DNA of 64,000 bases, from assembly GCA_947172415.1 (NCBI GenBank), contig OX359193.1, positions 3,528,501 to 3,592,500 on the forward strand, in the 5' to 3' direction. Below are positions 1-64,000 of this stretch, piece after piece. The notes beneath the pieces were generated by a model. It did not search any database and had not been told where the DNA came from. It worked only from the letters and a program-made list of their open reading frames with translations. The stretch is from Chondrosia reniformis (Eukaryota; Porifera; Demospongiae; Chondrillida; Chondrillidae). The number at the start of each line of letters is the position of its first letter. The stretch's first letter is position 1. Both the position numbers and the translations under genes were made by a program.

Positions 1-1175
1 ATATATGTAAGGACAAAAGTGTGTGATATATAAATAGGACTTCATTTACATCATATATTGGGTGACCCACGTGACCGATGGTGTTATGGTTGACATCATC
101 TGGATACAGCGTACGAGGATGCCCTGGTTCAATACCAGGCTGGGATACCTGAAAAAAATATACATCTTATATATGTTCTATATATCTTATATCTTATATA
201 TATATAGTATATATCTTATATGTATATTATATATCTTATATATTTCATATATTGTAAGGTCAAAAGTGTGTGATATATAAATAGGACTTCATTGACATCA
301 TATATTGGGGGACCCACGTGACCGATGGTATTACGGTTGACATCATCTGGATACAGCGTACGAGGATGCCCTGGTTCAATACCAGGCTTGGACAGCTGAA
401 AAAAGAAAAAAATATACATCTTATATATGTTCTATATATCTTATATCTTATATGTATAGTATATATCTTATTTGAATATTACATATCTTATATATTGCAT
501 ATATAGGTAAGGTCAAAAGTGTGTGATATATAAATAGAACTTCATTTACAACATATATTGGGAGACCCACGTTACCAATGATCTGATGGATGACATCACC
601 TGGATACAGGGTACGAGGATGCCCTGGTTCGATACCAGCCTGGGTCACCTGATAAAAAGATAAAAATATACATCTTATGTATGTTCTATATATCTTATAT
701 CTTATATATATATAGTATATATCTTATTTGAATATTATATATCTTATATATTGCATTGATATGGAAGGTGAAAAGTGTGTTTTATATAAATAGGACCTCA
801 TTTTCATCATATATTGGGTGACCCACGTTACCCATGGTGATACAGTTCACATCATCTGGATACAGCGTACGAGGATGCCCTGGTTCAATGCCAGGCTGGG
901 ACACATGAAAAAAGAAAAAATGTACATCTTGCATATTTTCTATATATCTTATATCTCATATATAAAAAGTATATATCTTATTTGAATATTATATATCTTA
1001 TATGTTGCATATATATGGAAGGTCATAAGTGTGTGATATATAAATGGAACTTCATTTACAACATATATTGGGAGACCCACGTGACCAATGATCTGATGGA
1101 TGACATCATCTGGATACACGGTACGAGGATACCCTGGTTCGATACCAGCCTGGGTCACCTGAAAAAAGAAAAAAT
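1..1175 (+). repeat. ~253-bp tandem repeat with tRNA-like module
   Basis: Five head-to-tail units; the landmark GACCCAC recurs at 64, 311, 564, 820 and 1074, giving periods of 247-256 bp. Each unit has an A/T-rich half (ATATCTTATAT runs) and a conserved ~90-bp half. The conserved half contains a T-arm-like hairpin: in unit 1 CCTGG (123-127), loop TTCAATA, CCAGG (135-139); unit 5 has TTCGATA in the loop, close to a Pol III B box. GGTGACCCA at 61-69 can pair, with about one mismatch, with the TGGGTCACC-type string after the T-arm, like an acceptor stem. No convincing D-arm or anticodon is seen, so this is a tRNA-derived or SINE-derived satellite rather than a tRNA gene. Short open frames here are not genes. 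Confidence 0.7.
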
Positions 1176-4100
1176 ATACATGGCCCATAGTTTTTGCTCA
1201 ATATATCCAATAGTTTTGCCCAATATATCCCATAAAATATCCCATACTTTTGCTCATTAAATCACAGTTTTCGCCCTGTGGCAGTTCCCACAGTTTTTGC
1301 CTAATATTTCCCATGGTTTTTGCCCAATATATCATACAGTTTTTGCCTAATATATCCCATAGTATTTCCCATTATATCCTATAGTTTTGCCAATATATCG
1401 TATAGTTTTGCCCAGTATATCCCATAGTTTCTATCCAAAAATCCCATTGTTTTTGCTCTATATATCCCTTAGTTTTGCCCAATATAATCCCATCGTTTTT
1501 GTCTAATCTCCCATAGTTTTTGCTCAATATATTCAATAGTTTTTGCCCAGTATATCCTATAGTTTTTCCCGTTATATCCCATAGGTTTTGTGCAATATAT
1601 CCCATAGTTTTAGCCTATTAAATACCATACTTTTTGCCCACTATATCCCATAGTTTTGCCCAATATATCCCATAGTTTTTTAACATCTTCCATACATTTT
1701 CACCAATATATTCCATAGTTTTTACCTATAATACACCATAGGTTTTGCCCAATATATCACATAGTTTTTGCTTATAGTACACCATAGTTTTTCCCACTAT
1801 ATCCTAAAATTTTACCCACTATATCCTAAAATTTTACCCAATATATCCTATAGTTTTTTAATCTCTTCCATAGAATTTCACCAATATATCCCATAGAGTT
1901 TGCCCCAGATATCCCTTTGTTTTTGCCACTATATTCCATAGTTTTTGCCCAATCTATGTCATAATATATCCAATAGTTTTGCCCAAAATATCCCATAGTT
2001 TTAGCCAATTATATCATATAGATTTTGCCCATTTTATCCCATAGTTTTGGTCCCATATATCCCATAGTTTTGCCCAATATATCCTATAATGTTTTACCAA
2101 TATATCATATAGTTTTCCCCAATATATCCCTTACTTTCTGCCCAATATATTTAATAGTTTTTACTCTATTTATCCCATAGTTTTCTCCAATATTTCCCAT
2201 AAATTTTGCCTAATATCTCTCATAGTTTTTTGCCCAATATATCCCATAGTTTTTGGCCAATAGATCTCATACTATATTCCATACTTTTTGCCCAATATAT
2301 CCCATAGCTTTTTCCGTATTTAAACCATAGTTTTTGCCCAATATATCCCAATAGTTTTTATCCAATATATCCAATAGTTTTTGTCCAATATATGCAAAGT
2401 TTGTACTCAATATATCCCATAGTTTTTTCCCAATATGACCCATAGGTTTTGCCGAATATATCCCATAAAATATCCCATACTTTTTCCCAATAAATACCAT
2501 AGTTTTCCCTATATATCTCATAGTTATTGCCCAATATATCCCATAGCTTTTGTCCAATATATCCAATAGCTTTTGCCTAATACATCCCACAGTTTTTGCC
2601 TAATATGTCATACAGTTTTGCCTAATATAACCCATAGTTTTTCCCATTATATCCCATAGTTTTGCCCAGTATTTCCCAAAGTTTCTGTCAAATATAACCC
2701 ATTGTTTTTGCCCAATATATCCCATAGTTTTTGCCCAATATATCCTATAGATTTTGCCCAATATATCCTATAGTTGTTACCCCATAGTTTTAGCCCAGTA
2801 TTTCCCCTATTTATGCCCAATATATCCCATAGAGTTTGCTTAATATATCCATTAGTTTTTGTCCAATATATCCCATAGGTTTTGCCCAATATATCCCATA
2901 GTTTTAACCAAATATAACCCATGGTTTTTGCCCATTATATCCCATAGTTTTGCGCAATATATCCCATAGTCACTTCCAATTTCCCATAATATATCCCATA
3001 GTTTTTGTCCAGGATATTCCCATATTTTTACCCATGATATCCCATAGGTTTTGCCCAATATATCCCATAGTTTTGACCAATATATCCCATAGATTTTACC
3101 CAATATATCCCTTAGTTTTTGCTCATATATCCCATAGGTTTTGCCCAATATTATCCGTAATATATCTCATAGATTTTGCTGTGTATATCCCATAGTTTTT
3201 GCCAATATATTCAATCGTTTTTGTCTAATCTCCCTTAGTTTTTGCCCTATATATTCAATATTTTACCCAATATATGTTATAGTTTTGCCTAATATATCCC
3301 ACAGTTTTGCCCAATATATTCTATAGTGTTTCCCCAATAGATCCCATAGTTTTTCCCCATAGTTTGCGCCCAAAATATCCCATAATTAATGCCCAAAATA
3401 TCTCATAGCTTTTACTTAATAAATCCAATAGTTTTGTCCAATATATCCTATAGTTCTGTCCAATATATACCATAAAATATCCCCTAGTTTTGCCCAATAT
3501 ATCCCAAAGTTGTTATTCAATTTATCCCATAGTTTATGCGCATTATATCCCATAGTTTTTGCTCAATTTACAGCTTAGTTACTGCCCAATATATCCCATA
3601 ATATATCCCATAGTGTTTGTCCAGTATATCCCATAGTTTTCACCCAATGTATCCCATAGGTTTTGCCTATATAACCCATAGTTTTTGACCAATATATCCC
3701 ATTGATTTTACCCAATATATCCTTCATATATCACATAGTTTTTACCCAATATATCCAGTTGTTTTGTCCAATATATCCCATTGTTTTGCACAATATATTC
3801 TGTAATATATCCCATAGATTTTGCCGTATATATCCCACAGTTTTTGCCTAATATATCCCAAAGTTTTGCCTAATATATCCCAAAGTTTTTGCCTAATATA
3901 TTCTGTAATATATCACATAGATTTTGCCATATATGTCCCATATTTTTCGCCAATATATCCCATAGGTTTGCCCAGTATATCCCATAATATTTGTTCTTGC
4001 CCAATATATTCAAAATTTTGCCCCATATATCCTTTTGTTTTGCCCAATAGATTTTATAGTTTTTGTCCAATAGATCCCATAGTTTTTTCCTCGTAGTTTG

Positions 4101-4470
4101 CGCGCAATATATCCCATATTTAATGCCTAATATATCCCATAGCTTTTACTTAATAAATCCAATAGTTCTCTCCAATATATTCTATAGTTTGCCCAATATA
4201 TCTCACAGATTTTTTCCAATATATACCATAAATATCCCTTGGTTTTGCCCAATACATCCCATAGTTTTTACCTAATTTATCCCATAGTTTATGCGTATTA
4301 TATCATATAGTTTTTGCGCGATTTATAGCTTAGTTACTGCCCAATATATCCCATAATATCTCCCATAGTTTTTGTCCAGTATATCCCAAAGTTTTCATCC
4401 AATGTATTCCATAGGTTTTGCCCTATATAACCCATAATGTTTGACCAATATATCCCATAGATTTTACCCA
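1176..4470. repeat. 22-23 bp A/T-rich satellite, first block
   Basis: Degenerate tandem copies of a unit containing TTTTTGCCCAATATATCCC followed by ATAG. Two units make about 45 nt, a multiple of three, so long stretches stay open on both strands and give repetitive pseudo-peptides (NISHSF.. on plus, YIGQKLWDIL.. on minus). There is no other coding signal. The junction with the preceding 253-bp array lies near 1175. Confidence 0.85.
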
Positions 4471-4691
4471 ATATCAGAGAATACGGTAGTACTCTCTATG
4501 TAGGGATGGTACTGGTTGTTTCGTTTTCCCTATACATTGGTATAGGAGCGAAATTCCGAATTAGGCTGAAAATGGCCGAAACGAGACTATGTAGAGTTAA
4601 ATATAGAACAGCCATGCTATAAATTGGCCTTGAAGGCAAGCGACCATGTATCATTGGCAAATGAACGAACTTTGAAATCTTCCATTTTCGT

Positions 4692-4770
4692 TTTCTTCTT
4701 CTTCATCTTCTTCTTCATCTTCTTCTTCATCTTTTTCTTCATCTTCTTCTTCATCTTCTTCATCTTCTTC
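4692..4770 (+). repeat. TTC/ATC microsatellite
   Basis: About 80 bp of CTTCTTCTTCAT-type trinucleotide repeat, pyrimidine-rich on the plus strand, inside the insert that splits the first satellite. Confidence 0.9.
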
Positions 4771-5027
4771 GCCCGCTGTAACTAAAAAACGAAATAAGCC
4801 TTCGGACTACTTCTTAATCAAAATTACTCTAAATTTTCCGAGCTGTATTCTTTTGTAGAAACGAAAGCGATAACGCTATTATTGAGTATGACAGTTTTCA
4901 TGGCTCCAGAGTCAAGACTTCAATAAATTCACCATTTTAATGACGTCATAATCAGTCGAAGATTGCGAAACCAAGGTGGTTTAAAATACAACGAATTCCT
5001 AGCTTATGCTCCATAAAAAGTACAGAA

Positions 5028-5277
5028 ACTAGAGAACAATAAAAATTTTCTACAAAAATAGTGAAGATGTAGGGATGGCACAAAAGCATAGAAACAAGAA
5101 AGGGATGTTACACAGTGAAGCATTAGCTATGCATGAATCCAACAAGCAAGGGTGTTTTATGATTCATGCATATATAGCTATTGCTTCACTGTGTAACATC
5201 CCTTTCTTGTTTCTATGCTTTTTGTGCCATCCCTACATCTTCACTATTTTTGTAGAAAATTTTTATTGTTCTCTAGT
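5028..5277. repeat. Foldback inverted repeat, ~112-bp arms
   Basis: The left arm (5028-5139) begins ACTAGAGAACAATAAAAA and the right arm (5161-5277) is its near-perfect reverse complement, ending ATTGTTCTCTAGT. The arms differ by a few small indels and are separated by a loop of about 21 nt (5140-5160). The DNA or RNA would form a long hairpin. The structure fits a foldback transposon or MITE with no coding capacity. Confidence 0.85.
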
Positions 5278-5278
5278 A

Positions 5279-7834
5279 TCCTTTAGGTTTTGCCTATATG
5301 TCACATAATTTTTGCCCAATATATCCCGTTGTTTTGCACAATATATTCCATAATATATCCCACAGTTTTTGCCTATATATCACATAGTTTTTGCCCAATA
5401 TATCCCATTGTTTTGTCCAATATATCCCATTGTTTTGTCCAATATATCCCAAAGGTTTTGCCTAATATATCCCATCGTTTAGCCAAATATATCTCATTGT
5501 GTTTGGCCAATATATTCAAACGTCATTGCCCAATATATCTCACAGTTTTTGCCCAATGTATCCAATAATTTTGCCCAATATATCCCATAGTTTTTGCCCA
5601 ATATCTCCCAGAGTGTTTGCCTAATATATCCCATAGGTTTTGCCCAATATATCCAATAGTTTTTGTCTATTATATCCCATATTATATCCCATAATTTGGC
5701 CATTTATATCCCATAGTCTGGCCAAAATATACCGTAGTTTTTGCCCAATATACCTCATAGTTTTTGCTCCATATATGCCATATTTTATCCCATAGTTTTT
5801 GCCCTATGTATCCCTAGTTTTTGCACAATATATTCCATAGTTTTTGCCTAATATATCCGATAAGTTTTTGCCTATATATCCCATAGTTGATGCCACATAT
5901 ACCCCATAGCTTTTCCCAATATATCCTAGACTTTTTCCCAATATAATGAATAGGTTTTGGACAATAAATTCCATAGTGTTTGTCATATATATCCTATAGT
6001 TTTAGCCGAATTTATCCCATAATGTTTGCCACTATATCCCATAGTTTCTGCCTAATATATAACAGAGTAATTGCCCAATATATCCCATAGTGTTTGCCCA
6101 ACATATCCAATAGTCTTGGCCAATATTTCCCATAGTCTTTGCCCAATATATCACCTATTTTTTGCTGAATATATTCCATAGTTTTTTCCCAATATATGCC
6201 ATAGTTTTAGCCGAATATATCCTATACTGTTTACTGCTTTATCCCATAGTTTTTGCCCAATCTATCCCATTGTTTTTGCCTGATTTATACTATAGTTTTT
6301 TCAATATATCCCATAATATTTTCCCAAAATATCGCATAGTTTTTGCATTATGTATCCCATAATTTTTCCCAGTATATCCTATAGTTTTTGTTCAATACAT
6401 GCCATAGTGTTTGCCCAATATATCCTAGAATTTAAGCCGAATATATCCCATAGTTTTTGCCCAATTTACCTCATAGTTGTTACGGAATATATCCCATAGA
6501 TTTTACCCAATATATCCCATAGTTTTTGCCTAATAAATCCCTATAATTTTTTACCAATATATCCCATGGTTTTTGCCTATTAATCTCTTAGGTTTTTCCC
6601 AATATATCCCATATTTTTGGCGAATATATCCTATTATGTTTGCCCAATATATCCTATAGGTTTTGCCCAAAATATCCGACAGTTTTAGCCCTATATATCC
6701 CATACTTTCTTCCCAATATATCCCATAGTTTTTGCCATATATATCCCAAAGTGTTTGCCAATATATCCTATAGTTTTGCCCAATATATCCCTTAATATAT
6801 CACATAGTTTTTACCCACTATATCCAATAGTTGTTTCTGAATATATCCGATGTTTTTACAAAATATTTCCGAAAACCTTTTCCTAATATATCCCATAGAT
6901 ATTGCCTAATATATCCCATAGTTTCAGCCCTATATATCCCATATTGTTTGCCCAATATATCCCTTAGATGGTTCCTAATATATCCCATAGGTTTGTCCAA
7001 TATATCCTATATTTTACCATAGTTTTTGCCCTTCATATCCCTTAATTATTGGCCAATATATCCATAATATATCCCATAGTTATTGTTTAATGTACCCAAT
7101 AGTTTTTGCCAAATGTATTCCATAGTTGTGGTCCAATATAAACCATAGTTTCTGCCCAATATATCCCATAGTTTTTGGCCAATATATTCAATAGGTATAC
7201 CGAATATATCATAGTTTTTACCCGATATATCCCATAATATATCCCATAGTTTTTGCCGAATATATACCAAAGTTTTTCCTAATATAATCCAAAGTTTTTC
7301 CCTGATATATTTGAAAGTTTTTGCGTAATTTACCCCATTGTTTTTACACAATAAATCCCATAGTGTTTGCCCAATATATCCAATAATATATTCTATAGTT
7401 TTTGCTCAATAAATCCCAAATTTTTGATAATATATTCCATTGTTTTTGCACAATATATCCATAATGTTTGCCTAATATATCCTAATATATCATATATTTT
7501 TGTACAAAATATCCCATAGTTTTTCGCGAGATATCTCATTGTTTTTGCCCTATATATCCCATAGTTTCCTCTACATATCCCATGGTTTTGCCTGATATAT
7601 CCTATAAATTCTGCCCAATATATCATAGGTTTCGCCTAATATATCTAATAGTTCTTGCCCAATATATCCCATAGTTTTCCCCAAAATATCCCGTAATAAA
7701 ACTCATAGTTTTAGCCCACAATATTCCATAGTTATTGCTCCACACTTTCCACACTTTTTGCCTGATATATCCCATAGTTTTTGCCCGATATATCCCATAT
7801 TATATCCCATAGTTTTTGCCCAATATATGCAATA
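5279..7834. repeat. 22-23 bp A/T-rich satellite, second block
   Basis: Continuation of the satellite at 1176-4470 with the same unit and similar divergence. It changes abruptly at about 7835 to the unrelated 13-bp satellite. The open frames within it are by-products of the 45-nt dimer period. Confidence 0.85.
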
Positions 7835-8180
7835 GAACCTACAAATAGTACATACAGCTAACACATACAACTATTACAGGCAACTAGTACATACAAAACG
7901 TACACACAACTAATACATATAACAGTACATAAAAGTAGTACCTACAACTGGTACACACAAATATTACATACAACTAGTACATTGAACTAGAAACTAGTAC
8001 ATACAACTTGTACATTAAACTAGAACCTAGTACATACAACTAGTACATAAAACTAGTACATAGAAGTAGTACATACACCTAGTACACACAACTAGTACAT
8101 AGAACGAGTACATACAACTAGTACATACAACTAGTACATACAACTAGTATAAACAACTAGTACCTACAACTATTTGCTAC
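7835..8180. repeat. 13-bp satellite (ACTAGTACATACA), block 1
   Basis: First block of the 13-mer array that underlies the rest of the window. The unit holds the palindrome ACTAGT. Copies vary by point change and by loss or gain of a few bases. Confidence 0.95.
8169..8180. repeat. Target-site duplication, left, of R4-like LINE copy 1
   Basis: ACTATTTGCTAC here is repeated exactly at 12547-12558 on the other side of the element, defining its ends. A 12-bp duplication fits target-primed reverse transcription. Confidence 0.85.
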
Positions 8181-8449
8181 TTGAAAAACAAAAGCCTTAA
8201 CGGAGAACCTTGTTACTTCTTGCCTTAGTGTACTAAGGCAAGGAGTCTCTGGCTTGGACAACCCTCAGTCAGTTATGTTTTCCTTTCTTTGGGTTTTTAG
8301 CCAGAAACCTCGGCTTTTCCTCCTTCCGACAGCAGCAGACGGGAGCACGTCGGGTCAAAGTTGACCGTCATAATAGGAGGGAGTACCTCCATACACCAAT
8401 CCACCACTGCTTTCCAGAGGTCGACAGGCAAGGACTGGGACAGGACTAC

Positions 8450-8713
8450 TTATCGTCCAGGCCCCAATCCCTCAACAGATAGATGTCGCCTCAATATCCT
8501 CACAGCCGAACAGAGAACAGTTCTCTGCATGGCTCTCATCACTTCTACTGCACTTTTTGACAGCTTTGGAATTCCCCTAAGGTCTTCCAGGAGCGTGTCC
8601 ACTATCTCCAAAGCACCAATTATCATCGGGGCTACCTCAATTCGGTAGCCCCTAAATTGTTTCCTCATATCAGCTGCCAGCTTCTGGTACTTTTGGAACT
8701 TCTCTTGCCATCT
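8450..8713 (-). CDS. C-terminal tail of the R4-like RLE, after an in-frame TGA
   Basis: Same frame as the 1095-codon ORF, starting directly after TGA 8714-8716. It reads RWQEKFQKYQKLAADM and later VAPMIIGALEIV, then a basic RILRRHL segment. R4/Dong RLEs end in exactly this way (a KYQDL-like helix, then a VVPVVVGALG-like strand), so the TGA cuts a real domain. The simplest explanation is a CGA-to-TGA change; readthrough is possible. The end at 8450 is the next stop in frame. Confidence 0.7.
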   Translation of the reverse strand, partial: RWQEKFQKYQKLAADMRKQFRGYRIEVAPMIIGALEIVDTLLEDLRGIPKLSKSAVEVMRAMQRTVLCSAVRILRRHLSVEGLGPGR

Positions 8714-11700
8714 TCAATTAATATTGCTGTCAGTAGGAACTGACATCTCAATAATGAAGATGGATTTACATAGCCGATCCTCAACCACTAAGTCTGGCCT
8801 TCTTTCTTTCATTTCTTCATCTGTAGGGATACTTGGATCCCACAAGATTTTGACAGACCTATTCTCATAGACTGGTTTTGCTTCTAGTTTGTACCAGGGC
8901 TCTTCCTGCTTGAATCCATATTCTTTCAACAGTCTCCATAACACTATCAGTATTGCCCGGTCATGCCTCTCTTTGTAGAGAGAAAATCCCTTGGGCTCAC
9001 ACATGTTTAGTATGTGTTTGACCGTTTCCATAGCCTTGCCACATTCTCTGCACATTAGGAGGCTAGAATTCCTCAGAATCCTATTTTGGTACCACCTAGT
9101 GTGCAGTACATCATCTTGGGCTGCGAGAATCAGAGCCTCAGTTTGAGGTCTGAGTCTCCCCTCAGAAAGCCACACATAAGACTCCCTATTTGTGACTTGT
9201 CTGTGGTATGAGCCCTGGTGAGACTTTTCGGCTAGGTTACTTTTTAACATTTCAGTCTGAGCCTCCCGGAGCTCACGTGCCACTCTCCTCCATTCTCTTA
9301 CACTATTTTGTGAAGGATCTGTCTTCAGCCACATTTCCGGTTCTAGTTCTATTCCGTGGCTTCCCAGTATCAATCTGGCTTCTTTCAAGACAGTCCTCCT
9401 CTGCTTTGAGCACTCCAGCCACTTTTGGTGTTTAACCACAATAGCTGTGAGTGGATCATTGGCAGTATGGAGGTATCTTGCCAGATTCACAACAGCCCTG
9501 TCGTGATCCAAAGGAAAACTACAGAGCCCTCTACCACCTTGAGAGCGAGGCAAGTTCACTCTCTCAATGGCAGAGTTATAGTGATGACACTGGTACTTTC
9601 TCATGATCTTTCTCACCATTCGCTCCAGCTTTGGAAGCTCACATTGAGTCCACTTCAAAACTGGGTAAGAGTATCTCAGTAGAGAGGCACACAACATGTT
9701 CGAGGCTTCTGCAGCATTCTTACCATTGAGGTGAGAGCTCCACACTTTGTGGAGTCTCCTCCTCAATTCGTTGATCAAGCAAGCTTTGACCTTGCTGTCA
9801 TCTACCTCAAACAGTTGTTCTAGCCCTAGGTACTTATAAGTAGTACCTTTTTCAAGGCTCCTTATGGATTCTTCACTGCGTTTAGGGTTGTCTGGGCCAG
9901 CCAGAACTTTCCCCTTTTGCATGTGAGCTGTTCCACACTTTCTCACTCCAAATCTCATGCCAATGGCATTTGAGGTTTTCTCCACACATTCCATGGCTTC
10001 CCTGAGTTTATCAGGCCCTCCAGCAAATATCTTAAGGTCATCCATGTACAACAAGTGTGACATGGTGTTCCTTTCCCCATCATGCCAGAGGGTATATCCC
10101 TTGGTTCTGTTAAGAACTTGGGATATGGGAGCTATGGCCAGACAAAAGAGGAGTGGCGATAAGGAGTCTCCTTGGAATAGTCCCCTGTTATATTTAACAG
10201 GGGTGCTCCTAACCACCTTCCCCGCAGTCCTCAACTCAAGCACAGTAGCCCAGTGTTTGGAGAAGAGCTCTATAGACCTCCTGATCCAACCTGGGCACTT
10301 GATGGTTTTTAGCACCTTCATCACCCACTTGTGAGGGACTCTGTCATATGCCTTCTCATAATCGATCCATGCCACACTGAGTGGCTTACCCATAATTTTG
10401 GCATCTAGACCGATTGATTGATCCAGCAGTAGACAGTCCACACAGCCCCACCTCCCTTTCCTCATGGCCCTTTGGACCATAGGCAAAAGATCATTAGTGT
10501 AGGTGTAAGTGAGTAGTTCTGACGCAATGTATGCTGTGACAGCCTTGTACATTGTGTTGAGACACGCAATAGGTCGGTAGTTGGCCGCACTTTTCGGGTC
10601 ACCCTTTTTGGGGATGAGTAGAGTGCGACCCCTTGTAAGCCAGTCTGGGACTGACAGATCTCCGCTCACCACCCTCCGTAGTACATCTGCCAAGGCAGAC
10701 TGTGCAGAGGGGAGTGCTTTCCACCAAAAAGTATGGATGCCATCCGGCCCAGGGGCAGACCAGCTTTTTGGCTTTTTCAAGGCCTTCCTCAGTTTGGTCT
10801 CATCAATGCTATCGGGACCTTCAGAGGAGGTTCTACCCACCCTCTTTTTGGTTTCCTTTAGCCATTCTTTCACCCCTGGTTCGTCTTTGTTGACCTTACC
10901 AACAGTACCTACAATCTTTGTCCAAAAGTCCCTTACTACCTCAATTGAGGGAGCTTCATTGGAGGTTGGAACATTGCCATTCATCCGGAACTTCCTTTGG
11001 GTATTCCAAAGGTGGTTTTGTTCCTGGAATTTCCTGCGTTCAGCCGATCTTCGCTCTTGTAGGGTCCAGACCCTGAGTTTCCCCAGTGTCTGTTCCCGAG
11101 CTCTGATCAGCACCTTCAGATTTAATGAATGGAACTCCCTCCTAAGCTTTCTTCGGAGTACTTTCTGGCGTTTGGTCATAGGATTATTATTCTGTTGACG
11201 CACTATTTCCACATCCAACCAGGCAAGCAGTCTTCTAAACCTAAGGCCCTTGGCCTTCCTGTCACTTATGTGACCTTCCTGTCTCTTACTTCCCTTCTGA
11301 TTGTCCGATTTCCTTCCCTGGTTGCATGGCTGTGATTTGTTGGTTGTTTTTCCCCTCACAGCCATAGCAACAGAGTAGACCAGGCAGTTCAGGTGCCACG
11401 CCGACCTAGGGCCTTCCTGCCACTCTTTCTCCACCCAATCATTGGCCTCCTGGAGCAGTGCCGTATCAACATGGTTGAACCGCATCCCCCCACAGGGTTT
11501 TCTACCAGAGAAATCTCCAGGTTTCTTTCGGAGACAGGCATCTTTTGCTTTGCCTAAAAGTTGTTTCAGATGATCATTGCCACTTGTCCTGGGACTGGGA
11601 TAATCATGTGTAGGAGTTTCAACAGGGACTGCAGGCAGCTCACCATTTTGTTCAGTCCCAGCCTGAACTTGGTGAAGCTCCCCCTGTCCCTGGGCTTCCA

Positions 11701-12001
11701 CACCTTCCTCCACAGTCACAGTTAGAGTGGCTACACCACAAGAGTTAGGATCCACAAGGTTTAGTCTCGAGAGACCTTGACCTCTTCGGATTCTACTAAG
11801 TCTTGTAGTTAGTGCTACCTTTGTGGTTTTATGGTCTGGCATTGCAGCATTCCAAGCCTGGTACAACCGCTCGGCATACCCCTTTTCCATGGGCTTACTT
11901 TCTCGGTAGAGCTCCATGAGGATATTATCCCTCTGAAGGTTCCAGATCACCCCTTGGATCCTTCTCCTTCTAGAGGCACCTTGCGGTGCATCATTAACCA
12001 A
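8714..12001 (-). CDS. R4-like LINE polyprotein: RT, CCHC knuckle, RLE
   Basis: A 1095-codon open frame (the first codon in this frame after TGA is not an ATG). It copies element RNA into DNA at a nicked target. Visible order: helical module (about residues 18-70), a low-complexity linker, then RT with KPKSWSAPGPDGI (about 425), IPKKGDPKSAANYRPIACLN, motif A AWIDYEKAYDRVPH, motif B GLFQGDSLSPLLF and motif C LLYMDDLKIF (about 655). Then come the zinc knuckle C-x2-C-x8-H-x4-C (about 978-1000) and the RLE signature RPDLVVED..IIEMSVPTD (about 1075-1090). The length suits a single-ORF RLE LINE. It stops at TGA inside the RLE; the family usually continues for another 70-90 residues, and that continuation is present in frame. 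All motif residues look intact. Confidence 0.9.
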   Translation of the reverse strand: MVNDAPQGASRRRRIQGVIWNLQRDNILMELYRESKPMEKGYAERLYQAWNAAMPDHKTTKVALTTRLSRIRRGQGLSRLNLVDPNSCGVATLTVTVEEGVEAQGQGELHQVQAGTEQNGELPAVPVETPTHDYPSPRTSGNDHLKQLLGKAKDACLRKKPGDFSGRKPCGGMRFNHVDTALLQEANDWVEKEWQEGPRSAWHLNCLVYSVAMAVRGKTTNKSQPCNQGRKSDNQKGSKRQEGHISDRKAKGLRFRRLLAWLDVEIVRQQNNNPMTKRQKVLRRKLRREFHSLNLKVLIRAREQTLGKLRVWTLQERRSAERRKFQEQNHLWNTQRKFRMNGNVPTSNEAPSIEVVRDFWTKIVGTVGKVNKDEPGVKEWLKETKKRVGRTSSEGPDSIDETKLRKALKKPKSWSAPGPDGIHTFWWKALPSAQSALADVLRRVVSGDLSVPDWLTRGRTLLIPKKGDPKSAANYRPIACLNTMYKAVTAYIASELLTYTYTNDLLPMVQRAMRKGRWGCVDCLLLDQSIGLDAKIMGKPLSVAWIDYEKAYDRVPHKWVMKVLKTIKCPGWIRRSIELFSKHWATVLELRTAGKVVRSTPVKYNRGLFQGDSLSPLLFCLAIAPISQVLNRTKGYTLWHDGERNTMSHLLYMDDLKIFAGGPDKLREAMECVEKTSNAIGMRFGVRKCGTAHMQKGKVLAGPDNPKRSEESIRSLEKGTTYKYLGLEQLFEVDDSKVKACLINELRRRLHKVWSSHLNGKNAAEASNMLCASLLRYSYPVLKWTQCELPKLERMVRKIMRKYQCHHYNSAIERVNLPRSQGGRGLCSFPLDHDRAVVNLARYLHTANDPLTAIVVKHQKWLECSKQRRTVLKEARLILGSHGIELEPEMWLKTDPSQNSVREWRRVARELREAQTEMLKSNLAEKSHQGSYHRQVTNRESYVWLSEGRLRPQTEALILAAQDDVLHTRWYQNRILRNSSLLMCRECGKAMETVKHILNMCEPKGFSLYKERHDRAILIVLWRLLKEYGFKQEEPWYKLEAKPVYENRSVKILWDPSIPTDEEMKERRPDLVVEDRLCKSIFIIEMSVPTDSNIN

Positions 12002-12010
12002 ATCTAAATC

Positions 12011-12395
12011 TCAGCTACCCGTTACTTGCAGTACTCCGTCTCCTACCAAGCTCCTTTTGGCTTGGAAGGCAAGGGTTCGACCGGTCTGAGGCAAATGTGG
12101 GTATTTGCTCAGCCATTCCCGCTCTAAACGCTTTTGATAGCCACCTCTTTTGGGTTCAGATCGCTCAAAGCAATCAATTAGTGCCCTAACCATTTCCTCA
12201 GTCCATAGGGCTGGTTGGCCCGTCACGGGGACCGAAGAAGGGTTATTACATTCAGGTACATCTACCTGTGAGGCACCAGTGGAATCACCTATTCTGGTTG
12301 ACCCAGGGTTTTCTTCACCACTGGTGCACCTAGGCCACAGCCTGTCTTGAAAATTGCTATTCTCATGACGTAACGTAGCCCGGTGTAGCTGCCAG
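12011..12395 (-). CDS. N-terminal DNA-binding module of the R4-like LINE
   Basis: An open frame without an ATG from about 12395; the clearest domain starts near 12200 with LWTEEMVRALIDCFERSEP, followed by GGYQKRLEREW. The pattern W-x-E-E...GY-x-[KR]-RL-x(3)-W with basic residues after it resembles the Myb/trihelix-like N-terminal domain of R4/Dong elements. A second, diverged copy of the same pattern (IWNLQRDNILMELY...GYAERLYQAW) lies just downstream, in the start of the main frame. The frame ends with TGA at 12011-12013, and the next codon is in frame with the 1095-codon RT frame, so the two are one coding unit if TGA is read through or is a mutation. R2-type elements also lack a start ATG. 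Confidence 0.65.
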
Positions 12396-12546
12396 ACGGG
12401 GGGTTAGCCCATACTGACAGGGAGGCTGATTTAGCCACAGGATGCCACATGAGGGGCTAAGCACCCTGCTCCGTCGGGGGGGTTGAACTGGACAATACCC
12501 ATCCTCTTGTCAGCTCGGAACCACAGCCTCCAATTCCCACGACCTT

Positions 12547-12558
12547 ACTATTTGCTAC
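12547..12558. repeat. Target-site duplication, right, of R4-like LINE copy 1
   Basis: Exact copy of ACTATTTGCTAC at 8169-8180. It marks the 5' boundary of the minus-strand element. Confidence 0.85.
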
Positions 12559-14310
12559 AACTTGTGAATACAACTAGTTCATTTAACTAGAACATACAAC
12601 TAATACATGGAACTAGTACACGCAAGTAGTATATACAACCAGTACGCACAACTAGTACATACAACTAGTATATACAACTAGAAACTAGTACATACAACTA
12701 GTACACAGCTACTGCATACAACTAGTACAAAAAACTAGGACATATTATTAGTAACTACACCTACTACATATAACTAGTACATACACATATAACTAGTACA
12801 TACAACTAGTACATACAACTAGTACATACAACTAGTACATACAACTAGTTCATAAAACTAATACATACAATTAGTACATACAACTAGTATTTAGTAACTA
12901 CAACTAGAACATACAACTAGTACATAGCTAGTACATACAACTAGTACACACAACTAGTATATACAATTAGTACATACAACTACTACATACAACTACTTTA
13001 TACAGCTAGCACCTAAAAGTAGTAAATATAGCTAGTTCTAGTACATACAACTGGTACATAAAACTAGTACTTGCAACTAGTACATATAACTAGTACACAC
13101 ACCTACTACATATAACTAATACATAAAGTATAACTAGTACATAAAAATAGTACAGACAACTTGTACATAAAACTAGTACATTTAACTAGTACATTCAACT
13201 AGTATAGACACACAAATAGTATATACAATTAGTACACACAACTAGTATATACAATTAGTACATACAACTACTACATACAACTACTTTATACAGCTAGCAC
13301 CTAAAAGTAGTAAATATAGCTAGTTCTAGTACATACAACTTTTACATAAAACTAGTACTTGCAACTAGTACATATAACTAGTACACACACCTACTACATA
13401 TAACTAATACATAAAGTATAACTAGTACATAAAAATAGTACATACAACTTGTTCATAAAACTAGTACATTTAACTAGTACATACAACTAGTATAGACACG
13501 CAACTAGTACATATAATTAGTACGTACAACTAGTTCATACAACTAGTTACTAGAACATTTAACTAGTACATGCAACTAGTACATACAACTAGAACATACA
13601 ACTAGTACATCCAACTTGTTCATAAAACTAGTATATGCAACTAGTACATACAACTAGAACATACAACTAGTACATACAACTAGTACATACAACTAGTACA
13701 TGCAAATAGTACATACAACTAGTACATACAACTAGTTCCAACAACTAGTAAATATAACTTGTACTAGTACATACAACTAGTTCTTACAACTAGTACATAC
13801 AACCATGTATATAAAAGTAGTTAATACAACTAGGCCATATACCTAATGCACAGACCTAGTACATATACCTAGTACATACACATATACCTAGTACATATTA
13901 ATAGTACATACAACTAGTACTTACAGCTAGTACATACAATTAGTTCATATAAATAATACATACAACTAGTACATATACCTAGTACACAAACATATAACTA
14001 GTACATATAAATAGTACATATAGCTAGTACACATAACTAGTGCACATTACTAGTAAATATAAATTGTACATTCAAGTAGAACATACTACTAGTACATACA
14101 ACTAGTAAATACAATAAGTGTACATACAACTAATACATACAACTTTTACACACAACTAGTACATAAAACCAATTCACACACATATGACTAGTACATATAA
14201 CCAATTCATACACATATAACTAGTACATATAAGTAGTACATAAAACTAGTATATGCAACTAGTACATAGAACTATTACATAAAACTTGTATATACATGTA
14301 GTACACACAA
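12559..14310. repeat. 13-bp satellite, block 2
   Basis: About 1.75 kb of degenerate 13-mers. It contains a local duplication of about 230 bp: the stretch around 12955-13190 (CTACTTTATACAGCTAGCACC) recurs at about 13245-13480. No genes. Confidence 0.95.
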
Positions 14311-14325
14311 CTCATCTCCAGTAAG

Positions 14326-14889
14326 TACTTCATTGCTTGTGGTGACTTTAATGTTGATTTTAGTGACTCTAGCAACCACCTCTCCAAGATCTTACATGAC
14401 TTTGACCACTTACGTCTCGTATCCCAACCAATTTGCCATCCAACTCGTGTCTCTGAGAGCACCAACTCTATACTTGATTTATACCTTATCTCTCCTGATG
14501 TTCCTTATACCCAAGCCACATTGCTAGATCCTGCCATTACTGATCATTATCCAATTAGCCTCTTAACATCCTTGTCATCTCCTAAGCCTTCTCCCAAAAC
14601 TATCTCCTGCTGCTCATTTAAAAACTTTGATGCCTCCAAGTTTTTAGGTGATTTAGATCACATTTCCTGGCAGCTGATGGATACATTTGATGACATTGAC
14701 GATAAGTTTAAGGTCTTTGAAACCCTTTTTCTTGATGTTATCGATCAACATGCCCCTCTTAAGACCATAAGGGTCAAAAGCCACCCAGCCCCTTGGATTT
14801 CTAAGCCTTTCAGACGCGAAATGGACAAACGTAACAAGCTACTTAAAGCCTTCCACTCTAAACGATCCAATCACAACTGGCAACAGTAG
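14326..14889 (+). CDS. APE endonuclease C-terminal half of the CR1/L2-like LINE (partial)
   Basis: Open frame of about 187 codons ending with TAG at 14887-14889, with no start because the element is truncated at 14311. It shows the apurinic-endonuclease-like signature ACGDFNVDF, then CHPTRVSESTNSILDLYL and ITDHYPISL, which correspond to the GDFN, S..LD and SDH-P motifs of LINE APE domains that nick the target. A linker to the RT follows (PLKTIRVKSHPAPWISK, MDKRNKLLKAFH). The residues that would lie before GDFN, including the first catalytic glutamate, are absent. Confidence 0.75.
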   Translation, partial: YFIACGDFNVDFSDSSNHLSKILHDFDHLRLVSQPICHPTRVSESTNSILDLYLISPDVPYTQATLLDPAITDHYPISLLTSLSSPKPSPKTISCCSFKNFDASKFLGDLDHISWQLMDTFDDIDDKFKVFETLFLDVIDQHAPLKTIRVKSHPAPWISKPFRREMDKRNKLLKAFHSKRSNHNWQQ

Positions 14890-15261
14890 AGGACCCAAAG
14901 AAATTTCGTCACCAACTTGCAGAGACAAGCCAAATAATACCATTTCGCTCGCCTCATTTCCAATAATACTCATCCATCCACTCTTTGGAGGGCACTGAAG
15001 ACTGCCAATCCTCGTCAGTCTGCACACAAGTGGAATGCATTTGACTCTACCTACCAGGCCATTGCAGATAAATTCAATGTTCACTTTACCTCCATCTCCA
15101 GCTGTGCCTGCATCACTCTATCAGATCTATATCAACCTTCTACTGCTTCCTCGAATCCACCCACCCCAGCTTTATCCCCAACCACCGAAGACGGGTGTAA
15201 ATCATCTCTCTCAGGACTAAACATCAACAAAGGTACTGGCTCTGATGGAATACCTGCTTCC

Positions 15262-15936
15262 ATGCTCAAGCTAGCTTCTTCAGCTATCACGAAGCCCATT
15301 GGCCTTATCTATCCATTGCAATCTGGTTTTCTCCCTGGCCACTCCACCACTACATCTTTGTTATTTTGTACTGATACTTGGTCCAAAGCCCTTGATTCTG
15401 GGAAGTTTGTAGCCACTCTGTTCATCGACGTGTCTAAAGCCTTCGACACAGTAAATCACACACTTCCTCTCCGCAAACTCACCACCCTGGGTCTTGATCC
15501 ATCTACCATGCAATGGTTTAGATCCTACCTAGCCAACCGTTCCCAATTCACTCATGTGGAAGGTCATACCTCTACCTCTCGATCTCTTTTTTCAGGTGTT
15601 CCCCAAGGATCCATCCTAGGCCCTTCCCTCTTCTCGGATTTCATTAATGATTTACCTGAGACCATCACTGACTCTACCACCATCCTATTTGCCGATGACA
15701 CCACTATATTCATTGCAGGCCATGATATCTCAAATATTACCAACACCCTGCAGAACTGTCTTAACCTTGTCAATCTCTGGATGAAATCAAATGGTCTCAA
15801 GTTAAACCCTCTGAAGACCAACTCCATGCTACTCCACTCTAGTCGTAAGACTAATCTTCCACCACTTAACCTCACCTTGGATGGTCACACTATTAAGCAA
15901 AGGTCCTCGGATCGAAACGTCCTGGAAATTAATTGA
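15262..15936 (+). CDS. Reverse transcriptase palm of the CR1/L2-like LINE (partial)
   Basis: A 224-codon frame. It contains SGFLPGHSTTTSLL, motif A FIDVSKAFDTVNH, motif B SGVPQGSILGPSLF, motif C FADDTTIFIAG and the K-rich NGLKLNPLKTN segment. These are the standard RT palm motifs and the FADD box is intact. The N-terminal fingers motifs (PVS-type) are missing through an internal deletion just upstream. The frame is lost at about 15936; the thumb region resumes near 16010 in another frame. Confidence 0.85.
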   Translation: MLKLASSAITKPIGLIYPLQSGFLPGHSTTTSLLFCTDTWSKALDSGKFVATLFIDVSKAFDTVNHTLPLRKLTTLGLDPSTMQWFRSYLANRSQFTHVEGHTSTSRSLFSGVPQGSILGPSLFSDFINDLPETITDSTTILFADDTTIFIAGHDISNITNTLQNCLNLVNLWMKSNGLKLNPLKTNSMLLHSSRKTNLPPLNLTLDGHTIKQRSSDRNVLEIN

Positions 15937-16009
15937 ATCTTTCATTGTGTATTCCAGTCGCTGCGATTACGCTCAATAACTATCTATAACCAGCACCCTC
16001 CACACAGCA

Positions 16010-16417
16010 ATGAACCTTTACAGTATCACTATTAAGCAAGTTCGAGTCTACAAATTTCTTGGTATCCAAATTAATGACACCCTGATCTGTAAGGACCATA
16101 TTGACTTTATCATTTCCAAAGTTTCTCGACAGATCAACCTCTTACGAAGGCTATCTTGGTTCCTCCCAACACCCTTGAGGATTTTATTCTACAAATTCTA
16201 CATTATGCCTATCTTTGATTACTGTGATGTTGTGTGGCAGCGATGTACATCCCAGGAATCAACTAGGCTAGACCGTCTCCACCATCTAGCCATCAAAAGC
16301 ATTCTACACAAGAGTTGCTCTGACTCCGGCTCTGCTGCCAGACAACAGCTCAGGGTTACATCCTTGGAACACAGAAGACGTCGCCACTTGGCACAGCAAG
16401 TTTTCAAATCTGTCTAG
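16010..16417 (+). CDS. RT C-terminal (thumb) region of the CR1/L2-like LINE (partial)
   Basis: A 135-codon frame with VRVYKFLGIQINDTL, FIISKVSRQINLLRRL and FYIMPIFDYCDVVW, the standard post-palm sequence of CR1/L2/Jockey LINE RTs, then LDRLHHLAIKSIL. It is followed by weakly open remnants of the C-terminus to about 16640 and by the 3' UTR. Not functional alone. Confidence 0.8.
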   Translation: MNLYSITIKQVRVYKFLGIQINDTLICKDHIDFIISKVSRQINLLRRLSWFLPTPLRILFYKFYIMPIFDYCDVVWQRCTSQESTRLDRLHHLAIKSILHKSCSDSGSAARQQLRVTSLEHRRRRHLAQQVFKSV

Positions 16418-19400
16418 GGCGTACACCCCCTTATCTTAAAGAACTATTTAAACCCCCACCTACCACTACCACAGAAGAGAGAGTATATCTGACTTCAATC
16501 TTCCTCCTATGAAAACTAACATGGGTGAACAGTCCTACACCTATCGCAGCACCTCCAACTGGAGATCACTTCCTACAGATGCAAAGACAGCCTCAACCCT
16601 GGCCACATTCTCAGTGCTTGCTAGTAATTCTATAAACAGTTAACCTATTAATTAATATTAATTTATTTTATTTATTTTTATGTATTATACTCACTCCCAT
16701 TTCCTATAAATTTGGTATTTATTATTTCCTGTAGTATATCACTCTAGTTACCTCTTGTACATGACAATTAGGCCTTTTATTTTCGACCAGCTTTTCCCCC
16801 TGATTTTCTTGTTCCCATCTTACCCTATTTTTGTCATCCCCCTGGGTGCCTAGTATAGTAGCCAATGGCTAAAGGGCCTCCCCAGTCTAAATAAATAAAT
16901 TGACTTGACTTGACTAACTAGTACATACAACTAGTACATATAACTAGTACATACAAATATAACTATCATATATAAATAGTAAACATACCTAGTTCATACA
17001 ACTAGTACAAACAACTAGTACATATAACAAAAACCTAGTACATAATACTTGTACCAGAATGGGTACATAAAACTGGTGTATACAACTACTACATAAACAA
17101 GAAACTAGTACACATAACTAGTACAAAGCTAGTACATACAACTAGTATATAAATACAACTAGTAGATACAGCTAGTAGATACAAAAAGTACTTACAACTA
17201 GTACATACAACTAGTATATAAAAGTAGTAGATACAACTAGTACACCCAACTAGAACATGCAACTAGTACATTGAACTAGAAACTAGTACATACAACTACT
17301 ACAAACAACTAGAACATGCAACTAGTACATATAACTAGTACAAACACATATAACTATAACTAGTTCATAAAACTAGTACGCACAACTAGTACATACAACC
17401 AATACATACAACTAGTACATACAAAAGTAGTATATACAACTACTATATAAACAAGACACGTGTACATACAACTCGTACATAGCCAGTACATACAACTAGT
17501 TTATACATACAACTAGTACATACAAGTACTACAAACACCCAGTACCTACAACTAGTACATACAGCTAGTACATACAACTAGTACGTTAAAGTACTACTAA
17601 CAACTAGTATATACAACTAGTACCTACATAGTACCTACTATGAGTAGTTCTAGAACCTACAAATAATACATAACAGCTAGAACATACAACTACGACTGGC
17701 AAATAGTACATACAAAACGTACACACAATTAGTTCATATAACTAGTACATAAAAGTAGTACCCTCAACTGGGAGACCCAACTATTACATACAACTAGTAC
17801 ATTGAACTAGAAACTAGTACATACAACTAGTACACACAACTAATTCATAAACCTAGTACATTCAAATAGTACATAAAACTAGTACATACAACTAGTACAC
17901 ACAACTAGTACATAGAATGAGTATATACAACTAGTCCTTACAACTAGTATAAAACAACCAGTACTTACAACTATTTGTTACAACTTGTGCATACAAATAA
18001 TTCACTCAACTAGAACATACAACTAGTACATAGAAGTAGAAACTAGTACATAAAATTTGTACATTCAACTAGAAACTAGTGCATACAACTACTAAATGCA
18101 ATTAGTACATACAATTAGAAACTAGTACATGCAACTAGTACATCCAACTAGTACATTCAACTAGTACATACAACTAGAACATACAACTAGTATCTAGTAC
18201 ATACAACTAGTTCCTATCTAGTATATACCTAGTATAACTAGTAAATGAACCTACAACTAGTACAACCAACTAGTAAATACAAGTGGTACATACAACTAGT
18301 ACACACCACTAGACCATACAACTAGTACATTGAACTAGAAACTGGTACATACAACTAGTACATGGAACGAGTACATACAACTAGTACATACAACTAGTAT
18401 ATACAACTGGTACTTACAACTATTTCAAAAACTTGTACATACAACTAGTACATGATAGAAGATGCACATATATTTATTACATATAACTAGTATACAAGTT
18501 GTATCTACAACTATTAACTGTAACTAGTCCTGGTACATAAAACCAATGCATAGAAGACATTAACAAATACGTACAATTACTACTTGGAACTAGTACATAC
18601 AACTAGTACATACAATTAGTACATACAACTAGTACAAACAACTAGTTCACACAACTAGAACATACAACTAGTACATAGAACTAGAAACTAGTACATACAA
18701 CTAGTACATACAACTGGTACATACATACCGGTACATGCACATATAACTATTACATATAAAGAGTACATATACCTAGTTCATACATTTAGTACATACAACT
18801 AGTATATGCAACTATTACATATAACTTGTACACACAACAACTACATATAACTAGTACATACACATATAACTAGTATATATAAATAGTACAATCACTTAGT
18901 ACATATAACTAATACATACAACTAGTATAAAAAACTGGTACATGCAATTAGTACATAAAACTAGTACATACAAGTGGTACATACAACTAGTACACACAAC
19001 TATTAAATAGAACGAGTACATACAACAAGTTCACACAACTAGAAAATACAACTAGTACATAGAACTAGAAATCAGTACATACTATTTGTACATTCAACTA
19101 GAAACTAGTACATAAAACTAGTACATACAACTACTACATACAATTAGTATAAATAACTAGTACATATACCTAGTAAATACAGCAAGTATATACAACTAGG
19201 AGATACAACTAGTACTATCAATTATAGTACATTTAACTTGAACTAGTAAATAAAACTAGTATATACAACTAGTACAAACAACTAGTAACGAGTTCGTGCA
19301 ACTAGTACATTGAACTAGTACACACAACTTGTACATACAAGTAGTAAATGCCACTAGTACATAAAACTAGTACATACAACTAGTACAACTATTAGTGCAT

Positions 19401-22400
19401 ACGATTGGTACATACACCTAATTCTTACAAGTAGTGTACATACGACTTATACATACAACTAGTTCATTTCATCAGAACATACACATAAAACTAGTACATA
19501 TAAACAGTACATCAAACCAGTTCAAACAACTAGTATATATAACTAGTACATACAACTAGTACATAAAACTAGTACATACAACTAGTACATAAAACTAATA
19601 CATACAGCTAGTACATACAACAAGTACATACAAATAGTTCATTCAATTATATAGAACATACAATTACTACATGCAATAAGTACATACAACTAGTACTAAA
19701 AACTAGTAATTATAACTCGTGTTAGTACGTACAATTAGTGCATACAACAAGTACATGGAACTAGTAACCAGTAGATATAACTAGTACATACAACTAGTAC
19801 AAAAAAATAGTAAAAACAAACAGTAAATACAACTAGTACAAACAAATAGGACTACAACTAATACAAAGAACTAGTACACACAACTAAAACGTACAATTAG
19901 AAACTAGTAAATACAACTAGTACATACAACTAGTACAAACAATTAGTACAAACAAATATATAGTAAATACAACTACTACGTACAACTAGTACATACAACT
20001 ATTACATACAACTAGTACATACATCTAGTACATACAACTAGGACATACAACTGGTATATACAACTAGTTCAGAAAACTAGTAAATACAACTAGTACATAC
20101 AACTAGAACAATACTAGTACATACAACTAAAATATAGAACTATTATATACAATTAGTATATATAACTATTACATTCAACTAGTACATATAACTAGTACCT
20201 ACAACTAGTACATAAAACTAGTACATACAACTAGTGAAAACAACTAGTATATCAAACTGGTGCCTATACCTAGTACATGGAACTAGTAACAAGTACATAT
20301 AACTAGTACATACAAGTAGTATATACAACTAGTATATAACTAGTCCATACAAGTAGTACATACAACTAGTTCATACAATTAGAACATACAACTAATACAT
20401 ACAACTAGTACATACAACTACTCTTTACAACTAGTAAATATTAATAGTAATAGTACATACAACTAGTTAATACAAGTACTACATACAACTAGTACATACA
20501 ACTAGTACAATACAACTTTTACACACAACATGTACAGAGAACTAGTGCACATAAGTAGTACACACAACTAGTAACTACTACATACAACTAGTACATACAA
20601 CTAGTACATACAACTAGAACATACAACTAGGACATACAACTGGAATATACAACCAGTTCATATAACTAGTACTTAATACATATAACTAATACATACAATT
20701 GGCACCTACAACTACAAATAAAAATAGTACTAGTACATACAACTAGTTCAGAAAACTAGTAAATACAACTAGTACATAACTAGTACATACAACTAATATA
20801 TAGAACTATTATATACAATAAGTACATATAACTATTACATTCAACCAGTACATATAACCAGTATCTACAACTAGTACATATATCTAGTACATACAACTAG
20901 TAAAACAACTAGTACATCAAATTGGTGCCTACAACTAGTACATGGAACTGGTAACGAGTACATATGACTAGTACATTCAACTAGTACATACAACTAGTAC
21001 AAACAATTAGTACAAATAAAGAGTAAATACAACTACTACGTACAACTAGTGTATACAACTAGTACATACAACTTTTACACACAACATGTACATAGAACTA
21101 GTGCATATAAGTAGTACATACAACTAGACCATACAACTAGTAGATAGAACTAAGACATACAACTGGTGTATACAACTAGTTAAAATAACTAGTAAATACA
21201 ACTAGTTCATACAAATAGTACATACAAATAGTACATACAAGTATTACATTCAACAGGTACATGTAACTAGTTCCTACAACTAGTAAATGTAACTAGTGCT
21301 AGTACATACAACGAGCACCTACCTAGTACCTAGTATAACTAGCACTAGAACCTACAAGTAGTACATATACTAATATATGCAACTAGTATATACAACGAGT
21401 ACATATAACTAGTAGAAACAACAACCACATATAAATAGTACATATAAATAAAACGAGTATATATAAATAGTACTTATGGCTAGAACATACACATATAACT
21501 AGTACATATAAATAGTCCATACAACTATTACATTAAACTAGAACTCCTACTAGGACATGGAATTATTTCATACAATTAGTACATACATCTAGTGTATACA
21601 ACTAGTACATACAACTAGTAAAAACAACTAGGACATACACTAGTAAATATAACTAATAAATATAACCTGTATTAGTATATACAACTAGTTCATACAACTA
21701 GCACATACAACTAGTACACACAACTGGTTAATAATTAGTACATAAAACTTGTACATACAACTAGTATATGCAATTAGTACATACAACTATTACATTCAAC
21801 TAGTGCATAAAACTAGAACCTACAACTAGTAAATATAACTAGTACTAGTACATACAACTAGTACCTACTTAGTATCTAGTTTTACTAGTACTACAACTTA
21901 CAACTAGTACCTATAAGTAGTACCCAACTACTACATATATCTAGTACATACACATAAAACTGGTATTAATAAATACTACATACACTTAGTACATACAATT
22001 AGTAAATACAAATAGTACATACAACTAGTACATTCAAGTAGTACATAAAACTAGTACATACTAATATTTCACAGAACTAGTACTTAAAACTAGTACATAT
22101 AACTAGTACATAACTAGTATATACAAGTAGTACATAGAACTAGTTCAAACAATTAGAACATAAAACTACTACATACACCTAGTACATACAATTTGTACAT
22201 ATAATTAGTACATACAAATAGTACATACAACTAGACTATACAACTTTTAACTAGTACATAAAAATAGTACATACAAAGTGGACATATGAATTGTACTTAC
22301 AACTAGTAAATATAACTAGAACATACAACTAGTACCAACAACTAGTACATACAACTTGTACATTCAACTTGTACATATACCTAGTACATACAATTAGTAT

Positions 22401-22507
22401 AAACATTTAGAATATATACCAAGTACATACAACTGATACATATAAATAGTTCATACACCTAGTATATAAAACAAGTACATATAACAAGGACATACAACTT
22501 GTACCTA

Positions 22508-23091
22508 CAGCTAGTATATATAGCTAGAACTAGTACATCAACCTAGTACATTCAACTATTACTAACAACTAGTAACAGGAGCATACAAATAGTACATTGA
22601 ACTAGTACACACAGTATGCACATACTAGTAGTACATGCAACTAGTACATTTAACTTGTACATAAAATTAGTACCTCAAACTAGTACATACAACTAGTACA
22701 TTCAACAAGTAACGAGAACATACAACTAGTACATTGAACTAGTACATACAACTTGCAACCACAACTAGTACATACAAGTAGTAACTAGTACAACTAGTAC
22801 AGCTAGTACATATAGCTAGAACTAGTACATCAACCTAGTACATTCAACTATTACTAACAACTAGTAACAGGAGCATACAAATAGTACATTGAACTAGTAC
22901 ACACAATATGTACATACTAGTAGTACATGCAACTAGTACATTTAACTTGTACATAAAATTAGTACCTCAAACTAGTACATACAACTAGTACATTCAACAA
23001 GTAACGAGAACATACAACTAGTACATTGAACTAGTACATACAACTTGCAACCACAACTAGTACATACAAGTAGTAACTAGTACAATCAACT
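22508..23091. repeat. 292-bp tandem duplication in the satellite
   Basis: The stretch starting AGCTAGTA at about 22508 and passing AACAGGAGCATAC (about 22576) recurs 292 bp further on, with only a few differences (for example ACACAGTATGCA against ACACAATATGTA). It abuts and slightly overlaps the start of the larger duplication. Confidence 0.75.
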
Positions 23092-26000
23092 GGAACATAC
23101 AACTAGTACATACAACTAGGACAAATAACTGGTATATACAACTAGTTCATATCACTACTTCATAGAACAAGTACATACAAGTAGTATCTAGTATATATAG
23201 CTAGTACCTAACTAGTACCTAGTTTAACTAGTACTAGAACCTACAACTAGTCCATACAACCAGAACATACGCATATAACTAGTACATACAACTAGTAAAT
23301 ACAACTAGTACATACAACCATTACATACAATTAATATCTACAACTGACAATTATAACTAGAAATAGTACATTAAGCTTGTAAAGTACATACAACTAGTAC
23401 ATAAAACTAGGAGACACAACTACTACATATGACTAGTATATGCTTACACATATAACTGGCACATATAAAGAGTACAAACAACTAGTTCATACAACTAGTA
23501 CATACAACTAGTTCATTCAATTAGAACATACAACTACTACAAACAACTAGTAACTAGTACATACAACTATTACATACAACTAGGACATACAACTGGTATA
23601 TACAACTAGTTCATATAACTAATACATACAACTAGTACATGCAAGTAATATCTAGTACATATTGCTAGTACCTACCTAGTACCTAGTGTAACTAGTACTA
23701 GAACCTAAAACTAGTACATACAAGTAGTACATACACATATAATTAGTAAATACAACTAGTACATACAACTAGCACATACAACTAGTACATACAATTGGTA
23801 CCTACAACTTCTAAATATAACTAGTACTTGTAAATACAACTAGTGCATACAATTAGTACCTATAATTAATACCTACAACTAGTAAATCTTACAAGTACTA
23901 GTACATACCACTAGTTCATACAACTTGTACTTACAACTAGTACCTATGACTAGAACATACACAAATAACTAGTACATTAATATAGTACATACAACTAGTA
24001 AATTAAACTAGAACTCCAACTAGTAGGTAGAATTATTACATAAAATTAGTACATACATCAAATACATACAACTACTACATACAAGTAGTTCATACAACTA
24101 GAACATACAACTAGTACATACAACTGGCACATAACTAGTTCATAAAACTAGTGCATGCAATGAGAACATAAAACTACTACATACAACTAGAACATACAAC
24201 TAATACCTCCAACTAGTAAATATAACTTGTACTAGTACATACAACTAGTTCATACAACTAGTAAATAACTAGTGCATACAACTGATACCTACAACTAGTA
24301 AATGTAACTTGTACTAGTACATACGATTAGTTCATACAACTAGTATATAACTAGTACATAACTAGTACATACAGATCGTACCTACAAAAAGTACATACAA
24401 CTAGTACATACAACTAGTATATAAAATTAGTACATACAACTATTACATTCAACTAGTACTTACAACCAGTTCCTACAACTAGTTAACATAACTTGTACTT
24501 GTACATACAAGTAGTACATAGAACTAGTATTTACAACTAGTAAATAATACTAGTAATAGTACATGCAACTAGTTAATTCAACAACTACATACAAGTAGTA
24601 CATAACTAGTACATATACGTAGTATTTACAACTAGTACACACAATATGTACATACTAGTAGTACATGCAACTAGTACATTTAACTTGTACATAAAATTAG
24701 TACCTCAAACTAGTACATACAACTAGTACATTCAACAAGTAACGAGAACATACAACTAGTACATTGAACTAGTACATACAACTTGCAACCACAACTAGTA
24801 CATACAAGTAGTAACTAGTACAATCAACTGGAACATACAACTAGTACATACAACTAGGACAAATAACTGGTATATACAACTAGTTCATATCACTACTTCA
24901 TAGAACAAGTACATACAAGTAGTATCTAGTATATATAGCTAGTACCTAACTAGTACCTAGTTTAACTAGTACTAGAACCTACAACTAGTCCATACAACCA
25001 GAACATACGCATATAACTAGTACATACAACTAGTAAATACAACTAGTACATACAACCATTACATACAATTAATATCTACAACTGACAATTATAACTAGAA
25101 ATAGTACATTAAGCTTGTAAAGTACATACAACTAGTACATAAAACTAGGAGACACAACTACTACATATGACTAGTATATGCTTACACATATAACTGGCAC
25201 ATATAAAGAGTACAAACAACTAGTTCATACAACTAGTACATACAACTAGTTCATTCAATTAGAACATACAACTACTACAAACAACTAGTAACTAGTACAT
25301 ACAACTATTACATACAACTAGGACATACAACTGGTATATACAACTAGTTCATATAACTAATACATACAACTAGTACATGCAAGTAATATCTAGTACATAT
25401 TGCTAGTACCTACCTAGTACCTAGTGTAACTAGTACTAGAACCTAAAACTAGTACATACAAGTAGTACATACACATATAATTAGTAAATACAACTAGTAC
25501 ATACAACTAGCACATACAACTAGTACATACAATTGGTACCTACAACTTCTAAATATAACTAGTACTTGTAAATACAACTAGTGCATACAATTAGTACCTA
25601 TAATTAATACCTACAACTAGTAAATCTTACAAGTACTAGTACATACCACTAGTTCATACAACTTGTACTTACAACTAGTACCTATGACTAGAACATACAC
25701 AAATAACTAGTACATTAATATAGTACATACAACTAGTAAATTAAACTAGAACTCCAACTAGTAGGTAGAATTATTACATAAAATTAGTACATACATCAAA
25801 TACATACAACTACTACATACAAGTAGTTCATACAACTAGAACATACAACTAGTACATACAACTGGCACATAACTAGTTCATAAAACTAGTGCATGCAATG
25901 AGAACATAAAACTACTACATACAACTAGAACATACAACTAATACCTCCAACTAGTAAATATAACTTGTACTAGTACATACAACTAGTTCATACAACTAGT

Positions 26001-26376
26001 AAATAACTAGTGCATACAACTGATACCTACAACTAGTAAATGTAACTTGTACTAGTACATACGATTAGTTCATACAACTAGTATATAACTAGTACATAAC
26101 TAGTACATACAGATCGTACCTACAAAAAGTACATACAACTAGTACATACAACTAGTATATAAAATTAGTACATACAACTATTACATTCAACTAGTACTTA
26201 CAACCAGTTCCTACAACTAGTTAACATAACTTGTACTTGTACATACAAGTAGTACATAGAACTAGTATTTACAACTAGTAAATAATACTAGTAATAGTAC
26301 ATGCAACTAGTTAATTCAACAACTACATACAAGTAGTACATAACTAGTACATATACGTAGTATTTACAACTAGTAC
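22901..26376. repeat. 1738-bp tandem duplication in the satellite
   Basis: Copy 1 covers about 22901-24638 and copy 2 about 24639-26376. The landmark ACACAATATG is at 22901 and 24639, and the closing ATATACGTAGTATTTACAAC appears before 24638 and again before 26376. The stretches I compared are identical, although 13-mers elsewhere are very divergent. This means a recent segmental duplication or an assembly artefact. Confidence 0.85.
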
Positions 26377-26629
26377 ATACAACTAGTAAATATAATTAAT
26401 ACATACAACTATTACATTCAAATTGTACATACAACTAGTACCTATAACTAGTAAAAATAACAGGTACTGGTACACACAACTAGTACATACAGCTAGTGTC
26501 TAGAGTTAGTAAATATTTCCAGTACTAGTAAATGCCGCTAGTTAATACAACTAGTACATAACTAGTACATACAACTAGTACATACAACTATTATATACAA
26601 TTATTACATGCAACTATTACATTCAACAA

Positions 26630-26638
26630 TTGCATATA
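26630..26638. repeat. Target-site duplication, left, of zinc-finger LINE
   Basis: TTGCATATA is repeated at 29826-29834 immediately after the element's A/T-rich 3' tail. It sits at the exact change from 13-mer to element sequence. Confidence 0.6.
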
Positions 26639-26641
26639 TTG

Positions 26642-27760
26642 TCTTGTTGTGGCTGTAGCAGATTAGGCAAATGTCGCTTCTGTGCGTGCGTTAAATCAAA
26701 GAGTAGTTGTAGAAATTTTCAGCCGAGTCGCACGGGAAACTGCCACAACCAGATTAACAATGATCCGTCTCAGAGGACCTCGAACAATGTCCACAACCAT
26801 CGGCATCAATCTAAATCTGCACCATTGGTGGAGCAAAATTCCCATGCCCCCTCTCCAGAGGTATTTGTGAACGTGGAAGATCATTTGCCTTCTTACACGC
26901 CAGCAAACAAAATGAACTTCAGATGAGGAGATTTGGAGAGGCAAGAAGTTGATCAAGAGATAAGAAAAGCATATGATGAAGTTGTGCACTGGCACCAGAA
27001 TCTGTTCAAGATTCCATCAGGCAAGCAAGGGAAGACCTTTGTTTCTGTGATGGCTGGCCTGTTCCAGTCATATGCAGATGGGTCAGCTATGGAGAAAATA
27101 TCTCTGAAGGCAGCAATGGTGCTACCGGCTCTCTTACTCCAAAAGCCTCACCTAACCTCCAAAACAAAGGACCACATAAACTGCATTGAGAGGAGATACT
27201 GATTGTGGAAGGAAGGAAACTTTGAGGCACTGCTTGAGGAGGGAAGAGTGATCCAGCGAAGGCTTCAACCCAATATGAGAGCAAATAATCCACAGTTAGC
27301 AAGATGCTTTGAGGAGCGGATGGGTCAGGGCAAGATAAGAGTAGCAGTTCGTTTGATATCTGGTGGTAACACCAAAGTACTCCCATTGAATGATCTGGTG
27401 GATGAACATCGAACTGTGCGGGATGTATTGATGGAGAAACATCCTGCAGGAGAAGGTTTACAGTCTAAACTTCTGTCAGAACCAACCAGCAGGGGTGTCC
27501 ATCCTATTATATTTGAAGAGATCACAACATTGTCCATCATGGAAGCAGCATTACATACAGACCGAAGTGCAGGCCTTTCAGGATTAGATGCCTCTGCATG
27601 GAAGAGGATGTGCAGCTCATTCCAGAAAGCCTCAAATGATCTTTGTTTAGCTATAGCCATGAAAACAAAAAGGATTGCAAGTACTGTGGTAGATCCTGGG
27701 CCCCTACTTCCGCTGACTGCTTGTCGACTTGTTGCTCTGGACAAGTGTCCAGGGGTATGA
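26642..27760 (+). CDS. N-terminal zinc finger and pre-RT region of the zinc-finger LINE
   Basis: One frame, interrupted by TGA at 26924-26926 and 27200-27202 and ending at TGA 27758-27760. It starts with a Cys-rich finger (SCCGCSRLGKCRFCACVKS, then C..F.PSRTGNC), probably nucleic-acid binding. It continues with AYDEVVHWHQNLFKIPSGK, AMVLPALLLQKPH, EGRVIQRRLQPN, FEERMGQGKIRVAVRL, VRDVLMEKHPAG and ALHTDRSAGLSGLDASAW, the region that leads into RT. Relatives usually have Trp or Arg where the first and third TGA lie (NFR-TGA-GDL, CPGV-TGA-PIG), which fits TGG or CGA changing to TGA. No clear start ATG. Confidence 0.7.
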
Positions 27761-28540
27761 CCGATAGGGGTGGGGGAAGTGGCACGGAGAATTATCAGCA
27801 AATCCATCCTGTCTGTTATTCGATCGGAAATTCAGGAGGTGATAGGACCATCACAGTTGTGTGTGGGCCAGAAAAGCGGCTGCAAAGCTGCTGTGCATGC
27901 ACTTGATGACATCTTTGATGAGGATTCCACTGATGGAGTTTTGCTGGTTGACGCTTCCAATGCATTCAATTGTCTGAACAGGAAAGCTGCACTCGTAAAT
28001 TGAGTGCAGCACGAATTTGTGCCTTGCCCTTGGAACAGTGTTGGTAAACACATACTGCTCAGAGCCTTACCTGTTCATTAATGGGTAATGTATTCTATCC
28101 AGAGAGGGGACCACCCAAGGGGACCCACTAGCCATGGAAATGTATGCCATGGCCACCTTGCCACTTATCAAATGCCTACAACAGGAAGCTGATATCAAAC
28201 AAATCTGGTATGCATATGATTCTGCTGCTGGTGGTGGCATGAATCAGATCCGGAGATGGTGGGATGAGATCGTTGAAAGAGGTCCAGCCTTTGGATACTT
28301 TGCAAACCCTGCCAAGACATCGCTGTTGTAAAGGGAGAGCACTAGGAGGATGCAGTGAAATGCTTTGAGGATACAGAGGTACAGATCACTACGAATGGTA
28401 AAGGATACCTAGGATCATTGGTTGGCACATCTTCTTTCAAAGAGAAATATGCTGAAATGAGGGTTGATGAATGGAAGGGAGAACTACGGACACGGGCTGA
28501 AATTGCTGCGAATCAGCTTCAGGCTCTGCTTTCCTTCTGA
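27761..28540 (+). CDS. RT core of the zinc-finger LINE (fragmented)
   Basis: Continues the preceding frame with PIGVGEVARRIISKSILSVI, the CVGQKSGCKAAVHAL segment and motif A LLVDASNAFNCLNRKAAL, up to TGA 28001-28003. After that the frame is lost: motif-B-like sequence (GTTQGDPLA-type) can be read around 28095-28135, and 28134-28331 carries MEMYAMATLPLIKCL, the motif-C region QIWYAYDSAAGG (the usual YADD box reads YAYD here) and GPAFGYFANPAKTSLL. 28355-28540 continues the thumb (GYLGSLVGT). Dead as an enzyme. Confidence 0.7.
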
Positions 28541-28562
28541 GTATTCAGAACAAATGGTCGCA

Positions 28563-29301
28563 TTAATCCAGAACAACACAAGGTATTGGACATCTGCTAC
28601 AACCAATTGAAGTCATATTTCGACATGAGTTGATACCAGCAATCACGGGACGGCAAGCAATAAGTGATATAGAAAGAAGAGTGTTTGCCTTGCCCACACG
28701 ACTGGGGGGTCTAAGATTTGAGGTACTACCAGAAGTAGCAGAACGATTGTATAGCACTGCAAGGAAGGTAATTGAACCCTTGAAGAACTTTATTCGAAGC
28801 AAAGAGGAAACCAATGAAGCCCAGATTGATGCAGAGCAGGGTAGACTTGCCAAGTCAGTGCAGTTTGAGAACAAGGAAGAACAGGAAAGAAAGGCTGAGG
28901 CAGTGCGAAAAGAAGTGAGTGCTAACAAAAGAAAGGCATTTTCTCTGGCAGAGCAGAAAGGGTCATCTTCATGGCTACACACTCTCCCTGTGGCAGAACA
29001 TGGTTTTTTCCTGCACAAAGGAGCCTTCCGCGATGCCATTGCATTGAGGTATGGGTGGTGACCAACAGGAATGCCCAATGTGTTTGTATGTGGAAAGGCA
29101 AATGGACTCGAGCATGCTCTGAGCTGCTGCAGGGGGGACATGTCATCAAACATCACAATGAGATTAGAGGTCGCACACAACGTACGAACTGAGCCAATGC
29201 TGCAACCACTCACAGGAGAGGTGCTGAGGGGCAGGTGTGCCAACACTGAAGATGCGGGCAGAGTTGATGTGAAATGCACTGGTTTTTGGAATGTACACTA
29301 A
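28563..29301 (+). CDS. Post-RT region of the zinc-finger LINE
   Basis: The segment 28630-29061 reads IPAITGRQAISDIERRVFALP and LPTRLGGLRF, a helical post-RT region rich in Lys/Glu, then LPVAEHGFFLHKGAFRDAIALRYGW. After TGA at 29059-29061 the same frame goes on with MPNVFVCGKANGLEHALSCC, a C-x-C...H...C zinc-knuckle-like motif, and LQPLTGEVLRG to TAA at 29299-29301. This Cys/His motif before the nuclease recalls the CCHC knuckle of RLE LINEs. Confidence 0.6.
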
Positions 29302-29704
29302 GACACATTTTTAGATGTAAGGGTGTCTTACCCCTGGGCGTCCAGTAACAGAAACAAGCCAATCAAGACAGTGTATCAGCATCATGAGAAGGAGATAAGA
29401 CGAGTATATGATCAAAGAATTAGAGAGATTGAGCGGGGAACTTTCACCCCTCCATTCCTTTCAGCCACAAGGGGCATGGAACCAGCAGCATCCATTTTTT
29501 TTCAAAAAATTGGCATCCATGATTTCCACCAAAAGAGGTTACACCTATCAGAAGGTGATGACCTGGATCAGACAAAGAATCCCATTCAATCTTCTCAGAT
29601 CTGCCATTAGTGCTATCAGAGCTACCAGACCATCCGCGTCTCCACCACCAGATCCAACAATGATTGCCATTGTTACCCGTAGTAGACATAACATTGAATA
29701 TTAA
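29302..29704 (+). CDS. C-terminal nuclease-like region of the zinc-finger LINE
   Basis: In the frame of the preceding segment: DTFLDVRVSYPWASS, then VYQHHEKEIRRVYDQRIREIERGTFTP to 29610; a second frame (29408-29704) carries TKRGYTYQKVMTWIRQRIPF. In relatives the FFDVRVF..P motif looks like the (D/E)-x-K/V strand of a restriction-like nuclease, supplying the target nick. That assignment is an inference. The change of frame marks a small indel near 29500. Confidence 0.55.
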
Positions 29705-29825
29705 TGACTTTATTGTATATGAATGTATATATTAAAAACGGTTAACAGTGACTTGCAATTTTAAATTTATGGCAAAACATTATTTATTATTTTATTGTAT
29801 ATATTATTAATATTATATTCACCTT

Positions 29826-29834
29826 TTGCATATA
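29826..29834. repeat. Target-site duplication, right, of zinc-finger LINE
   Basis: TTGCATATA, the match of 26630-26638, directly followed by resumed 13-mer sequence. Confidence 0.6.
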
Positions 29835-30650
29835 ATTAGTACTTACAACTAGTTAATATAACTAGTACTTGTACATACAACTAATACCAACTTAGTACCT
29901 AGTATTGCTAGTACTAGAATCTACACCTAGGACATAAAACTAGTACATAGAACTAGTCCATACAAGCAGTACATACAACTAGTTCGTACACTTAGAACAT
30001 ACAACTACTATATAAAACTAGTAAATACAGCTAATACCTACAACTAGTAAAAATAACTGGTACTAGTATATACAACTAATTCCCACCTAATACCTAGTAT
30101 AACTAGTACTATAACCAACAAGTAGTTAATATATTAGTATACACAACCAGTACATACAACTAGAAACTAGTGCATGGAGCTAAAACATATAACTAGTACA
30201 TACCACTAGTTCATAAAACTAGCACGTACAACTAGTACGTATCATTAGAACATACACATGTAAGTAGTTCATATAAATAGTTCATACAACTAGTACATTA
30301 AACTAGAACTCCAACTATGAAATAGAATTATTTCATACAGTTATATACTACACATATCTAGTACATATAACTAGTAAATACAAGTAGTATTACTACAACT
30401 AGTATATTCAACTAGTACATAAAAGTAGTACATACAACTAGTTAAAATAACTAGTACTAGTAGATACAACTAGTACCTACTTAGTACCCAGTTTTACTAG
30501 TACTAGTACATACAACTAGTACCTACTTAGTACCCAGTTTTACTAGTACCAGAACCTACAACTAGTACTTATGACTAGTACCCAACTACTACATATAACT
30601 AGTACATACACATAGAAATACAATTAGTACATGCAAATTGTACATACAAC
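29835..30650. repeat. 13-bp satellite, block 4
   Basis: Degenerate 13-mers between the zinc-finger LINE and the 1231-bp duplication. Nothing else seen. Confidence 0.95.
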
Positions 30651-30966
30651 TAGTGCATACAAGTAGTACATAAAACTAGTACATACAATTAGTACTTAAA
30701 ACTAGTACATAACTAGTAGATACAACTAATACAAACCTAGTTCATACAACTAGTGCCTACAGTTAGTAATTATTACCAGTACTAGTACAAACCACTAGTA
30801 CATACAACTAGTACCTACAACCAGTAAATATTACCTGCACTAGTACGTACAACTAGTACAAACAACTAGTGCCTACAGTTATTAAATCTTAATAGTACTA
30901 GTACATAACACTAGTTAATTCAACTTGTACATAACTAGTACATACAACTAATTTGCAGAACTTTTA

Positions 30967-31468
30967 CAGTGCAGTCCACTTAATTCGAATCTCCAGGGAA
31001 TCAAGAAAAATTTAAAATAAAAGGAATTTTGAATTATCAGGATTATGTACAAAATAGCAAAGTGATGTCTAAACAGCAAAGTGAAATATAGTGAAAAAGA
31101 GAAAATTACGCAACTTACTCAATAAAATTAGTTCTTTCCAGAGGGAGCGTTGTCCACAAGATGGATAATCTCTAGTTTTCGTTTGAGGGTAAGTGATTGG
31201 TACCGTGAAGGTTGCACAACTAGAGAATAACAATGCACTGAGAATGATTAATGATGATTTAGCTAAAAATCTTAACCGTTAAAGGTGCGATTGCCGCCTA
31301 TATAACTTTGAGGCTCGCTTATTTGTATTAACATACTTCCATATTCTCTACGAAATAAACGAAAATTCCCAAGAAATTGATGTACTGGGACTATACAGGG
31401 AACAGGGGTTCTATTTGCAATAGGCGAAATTTCGTCGAAAATGCATTAAAATTAAGTGGACTGCACTG
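30967..31468. mobile_element. pogo/Tc1-like MITE, copy 1
   Basis: A 502-bp non-coding element with terminal inverted repeats CAGTGCAGTCCACTTAATT at the left and its complement AATTAAGTGGACTGCACTG at the right. It is flanked by TA on both sides (30965-30966 and 31469-31470), the target duplication of the Tc1/mariner/pogo superfamily. CAGT-type ends favour pogo/Tigger. There is no transposase frame, so it would need an autonomous partner. Confidence 0.85.
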
Positions 31469-32197
31469 TATATACAATTAGTACATTTAACTATTACATT
31501 CAACTAGTACATATAACTAGTACTTACAACTAGTTAAAATAACTAGTACTTGTACATACAACTAGTACCTACTTAGTACCTAGTATAACTAATACTAGAA
31601 CCTACAACTAGTACATATAACTAGTTCATACAACTAGTACATACAACTAATACAAACAATTAGTACAAAGAAATAGTAAATGCAAATAGTACACACAACT
31701 AGTACTACAACTAATACAAAGGACTAGTACACACAATTAGTGAGTACAACTAGAAACTAGTACATACAACTAGTATATTGAACTAGTATATACAACTAGT
31801 ACATACTGCTAGTACGTACAACTAGTAACTATTACATGCAACTAGTACATGCAACTAATACATAGAACTTGTATATACTACTAGTGCATACAAGTAGTAC
31901 ATAAAACTAGTACATACAATTAGTACTTAAAACTAGTACATAACTAGTAGATACAACTAATACAAACCTAGTTCATACAACTAGTGCCTACAGTTAGTAA
32001 TTATTACCAGTACTAGTACAAACCACTAGTACATACAACTAGTACCTACAACCAGTAAATATTACCTGCACTAGTACGTACAACTAGTACAAACAACTAG
32101 TGCCTACAGTTATTAAATCTTAATAGTACTAGTACATAACACTAGTTAATTCAACTTGTACATAACTAGTACATACAACTAATTTGCAGAACTTTTA

Positions 32198-32699
32198 CAG
32201 TGCAGTCCACTTAATTCGAATCTCCAGGGAATCAAGAAAAATTTAAAATAAAAGGAATTTTGAATTATCAGGATTATGTACAAAATAGCAAAGTGATGTC
32301 TAAACAGCAAAGTGAAATATAGTGAAAAAGAGAAAATTACGCAACTTACTCAATAAAATTAGTTCTTTCCAGAGGGAGCGTTGTCCACAAGATGGATAAT
32401 CTCTAGTTTTCGTTTGAGGGTAAGTGATTGGTACCGTGAAGGTTGCACAACTAGAGAATAACAATGCACTGAGAATGATTAATGATGATTTAGCTAAAAA
32501 TCTTAACCGTTAAAGGTGCGATTGCCGCCTATATAACTTTGAGGCTCGCTTATTTGTATTAACATACTTCCATATTCTCTACGAAATAAACGAAAATTCC
32601 CAAGAAATTGATGTACTGGGACTATACAGGGAACAGGGGTTCTATTTGCAATAGGCGAAATTTCGTCGAAAATGCATTAAAATTAAGTGGACTGCACTG
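32198..32699. mobile_element. pogo/Tc1-like MITE, copy 2 (by duplication)
   Basis: Same sequence, ends and TA flanks as 30967-31468, exactly 1231 bp away. Because flanking satellite is duplicated too, this copy arose by segmental duplication, not by a second transposition. Confidence 0.85.
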
Positions 32700-33112
32700 T
32701 ATATACAATTAGTACATTTAACTATTACATTCAACTAGTACATATAACTAGTACTTACAACTAGTTAAAATAACTAGTACTTGTACATACAACTAGTACC
32801 TACTTAGTACCTAGTATAACTAATACTAGAACCTACAACTAGTACATATAACTAGTTCATACAACTAGTACATACAACTAATACAAACAATTAGTACAAA
32901 GAAATAGTAAATGCAAATAGTACACACAACTAGTACTACAACTAATACAAAGGACTAGTACACACAATTAGTGAGTACAACTAGAAACTAGTACATACAA
33001 CTAGTATATTGAACTAGTATATACAACTAGTACATACTGCTAGTACGTACAACTAGTAACTATTACATGCAACTAGTACATGCAACTAATACATAGAACT
33101 TGTATATACTAC

Positions 33113-33655
33113 TAGTTCATATAAGTAGTACATACAACAAGTACATACAAGTAGTACATACAACTAGCAAATATAACTAGTACTAGTACATACAACTAGT
33201 ACATACAATTAATACCAAACAACTAGTAAATATAACTAGAAATAGTACATGCAACTGGTAAACTACATACAACTAGTACATACAACTAGTACATACAACT
33301 AGTACATACAACTAGTTCATACAATTAGAACATACAACTACTACATAAAATTAGTACATACAACTAATACCTACAACTAGTAAATATAACTTGCACTAGT
33401 ACATACAACTAGAACATACAACTAGTCCCTACAACCAGTAAATATTACCAGCACTAGTACGTCCAACTAGTAAATGCAACTCCTACATACAACTAGTGCA
33501 TAAATTTGTACATACAACTATTACATTCAACTAGTACATATAACTAGTATCTACAACTGGTAAATATAACCAGTGCCTGTATATACAACTAGTACATACA
33601 ACAAGTGCCTACTGTTATTAAATATTACCAGTACTAGTACATACCACTAGTTAAT
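33113..33655. repeat. 13-bp satellite, block 5
   Basis: Degenerate 13-mers, with nothing else seen, up to the ribozyme-bearing insert. Confidence 0.95.
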
Positions 33656-33659
33656 ACCA

Positions 33660-33899
33660 CGATGGAAAAAATTGGGGAACTTTAAGATCTAAAGCTGATC
33701 TTAAAGCAAACTTCCATCGTATGCCATACTGATGAATCTTAATAAGGACGAAACAGCTGTCTATAGCTTGACCATCTTTTTGAGTCGCTAGGGGGAGACT
33801 CTGGTTCCCATCAAGTGAACTTCGGTTCCGCCCATTAGCTCATTGCGCTCCTCAGGGGACATGAGTGGGCAGGGGTAATACCCAGAGTTAAATGATGAT
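33660..33899 (+). mobile_element. Decayed retrozyme (hammerhead-bearing short element)
   Basis: About 240 bp of non-satellite DNA with the same order of parts as the 363-bp retrozyme units at 60874. An upstream hairpin (TTTAAGATC 33681-33689 with GATCTTAAA 33697-33705) is nested in CGATGGAA/TTCCATCG (33660-33667, 33712-33719). Then come a hammerhead core (33723-33767) and a downstream stretch alignable by eye with the dimer (CTCTGGTTCCCAT, ACTTCGGTTCCGCC against CACTGGTTGCCAT, ACTTCGGTCCCCC). It is a single unit with no coding potential. It is a diverged member of the same or a sister family. Confidence 0.7.
33723..33767 (+). ncRNA. Hammerhead ribozyme, type I, degenerate
   Basis: Core CTGATGA at 33729-33735, GAAA at 33750-33753 and ACAGCTGTC ending at 33761. 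Stem I GCCATA/TATAGC pairs except for one position. Stem II (ATCTTAATAAGGAC) is poorly paired compared with the intact copies, so activity is doubtful. Cleavage would follow the GTC at 33759-33761. Confidence 0.65.
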
Positions 33900-36205
33900 T
33901 AATACAACTAGTACATACAACTAGTACATACACCTAGTACATAACTAGTACATAACACTAGTGTGTAGAACTATTATATACAGTTAGTGCATACAACTAT
34001 TACATACAACTAGTACATATAACTAGTACCTACAACTAGTGAACATAACTAGTTCTTGTACATACAACTAGTACCTACTTAGTACATAGTATTACTAATA
34101 CTAGAACCTACAACTAGTACATATAACTAGTACATACAACTAGTACATACAACTAGTACATTCTACTAGTACGTACTACAAGTACAAACAAGTAATACAT
34201 ATAACTAATACATACAACTAGCACATACAACTAGCACATACAACTAGTACAAACAACTAGTTCATACAACTTGTACTTACAACTAGTACCTATGACTCGA
34301 ACATACACATACAACTAGTACATATTAAATAGTACATACAACTAGTAAATTAAAGTAGAACTCCAACTAGTACATAGAAATATTACATACTACACACAAC
34401 TAGTACATATAACTAGTACCACAACCACTACATACAACTAGTACTTTCAACTAGTACAAACAACAAGGACACACTACTAGTAAATATAGCTGGCAAATAT
34501 AACTAGTACATATGCCTAGTACATACAACTGGTACATATAAATAGTTCATATACCTAGTATATACAAGAAGTACATAAAACAAGTACCTACAACTAGTAC
34601 ATTTGGCTAGAACTAGTAGATAAAACTTGTGCATACAACTAGTACATACAACTAGTATATACAACTAGTACAAACAACGTTTATACACAACATGTACGTA
34701 GAACTAGTGCATATAAGTAGTACATATAACTAGTATAAACAACTAGTAACTAGTACAATCAACTAGTACAAACAACTAGTACATACAATTAGTGCCTTGA
34801 GTTAGTAAATATTACCAGTACTAGTACATACCACTAGTTAATACAACTAGTACATACCACTAGTTAATACAACTAGTACATACAACTAGTACATACAATT
34901 AGTATATACAACTAGTACATACAATTAGTATATACAAATAGTGCATACAACTAGTAGATACAACTAGTACATAACATTCGTATAAATAACTAGTACATAT
35001 ACCCAGCACCTACAACTGGTACATATAAATAGTTCATATACCTAGTATATTCAACAGGTACATACAACAAGGATATATAGCTAGTACCTACAACTAGTAC
35101 ATTTAACTAGAACTAGTACATAAAACTAGTATATACAACTAATTCTTACAAGTTTTATACATACGACTTATACTACAAACAATTAGTACAAACAAATAGT
35201 AAATACAACTAGTACACACTAATAGTACATACAACTAGAAACTAGTACATTCAACTAGTACATTCAACTAGTACATACAACTAGTACATACAACTAGTAC
35301 ATACAACGTTTACACACAACAGTACATAGCACTAGTGCAAATATGTAGTACATAGAACTAGTACAAACAATTAGTAACTAGTACATACAACTATTACAAA
35401 CAACTAGTACATACAACTGGTATTGACAACTAGTGAGTACATACAAGTAGTATCTAGTACATTTAACTAGTAGCTATCTAGTACCTTGTTTAACTAGTAC
35501 TAGAACCTACAACTAGTACATACAACTAGTACATACATATATAACTAGTAAATACAACTAGTATATCAAACTAGTGAATACAACTAGTACATGGAACTAG
35601 TAACAAATACACATAACCAGTACATAGAACTAGTACATAGAACGAGTACTATAACTAATACGAAGAACTAGTACACACAATTAGTACGTACAATTAGAAA
35701 CTAGTACATAAAACTAGTACATACAAATAGTACATAAAACTTTTATACACAACAGTACATAGAACTAGTGCAAATATGTAGCACATACAACTAGTACAAA
35801 CAATAAGTGCAAACAAATAGTAAATACAACTAGTACAAACAACTAGTACTATAACTAATTCAAAGAACTAGTACACACAATTAGTACGTAAGACTAGAAA
35901 CTAGTACATACAACTAGTACATTGAAATAGTACATACAACTAGTATATACATAGAACTAGTACGTAAAACTAGTACATACAAATAGTACATAAAACTTTT
36001 ACACACAACATGTACATAGAACTAGTGCATATAAGTAGTACATACAACTAGAACATACAACTAGTAACTAGTACATACAACTAGTACATACAACTAGGAC
36101 ATACAAGTGGTATATACAACTAATGAGTACATACAAATAGTATATCTAGTACATTTAACTAGTAGCTATCTAGTACCTAGTTAAGCTAGTACTAGAACCT
36201 ACAAC
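33900..36205. repeat. 13-bp satellite, block 6
   Basis: About 2.3 kb of degenerate 13-mers with local near-duplicate stretches (for example the ACACAACAGTACATAG neighbourhoods around 35320 and 35750). No genes. Confidence 0.95.
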
Positions 36206-36237
36206 CTACAAACGTTTCGACCCTGGGGGTCTTCTTC

Positions 36238-36277
36238 AGTCACTGAAGAAGACCCCCAGGGTCGAAACGTTTGGCAG
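36238..36277 (+). ncRNA. Hammerhead-like motif of PLE terminus
   Basis: CTGAAGA (CUGANGA core) at 36243-36249, an unpaired A, stem II GACCC/GGGTC with loop CCA, GAAA at 36264-36267, self-complementary ACGT, then TTGGC. Stem I (GTCA with TGGC) is about four pairs including one G-U. The extra A before stem II departs from the strict consensus, so 'hammerhead-like' is the safe label. The mirror copy lies on the minus strand at 36210-36240. Confidence 0.5.
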
Positions 36278-36299
36278 AACAGAAGAATTGAAAAAAACT

Positions 36300-36313
36300 G
36301 CGTCTCTAGACGC
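36300..36313 (+). other. Conserved terminal hairpin of PLE, version 1
   Basis: GCGTCT-CT-AGACGC, six pairs and a two-base loop. The same hairpin with different but still paired bases occurs at 51062-51075 (minus) and 51962-51975 (plus), which argues for selection on RNA structure. Confidence 0.7.
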
Positions 36314-36346
36314 TCTAAAAGTCGAAAGATGAACCTTTACAAAGAT

Positions 36347-36747
36347 AATGTACATAGAACTAGTGCAAATATGTAGTACATACAACTAGTTCACACAACT
36401 AGTATTATAACTAATTCAAAGAACTAGTTCACACAATTAGTACTTACAACTATATAGAAACTAGAACATACAACTGGTACCTACAACTAGTACATACAAT
36501 TGGCACCCACAACTAGTAAATATAACTAGAAAAAGTAGATACAACTAGTACATACAACTAGTACATAACTAGTATATGCAACTAGTATAGAGAACTACAA
36601 TATACAATTAGTACATACAACTATTACATTTTACTAGTACTTATAACTAGTACCTACAACTAGTTAATACAACTATGTACTTGTACATACAACTAGTGCC
36701 TACTTAGTACCTAGTATTACTAATACTAGAACCTACAACTAGTACAT
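36347..36747. repeat. 13-bp satellite, block 7
   Basis: About 400 bp of degenerate 13-mers between the PLE fragment and R4-like copy 2. Confidence 0.95.
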
Positions 36748-36761
36748 ATAACTAGTACATA
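36748..36761. repeat. Target-site duplication, left, of R4-like LINE copy 2
   Basis: ATAACTAGTACATA, repeated at 40582-40595. It is itself satellite sequence, so its exact length could be overstated by chance similarity between units. Confidence 0.7.
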
Positions 36762-36825
36762 CTTTAGAAACAAAAGCCTTAACGGAGAACCTTGTTACTT
36801 CTTGCCTTAGTTTACTATGGTTAGT

Positions 36826-37839
36826 TTACTTACATAGCCGATCCTCGACCACTAAGTCTGGCCTTCCTTCTGTCATTTCTTCATCTGTAGGGATACTAGG
36901 ATCCCACAAGATCTTGACAGACCTATTCTCGCAGACTGGTTTTGCTTCTAGTTTGTACGAGGGCTCTTCCTGCTTGAATCTATATTCTTTCAACAATCTC
37001 CACAACACTATCAGCATTGCCCGGTCATGCCTCTCGTTGTAGTGAGAAAATCCCTTTGGCTCACACATGTTTAGTATGTGTTTGACTGTTTCCATAGCCT
37101 TGCCACATTCTCTGCACATTAAGAGGCTAGAATACCTCAGAATCCTATTTTGGTACAACCTAGTGTGCACATCATCTTGGGCTGCGAGAATGAGGGCCTC
37201 AGTTTGAAGTCTGAGTCTCCCTTCACAAAGCCACAAATAAGACTCCCTATTTGTGACTTGTCTGTGGTATGAGCCCTGGTGAGACATTTCGGCTAGGTTA
37301 CTTTTTAACCTTTCAGTCTGAGCCTCCCGGAGCTGACGCGCCACTCTCCCCCATTCTCTTACACTATTTTGTGAGGGATCTGTCTCTAGCCACATTTCCG
37401 GTTCTAGTTCTATTCCGTGGCTTCCCAGTATCAATCTGGCTTCTTTCAAGACAGTCCTCCTCTTCTTTGAGCACTCCAGCCTCTTTTGGTGTTTAACCAC
37501 AACAGCTGTGAGTGGATCATTGGCAGTATGGAGGCATTTTGCCAGATTCACAACAGCCCTATCATGATCCAAAGGAAAACTACAGAGCCCTCTACCACCT
37601 TGAGAGCGAGGCAAGTTCACTCTCTCAATGGCAGAGTTATAGTGATAACACTGGTACTTTCTCATGATCTTTCTCACCATTCGCTCCAGTTTTGGAAGCT
37701 CACGTTGAGTCCACCTCAAAACTGGGTAAGAGTATCTCAGTAGAGAGGCACAAAACACGTTACAGGCTTCTGCAGCATTCTTACCATTGAGGTGAGAGCT
37801 CCACACTTTGTGGAGTCCTCTCCTCAAATCATTGATCAA
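36826..37839 (-). CDS. R4-like LINE copy 2: post-RT, CCHC and start of RLE (partial)
   Basis: A 337-codon frame corresponding to about residues 745-1085 of the copy-1 polyprotein. It has the helical linker (IMRKYQCYHYNSAIERV, QGGRGLCSFPLDHDRAVV), the intact CCHC zinc knuckle and the RLE beginning (GRPDLVVEDRLCK). It ends at the deletion that removes the rest of the nuclease, so no endonuclease activity can remain. Confidence 0.8.
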   Translation of the reverse strand: MINDLRRGLHKVWSSHLNGKNAAEACNVFCASLLRYSYPVLRWTQRELPKLERMVRKIMRKYQCYHYNSAIERVNLPRSQGGRGLCSFPLDHDRAVVNLAKCLHTANDPLTAVVVKHQKRLECSKKRRTVLKEARLILGSHGIELEPEMWLETDPSQNSVREWGRVARQLREAQTERLKSNLAEMSHQGSYHRQVTNRESYLWLCEGRLRLQTEALILAAQDDVHTRLYQNRILRYSSLLMCRECGKAMETVKHILNMCEPKGFSHYNERHDRAMLIVLWRLLKEYRFKQEEPSYKLEAKPVCENRSVKILWDPSIPTDEEMTEGRPDLVVEDRLCK

Positions 37840-37875
37840 ACAAGCTTTGACCTTGCTGTCATCTACCTCACACAG

Positions 37876-39264
37876 TTATTCTAGCCCTAGGTACTTATAG
37901 GTAGTACCCTTCTCAAGGCTCCTTATGGATTCTTCACTGTGTTCAGGGTTGTCTGGGCCAGCCAGAACCTTCCCCTTTTGCATGTGTGCTGTTCCACACT
38001 TTCTGACTCCAAACCTCATGCCAATGGTATTTGAGGTTTTCTCCACACATTCCATGGCTTCCCTGAGTTTATCAGGCCCTCCAGCATATATCTTAAGGTC
38101 ATCCATGTACAACAAGTGTGACATGGTGTTCCTTTCCCCATCATGCCAGAGGGTATATCCTTCTGTTAAGAACTTGGGATATGGGAGCTATAGCCGGACA
38201 AAAGAGGAGTGGCGATAAGGAGTCGCTTTGGAATAGTCCCCTGTTATATTTAACAGGGGTGCTCCTAACCACCTTCCCCGCAGTCCTCAACTCAATCACA
38301 GTATCCCAGTGTTTGGAGAAGAGCTTTGGATCCAACCTGGGCACTTGATGGTTTTTAGCACCTTCATCACCCACTTGTGAGGGACTCTGTCATATGCCTT
38401 CTCATAATCGATCCATGCCATACTAAGTAGCTTGCCAGTAATTTTGGCATCTAGATTGATTGTTTGATCCAGCAGTAGACAGTCGACACAGCCCTGCCTC
38501 CCTTTTCTCATTGCCCTTTGGGCCATAGGCAAAAGATCATTAGTGTAGGTGTAAGTGAGTAGTTCTGATGCAATGTATGCTGTGACAGCCTTGTACATTG
38601 TGTTGAGGCATGCAATAGGTTGGTAGTTGGCCGCACTTTTCGGGTCACCCTTTTTGGGGATGAGTAGAGTGCGACCCCTTGTAAGCCAGTCTGGGACTGA
38701 CAAATCTCCGCTCACCACCCTCTGTAATACATCTGCCAAGGCAGACTGTGCAGAGGAGAGTGCTTTCCACCAAAAGGTGTGGATGCAATCCAGTCCAGGG
38801 ACTGACCAGCTTTTTGCCTTTTTCAAGGCTTTCCTCAGTTTGGTCTCATCAATGTTATCGGGACCTTCAGAGGAGGTTCTACCCACCCCCTTTTTGGTTT
38901 CCTTTAGCCATTCTTTCACCACTGGGTCGTCTTGGTTGACCTTACCAACAGTACCTAAAATCTATGTCCAAAAGTCTCTTACTACCTCAATTGTGGGTGC
39001 TTTATTGGAGGTTGGAACATTGCCATTCATCCGGAACTTCCTTTGGGTATTCCTAAGGTGGTTTTGTTCTTGGAATTTCCAGCATTCAGCCGATCTTCGC
39101 TCTTTTATGGTCCAGACCCTAAATTTCCCCAGTGTCTGTTCCCGAGCTCTGATCAGCACATTCAGGTTTAATGAATGGAACTCCCTCCTAAGCTTTCTTC
39201 GGATTATTTTCTTGCATTTGGTCATAGGATTATTGTTCTGTTGACGCGCTATTTCCACATCCAA
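37876..39264 (-). pseudogene. R4-like LINE copy 2: fragmented RT
   Basis: Three to four overlapping frames (37876-38124, 38141-38374, 38296-38922, 38962-39264) together cover the RT. Motif A AWIDYEKAYDRVPH and the fingers segment GRTLLIPKKGDPKSAAN are in 38296-38922. Motif B is altered (GLFQSDSLSPLLF where copy 1 has GLFQGDS), and YMDD is in 37876-38124. There are frameshifts and a short deletion relative to copy 1. Confidence 0.8.
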
Positions 39265-39354
39265 CCAGGCAAGCAGTCTTCTAAACCTAAGGCCTTTGGC
39301 CTTCCTGTCACTTATGTGACCTTCCTGTCTCTTACTACCCTTCTGATTGTCTGA

Positions 39355-40368
39355 TTACCTTCCCAGGTTGCATGGCTGCGATTCGTAGGTTGTTTTTCCC
39401 CTCACAGCCATAGCAACAGAGTAAAGCAAGCTGTTCAGGTGCCAGGCCGACCTAGGGCCTTCCTGCCACTCCTTCTCCACGCAATCATTGGCCTCCTGAA
39501 GCAGTGCCATATCAACATGGCTGAATCGCACCGCCCCACAGGCTTTTCTATCAGCCAAATCCCCAGGTTTCTTTTGGAGACAGGCATCTTTTGCTTTGCC
39601 TAAAAGTTGCATCAGATGATCATTGCCACTTGTCCTGGGACTGGGATGATCATGTGTGGGAGTTTCAACAGGGCCTGTAAACAGCCCACCATTTTGTTCA
39701 GTCCCAGCCTGAACTTGGTGAAGCTCTTCCTGTCCCGGGGCTCCCACACCTACCTCCACAGTCCCAGTTAGGATGGCTACACCATGAAAGTCAGGTCCCA
39801 CAAGGTTTAGTCTCGAGGGAACTTGACCTCTTCGGATTCTACTAACTCTTGCAGTTAGCTCAACCTTTGTGGTTTTATGGTCTGGCATTGCAGCATTCCA
39901 AGCCTGGTACAACTGCTCGGCATACCTCTTTTCCATGGGCTTACTTTCTCGGTAGAGCTCCATGAGGATATTATCCCTCTGAAGGTTCCAGATCACCCCT
40001 TGGATCCTTCTCCTTCTAGAGGCACCTTGCGGTGTATCATTAACAAAATCTAAATCTCAGCTACCCGTTACTTGCAGGACTCTGTCTCCTACCAAGTTCC
40101 TTTTGGCTTGGGAGGCAAGGGTTCGACTGGTCTGAGGCAAATGTGGGTATTTTCTCGGCCATTCCCGCTCTAAACACTTCTGATAGCCACCTCTTTTGGG
40201 TTCACATCGCTCATAGCAATCAATTAGTGCCCTGGCCATTTCCTTAGTACAGAGGGCTGCTTTGCCCACCAAGGGGACTGAAGAAGGGATATTACATTCA
40301 GGTACATCTACCTGTGAGGCACCAGTGGAATTACCTATTCTAGTTGACCCAGTCCACCACTGGTGCAC
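39355..40368 (-). pseudogene. R4-like LINE copy 2: N-terminal region
   Basis: 40057-40368 carries the first helical module (MARALIDCYERCEPKRGGYQ) and ends ...QVTGS at TGA, the same codon position as TGA 12011-12013 of copy 1. 39355-39996 carries the second module and linker (MIWNLQRDNILMELYRESKP). The sequence between them (GAT TTA GAT TTT GTT AAT) is in frame, as in copy 1. Confidence 0.75.
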
Positions 40369-40581
40369 CTAGACAACAGCCTGACTTGTAAATTTTTATT
40401 ATCGTGACGCAATGTAACCCAGTGAAACTGCCACACGGAAGGTTAGCCCATACTGGCAGGGTGGTTGATTTAGCCACAGGATGCCACATGAAGGGCTAAG
40501 CACCCTGCTCCGTCGGGGGGTTGAACTGTAAAATACCCATCCTCTTGTCAGCTCGGAACGACAGCCTCCAATTCTCATGAC

Positions 40582-40595
40582 ATAACTAGTACATA
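40582..40595. repeat. Target-site duplication, right, of R4-like LINE copy 2
   Basis: ATAACTAGTACATA, the match of 36748-36761, at the change back to satellite. Confidence 0.7.
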
Positions 40596-42621
40596 AAACT
40601 AGTAAATACAACTAGTACTATATCAAACTAGTGCTTACAACTAGTACATGGAACTAGTAACGAGTACACATAACTAGTACATACAACTAGTACATATAAA
40701 TAGGACATACAACAAGTACATTCAACTAGTTCATTAAACTGGAACTACAACTAGTACATGGAATTATTACATACAACTAATACATATAACTAGTACATAA
40801 AAGTAGTAAATATAACTAGTACATACAACTACTACCTAAAACTAGTAAATATAACTAGTACTTAGCGTATAAAACTAGTACATACAATTAGTACATACAA
40901 TTAATACTTACAACTAGTTCATACAATTGGTACATATAACTTGTACATATGACTAGAACATTCACATATAACTAGTACATTTAAATAGTACATAGAAGAA
41001 GTACTTTCAACTACTTCATTAAACCAGAGCTACAACGCCTACATGGAATTATTACATACAACTAGTACATATAACTAGTACATACAATTAGTAACTACAA
41101 CTAGTACATACAACCAGTTCATAAAACTAGTAAATACAATTGGTATCTAAAAGTAGTAAGCATCACTAGTACTAGTACCTACAACTGGTAAAGTACATAC
41201 AATTAGCACATACAACTAGTACTTACAACTAGTACATACTACTAATTCATAAAATTAGAACATACTAGTACAACATGAACCTGGTCCATGCAACTAGAAG
41301 CTAGTACATAAAACTAGTACATAAAACTAGTACATACAACTACTACATACAATTAGTATATACAAATAGTACATACAACTAGTACATACAACTAATACAT
41401 ACAACTGGTACTCACAACTAGTTCAAACAACTTGTACATACAACTAGTTCATTAAACGGGAACTACAACTAGTACATGGAATTATTACATACAACTAATA
41501 TATATAACTAGTACATACAAGTAGTAAATATAACTAGGACACACACCTACTACATATAACTAGTACATAAAAATATAACTAGTACATATAAATAATGCAT
41601 CCAGATAGTACATACAACTAGTACATAAACCTGGTAAATACAACTAGCTTATACATAAAACTAGCACATTTAACTAGTACTTACAACTAGTATATATACA
41701 ACTAGTACATACAACTAGTACATACATTTAGTACGTACAACTACAACCTACAACCACTTCATACAACTAGCATCTACAACTAGTAAATATTGGTAGTACT
41801 AGTCCATAAAACTACTATATACAACTAGTACCTGCAACTAGTACTTATAAGTAGTCACACACCTACCACATATAACTAATACATAAAAATATAACTAATG
41901 TATATAAATAGTACATACACTTTGTGCATACAACTAGTTCATACAACTAGTTCATACAAATAGTACATAGTTAGTGCATACAACTAGTATATACATACAA
42001 CTAGTACACACAACTAGTGCATACAATTAATACATACAACTACTACATACAACTACTTCATACAACTAGCACCTACAACTAGTAAATATTGCTAGCACTA
42101 GTACATATAACTAGTACATACAACTAGTACTTGCAACTAGTACATATAACTAGTACACACACTTACTACATATAACTAATACATAAAAATATAGCTAGTA
42201 TATATAAATAGTACATACACTTAGTACATACAACCAGTTCATACAACTAGTACATACAACTAGTACATAGAAGGAGTAAAACAACTAAGACATATAACTA
42301 GTACACACACCTACTACATATAACTAGTAAATAAAAATAGAACTAGTACATATAAATAATGCTTCCAGATAGTACATACAATTAGTACATAAAACTAGTA
42401 CATACAACTAGCTTATACATAAAACTAGCACATTTAACTAGTACTTACAACTAGTATATATACAACTATGTAGTACATGCACCTAGTATATACAACAAGT
42501 ACATACAACTATAGTTCATAAAACTAGTACATACAACTAGTATATACAACTAGTTCATACAAATAGTAACAAGTACATATAGCTAGTACATGCAACTAGT
42601 AAATACAACTAGTACATACAA
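40596..42621. repeat. 13-bp satellite, block 8
   Basis: About 2 kb of 13-mers with several locally repeated passages (for example TATACAACTAGTACATAC near 41690 and again near 42455). No genes. Confidence 0.95.
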
Positions 42622-43306
42622 GAAAAATCTAATATACCATTTTCCTACATGCTATATGCCTATTCTGTAAAAAGAGCCTATAGGGGAACTAAACCTAAAG
42701 AGAGCTTTAGATGAAGATACAGGAGTCTTTTCTTCCTTCTTTTCCCTTCTTTCATCTTCTTCTCCACTGGGTCAGACAGCCGTTTCTGGGAATTCCACCC
42801 TTCATCAGTGATCCTGGGAGTCTTTGTCTTTTTCTTTATCTTGATCTTCTGTGAATCCTTGGCTCTCTATGCTAAATCTAGGGGCCTTATATAGACTATT
42901 TTGGCGCCAAAAGTTAAATAAGGTGTTAACTAAGACACATGATGAAATTTAATTTTATGAAAGGAATGTAGGTCCAATTAACTTTTATGAATTAATTATA
43001 AATCTATTAGTAAACTTGCTTGTACAGGTAAAACAGACTCAGCATAACTATAGACAAAAGTAGGACATATTACGTAAGTCTACCCTTAGGTCTTCTAGTA
43101 GTAACATTTCTTTGGAGGTGGGGTAACACAATATGGGGTAACACAAGACAGTCCTTAAGCATACTAGCTACTTTTTGCTTATACTTGATTCTAACTAGAG
43201 GCTGCCGGGATAGGAAGGTTTTAAAGGTTGATTTTAGCTTAAAGTATTTGTAACCCTGCTTAATAAGCCTATTGCATAACTGCAAACTTTTAGCCTGAAA
43301 ACTGGA
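42622..43306 (-). repeat. Naiad pseudo-LTR, left (3' end of the element)
   Basis: 685-bp direct repeat of 46086-46770 at a constant offset of 3464 bp. On the minus strand it holds the RT C-terminus (stop near 43070) and the 3' UTR with a CT-rich tract near 42720-42760. Confidence 0.9.
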
Positions 43307-44617
43307 GAAGTCACTACATATTCTGGAATACCTAATTAGTTGTGAAATAAAGACACCATAGGCTGGGGTATTAGGAATATTACTATCTAAATGGGGGAAA
43401 TTTACTATATCAAAGTTAAAGTCCTCTCGCTTATCATATACTTTAGTGATAAATTGATTGTTAGTAATGGTTATATCTTAGTCTAAAAAGGGGGATTTTT
43501 TAGGGCTGGTATTTGTCTTTTTAAGAATAAGTTCTTTGGGGTAAATATCACTAATTGACAGTTCAAAATCCTTGTTGTTAATACATAAAAGGTCATCAAT
43601 AAACCTATAAGTATTGGAAAATTTAATAGCTAGGGTGATGTTATCCTTAAGTAGTCCTTTCATAAACTCATACTCATAGGCAAACAGAAAAAGATTAGCA
43701 ACTACAGGGGCACAGTCAGTACCCATAGGGATACCTACACATTGCTTAAATACAGAACCGTCTACACATACATAAATGTTGTCAATAAGGTAATTAAAGA
43801 GCTCTACTAAATGAACAGCTGTGACTGCTTTATTGGAGACATTGTTAGACCAAAAGGCTTTATCCTGACAGACTTCTATATATTGGGACTTCCTACAGGT
43901 ATAGGCACTATGAATAAGGTTAGTAATCTTATCTTTAAGTAGGTTATGGGGGATCGCTGTATATAATGTAGAAAAATCAAAACTAGCTAGCTGGGTTTTT
44001 CTAGCGGGTATAGACCTAAGACTATCTAAGACTTCTAGTGAGTTTTCTACTATCCAAAAGGCATTAACACCAATATTCCTATATATACCTAGGCAGTATT
44101 CTCTAAAATGTTTGAGAATTAGTCTGAGTGCCGAATTTAGAAATCTAGAAAGGGGTTTGGTAGTACATTTTTGAGAAGCAGCTATGAATCTGTAGTTGTA
44201 AGGGTTCTTATGTAGCTTAGGCATCCAGTAAAAAGAGGGAAGGTTACACCAGTCTGGTTTAGGTTCTAAGTTCTCTAGTTTTAAGAAATCTATGTGTTTC
44301 CTAATTAACTGTTGTGGTTCTACTGTACATTTAGCATAAGTGGAGGTACTGCCTAGTTCTTCATTAATAATTTGTCTATAGTAGGACTTACATTTCAATA
44401 TTATATTATTAGAGGCCTTATGAGCAGGGGCTCTAACATACTTATCATGTAGGTCTGCTAAGAATTTCTTAATTTTAGGGCAAGTAAGGGTCTTCTTGGC
44501 TACTGAGGATTTGGTGTACAATTTAGACAGCTTAGAGATCCTATCATTAATTTTCTTAAGTACATTTTCTCTAGGGGCCCAGGTAATCTTATATTTTCTA
44601 AGACCTTCCTTACACAT
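43070..44617 (-). CDS. Naiad reverse transcriptase (broken)
   Basis: The main frame is 43478-44617 (379 codons), continued in the same frame beyond a stop to 43070. Telomerase-related PLE RT motifs are visible: FYWMPKLHKNPYNYRFI, motif A LASFDFSTLYTAIPHN, motif B GIPMGTDCAPVVANLFL and motif C YRFIDDLLCIN, then the C-terminal part (VYDKREDFNFDIVNFP and AYGVFISQLIRYSRICSDF). It would prime reverse transcription at the nick made by the linked GIY-YIG. Compared with the 62-kb copy it lacks about 14 codons near its start. The catalytic DD is present. Confidence 0.85.
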
Positions 44618-44671
44618 TTTTAAAGCAGTTACCCAATTAAAGTTATTAGGTTCTCTAAATTTTGGTCCTTT

Positions 44672-44911
44672 CTAAAGAAGTTTTCTAAGTTTTGGGTTAC
44701 TAACAATACATAGGTCACCTGTTAAAACATGACCCAGGGGCTTGTAAATGAAAGGGGACTTGTGACACTCACATGGTTCCGGTTTTCTAAAGACATCTGA
44801 CTTAGAGGCTTGTGAAAAGTTAAAGATTTGAGGTCCTATTGGTTGGGTATACTTATATACTACACATGGGGGCTCTTTGTTTTGTATAAAGGGTGGGACA
44901 GTTTCTAACAC
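44672..44911 (-). CDS. Naiad linker with CxC motif
   Basis: A 79-codon frame between endonuclease and RT. It contains KPEPCECHKSPFIYKPLGH followed by VLTGDL. The CxC motif in a short domain between EN and RT is the published hallmark of N-terminal-EN PLEs. The same linker is continuous with the EN tail and RT in the copy at 62036-63286, so its isolation here reflects breaks in this copy. Confidence 0.8.
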   Translation of the reverse strand: MLETVPPFIQNKEPPCVVYKYTQPIGPQIFNFSQASKSDVFRKPEPCECHKSPFIYKPLGHVLTGDLCIVSNPKLRKLL

Positions 44912-44946
44912 TAACTTTTGGTTTAAGATACCTGAGAGGCCTATTT

Positions 44947-45954
44947 TTATACACCTTTATTATGAAACACGATTTTAAGAAACCCTTCTGGACTTGTCAT
45001 TTTCGTTGGATGTTTGGGAAGGCTGGCTGAAGCGCGTGCTTTAATAACGTCTTTAATCATTAGCATAAGTCTAAGTGGAAAAGGTGTTTCTGGGGTATCG
45101 ATGAGACATTGTACCGAGTTTAACAAACGATGAAGGTGTCGAGCTTGTAACGCAAAAGTATCGCGTTTAAGTTTGACTAGAAAGCCCACGTTCTTGTAAA
45201 GTGATAGTCGTTCTTTGAGCCATTCAGGGTCGAAGGTAGCGTTATTATTACTGCCGGTCGATTTTAGATTGGAGCGCCGATACCGTCTTTTATGAGATAA
45301 GCGATTAAAAAGGTTCCATACAATGATTTCTTTTTTAAGTTTCGAAATATTGCCAACGCCTTTAATGTTATCGTTAAGTCCATATGGGTAAATGGAGCAG
45401 AGTTCCTTGTACCAGAACGCTTCTCTCAGTAGTCTGAGGCTAGTAGAATTAGGTGTCTCAGGTATCTGTTCTATGGGCATAATCAAGGCATCATCAAAAC
45501 TATGGTTATCAGAATTAAAGTGATTGTAAAGATACAGTGGCTTAAAACCTTTGGTACTAGTCCTATGGTTGTTCATTCTACTCCTAAGCATCTGAGAGGT
45601 TTCTCCTACATACTGTACATCACATTGTTTACAAGTAATAAGATACACAACATTCCTACTCTGGCATCCTAGGGGACCACAAGGGCTACGGACTTGATAG
45701 GTCCTGCCAGTAACTGAACTCTTAAAAGTAGGGCCAGTAACTAAAGAGGGACATGTTTTACACCGCTTATTGCTACACTTCTTAACTAGTGAGGGGCTAG
45801 CTTGCCCACCAGTAGGCACCCCTCTACCTACAGATGGGGGAGAGTTAGCTAACGTTTCATCACCAGGCACCCTACATTTACCTAATGACGGGGAGCTTGT
45901 TAACCCGGGCGACCTCCCAGCCGATATCCTATCTCTATACTTTGTACTTGTCAT
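44947..45954 (-). CDS. Naiad N-terminal GIY-YIG endonuclease
   Basis: 335 codons from an ATG at 45954. The order is a basic Ser/Pro-rich N-terminus (1-55), a Cys cluster CSNKRCKTC (60-68; first half of the PLE CCHH signature), the GIY-YIG fold NVVYLITCKQ...QYVGETSQ (101-121) with catalytic-type Arg in LRSRMNNHR, and the acidic helix RLLREAFWYKELCSIYP (about 174-190) bearing the likely metal-binding Glu. A C-terminal Lys/Arg-rich part then leads to the linker. It nicks target DNA to prime the RT. All named residues are present, so the domain looks intact although the downstream frame is not. Confidence 0.85.
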   Translation of the reverse strand: MTSTKYRDRISAGRSPGLTSSPSLGKCRVPGDETLANSPPSVGRGVPTGGQASPSLVKKCSNKRCKTCPSLVTGPTFKSSVTGRTYQVRSPCGPLGCQSRNVVYLITCKQCDVQYVGETSQMLRSRMNNHRTSTKGFKPLYLYNHFNSDNHSFDDALIMPIEQIPETPNSTSLRLLREAFWYKELCSIYPYGLNDNIKGVGNISKLKKEIIVWNLFNRLSHKRRYRRSNLKSTGSNNNATFDPEWLKERLSLYKNVGFLVKLKRDTFALQARHLHRLLNSVQCLIDTPETPFPLRLMLMIKDVIKARASASLPKHPTKMTSPEGFLKIVFHNKGV

Positions 45955-46085
45955 GATTGGAAATGGGTCAAGGACTAGACAAGCTAGTCCACAAAGACTT
46001 AACCTATTACATGTAGCCGGGGCTATTTAAAGGCAACAATAGCTCAACAGCCACCAGGGACTAACATGAGGCTAAGTAAACACAT
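45955..46085 (-). other. Naiad 5' leader between upstream pseudo-LTR and ATG
   Basis: About 130 bp of element sequence without a reading frame. It contains a run of CTAG/GACTAG-rich short repeats near 45965-45990. No promoter motif can be assigned. Confidence 0.5.
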
Positions 46086-46770
46086 GAAAAATCTAATATA
46101 CCATTTTCCTACATGCTATATGCCTATTCTGTAAAAAGAGCCTATAGGGGAACTAAACCTAAAGAGAGCTTTAGATGAAGATACAGGAGTCTTTTCTTCC
46201 TTCTTTTCCCTTCTTTCATCTTCTTCTCCACTGGGTCAGACAGCCGTTTCTGGGAATTCCACCCTTCATCAGTGATCCTGGGAGTCTTTGTCTTTTTCTT
46301 TATCTTGATCTTCTGTGAATCCTTGGCTCTCTATGCTAAATCTAGGGGCCTTATATAGACTATTTTGGCGCCAAAAGTTAAATAAGGTGTTAACTAAGAC
46401 ACATGATGAAATTTAATTTTATGAAAGGAATGTAGGTCCAATTAACTTTTATGAATTAATTATAAATCTATTAGTAAACTTGCTTGTACAGGTAAAACAG
46501 ACTCAGCATAACTATAGACAAAAGTAGGACATATTACGTAAGTCTACCCTTAGGTCTTCTAGTAGTAACATTTCTTTGGAGGTGGGGTAACACAATATGG
46601 GGTAACACAAGACAGTCCTTAAGCATACTAGCTACTTTTTGCTTATACTTGATTCTAACTAGAGGCTGCCGGGATAGGAAGGTTTTAAAGGTTGATTTTA
46701 GCTTAAAGTATTTGTAACCCTGCTTAATAAACCTATTGCATAACTGCAAACTTTTAGCCTGAAAACTGGA
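46086..46770 (-). repeat. Naiad pseudo-LTR, right (5' partial tandem copy)
   Basis: Near-identical copy of 42622-43306; the visible difference in the coding part is one Leu/Phe change in QLCNR(L/F)IKQ. It ends abruptly within the RT C-terminal codons at 46770, next to satellite, i.e. a 5'-truncated tandem unit. Confidence 0.9.
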
Positions 46771-47700
46771 CTACAACTAGTACATACAACTAGAACATAG
46801 AACTAGTACATTAAAGTAGTACTAACAACTAGTACATACAACTAGTACCTACATTGCACCTACCATAACAAGTATTAGAACATACAGCTAGGACATACAA
46901 CTAGTACAGGCAACGAGTAAATACAACTGGTACATACAACTAGAACATATGACTATTACAAAAAACTACTAAATATAACCAGTACATACACATATAACTA
47001 GTATATATAAATAGTATATACACCTAGTATAAAGAACTACTACATACAAAAAGTACATACAACTAGTTCATACAACTAGTACATGCAAGTAGTACATACA
47101 ACTAGTACACACAACTAGTACATACAACTAGTACATAGAATTAGCCCATACAATTGGTACTTTAAACTAGTACTTAGTTATATAGTACCTAGTATAACTA
47201 GTAAAAGAACCTACAACTAGTATATACAATTAATACATACAACTAGTACACACAACTAGAACATACAACTGGTACATAGAACTAGAACTAGTACATACAA
47301 CTAGTACATTCAACCCTAAAATAGTACATACATCTAATACATATGACTAGAACATACCCATATAACTAGTACATAAACATAGGACATACAACTAGTACAT
47401 ACACCTAGTACATTACACTAGAACTACAACTAGTACGTAGACATATTACATACAACTAGTACATTAATCTAGTATATAGCACTAGTACATAGAACTAGTA
47501 CTTGCAACTAGCACATACAACTATTCTACAACTAGTACATACAGCTAGTACATACAACTAGTACAAAAGTAGTATATAAAACTAGTACATATACCTAGTA
47601 CATACAACTAGAACATACAAGTAGTACATTCAACAAGTACATACAATTAGTACATACAACTAGTTCACACAAGTAGTACATACAACTAGTTCAAACAAGT
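46771..47700. repeat. 13-bp satellite, block 9
   Basis: About 930 bp of 13-mers between the Naiad and the hairpin-ended element; nothing else seen. Confidence 0.95.
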
Positions 47701-48088
47701 AGTTCGAGTTTAAAAACTCGAGGGGCTGCCGCCCCCGAATTAACTCGAACTACTTGGCCGCATCGTTGGGATTTAATATATATATTCGTAATGCTAACGA
47801 TTGAGGACGCTTAAGTGTCCTGAACTTTATAAATAACGATGGAAAAGCTTCCTGAACGCCGCCATTTGCAAAAACGATATATTGACGTATAAATTAAGTG
47901 TAACAATAGTTACGTATGAACTCGTATTATACATATATCGACTTATAAAATAAGTGTTATAATAGTTGCGTATGAACCCGTATTATACATATAGATATAT
48001 ATATATATCTTTCCGTAACATGAAGCTGTACAACGTAATCGGCAAATGAAAACAATATAAGGGGCTGCCTTTGGCAGCCCCTAAAAAC
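47701..48088. mobile_element. Short element with hairpin ends (Helitron/Helentron-like candidate)
   Basis: About 388 bp, non-coding. The left end has nested inverted repeats (GTTCGAGTT near 47700 with AACTCGAAC near 47742; GAGTTTAAAAACTC; GGGGCTGCCGCCCC). The right end has a perfect hairpin AGGGGCTGCC-TTT-GGCAGCCCCT followed by AAAAACTAG. GGGGCTGCC is shared by both ends. In the middle are two tandem units of ~58 bp (ending CGTATTATACATATA). A 3' hairpin followed by CTAG, plus core minisatellite, recalls non-autonomous Helitron/Helentron elements, but the insertion dinucleotide cannot be verified because the flank also contains ACTAG. Confidence 0.4.
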
Positions 48089-48425
48089 TAGTACAAGCAA
48101 CTAGTACATACAACTTGTACATACAAGTAGTACATATGACTTGAACATACACATATAACTAGTACATACTACTTGTACATAACTAGTAGATACAACTAGG
48201 ACATAAAACTAGTTCAAACAATTATATAGAACATAAAACTACTACATACAAGTAGTATATACAACTCTTACACACAACTAGTAAATATAACCAGTATTTA
48301 GTAAATACAACTACTACCTACCTAGTACCCAGTATAACTAGTACTAGAACCTACAACTATATATAGAACTAGTTTATATAATATGTACATACAACTAGTA
48401 CATATGACAAGAATATACACAAATA
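48089..48425. repeat. 13-bp satellite, block 10
   Basis: About 340 bp of 13-mers. No other content. Confidence 0.95.
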
Positions 48426-48585
48426 GAAATATTAAAAATTTTCTACAAAAATAGTGAAGATGTAGGGATGGCACAAACAGTAGAGAAACAAGAAAGGAAT
48501 GTTACACAGTGAAGTATTAGCTATGCATGAATCATACAACACCCTTGTTTGTAGGATTCATGTATAGCTAATACTTTGCATTTTG
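48426..48585. mobile_element. Second copy of the foldback family
   Basis: ATTAAAAATTTTCTAC, GATGTAGGGATGGCACAAA and GTTACACAGTGAAG match the left arm of 5028-5277. A short inverse arm (GATTCATGTATAGCTAATAC) follows near 48557, so only part of the second arm remains. It sits at the left border of the THAP-bearing element and may have replaced its end. Confidence 0.65.
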
Positions 48586-48725
48586 TAGGATGATGCGTTA
48601 TGACGTCACAACGGGAACCCTTCGTACGGTAAATAATACAATTATAATACGAAAATCGCCTCAATTAGTATTATAATTGCCCTGTAAACGATTTTCGTTC
48701 GAATTTAGCTTGCTTAAGGGCGATA

Positions 48726-49080
48726 CCTAAACGTTGCGTGGCTGGATGTTGCTCAAACATCACTGAGGGTGGATATAGCCTTTACACATTCCCTAAGGAT
48801 CCTACTTTAAGAGCACAGTTGACAAAGAAGTTGCAAGATACCGCAGTGAATGGCCTGGACCTACTGAGGACTCTGTTCTTTGCAGTCTACACTCCACTAA
48901 AGACTGCTATGAGGCTTCTTCCTTGTTAACAGAAGAGATGGCATTGCCCTATGGCAAGAAGCCGAGACTTAAGTCTAAAGCATTGCCAACACTTTTTCCA
49001 AGAGCAAGCGATTCCACAACTGGATCAATGGATTGGGCTAAAGCATCAATTCATTCTATTCAAGCGCATGAATCATGATA
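48726..49080 (+). pseudogene. THAP-domain fragment
   Basis: RCVAGCCSNITEGGYSLYTF followed by PKDPTLRAQLTKKL is a THAP zinc finger (C2CH) N-terminal half: C-x3-C, then the F-PKDP signature. The second half (GPTEDSVLCS..H..DCYE type) is readable only after a frame change near 48850, followed by PRLKSKALPTLFPRASDS, a common sequence after THAP domains. THAP domains bind DNA as transposase or transcription-factor modules. The frameshift and lack of further domains make this a pseudogene or a fragment of one exon. Confidence 0.65.
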
Positions 49081-49089
49081 GTAATCTCG

Positions 49090-49306
49090 ACTTTGATTCG
49101 CTTCAATGCAGGGATTGCAATTTAATTTGTTATTAATTACAATGTATATGGCATACAGACTCAAACCCCTCATGTACTGTAATGCACAATGGTATACTGC
49201 CCCATCAACTGTCACCTCATTAATCGTCACCATAACTTCATATATTTCCTGGCAACACAAACTTTCTCTTACAGTTGGCATGGTTTGGCAATTTCCACAG
49301 TGCACC
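49090..49306 (-). pseudogene. P2X7-C-like gene, exon 2 piece
   Basis: Preceded on the minus strand by TAAATATATATAG, which looks like a 3' splice site. It reads VHCGNCQTMPTVRESLCCQE followed by IYEVM, matching the C-x-C-G-x-C..MPT..E..CC-x-EI zinc-binding core of the P2X7 C-terminal domain. The later part does not match well and the end is uncertain. The sequence between the two exons (about 49310-49480) would be an intron. No channel domain is present. Confidence 0.5.
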
Positions 49307-49479
49307 TATATATATTTAGCAACTTCAGAATATTAACATTGCAGAGGCTCATTGCTACGTAATGTTAGCGATTTTCGAGCAATAATGTGGCAGGAAATAA
49401 TAATTATACTGTAGAGGCGATTTTCCAGCTTAAATCCATCATAAATCGTTATATATACAAATATTAGATACGATTGAGT

Positions 49480-49700
49480 ATTATTTAGTCTCCATGTAGG
49501 GTCCTCTTCACTCTCTGGTGAGCTGTCAACTGACGTTTCGGCACTAATTCGCGTCAGTGGCTCGAACTGATACGGTTCAATTCCCATCCTTTCCGTGGTA
49601 CTTTCCAGTTCTTCTTCTTCGATGTACCCGTTAGGATCGTCGCTGTCTTCTGAGTCGGTCGAATAGCCATCCCTATTCGAAACAACGCTCGATTAATGAC
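49480..49700 (-). pseudogene. P2X7-C-like gene, exon 1 piece
   Basis: Minus-strand reading SSVVSNRDGYSTDSEDSDD, then an acidic PNGYIEEEEL segment, GIEPYQFEPL, and SSPESEEDPTWRLNN. The order (acidic stretch, EPYQFEP box, second acidic stretch, R-L-x-N) is what I recognise at the N-terminus of the many invertebrate proteins carrying the C-terminal cytoplasmic domain of P2X7 receptors. A stop lies just after an upstream ATG, so the start is damaged or elsewhere. Confidence 0.5.
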
Positions 49701-49921
49701 TCATTTTCTATACAAATTACCATACTGAAGGAAACGTCCGTTCCCGTTGTGACGTCACTAAATCACCATTTTAACACATCGAAAAATGGCTGATTTTGGC
49801 AACTTCTTCGCTTTCTTTCTCTAAAGAGACGGCGAATTTTTCAAAAACGATTATACAGTAAGTTATAACTAATGATATACCAACGATTTAGGCCAAAAAA
49901 ATTTTCATGTCATAGGACCTT

Positions 49922-50155
49922 TAATACAACTAGTAAATAGAACTTATACATACAACTAGTACATATATCTAGTACATATAACTAACACATAAAAATAGTA
50001 CTACAACTAGTACATACAAGTAGTACATATCACTAGTACATAAAACTAGTACATAAAACTAGAACTTACTAGTAAATACAACTTGTACCTGGAAATATTG
50101 CATACCACTAGTACATAAATCTAGTACATACAATTGGTACATACAACTAGTTCAT
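49922..50155. repeat. 13-bp satellite, block 11
   Basis: Short stretch of 13-mers between the THAP insert and the R4 fragment. Confidence 0.9.
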
Positions 50156-50305
50156 GGTTTTTTCACATATTCCATGGCTTCCCTAGGTTTATCAGGCCCT
50201 CCAGAATATATCTTAAGGTCATCCATGTACAACAAGTGTGACATGGTGTTCCTTTCCCCATCATGCCAGATGGTATATCCGTTGGTTCTGTTATTAACTT
50301 CGGAT
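50156..50305 (-). mobile_element. R4-like LINE copy 3, 150-bp internal fragment
   Basis: Closely matches 9970-10120 of copy 1 (codons around LLYMDDLKI, here with ILRSSMYN-type antisense landmarks) and is bounded by satellite on both sides. An isolated internal piece cannot arise by simple 5' truncation, so a rearrangement or gene-conversion-like event is likely. Confidence 0.85.
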
Positions 50306-51029
50306 AAGATATATACAACTAGGACATACAACTGGTATACAATTAGTACATACAGGTATTATCAAGTACATATAACTACTACCTACCTAGTACCTAGTAT
50401 AACTAGTACTTGAACCTACAACTAGTACATACAACTAGTTCATACAATTAATACCTAGAACTAGTTAATATAACTAGTACTAGTACATACAATTAGTACC
50501 TACTTAGGACCTAGTTTTAGTAGTACTAAAACCTACAACAGGTACATATAACTAGTGCATCAAACTAGCACCTATAACTAGTACACAACTACTACAGATA
50601 ACTAGTACATGCACATATAACTGGCACCTATAAATAGTACATACACCTATATAGTACCTACAACTAGTACATAACTACTTCATAAAACTAGTACATATAA
50701 CTAGTACCTACAACTAGTAAATATAATTAGTGCTAGTATATACAACTAGCACCTACCTAGTACGTAGTATAACTAGTTCTAGAACTTACAAGTAGTACAT
50801 ACAACTAGTACATATAACTAGTCCAAACAACTACTACGTATCACTAGTACATATATATATAATTAGTACATATAAATAGTACATACCCTAGTACTTACAA
50901 CTAGTATATACAACTACAACCTACGACTAGTTCATACAACTACTAAATATAACTATTACATATAACTAGTTCATGTGACTAGTACAAATTACTAGTACAT
51001 ACAACTAGTGCATACAACTAGTACATAAA
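50306..51029. repeat. 13-bp satellite, block 12
   Basis: About 720 bp of 13-mers; nothing else seen. Confidence 0.95.
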
Positions 51030-51061
51030 TCTTTTTTGATGGTACATCCTTTGACTTTTGA

Positions 51062-51075
51062 GCGTTTAAAAACGC
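51062..51075 (-). other. Conserved terminal hairpin of PLE, version 2
   Basis: Reads GCGTTT-TT-AAACGC on the minus strand; fully paired, with different bases from versions 1 and 3. Confidence 0.7.
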
Positions 51076-51097
51076 AGTTGGCTTTCGATTCTTAGCC

Positions 51098-51142
51098 AAA
51101 CATTTTGACCCTGGGGGTCTTCCTCAGTGACTGATGGTTGAG
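51098..51142 (-). ncRNA. Hammerhead-like motif, left PLE pseudo-LTR (degenerate)
   Basis: On the minus strand: AGTCACTGAGGAAGACCC, loop CCA, GGGTC, then AAAATG where the partner copies have GAAACG. Stem II is intact but the catalytic GAAA is changed, consistent with CpG decay. Confidence 0.45.
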
Positions 51143-51329
51143 TGGAAGAATTGCCTCTATTTATAGAGGATTGTTCCTGCCATTTCCACTTCCTGTCATG
51201 TTACCCTCAGCAGGATGAAAAAAACAGGAAATAGGAATAGAAGAAATAGAGCACCTGGAAGGAGTAATTCAAGCTAATGGATACCCTAACGCGAGGCTCA
51301 TTGACTGCTCAACAGGAGAAGACAGACCA

Positions 51330-51780
51330 AGGGGAGTGAAGATGACTGTAAACACAAACTCTTTATTCCATATATAAAAGGACTCAGTGAGATGATTGAT
51401 AAAGCTGTAGGAAAATGGGTATCCAGACCATTTTCTCCAAACAGATATCACTGAGAACCATTTTACCCAACCCAAAACAGCCACAACCACCTATGGATAT
51501 CAAGGTTGTAGTTTATCTAATTTCTTGCTCTGAGTGTTCTGTAGTCTACATTGGTTAACCTGGAAGGACCCTGAAAGTGAAATTGGCAGAACACAAGCGA
51601 GCAGTCGGGATGGGGGATGTTAACAACAATAGCTGCTCACTCCCTCAAGACTGGCCACTCAGTTGCTTAGGACAAGGCCAAGATTACAGACAGGGAAAGC
51701 CACTGGCAAAGGAGAAAGGTCAAAGAAGCCATCAAAATCCAGATGAGTCAGGTGAGAATGAATTAAAATCAAGGCATTGT
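51330..51780 (+). pseudogene. PLE C-terminus with GIY-YIG endonuclease (fragment)
   Basis: Readable pieces are PYIKGLSEMIDKAVGKWVS (post-RT segment of canonical PLEs, about 51360-51420), VVYLISCSECSVVYIG (GIY-YIG core, about 51505-51555) and PGRTLKVKLAEHKRAVG (Arg-bearing helix, about 51558-51610). This order and wording are those of Penelope/Poseidon/Neptune-type endonucleases, which nick the target for the RT. The reverse transcriptase itself is absent. The fragment is in more than one frame and includes an in-frame stop in the core. Confidence 0.65.
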
Positions 51781-51904
51781 GTTACATTAAGCCTGGAGAC
51801 GATTAAATATTCATGTTTCCTGTTTTTCTCATCCTGCTGAGGGTCATATGACAGGAAGTGAAAATGGCCTCTATAAATGGAGGCAATTCTTCCACTCAAC
51901 CATA

Positions 51905-51943
51905 AGTCACTGAGGAAGAGTGCAAGGGTCGAAACGTTTGACT
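51905..51943 (+). ncRNA. Hammerhead-like motif, right PLE pseudo-LTR
   Basis: Stem I AGTCA (51905-51909) pairs perfectly with TGACT (51939-51943). Core CTGAGGA is at 51910-51916, GAAA at 51931-51934, and self-complementary ACGT then T occupies the stem III and cleavage positions. Stem II (AGAGTGCAAGGGTC) has decayed relative to the GACCC/GGGTC of the other copies. PLE pseudo-LTRs are known to carry hammerheads. Confidence 0.55.
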
Positions 51944-51961
51944 AAGAATCGAAAACCAACT

Positions 51962-51975
51962 GCATTTTTAAATGC
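51962..51975 (+). other. Conserved terminal hairpin of PLE, version 3
   Basis: GCATTT-TT-AAATGC; both partners of the third pair have changed together relative to version 2 (G-C to A-T). Confidence 0.7.
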
Positions 51976-52045
51976 TCTAAATTCAAAGGATGTACCATCC
52001 CAAAGATAGGTTCGTCGCAATTATAAGGAATCCTTATTCTATTAT

Positions 52046-53701
52046 AGATATAACTAGTACAGACAACTAGTATATACAACTAGTTTATACAACTAATACA
52101 TACAACTATTACATACAATTAGTACACACAACTAGTACATGTAACTAGAGCATACAATTAGTACCTTAAACTAGTAAATATAACTAGCACTAATACATAC
52201 ACCTAGTAGTTACAACTAGTACAAACAACTATAACATACAACTTGTACATAGAACTAGTACAAACAATTAATACACAAAACTAGTACATTACAAGTATAA
52301 TTAACTATTACAAGTATAATTAACTATTACATATACCCAGTACATACAACTAGTACATATAACTAGTACATATAACTAGTATATACAACTGGTACATACA
52401 ACTAGTACATAAAACTATTACATACAACTAGTACATACAACTAGAACATACAATTAGTAAATACAATTAATACATACATTCATGTAACAAGTACATACTA
52501 CTAGAACATACAACTGGTGAATACAATTAGTAACTACAAGTAAATATAACAACTAATAATATATAAAACGACTACATACAACTAGTACATACAACTAGTA
52601 CATACCACTAATGCAGACAACTAGTACATACAAATACTACATACAACTAGTACATACAATTAGTACATACAACTAGTACATACAACTAGGACATACAAGT
52701 TTTTAGAATTAGAACATACCAGTACTATAGTCAACTAAGTACATACAACTAGTACATAAAAATAGTACATATGACTAGTACATACAACTAGTACATACAA
52801 ATAGTACCAACAACTAGTAAATATAACTAGTACTATTAAGTAAAACTAGTACATACCACTAGTACATACAACTAGTAAGAAGCAAATACAACTTCTGGTA
52901 CACTGATACATAGAACTAGTACATATAACTAGTACCTACCTGGTACCTAGTTCAACTAGTAATAGAACCTAAAACTAGTCCTTGCAACAAGTACATACTT
53001 ATCTATATAAATAGTACATACAACTTGCACTTTCAACTAGTACATACAATTGGTACCTACAACTAGAAAATATAACTTGTACTAGTATGTACAACTAGGT
53101 CATACAACTAGTAAATATAACTAGAAAAACAACTAGTATATAAAACTAGTTCATACAACTAGGACATACAACTAGAACTTACAACTAGTTTATACAACTT
53201 GTACATTCATCTAGTACATTCAATTATTACCTACAACTAGTAAATATAACTAGTACTTGTACACACCACTAGTTCATTCAACTGGTACATACAACAAACA
53301 CAAACAAGTAGTACACACAACTAGTACATACAACTAGTACTTTCAACTAATCCATACAATTTGGACATATAACTAATACAAATGACTAGAACCAACACAT
53401 ATAACTATTATATATAGTACATGGAAGTAGTACGTACAGCTATTATATACATTAAACTAGAACCAGGACTAGTACATAGAACTCTTTCATACAACTAGTA
53501 CATATGCCTAGTACAAACAAGTAGTTAATATAACTGGTACATTCAACTGGTCCTACAACTAAAACATACAACTAGTACATACAACTTGTACATTCAACTA
53601 GTACATACAACTAGTACATATAACTAGTACATAGAAGTAGTACATATAATGAGTACATACAACTACCACATGCAACTTGTACATACAAATAGTATATATG
53701 A
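52046..53701. repeat. 13-bp satellite, block 13
   Basis: About 1.65 kb of 13-mers. A short duplicated piece, ACAAGTATAATTAACTATT, occurs twice near 52290-52330. No genes. Confidence 0.95.
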
Positions 53702-55127
53702 CTACGCCAGTGTAACATGTTAACACTTCTGCAAATTTTCCAAAAAACTCGCTAACTAACACTCTCTTTTTCTTTAGAAACATCGTATCGTTCAACAAAT
53801 TATATAGAATTGAAGCGCTATTCTTCCTTAATATTTTGGCTACAACAGCATCATTATTTCAGGCTTAAAGGAGTAGGTAGGTGGCCGTAAGTGATAGGTG
53901 CCAAATCGGCAAAAATGTTTTACCAGACAGTGGAAAATACGAAAATAGAATAAATGGTGACACCATTCTATGAAGGATAATAATATCTAACGATTGTATG
54001 TATACTCCTTTTAAATTCCCTTTAGTTTTTGAATTATAATCGAAAACATGTTTTCTTACCTTAATCTGGCGCCTCTAGTACTTCATATTTCAGTTAAACA
54101 AGGGAATATTCCAGCAGTATGCATACAACTTTTAGGATGTTACTTACTGAAGAGTTTGATGTCATAAAATGGTTTGATATACAATCCTCCACTTTCTGGT
54201 AATCGGTTCATTTTCCATTTGTCTCTTCTCCTTCGAATAACGGTATTGTGACGTGACAGTCAGCCTAAAACTGGTAGTATTGCCAAGCCGTCATGCAATG
54301 ACATCTTATGACGTACATATGCACCCAAATATTTGTTAACACGTTATACAAACATTAGACTTCCGAAGTTGATATATCACGTAAGGCTTCTCGATAGCGA
54401 TACAGTTTCCTTGATTAAAATTTTGTTGTCGTAAGAGTTAAGTGGAAACAGTAAGCATATTGCATGTCTACTAATACCTATGTAATTATCAACGGCGAAA
54501 ACATATGAGCATAAAATTAAAAGATAAATAGAACGTTTCAGCCACGTAGACCTTAATTCCTCAGCTATTATTAATTTATTATGTTAACAATAACTGGGGA
54601 ATTAAGGCCTACCAGGCCGAAAGGTTTTATTTATCTTTTGATTATACTACTTTAGAACGTTTCGGTCATGTAGGCCTTAATTCCTCAGCTATTGGTAACG
54701 TAGTATAATCAAAGAAGAATAGAACATTTCGGTCAGGTAGGCCTTAATTCTTCAGCTTTTATTAACGTAGTATAATCAAAGAAAAATAGAACATTTCGGT
54801 CAGGTAGGCCTTAATTCCTCAGCTATTATTAATGCAGTATAATCAAAAGAAAAATAGAACGTTTTGGTCACGTAGGCCTTTATTGGCCTTCCTCTGTCAT
54901 TGACCTTCCTCAGTTATATTATATAAAAATAGCTCCTAACTTTTCACAATTAATAATTTCACATTGATAACAACTAGTGATGACTCGTGACATTTCAGTG
55001 CTGGTGCTCTGCTTCACGTGCAGGACACATGCTAAAGTCACTTCCGCCTGGAATGTGACACTTCTGTAGGCGTTAATTTGACGATTTACAAAAATCGCTA
55101 ATTCGCAGACATGTCCCACATGCGTAG
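53702..55127. mobile_element. Non-coding insert, DNA-transposon-like, with minisatellite
   Basis: 1.43 kb of non-satellite DNA. The left end CTACGCCAGTGTAACATGT resembles the reverse complement of the right end (CTACGCATGTGGGACATGT), about 15 of 19 positions, suggesting imperfect terminal inverted repeats. The interior (53720-54520) shows no protein-like frame. A 67-bp minisatellite occupies 54520-54900. No target duplication is convincing, so classification is open. Confidence 0.4.
54520..54900 (-). repeat. 67-bp minisatellite with hammerhead-like core
   Basis: Direct units begin with GAAC(G/A)TTTCGGTCA at 54655, 54722, 54789 and 54857 (spacing 67, 67, 68), with one more at 54531 and an inverted unit at about 54590-54640. 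On the minus strand each reads CTGAGGAATTAAGGCC...GACCGAAA(C/T)GTTC. CTGAGGA and GAAACGTT are in hammerhead order, and AATAG before the core can pair with CTATT after it in some units. Confidence 0.6.
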
Positions 55128-56825
55128 AACATTCACATGTATATACTACTATTACATACTAAAGTACAAACAACTAGTTCATACAACTAGAACATACAAG
55201 GACTACATGAAACAAGTACATACTACTAGAAACTAGTACATACAACCAGAAATTAGTACATAGACTTTTACACAACTAGTACATAGAACTACTACATATA
55301 ACCAGTACATACAACTAGTACATACAACTAGTACATACAATTAGTACATACAAATAGTAGATTCAACTAGTACATACAACTAGTATTACAATTAGCTAAT
55401 ACAACTAGTACATATAACTAGTACATACAAATAGTACATACAAATAGAAACTAGTACACAAAACTAGAAATTAGTACATACAACTAGTACATACAACTAG
55501 TACATAGAACTAGTACATAAAACTAGTACTTACAACTAGTACATACAATAAGTACATATAACTAGAACATGCAACTATTGCATACTACAGGTAACCAGTC
55601 CATGCAACCTAGTACATACAATTAGTTCATAAAACTAGTACATTCAACTAGTACATTCAACTAGTACATACAGCTAGGACATACAACTAGTCTCTAGTAC
55701 ATATAACTAGTTCATACAACTAGTACACACAACTAGAAACTAGTACATAAAACGAGTACATATAACTTTTACACACAACTAGTACATAGAACTAGTGGTG
55801 GTACATACAACTAGTACATAGAACTACTACATATAACCAGTACATACAACTAGTATATACAACTAGTACAAACAACTTTTATACACAACTAGTACATACA
55901 ACTAGTACCTACTTGGTAGCTAGTTTAATTAGTAATAGAACCTACAACTAGCACTTACAACTAGTAAATTCTTATATATATAAATAGTACATACAACTTG
56001 CACTTACAACTAGTACATACAATTAGTACCTACAACTAGTAAATATAACTAGTACTGGTACATATAACTAGTTCATTCTCCTAGTGCACACAACTAGTTC
56101 ATTCAACTGGTACGTACAACAAGTACAAACAAGTAGTTCATATAACTGGTACATTCAACTAGTCCTAAAATTCAGACATTCAACTAGTACATACAACTTA
56201 TACATAGAACAAGTTCATATAACTAGTACACACACTAGTACATACTACTAGTTCTTAGAACATAAAACAACTAAATACAACTAGTACATAGAAGTAGTAA
56301 CTACAACTAGTAAATATAACTAAGCTAGTAAATACAACTAGTGCATACAACTAGTTCTTGCAGCTAGTAACGAGTACATACAGCTAATACATATAAATAG
56401 TACAAACATCTAGTATATATAACTAGTACAAACAACTAGTACATACAGCTAGTACATACAACTAGTACATACAACTAGTTCATACAACTAGTTCATACAA
56501 CTAGTACATACAACTAGAAACTAGTACAACAACTAGTACATAGAACTACTACATATAAACAGTACATACAACTAGTATATACTACTAGTACATAGAACTT
56601 TTTACACAACTAGTACATAGAACTAGTGGAAGTACATAACACTAGTACATACAACTATTACATACAAGTTAATATAACTAGTACATACAACAAGTTCATA
56701 CAACTAGTATATATAACTAGTAAAAACAACTAGTACATAAATGCAGTTCATACAACTAGGATAATACAACTATAACCTACAACCTGTTCATACAACTTGC
56801 ACGTTCAACTAGTACATTCAATTAG
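55128..56825. repeat. 13-bp satellite, block 14
   Basis: About 1.7 kb of 13-mers with a repeated passage of ~130 bp (AACTAGTACATAGAACTACTACATATAA near 55275, 55815 and 56540, quoted here only in part). No genes. Confidence 0.9.
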
Positions 56826-58461
56826 TACCTACAAATAGAGTTTATGTTTACATAAACTGAGTTAGCATCCAGGTGGGGGCGGCACCTATAGCTGTATAAC
56901 GCTAAAACGGTATTGACACTGTGTATAGCGGGCACTTTGACTACCAGTGCAGCAATAATATCTTTGCACGCCAAACAAAGAATCTCGAATGACGTACGTA
57001 TACTGGAGTCCCAGCCTGGCATCGACCACATGTTTTTTTCTAAGAACAACTGACTAACAACTAAGCAGGAGCTCTCTCGAAACTTTGTACTCTCCCGAGA
57101 ATCGAAAGTTCCTTCGTGCAATGGCCACATCCAAAGACCCGATGTTCCTCAACCGAGTGAAAATAAACAGGACCTCCCACAGCTGGCCGATCTCGCTGAG
57201 CTCACGTCGTCACAAGCTCAACGCATCTTGGAATCGGCACTCATGCATTTTTGCCGGATGGATGAACATGCTCCAACTACAGGGGTCCAAGTATCCACAG
57301 CTTCGCTACTTGACAGTGGTCTCGTAATGGCACCCACAGGTGAGTTCGCTAGAATGCACATTCTAACTGTTTTGATACCGCAATAAACTAATGCATATCA
57401 ATGGCCTCACGTTCACAACCCGCCCGTATCATTGGAACGCGAGGCCAGCTCTCACCTTCCCCCCTTAATTTATAACATCACAATAGCTTAAGTCTGGCAC
57501 AGGCGCATACAACTCCTATTATAAACTAGGCATGGGCCTTATAATACGCAGGCCTCAAAAGCAGCACAGGCCCAATAGCCCATATATAGCAGCAAACGCA
57601 TACAAGCACGGTTAGATAAAGCTACACGCAGTTATGTAAAGCCAGGAGTCCCCCCAGCAGGGCATAGTACACAGCCTTTAGGAGGCATGGCAATCGACCA
57701 TTGCATACCAGAAGCACTACAGCGGCAGACTGACAAGCATGCATTCGGGTAGCACTTATACACGCAGCAGCTGGCACACACACCACACTAGACATCCTAT
57801 GACCATGTGGCCCTGGTATATAAGGTAGTCAGCATACGCGGCATACCAACAGCCATATAGCTAGGCAACAGCCTACACACTTTATTACGCAGCGCAGCAT
57901 GCATAAGCAAAAAATAATACATAATCAGTCACGCAAGCCACGCACACCACCCACCCAGGTCACTCTGACAATTGACGTAAGCTCTGAACTTCTCATTCTT
58001 CCCCTACATAGCTAAACAATTCACCTCAATTCAACTGGCCAAATTCCCTCGGAGGCACAGCTAGCCAACCCTCTACCAACTCCGGCCAAACCATCCTGCC
58101 AACTCCCCCACAAGGGAGCTCCACCATCCAAGCCACCCTACCTATCCTAGGCCAGGTAGCTCCCACAAGCGGGACCACACCTACGCCATTGGCCCAACCG
58201 TCCATTTGCGATACTGGGGAACCTCTACCAGCTAAACTCCTGCAATGCCTCAAAGACTTATCCTTTGTAGAACTGCACTGGTTCCTGCCTGCCCCACTAC
58301 TGCAAGCCAGCCTCCAAATGGAAGACAACTGCTCACACAGCCACTGTTACTGCCAGATCACCCTATCCAGCAAACGTAATAGGAAGACCATCAATGATAT
58401 CTTCACGTGGCTGTTGTGATTCAACAGGTATACAGCCACCCTATGCACATTCCATCCTAGC

Positions 58462-58998
58462 ATGCTGCCTCAAATGACAGCATACACTAACACAATCATT
58501 CAGGCCCATCTCCAATTCCAAGGAGAAGGCTGGCGGGTCTACGACAGGGCCTTCAGGATCCAGGCTGCCTCCTACAAGTCCACTAATTGGAAAGGGGTGG
58601 ATCCCAGTCTCTATGCCAGGTTTGTTTCCTCCCTGACCCGCCACTCAGCAATTTGCCAATTCTGCTGCAGCTCCAGCCACAGTTCCGCCTCCTGTCCTTG
58701 GGGGGTTGACGAGCTTCCTCAGAGGGATTCTGTAACGATATCCTCACCGGGGCCTGCACGCAACCCCTACACCCCTAACAGGGCACAACCCCCTGTTTGC
58801 CTCTCATGGAATAGCGGGGCCTGCAGGTTCCTGGATACGTGCAGGTTTCATCACGTGTGTGCCACGTGCTACTCCCCAGGCCATCGCTACACAGAGTGCC
58901 GGCGCATGCAATCCAGGCAGAGAGGCCCACCAGCATTGCTTCCTTATCCAGCAAAGCGCCCTGCCCAGTTTAGTTTCCCGGAGAGCAGGACAATTTAG
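58462..58998 (+). CDS. Gag-like region of the DIRS-like fossil
   Basis: Open stretch with a helical N-terminal part (TNTIIQAHLQFQGEGWRVYD, SLYARFVSSLTRHSAICQFC) and Cys/His motifs (CQFCCSSSHSSASCPW, CRFLDTCRFHHVCATC, CYSPGHRYTEC) that look like nucleic-acid-binding knuckles. Proteins of this layout precede RT in DIRS-like elements of invertebrates. The family call and the role are inferences. Confidence 0.6.
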   Translation: MLPQMTAYTNTIIQAHLQFQGEGWRVYDRAFRIQAASYKSTNWKGVDPSLYARFVSSLTRHSAICQFCCSSSHSSASCPWGVDELPQRDSVTISSPGPARNPYTPNRAQPPVCLSWNSGACRFLDTCRFHHVCATCYSPGHRYTECRRMQSRQRGPPALLPYPAKRPAQFSFPESRTI

Positions 58999-59261
58999 GA
59001 ACATTTTAACAAACACAGTCTAGTCAGGGTGATGCGTACATGCCATTTTAATTACTAGTCATGATACTTCGTATGTTCAGTAACATAGTTCACCCCAACA
59101 CACACGCATTTATATGTATATTAGGACATCGACATGCACGCAAGTAGCAGGGCACGCCACAGATGGGCCCGTCGGGGACCACGACGGTACGCAAAATGTA
59201 GGAGTAGGCTGTCTAGCACGCGAGCAACGTTGCAAATTCTAACATCTATATCATATATAAA

Positions 59262-59310
59262 AATAAAAATAAATAAATAAATAAATAAATATAAATTAAA
59301 TAAAGAGAAG
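59262..59310. repeat. A/T-rich simple repeat (AAAT)
   Basis: A run of AAATAAATAAATAAAT and related sequence in the spacer between the gag-like and RT regions. Confidence 0.85.
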
Positions 59311-59430
59311 CAATTCAAGGTAGCTGTCACATTTACATTTCATGGCCCTGCAGGTCCCCCACACTATGCCTACACAAGAGATCTCCAAGCACTATAAGTC
59401 TCTCCTCTTCGTTCTCCATCCTACTGGCAA

Positions 59431-60870
59431 ATGGCCCAGCCCTCACAACCAGCACCGTCCCCCCTAGCTGTCCCCTTATGGTGGGATGCAGTACAGCACT
59501 ACCCGGACAAACAACTGGTTCACTGGCTCTTAGAAGGGCTTCAATATGGCTTTCGCTGGCTGCAGCAGCTCCTGGCAGCAGCTCAAATCCGCAAGACCAA
59601 CATACCATCTGCCTATGAACACCCGGAGGTGGTGGAAGCATACCTTCTACCGGAATGTCAAAAAGGGCGGATACTAGGCCCATTCCCAGCTCCTCCACTG
59701 AGGCCCAGGCAGGTTAGTAGGTTTGGGATTATTCCTAAGCGATCCCAACCAGGAAAGTGGCACCTAATCCCGGACCTGTCATTTCCAGAGGACAGCAGTG
59801 TTAATACTGATGTCTCCAAAGAACTGAGCTCCCTGCGATACCTGTCCATAGACATTGCGGTGACACAGATCCTACAAGCAGGCAAGGATGCCCAACTCTC
59901 GAAACTCGACATCAAAGATGCCTATCACATCATTCCGGTACACCCAGAGGATTGGGGTTGATTAGGCATGCACTGGTAGGGCCAATACTTCCTAGATACC
60001 CGGCTACCATTCGGGCTACGCTCAGCACCCAAGATTTTTACAGCGCTGGCTGATGCAATCCAGTGGCTCATAAGGGAAAGAGGCGTAGAGTGCTGCATCC
60101 ACTACTTGGATGATTTCTTATTTGTGGAAAAGCCACATACCCCAGCACAAGCCCTCCACCTTGCCACAACCATCCTCACCGATCTGGGAGTCCCCCTGGC
60201 ACCCGAGAAAGTAGAAGGTCCAGACACGTGTCTAGTGTTCCTGGGCATTGAACTGGACAGCCAGACCATGACAGCGCACCTCCCCCAGGAAACACTTCAG
60301 TTCCTCGCAACCACCTTGAATACCTGGCAGGATAAGAAAGCCTGCAGAAAAAGGGAGCTTCTCTCCCTGCTAGGGGTCCTCTATTATGCAGCCATGGTTG
60401 TCCGTATTGGTAGAGTATTTGTATGTAGGATGATCGAACTGTCAAAACTTGCCAAGGAGGACCACCATTTCGTGCGACTGAATAAGGAGTTCCGATCAGA
60501 CCTACAGTGGTGGAGGACATTCCTTCCAAGGTGGAATGGTAGCAGTTTTCTACTTCCAGTGGTAACAGCATCCCCAGATGTCTGGATATATTCAGAGGCA
60601 TCGGGCTCATGGGGCTATGGAGCTTGGTCACCCTCCCCATATCAGTGGTTCCACGGCAGTTGGCCCAGTACCTGGGTGCCAAAGAACATAACCGCGAAGG
60701 AACTACTGCCTATTGTACTGGCCGCCGCTACATGGGGCCCTCAATGGCATCGTCTGTCGTTACGCTTTAGACGCAACAATACAGCAATAGTCCAGGCCAT
60801 CTCATCAGGTAAAAGCACAGAGCCGCTAGTTATCCACCTACTCAGAGGGCTACACCTATTACATAGAAGT
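59431..60870 (+). CDS. RT and RNase H region of the DIRS-like fossil
   Basis: RT landmarks: SRFGIIPKRSQPGKWHLIPD, SKLDIKDAYHIIPVHPED and YLDDFLFVEK (catalytic box LDD), then VFLGIELDSQTMTAHLP, the connection typical of DIRS and Ty3-like RTs. RNase H landmarks: VWIYSEASGSWGYGAWS and NITAKELLPIVLAAATW. The region is not intact and is one part of the fossil described under 56826-60870. Confidence 0.8.
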
Positions 60871-61013
60871 TGTAACTCCCTTTTTTCATTGTGAGCGCTC
60901 GGTCTCGCTTAGACTGCAGCCCTCCATCTTTGCTTATTATGAAACCACAAGTGTTTCACTTGTGGCTGATTAATAAGTGAAGACGGTCATCCAACTCACC
61001 ATCATTGAAGTGT

Positions 61014-61058
61014 ACCACACTGATGAGCCCAAATGAGGGCGAAACAGCTGTCTGTGGT
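61014..61058 (+). ncRNA. Hammerhead ribozyme, type I, unit 1
   Basis: Stem I ACCACA (61014-61019) with TGTGGT (61053-61058); core CTGATGA (61020-61026); stem II GCCC/GGGC with loop AAATGA (61027-61040); GAA then stem III ACAG/CTGT as a self-complementary octamer (61044-61051); C at 61052 as the cleavage residue (GTC). All conserved core positions are present. The zero-loop stem III suggests folding best as a dimer, as in PLE and retrozyme hammerheads. Confidence 0.9.
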
Positions 61059-61376
61059 TCTTTGATGAATTTTTTTCCATCTTGGATGACTGGGAGGCGA
61101 TCACTGGTTGCCATTTTTAATAGGACTTCGGTCCCCCAGCCAAGATTAGACTTCAGTCCCTTGGCTGGTTTGGCGTAATATCTTCCAGTGAATACTTTTG
61201 CTTATCATCCTAGCCTTTGCACAGCTCAGTGCAATTAACTCCCTTTTTTCATTGTGAGCGCTCGGTCTCGCTTAGACTGCAGCCCTCCATCTTTGCTTAT
61301 TATGAAACCACAAGTGTTTCACTTGTGGCTGATTAATAAGTGAAGACGGTCATCCAACTCACCATCATTGAAGTGT

Positions 61377-61421
61377 GCCACACTGATGAGCCCAAATGAG
61401 GGCGAAACAGCTGTCTGTGGT
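61377..61421 (+). ncRNA. Hammerhead ribozyme, type I, unit 2
   Basis: Same core as unit 1, 363 bp downstream: CTGATGA at 61383-61389, GCCC/GGGC stem II, GAAA, ACAGCTGTC. Stem I here is GCCACA with TGTGGT, which still pairs (one G-T wobble). Cutting at both sites would release a 363-nt monomer. Confidence 0.9.
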
Positions 61422-61615
61422 TCTTTGATGAATTTTTTTCCATCTTGGATGACTGGGAGGCGATCACTGGTTGCCATTTTTAATAGGACTTCGGTCCCCC
61501 AGCCAAGATTAGACTTCAGTCCCTTGGCTGGTTTGGCGTAATATCTTCCAGTGAATACTTTTGCTTATCATCCTAGCCTTTGCACAGCTCAGTGCAATTA
61601 ACTCCCTTTTTTCAT

Positions 61616-62035
61616 AGTACATACAACTAGTACATACTACTAGTATATACAACTAGTTCACATAACTAGTTAAAACAACAAATTCATACGACTAGTAACG
61701 AGTACAAACAACTAGTTCATAAAATTAGAAAATACAACCACTACTTACAACTAATACATAGAAGTTGTAAATGTCACTAGGAAATATAACAAGTGCTAGT
61801 ACATACAACTAGTGCCTACAACTAGTACATGCGACTAATAAGGAGTACATACACTAATAACTAATACATATAAATAGTACAAACATCTGGTACATAGAAC
61901 TAGTACAAAAACTAGTACATACAACTAATACATATATATAGTACAAATATCTGGTACATAGATCTAGTACAAACATCTGGTACGTAGATCTAGTACAAAA
62001 CTAGTACATACAACTAGTATATATAACTAGTACAT
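61616..62035. repeat. 13-bp satellite, block 15
   Basis: About 420 bp of 13-mers, with a twice-repeated ATCTGGTACATAGATCTAG-type passage near 61930-62000. Confidence 0.95.
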
Positions 62036-63286
62036 ATGCTCTATTTACCCATATGGACTTAACGATAACATTAAAGGCGTTGGCAATATTTCGAAACTTA
62101 AAAAAGAAATCATCGTATGGAACCTTTTTAATCGCTTATCTCATAAAAGACGGTATCGGCGCTCCAATCTAAAATCGACAGGCAGTAGTAATAACGCTAC
62201 CTTCGACCCTGAATGGCTCAAAGAACGACTACCACTTTACAAGAACGTGGGCTTTCTAGCCAAACTTAAACGCGATACTTTTGCATTACAAGCTCGACAC
62301 CTTCATCGTTTGTTAAACTCGGTACAATGTCTCATCGATACCCCAGAAACACCTTTTCCACTTAGACTTATGCTAATGATTAAAGATGTTATTAAAGGAC
62401 GCGCTTCAGCCAGCCTTCCCAAACACCCAACGAAAACGACAAGTCCAGAAGGGTTTCTTAAAATCGTGTTTCATAATAAAGGTGTAGAAAAAATAGGCCT
62501 CTCAGGTATCTTAAACCAAAAGTTAGTGTTAGAAACTGTCCCACCCTTTATACAAAACAAAGAGCCCCCATATGTAGTATATAAGTATACCCAACCAATA
62601 GGACCTCAAATCTTTAACTTTTCACAAGCCTCTAAGTCAGATGTCTTTAGAAAACCGGAACCATGTGAGTGTCACAAGTCCCCCTTCATTTACAAGCCCC
62701 TAGGCCATGTTTTAACAGGCGACCTACGTATTGTTAGTAACCCAAAACTTAGAAAACTTCTTAAGAAAGGACCAAAATTTAGAGAACCTAATAACTTTAA
62801 TTGGGTAACTGCTTTAAAAATGTGTAAGGAAGGTCTTAGAAAATATAAGATTACCTGGGCCCGTAGAGAAAATGTATCTATTTCTGTATTTAGTGAGTGG
62901 GAAAATACTGTACTTAAGAAAATTAAAGATAGGATCTCTAAGCTGTCTAAATTGTACACCAAATCCTCAGTAGCCAAGAAGACCCTTACTTGCCCTAAAA
63001 TTAAGAAATTCTTAGCAGACCTACATGATAAGTATGTTATAGCCCGTGCTGATAAGGCCTCTAATAATATAATATTTATATGTAAGTCCTACTATAGACA
63101 AATTATTAATGAAGAACTAGGCAGTACCTCCACTTATGCTAAATGTAGAGTAGAACCACAACAGTTAATTATGAAACACATAGATTTCTTAAAACTAGAG
63201 AACTTAGAACCTAAACCAGACTGGTGTAACCTTCCCTCTTTTTACTGGATGCCTAAGCTACATAAGAACCCTTACAACTACAGATT
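62036..63286 (+). mobile_element. Naiad-type PLE, copy 2, truncated at both ends
   Basis: Matches the element at 42622-46770 from the end of its GIY-YIG domain (SIYPYGLNDNIKGVG) through the CxC linker to RT residues NYRF, on the opposite strand. The GIY-YIG core, the RT catalytic motifs and pseudo-LTRs are missing. The junction with unrelated DNA at 63286/63287 is abrupt. Confidence 0.85.
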
Positions 63287-63437
63287 CAAAGGCAAGGCAA
63301 GAGGGATATCAGTCGATAATCAGATTGCTCTGAAGTTCAACTGCGGCTTTGCAAGAGTTGCTGCATACGAATTATTCGTTAACAAAAGGTACATTAATTG
63401 TATAATACAATACGTACGAAGTGAGACGATTAAATAA
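62041..63437 (+). CDS. Naiad copy 2: EN tail, CxC linker, RT N-terminus, fused to foreign sequence
   Basis: One uninterrupted frame from the left border of the fragment to a stop at 63437. Element part: basic EN tail (LKKEIIVWNLFNRLSHKRR), linker PEPCECHKSPFIYKPLGH with the CxC motif, then the RT N-terminal region (KDRISKLSKLYTKSSVAKK, VIARADKASNNIIF, FYWMPKLHKNPYNYRF). From 63287 about 50 codons are not element sequence. No start codon belongs to it because it is truncated. It is useful as the less damaged reference for this part of the family, retaining residues absent from the 44-kb copy. Confidence 0.8.
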
Positions 63438-63710
63438 AACATTAATAGGATACGAAGTGAGACGATTATAAGACAATGATACGAAGCGAGATGTTTATAT
63501 ACGATATGTAAATCAATTAAGCCAAAGGATGCCATAACCTATTTAACAATGGACGATTTTAAATTCCTTCCGGTGTGTAACCGATAACACTAAATGACGC
63601 ATTCACTCTTAACGATTGAAAACGAAAATTCTTTATTAATTAGCGCTTGTTACGTATTGATCGCTATAAGGCAGCCTATCCCTAAGGAACAGTCATAAGG
63701 TACCAGTGTA
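63287..63710. other. Unidentified non-satellite DNA
   Basis: About 420 bp, A/T-rich, not matching anything else in the window. It contains three spaced near-copies of ACGAAGTGAGACGATTA (63416, 63452 and, altered, 63481). I see no reading frame of its own and no inverted ends. It could be a fragment of another repeat or host DNA carried with the Naiad fragment. Confidence 0.4.
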
Positions 63711-64000
63711 GAACATAAAACTAGGACATACCACTTTTACACACAACTAGTACATACAATAGTACATATAACTAGGACATACAACTAGTACATACAACTA
63801 GTTCATATAACTAGTAAATAGAACTAGTAAATACAACTAGTATTTACTACATAAAACTAGTGCCTACCTAGTTTAACAAGTACTAAAATTTACAACTAGT
63901 ACATACAACTAGTACATTCACATATAACTAATACATACAACTAGTACATACAACTAGTACATACAACTAGGACATTCAACAAGTACATAAAACGAGTACT
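63711..64000. repeat. 13-bp satellite, block 16
   Basis: 13-mers resume and continue to the window edge, so the array extends beyond it. Confidence 0.95.

What the first reader, a model, noticed from the sequence alone, without database searches (positions are those of the whole stretch)
60874..61615. Dimeric hammerhead retrozyme in an animal satellite array
Seen: two 363-bp units plus a stub of a third, each with a complete type I hammerhead (stem I, CTGATGA, 4-bp stem II, GAAA, self-complementary ACAGCTGT, GTC) and long complementary stems giving a rod-like fold. Known: metazoan retrozymes are short tandem hammerhead repeats transcribed to small circular RNAs and probably moved by PLE reverse transcriptases. 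Inference: this is an active or recently active retrozyme, since the units are almost identical and all core residues are intact.
Basis: partly seen in the sequence, partly recalled or inferred. Interest (0 to 1): 0.9.

Follow-up and report, generated by a model that had tools for sequence, protein, structure and literature searches.

The report
Hammerhead retrozyme dimer with older relative
A short non-coding mobile element that should cut itself out of its own transcript and form small RNA circles sits as a fresh two-copy insertion in repetitive DNA, and an older, different-looking relative nearby appears to share an RNA fold next to the ribozyme, which hints at the part that the copying machinery recognises.

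Summary
Window 60874-61615 is two 363-bp units (1 difference in 363) plus a 16-bp stub. Rfam Hammerhead_1 matches unit 1 just above its curated score (34.6 against 34 bits) and unit 2 just below it (31.5). The unit RNA is far more stable than shuffles (z -5.26) but branched, not a rod. Best reading: a metazoan-type retrozyme, a known kind, recently inserted. Expression and copy number cannot be tested; no genome is held. Against this, the whole second element is not predicted to fold that way. (3) A Penelope-like element with hammerhead motifs in both pseudo-LTRs (99.4% identical) lies 14 kb away; candidate mobiliser, but without the domain. New member of a known kind; the domain is the lead.

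The parts
60874..61236 (+). retrozyme unit 1 (363 bp)
61237..61599 (+). retrozyme unit 2 (363 bp, 1 difference, in stem I of the ribozyme)
61600..61615 (+). 16-bp stub of a third unit (AACTCCCTTTTTTCAT)
61014..61058 (+). type I hammerhead ribozyme of unit 1; predicted cut between 61052 and 61053
   Evidence: Rfam RF00163 34.6 bits, E 6.9e-5
61377..61421 (+). type I hammerhead ribozyme of unit 2; predicted cut between 61415 and 61416
   Evidence: Rfam RF00163 31.5 bits, below the gathering score of 34
61053..61415 (+). the one 363-nt RNA that two cuts would release
   Evidence: from the two predicted cut sites; fold z -5.26
61101..61191 (+). three-way-junction domain, unit 1
   Evidence: model R1 built from the two unit copies; found by model R2 built from the 33 kb element, E 0.00074; forms in the whole-unit ensemble with probability about 0.8 (outer stem)
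61464..61554 (+). three-way-junction domain, unit 2
60860..60875 (+). 16-mer TACATAGAAGTTGTAA at the 5' junction of the array (last 2 bases overlap unit 1); possible target-site duplication
   Evidence: only 2 copies in the window; suggestive only
61755..61770 (+). second copy of that 16-mer, about 140 bp 3' of the array
33658..33898 (+). second, decayed retrozyme: 241-bp monomer inside the 13-bp satellite
33651..33657 (+). TTAATAC, 5' target-site duplication of the second element
   Evidence: uninterrupted CTAGTTAATACAACTAG at 26538, 34834, 34860
33899..33905 (+). TTAATAC, 3' target-site duplication of the second element
33724..33766 (+). degenerate hammerhead of the second element (mismatch at the base of stem II)
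   Evidence: Rfam 22.4 bits, E 0.75, below gathering; core pattern exact
33798..33888 (+). three-way-junction domain of the second element
   Evidence: model R1 E 0.0014; same architecture when folded alone (z only -1.01); not formed when the whole element is folded
42622..46770 (-). Penelope-like element, partial tandem (unit 3464 bp), GIY-YIG domain upstream of the RT, reading frame broken
46075..46770 (-). 5' pseudo-LTR of the Penelope-like element; hammerhead motif CTGATGA...GAAACGGCTGTC at 46272-46239
   Evidence: 99.43% identical to the 3' copy over 696 bp; motif read
42611..43306 (-). 3' pseudo-LTR of the Penelope-like element; hammerhead motif at 42808-42775 (the blast match runs 11 bp into the flanking satellite)
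62037..63291 (+). internal fragment of the same Penelope-like family, 0.4 kb 3' of the retrozyme
   Evidence: 94.7% identical DNA to 45399-44182

Best explanation
This is a young non-autonomous metazoan-type retrozyme. Proposed cycle: the tandem array is transcribed; the two hammerheads cut at GTC, most easily as a double hammerhead in which the two self-complementary ACAGCUGU strands pair with each other; exactly one 363-nt RNA is released, closed into a circle by a host ligase, and copied for more than one turn by a reverse transcriptase supplied in trans, giving an insertion of 2 units plus a stub. Shown: the array, the ribozyme sequence and predicted fold, the RNA stability, the near-identity of units, the insertion footprint of a second element, and a domain with compensatory changes between two retrozyme lineages directly 3' of the ribozyme. 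Inferred: transcription, cleavage, circles, that a Penelope-like enzyme is the mobiliser, and that the shared domain is a recognition module.
For: Rfam type I hammerhead in both units; core pattern 3 in the window, 0 on average in 100 shuffles; unit RNA -125.9 against a mean of -94.5 kcal/mol, 0 of 100 shuffles as good; stops in 6 of 6 circular frames and GC 44.9%; stems I and II of both ribozymes form with probability about 0.8 and 0.96 in the 742-nt transcript; predicted homodimer is the double hammerhead, -38.5 against 2 x -16.5 kcal/mol; second element with a 7-bp target-site duplication and the empty-site sequence present 3 times; shared domain found in both directions, 8 of 22 scorable pairs changed on both sides against 0 or 1 in six slid controls; Penelope-like element with hammerhead motifs in 99.4%-identical pseudo-LTRs. 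Published metazoan retrozymes share size, type I hammerhead and tandem arrangement (PMC7229834, Results parts 1 and 2 of 3 and Discussion read).
Against: Unit 2 is below the Rfam gathering score. The energy gain on dimerisation is not special: 75 of 300 permuted helix III sequences gain as much, and helix III between the units has only 0.11 probability in the folded transcript. The complementary strand folds as stably (-125.1 against -120.3 kcal/mol as circles), so stability does not single out the ribozyme strand. The double hammerhead is not the predicted dimer of the second element or of the Penelope-like motif. The shared domain is not predicted in the whole-element fold of the second element and is not found in the Penelope-like element. 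No clear target-site duplication directly flanks the array on both sides. No expression data; no genome held.
Confidence: 0.9

Rival explanations
1. Ordinary satellite DNA: the two units arose by unequal exchange or replication slippage, and the hammerhead is a passenger with no transposition cycle.
For: The window is rich in tandem repeats; two near-identical units would also result from a recent tandem duplication or gene conversion.
Against: The divergent second element is a dispersed monomer with a 7-bp target-site duplication, and its domain differs by compensatory changes, which suggests selection on the RNA.
Confidence: 0.05
2. The array is a retrozyme but is moved by another reverse transcriptase (LINE, R2-like or DIRS-like; these names are mine, from recall) of which the window also holds copies, not by the Penelope-like element.
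For: Other reverse-transcriptase reading frames at 8714-12010 and 14938-15936 (Pfam RVT_1 above cut-off) and 59980-60894 (just below it). The shared domain is not found in the Penelope-like element. The 15-bp Nematostella duplications were likened to LINEs in PMC4918200 (passage).
Against: Among the CTGATGA sites listed, only those of the two retrozymes and of the Penelope-like pseudo-LTRs were seen to continue into a hammerhead core, the latter with a near-self-complementary helix III (ACGGCTGT). The 3' ends of the Penelope-like element and of the array both follow TTTTTC, but 2 of 363 unit positions do, and the second element has no TTTTTC, so this is weak.
Confidence: 0.4
3. The 3' end of the insertion is not at 61615: the insertion runs to 61754, carrying about 140 bp of satellite from the source locus, and the 16-mer at 60860 and 61755 is its target-site duplication (a 3' transduction).
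For: The 16-mer has only two copies in the window and the first lies at the 5' junction. Two-copy 16-mers recurring within 160 bp are found at 27 of 10208 satellite positions. Size resembles the 15 bp reported for Nematostella.
Against: Counting any 16-mer, 586 of 10208 satellite positions show such a recurrence, so chance is about 6% by the looser test; the test was chosen after the fact.
Confidence: 0.35
4. A viroid-like or delta-like replicon integrated by accident.
For: Circular-RNA architecture with a hammerhead.
Against: Hammerhead on one polarity only (both strands scanned); no frame open round the circle; a second lineage with a target-site duplication in the same DNA.
Confidence: 0.02

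Closest known systems
Metazoan non-LTR retrozymes (PMC7229834), above all mussel (350-390 bp) and axolotl (330 and 350 bp)
   Same: Type I hammerhead, non-coding tandem unit of a few hundred bp, GC below 50%, stable RNA, Penelope-like elements in the same genome.
   Different: A dimer next to an unrelated 13-bp satellite; two divergent lineages side by side share a three-way-junction domain with compensatory changes. PMC7229834 calls the repeat sequences species-specific; the words 'conserved domain' and 'three-way' do not occur in its main text. Its supplement was not seen.
Hammerheads in pseudo-LTRs of Penelope-like elements (Anolis PAc, PMC11167929, main text read)
   Same: Hammerhead upstream of the 3' end of the insertion; partial tandem copies. 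By coordinates the 3' ends here lie 153 nt (Penelope-like), 200 nt (retrozyme) and 137 nt (second element) 3' of the predicted cut.
   Different: PAc has its GIY-YIG domain after the RT; the element here has it before the RT, an order that I recall for the Naiad/Chlamys type (that paper is not held). The retrozyme has no protein.
Newt satellite hammerhead (known to me through its summary in PMC7229834)
   Same: Short self-complementary helix III suited to cleavage as a dimer.
   Different: Helix III here is an 8-nt palindrome that could form 2 bp with a tetraloop on its own.

Membership tests
Metazoan retrozyme | type I hammerhead with intact core | tested here: met
   (unit 2 below gathering score)
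Metazoan retrozyme | tandem repeats of about 150-450 bp | tested here: met
   363 bp, 2 units + stub
Metazoan retrozyme | non-coding, GC below 50% | tested here: met
   stops in 6 of 6 circular frames, GC 44.9%
Metazoan retrozyme | highly self-paired, stable monomer RNA | tested here: met
   z -5.26, 0 of 100 shuffles as good; but 61% paired, no more than shuffles and under the 70% quoted in PMC4918200
Metazoan retrozyme | target-site duplication longer than 4 bp, when present | tested here: inconclusive
   array: a 16-mer repeat that may or may not be one; second element: 7 bp, met
Metazoan retrozyme | no LTR, primer-binding site or polypurine tract | not tested
   no search for these motifs was made; ARAGORN lists no tRNA in the unit
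Metazoan retrozyme | many dispersed copies in the genome | not testable with these tools
   no genome held; no other copy of the unit in the window
Metazoan retrozyme | expressed as linear and circular RNA | not testable with these tools
   no RNA data
Metazoan retrozyme | host is an animal | not testable with these tools
   inferred from the kinds of mobile elements, by recall
Plant LTR retrozyme | type III hammerhead in LTRs, copies a few hundred to 1000 bp apart | tested here: not met
   type I; unit 363 bp
Viroid-like / delta-like agent | ribozymes on both polarities | tested here: not met
   Rfam match on the plus strand only
Penelope-like element with N-terminal GIY-YIG (the neighbour at 42622-46770) | GIY-YIG domain upstream of RT in one element with pseudo-LTRs | tested here: met
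   Pfam GIY-YIG E 8.4e-5 (above cut-off), RVT_1 E 1.3e-4 (below cut-off), order and pseudo-LTRs; assignment to Penelope-like elements is by recall, not by a tree

The most novel reading that the evidence does not exclude
Unrelated-looking retrozymes of one genome share a three-way-junction domain, kept by compensatory changes, directly 3' of the hammerhead, and this domain is the handle by which the enzyme that spreads them (reverse transcriptase or ligase) recognises the circular RNA. If so, retrozymes are not just any RNA circle: they form a family with a common recognition module that can be searched for.
Probability: 0.3. Interest if true: 0.65.

Novelty: new member of a known kind. Interest (0 to 1): 0.48.

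Why it matters
How animal retrozymes move is unsettled; PMC7229834 only proposes Penelope-like elements as a strong candidate. A young dimer, an older relative with a clear insertion footprint, a hammerhead-bearing Penelope-like element and a domain with compensatory changes, all within 64 kb, give concrete sequences for testing which enzyme copies the RNA and what it recognises. A shared domain would also give a way to search for retrozymes whose hammerhead has decayed.

Tried and rejected
Pattern scans for the ribozyme core in viral contigs (3 stretches) and genome contigs (35 stretches): 0 of 38 had both stem I of at least 5 bp and stem II of at least 3 bp, so all were taken as chance. A stricter core pattern and a domain pattern in viral contigs: 0 matches each. 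Relatives of the Penelope-like RT in viral contigs: 13 stretches matched a pattern, none was confirmed. These collections hold viral, bacterial and archaeal sequence, so the misses say little about animals. MAFFT alignment of the two whole elements was poor outside the ribozyme and its 5' side and was not used. For the shared domain, sequence alone is weaker than sequence plus structure: 4 of 2939 random window stretches and 5 of 1000 mononucleotide shuffles score as high.

Shared TTTTTC at the 3' ends of the retrozyme and the Penelope-like element: the 8-mer TTTTTCAT is rare (3 places on each strand), but in the wider contexts tried the observed junction is not the single best place and 2 of 363 unit positions follow TTTTTC, so it is only a lead. 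The apparent 17-bp duplication around the Penelope-like element has 89 copies in the window and says nothing. The dimer-energy control did not separate the real helix III from permuted ones (75 of 300). A rod-like fold was rejected. Other Rfam hits with E up to 10 (microRNA families, NEAT1_2) are all below their gathering scores, and the 3 tRNA hits lie outside the elements; neither was pursued. Literature: 'retrozyme' with 'UUCG' 0 papers; 'hammerhead ribozyme', 'satellite DNA', 'bivalve' 0 papers; 32 papers since 2017 hold 'retrozyme', seen as a listing with starts of abstracts. PMC7761336 and PMC4918200 were seen as passages only.

Full report
What is there. Window 60874-61615 holds two 363-bp units that differ at 1 of 363 positions, followed by 16 bp of a third. 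No other copy of the unit was found in the window (blastn with 7-base words). Each unit has a type I hammerhead: stem I ACCACA/TGTGGT (GCCACA/TGTGGT in unit 2), CTGATGA, stem II GCCC/GGGC, GAAA, the palindrome ACAGCTGT, and GTC. Rfam RF00163 scores 34.6 bits in unit 1 (gathering score 34, E 6.9e-5) and 31.5 bits in unit 2. The core pattern occurs 3 times in the window and on average 0 times in 100 shuffles; the third place is the second element below.

Fold. The cut-to-cut monomer 61053-61415 folds at -125.9 kcal/mol against a mean of -94.5 for shuffles (z -5.26, 0 of 100 as good). As a circle it reaches -120.3 against -88.8 (sd 4.3) for 60 shuffles, with 7 hairpins and 61% of bases paired, the same fraction as shuffles (60%); the complementary strand is as stable (-125.1). 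The RNA is stable and branched, not a rod. In the 742-nt transcript stems I and II of both ribozymes form with probability about 0.8 and 0.96. Two copies of the ribozyme are predicted to form the double hammerhead, with ACAGCUGU paired to ACAGCUGU and swapped stems I (-38.5 against 2 x -16.5 kcal/mol). The energy gain itself is not unusual: 75 of 300 helix III permutations gain as much, and helix III between the two units has only 0.11 probability in the long transcript. Cleavage as a dimer is plausible, not shown. With two cut sites the array could release exactly one 363-nt RNA.

A second retrozyme. At 33658-33898 a 241-bp insert interrupts the 13-bp satellite. It carries CTGATGA...GAAACAGCTGTC with the same helix III, but stem II has a mismatch at its base and the Rfam score is only 22.4 bits, below gathering. 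It is flanked by TTAATAC on both sides; the 7-mer alone is common (22 + 3 places), but the empty site CTAGTTAATACAACTAG occurs uninterrupted at 3 other places in the window. I read this as an insertion with a 7-bp target-site duplication. The element is a decayed monomer; as inserted its RNA is only weakly more stable than shuffles (z -2.04, 6 of 200 as good).

A shared RNA domain. 3' of the ribozyme, 61101-61191 folds into a three-way junction with a C(UUCG)G-capped arm (alone z -3.78, 0 of 200 shuffles as good; in the whole unit outer stem about 0.8, UUCG arm about 1.0). A covariance model built only from the two identical unit copies finds 33798-33888 in the second element at E 0.0014, its only other hit in 64 kb at E up to 10, and none in 301,611 bases of 38 unrelated loci. 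The reciprocal model, built from the second element with its own isolated minimum-energy structure less one isolated pair, finds both units at E 0.00074 and nothing else. The tool calls these E-values rough. Between the two lineages 98% of 50 cells pair; of 28 pairs, 6 have a gap, and 8 of the other 22 are changed on both sides; six slid controls give 0 or 1, and 2 of 500 shuffles reach the observed value. The alignment was fitted to the model, which favours pairing, and only two lineages are compared. Sequence alone is weaker evidence (4 of 2939 random stretches and 5 of 1000 shuffles score as high). Against the reading: the second element's domain folded alone is hardly more stable than shuffles (z -1.01, 32 of 200 as good), and in the fold of the whole second element it does not form (probability 0.0); that copy is decayed, but this is not proof that decay is the reason. 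The order ribozyme-then-domain is the same in both, 48 and 36 nt after the predicted cut. Neither model has a hit in the Penelope-like element or elsewhere in the window. In PMC7229834 (Results parts 1 and 2 of 3 and Discussion read, main text searched) the terms 'conserved domain' and 'three-way' do not occur; 'retrozyme' with 'UUCG' gave 0 papers. Supplements were not seen.

A candidate partner. On the minus strand at 42622-46770 lies an element that I take as Penelope-like, in partial tandem: pseudo-LTRs 99.43% identical over 696 bp (4 mismatches), unit length 3464 bp, GIY-YIG (Pfam E 8.4e-5) upstream of the RT (RVT_1 E 1.3e-4, below the curated cut-off), reading frame broken. Each pseudo-LTR holds CTGATGA...GAAACGGCTGTC with a near-self-complementary helix III. 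Rfam does not report it at E up to 10, the base of its stem II is A-A as I read it, and the double hammerhead is not its predicted dimer, so it is a minimal or weak hammerhead at best. A fragment of the same family (94.7% identical) begins 0.4 kb 3' of the retrozyme; the larger copy is 14 kb 5' of it. PMC7229834 names Penelope-like elements as a strong candidate for mobilising retrozymes. In PMC11167929 (main text read) such an enzyme starts copying inside its RNA, and ribozyme cleavage is not needed in vitro; that last point weakens any simple tie between hammerhead and copying. Here the 3' ends lie 153 nt (Penelope-like), 200 nt (retrozyme) and 137 nt (second element) 3' of the predicted cuts. 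The first two follow TTTTTC, as do 2 of 363 unit positions, and the second element has no TTTTTC, so this is a lead only.

Insertion site. 5' of the array is a truncated reading frame with RT similarity (59980-60894, RVT_1 E 2.2e-6, just below cut-off) that I call DIRS-like from recall; 3' is the 13-bp satellite. The 16-mer TACATAGAAGTTGTAA lies at the 5' junction (its last 2 bases overlap unit 1) and recurs at 61755, with no other exact copy in the window. Of 10208 satellite positions, 586 have a 16-mer that recurs within 160 bp, 27 if only two-copy 16-mers count. It may be a target-site duplication with about 140 bp of transduced satellite, or chance. PMC4918200 reports 15-bp duplications in Nematostella (passage).

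Judgement. By the features that could be tested, the array is a member of the metazoan retrozyme class and a recent insertion. That it makes circles, that a Penelope-like enzyme copies it, and what the shared domain binds are inferences. The organism is not known to me; 'animal' is inferred, by recall, from the kinds of mobile elements present.

Noticed in passing
8714-12010 (-): An uninterrupted 1098-aa reverse-transcriptase reading frame (Pfam RVT_1 E 4.3e-29), R2-like by recall, with broken relatives between 36826 and 40056.
   Followed up: no
7840-64000, many segments: A degenerate 13-bp satellite (AACTAGTACATAC) makes up much of the window (a strict one-orientation mask gives 20,560 bp in 55 segments) and flanks several mobile-element insertions.
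   Followed up: partly
30664-33357 and 23081-26208: Stretches of satellite repeated at fixed spacings of 1231 bp (for example 31468/32699) and 1738 bp (for example 23081/24819), seen in the blast and tandem-repeat tables.
   Followed up: no
5084-5220 and 36203-36280: Strong inverted repeats that score as microRNA precursors far below the Rfam gathering scores; they may be short inverted-repeat transposons.
   Followed up: no
1-1181: A 254-bp tandem repeat of 4.7 copies, followed by 23-bp tandem arrays up to about 7.8 kb.
   Followed up: no
42622-46770 (-): Penelope-like element with the endonuclease domain before the reverse transcriptase and a hammerhead motif in both pseudo-LTRs that Rfam does not report.
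   Followed up: partly
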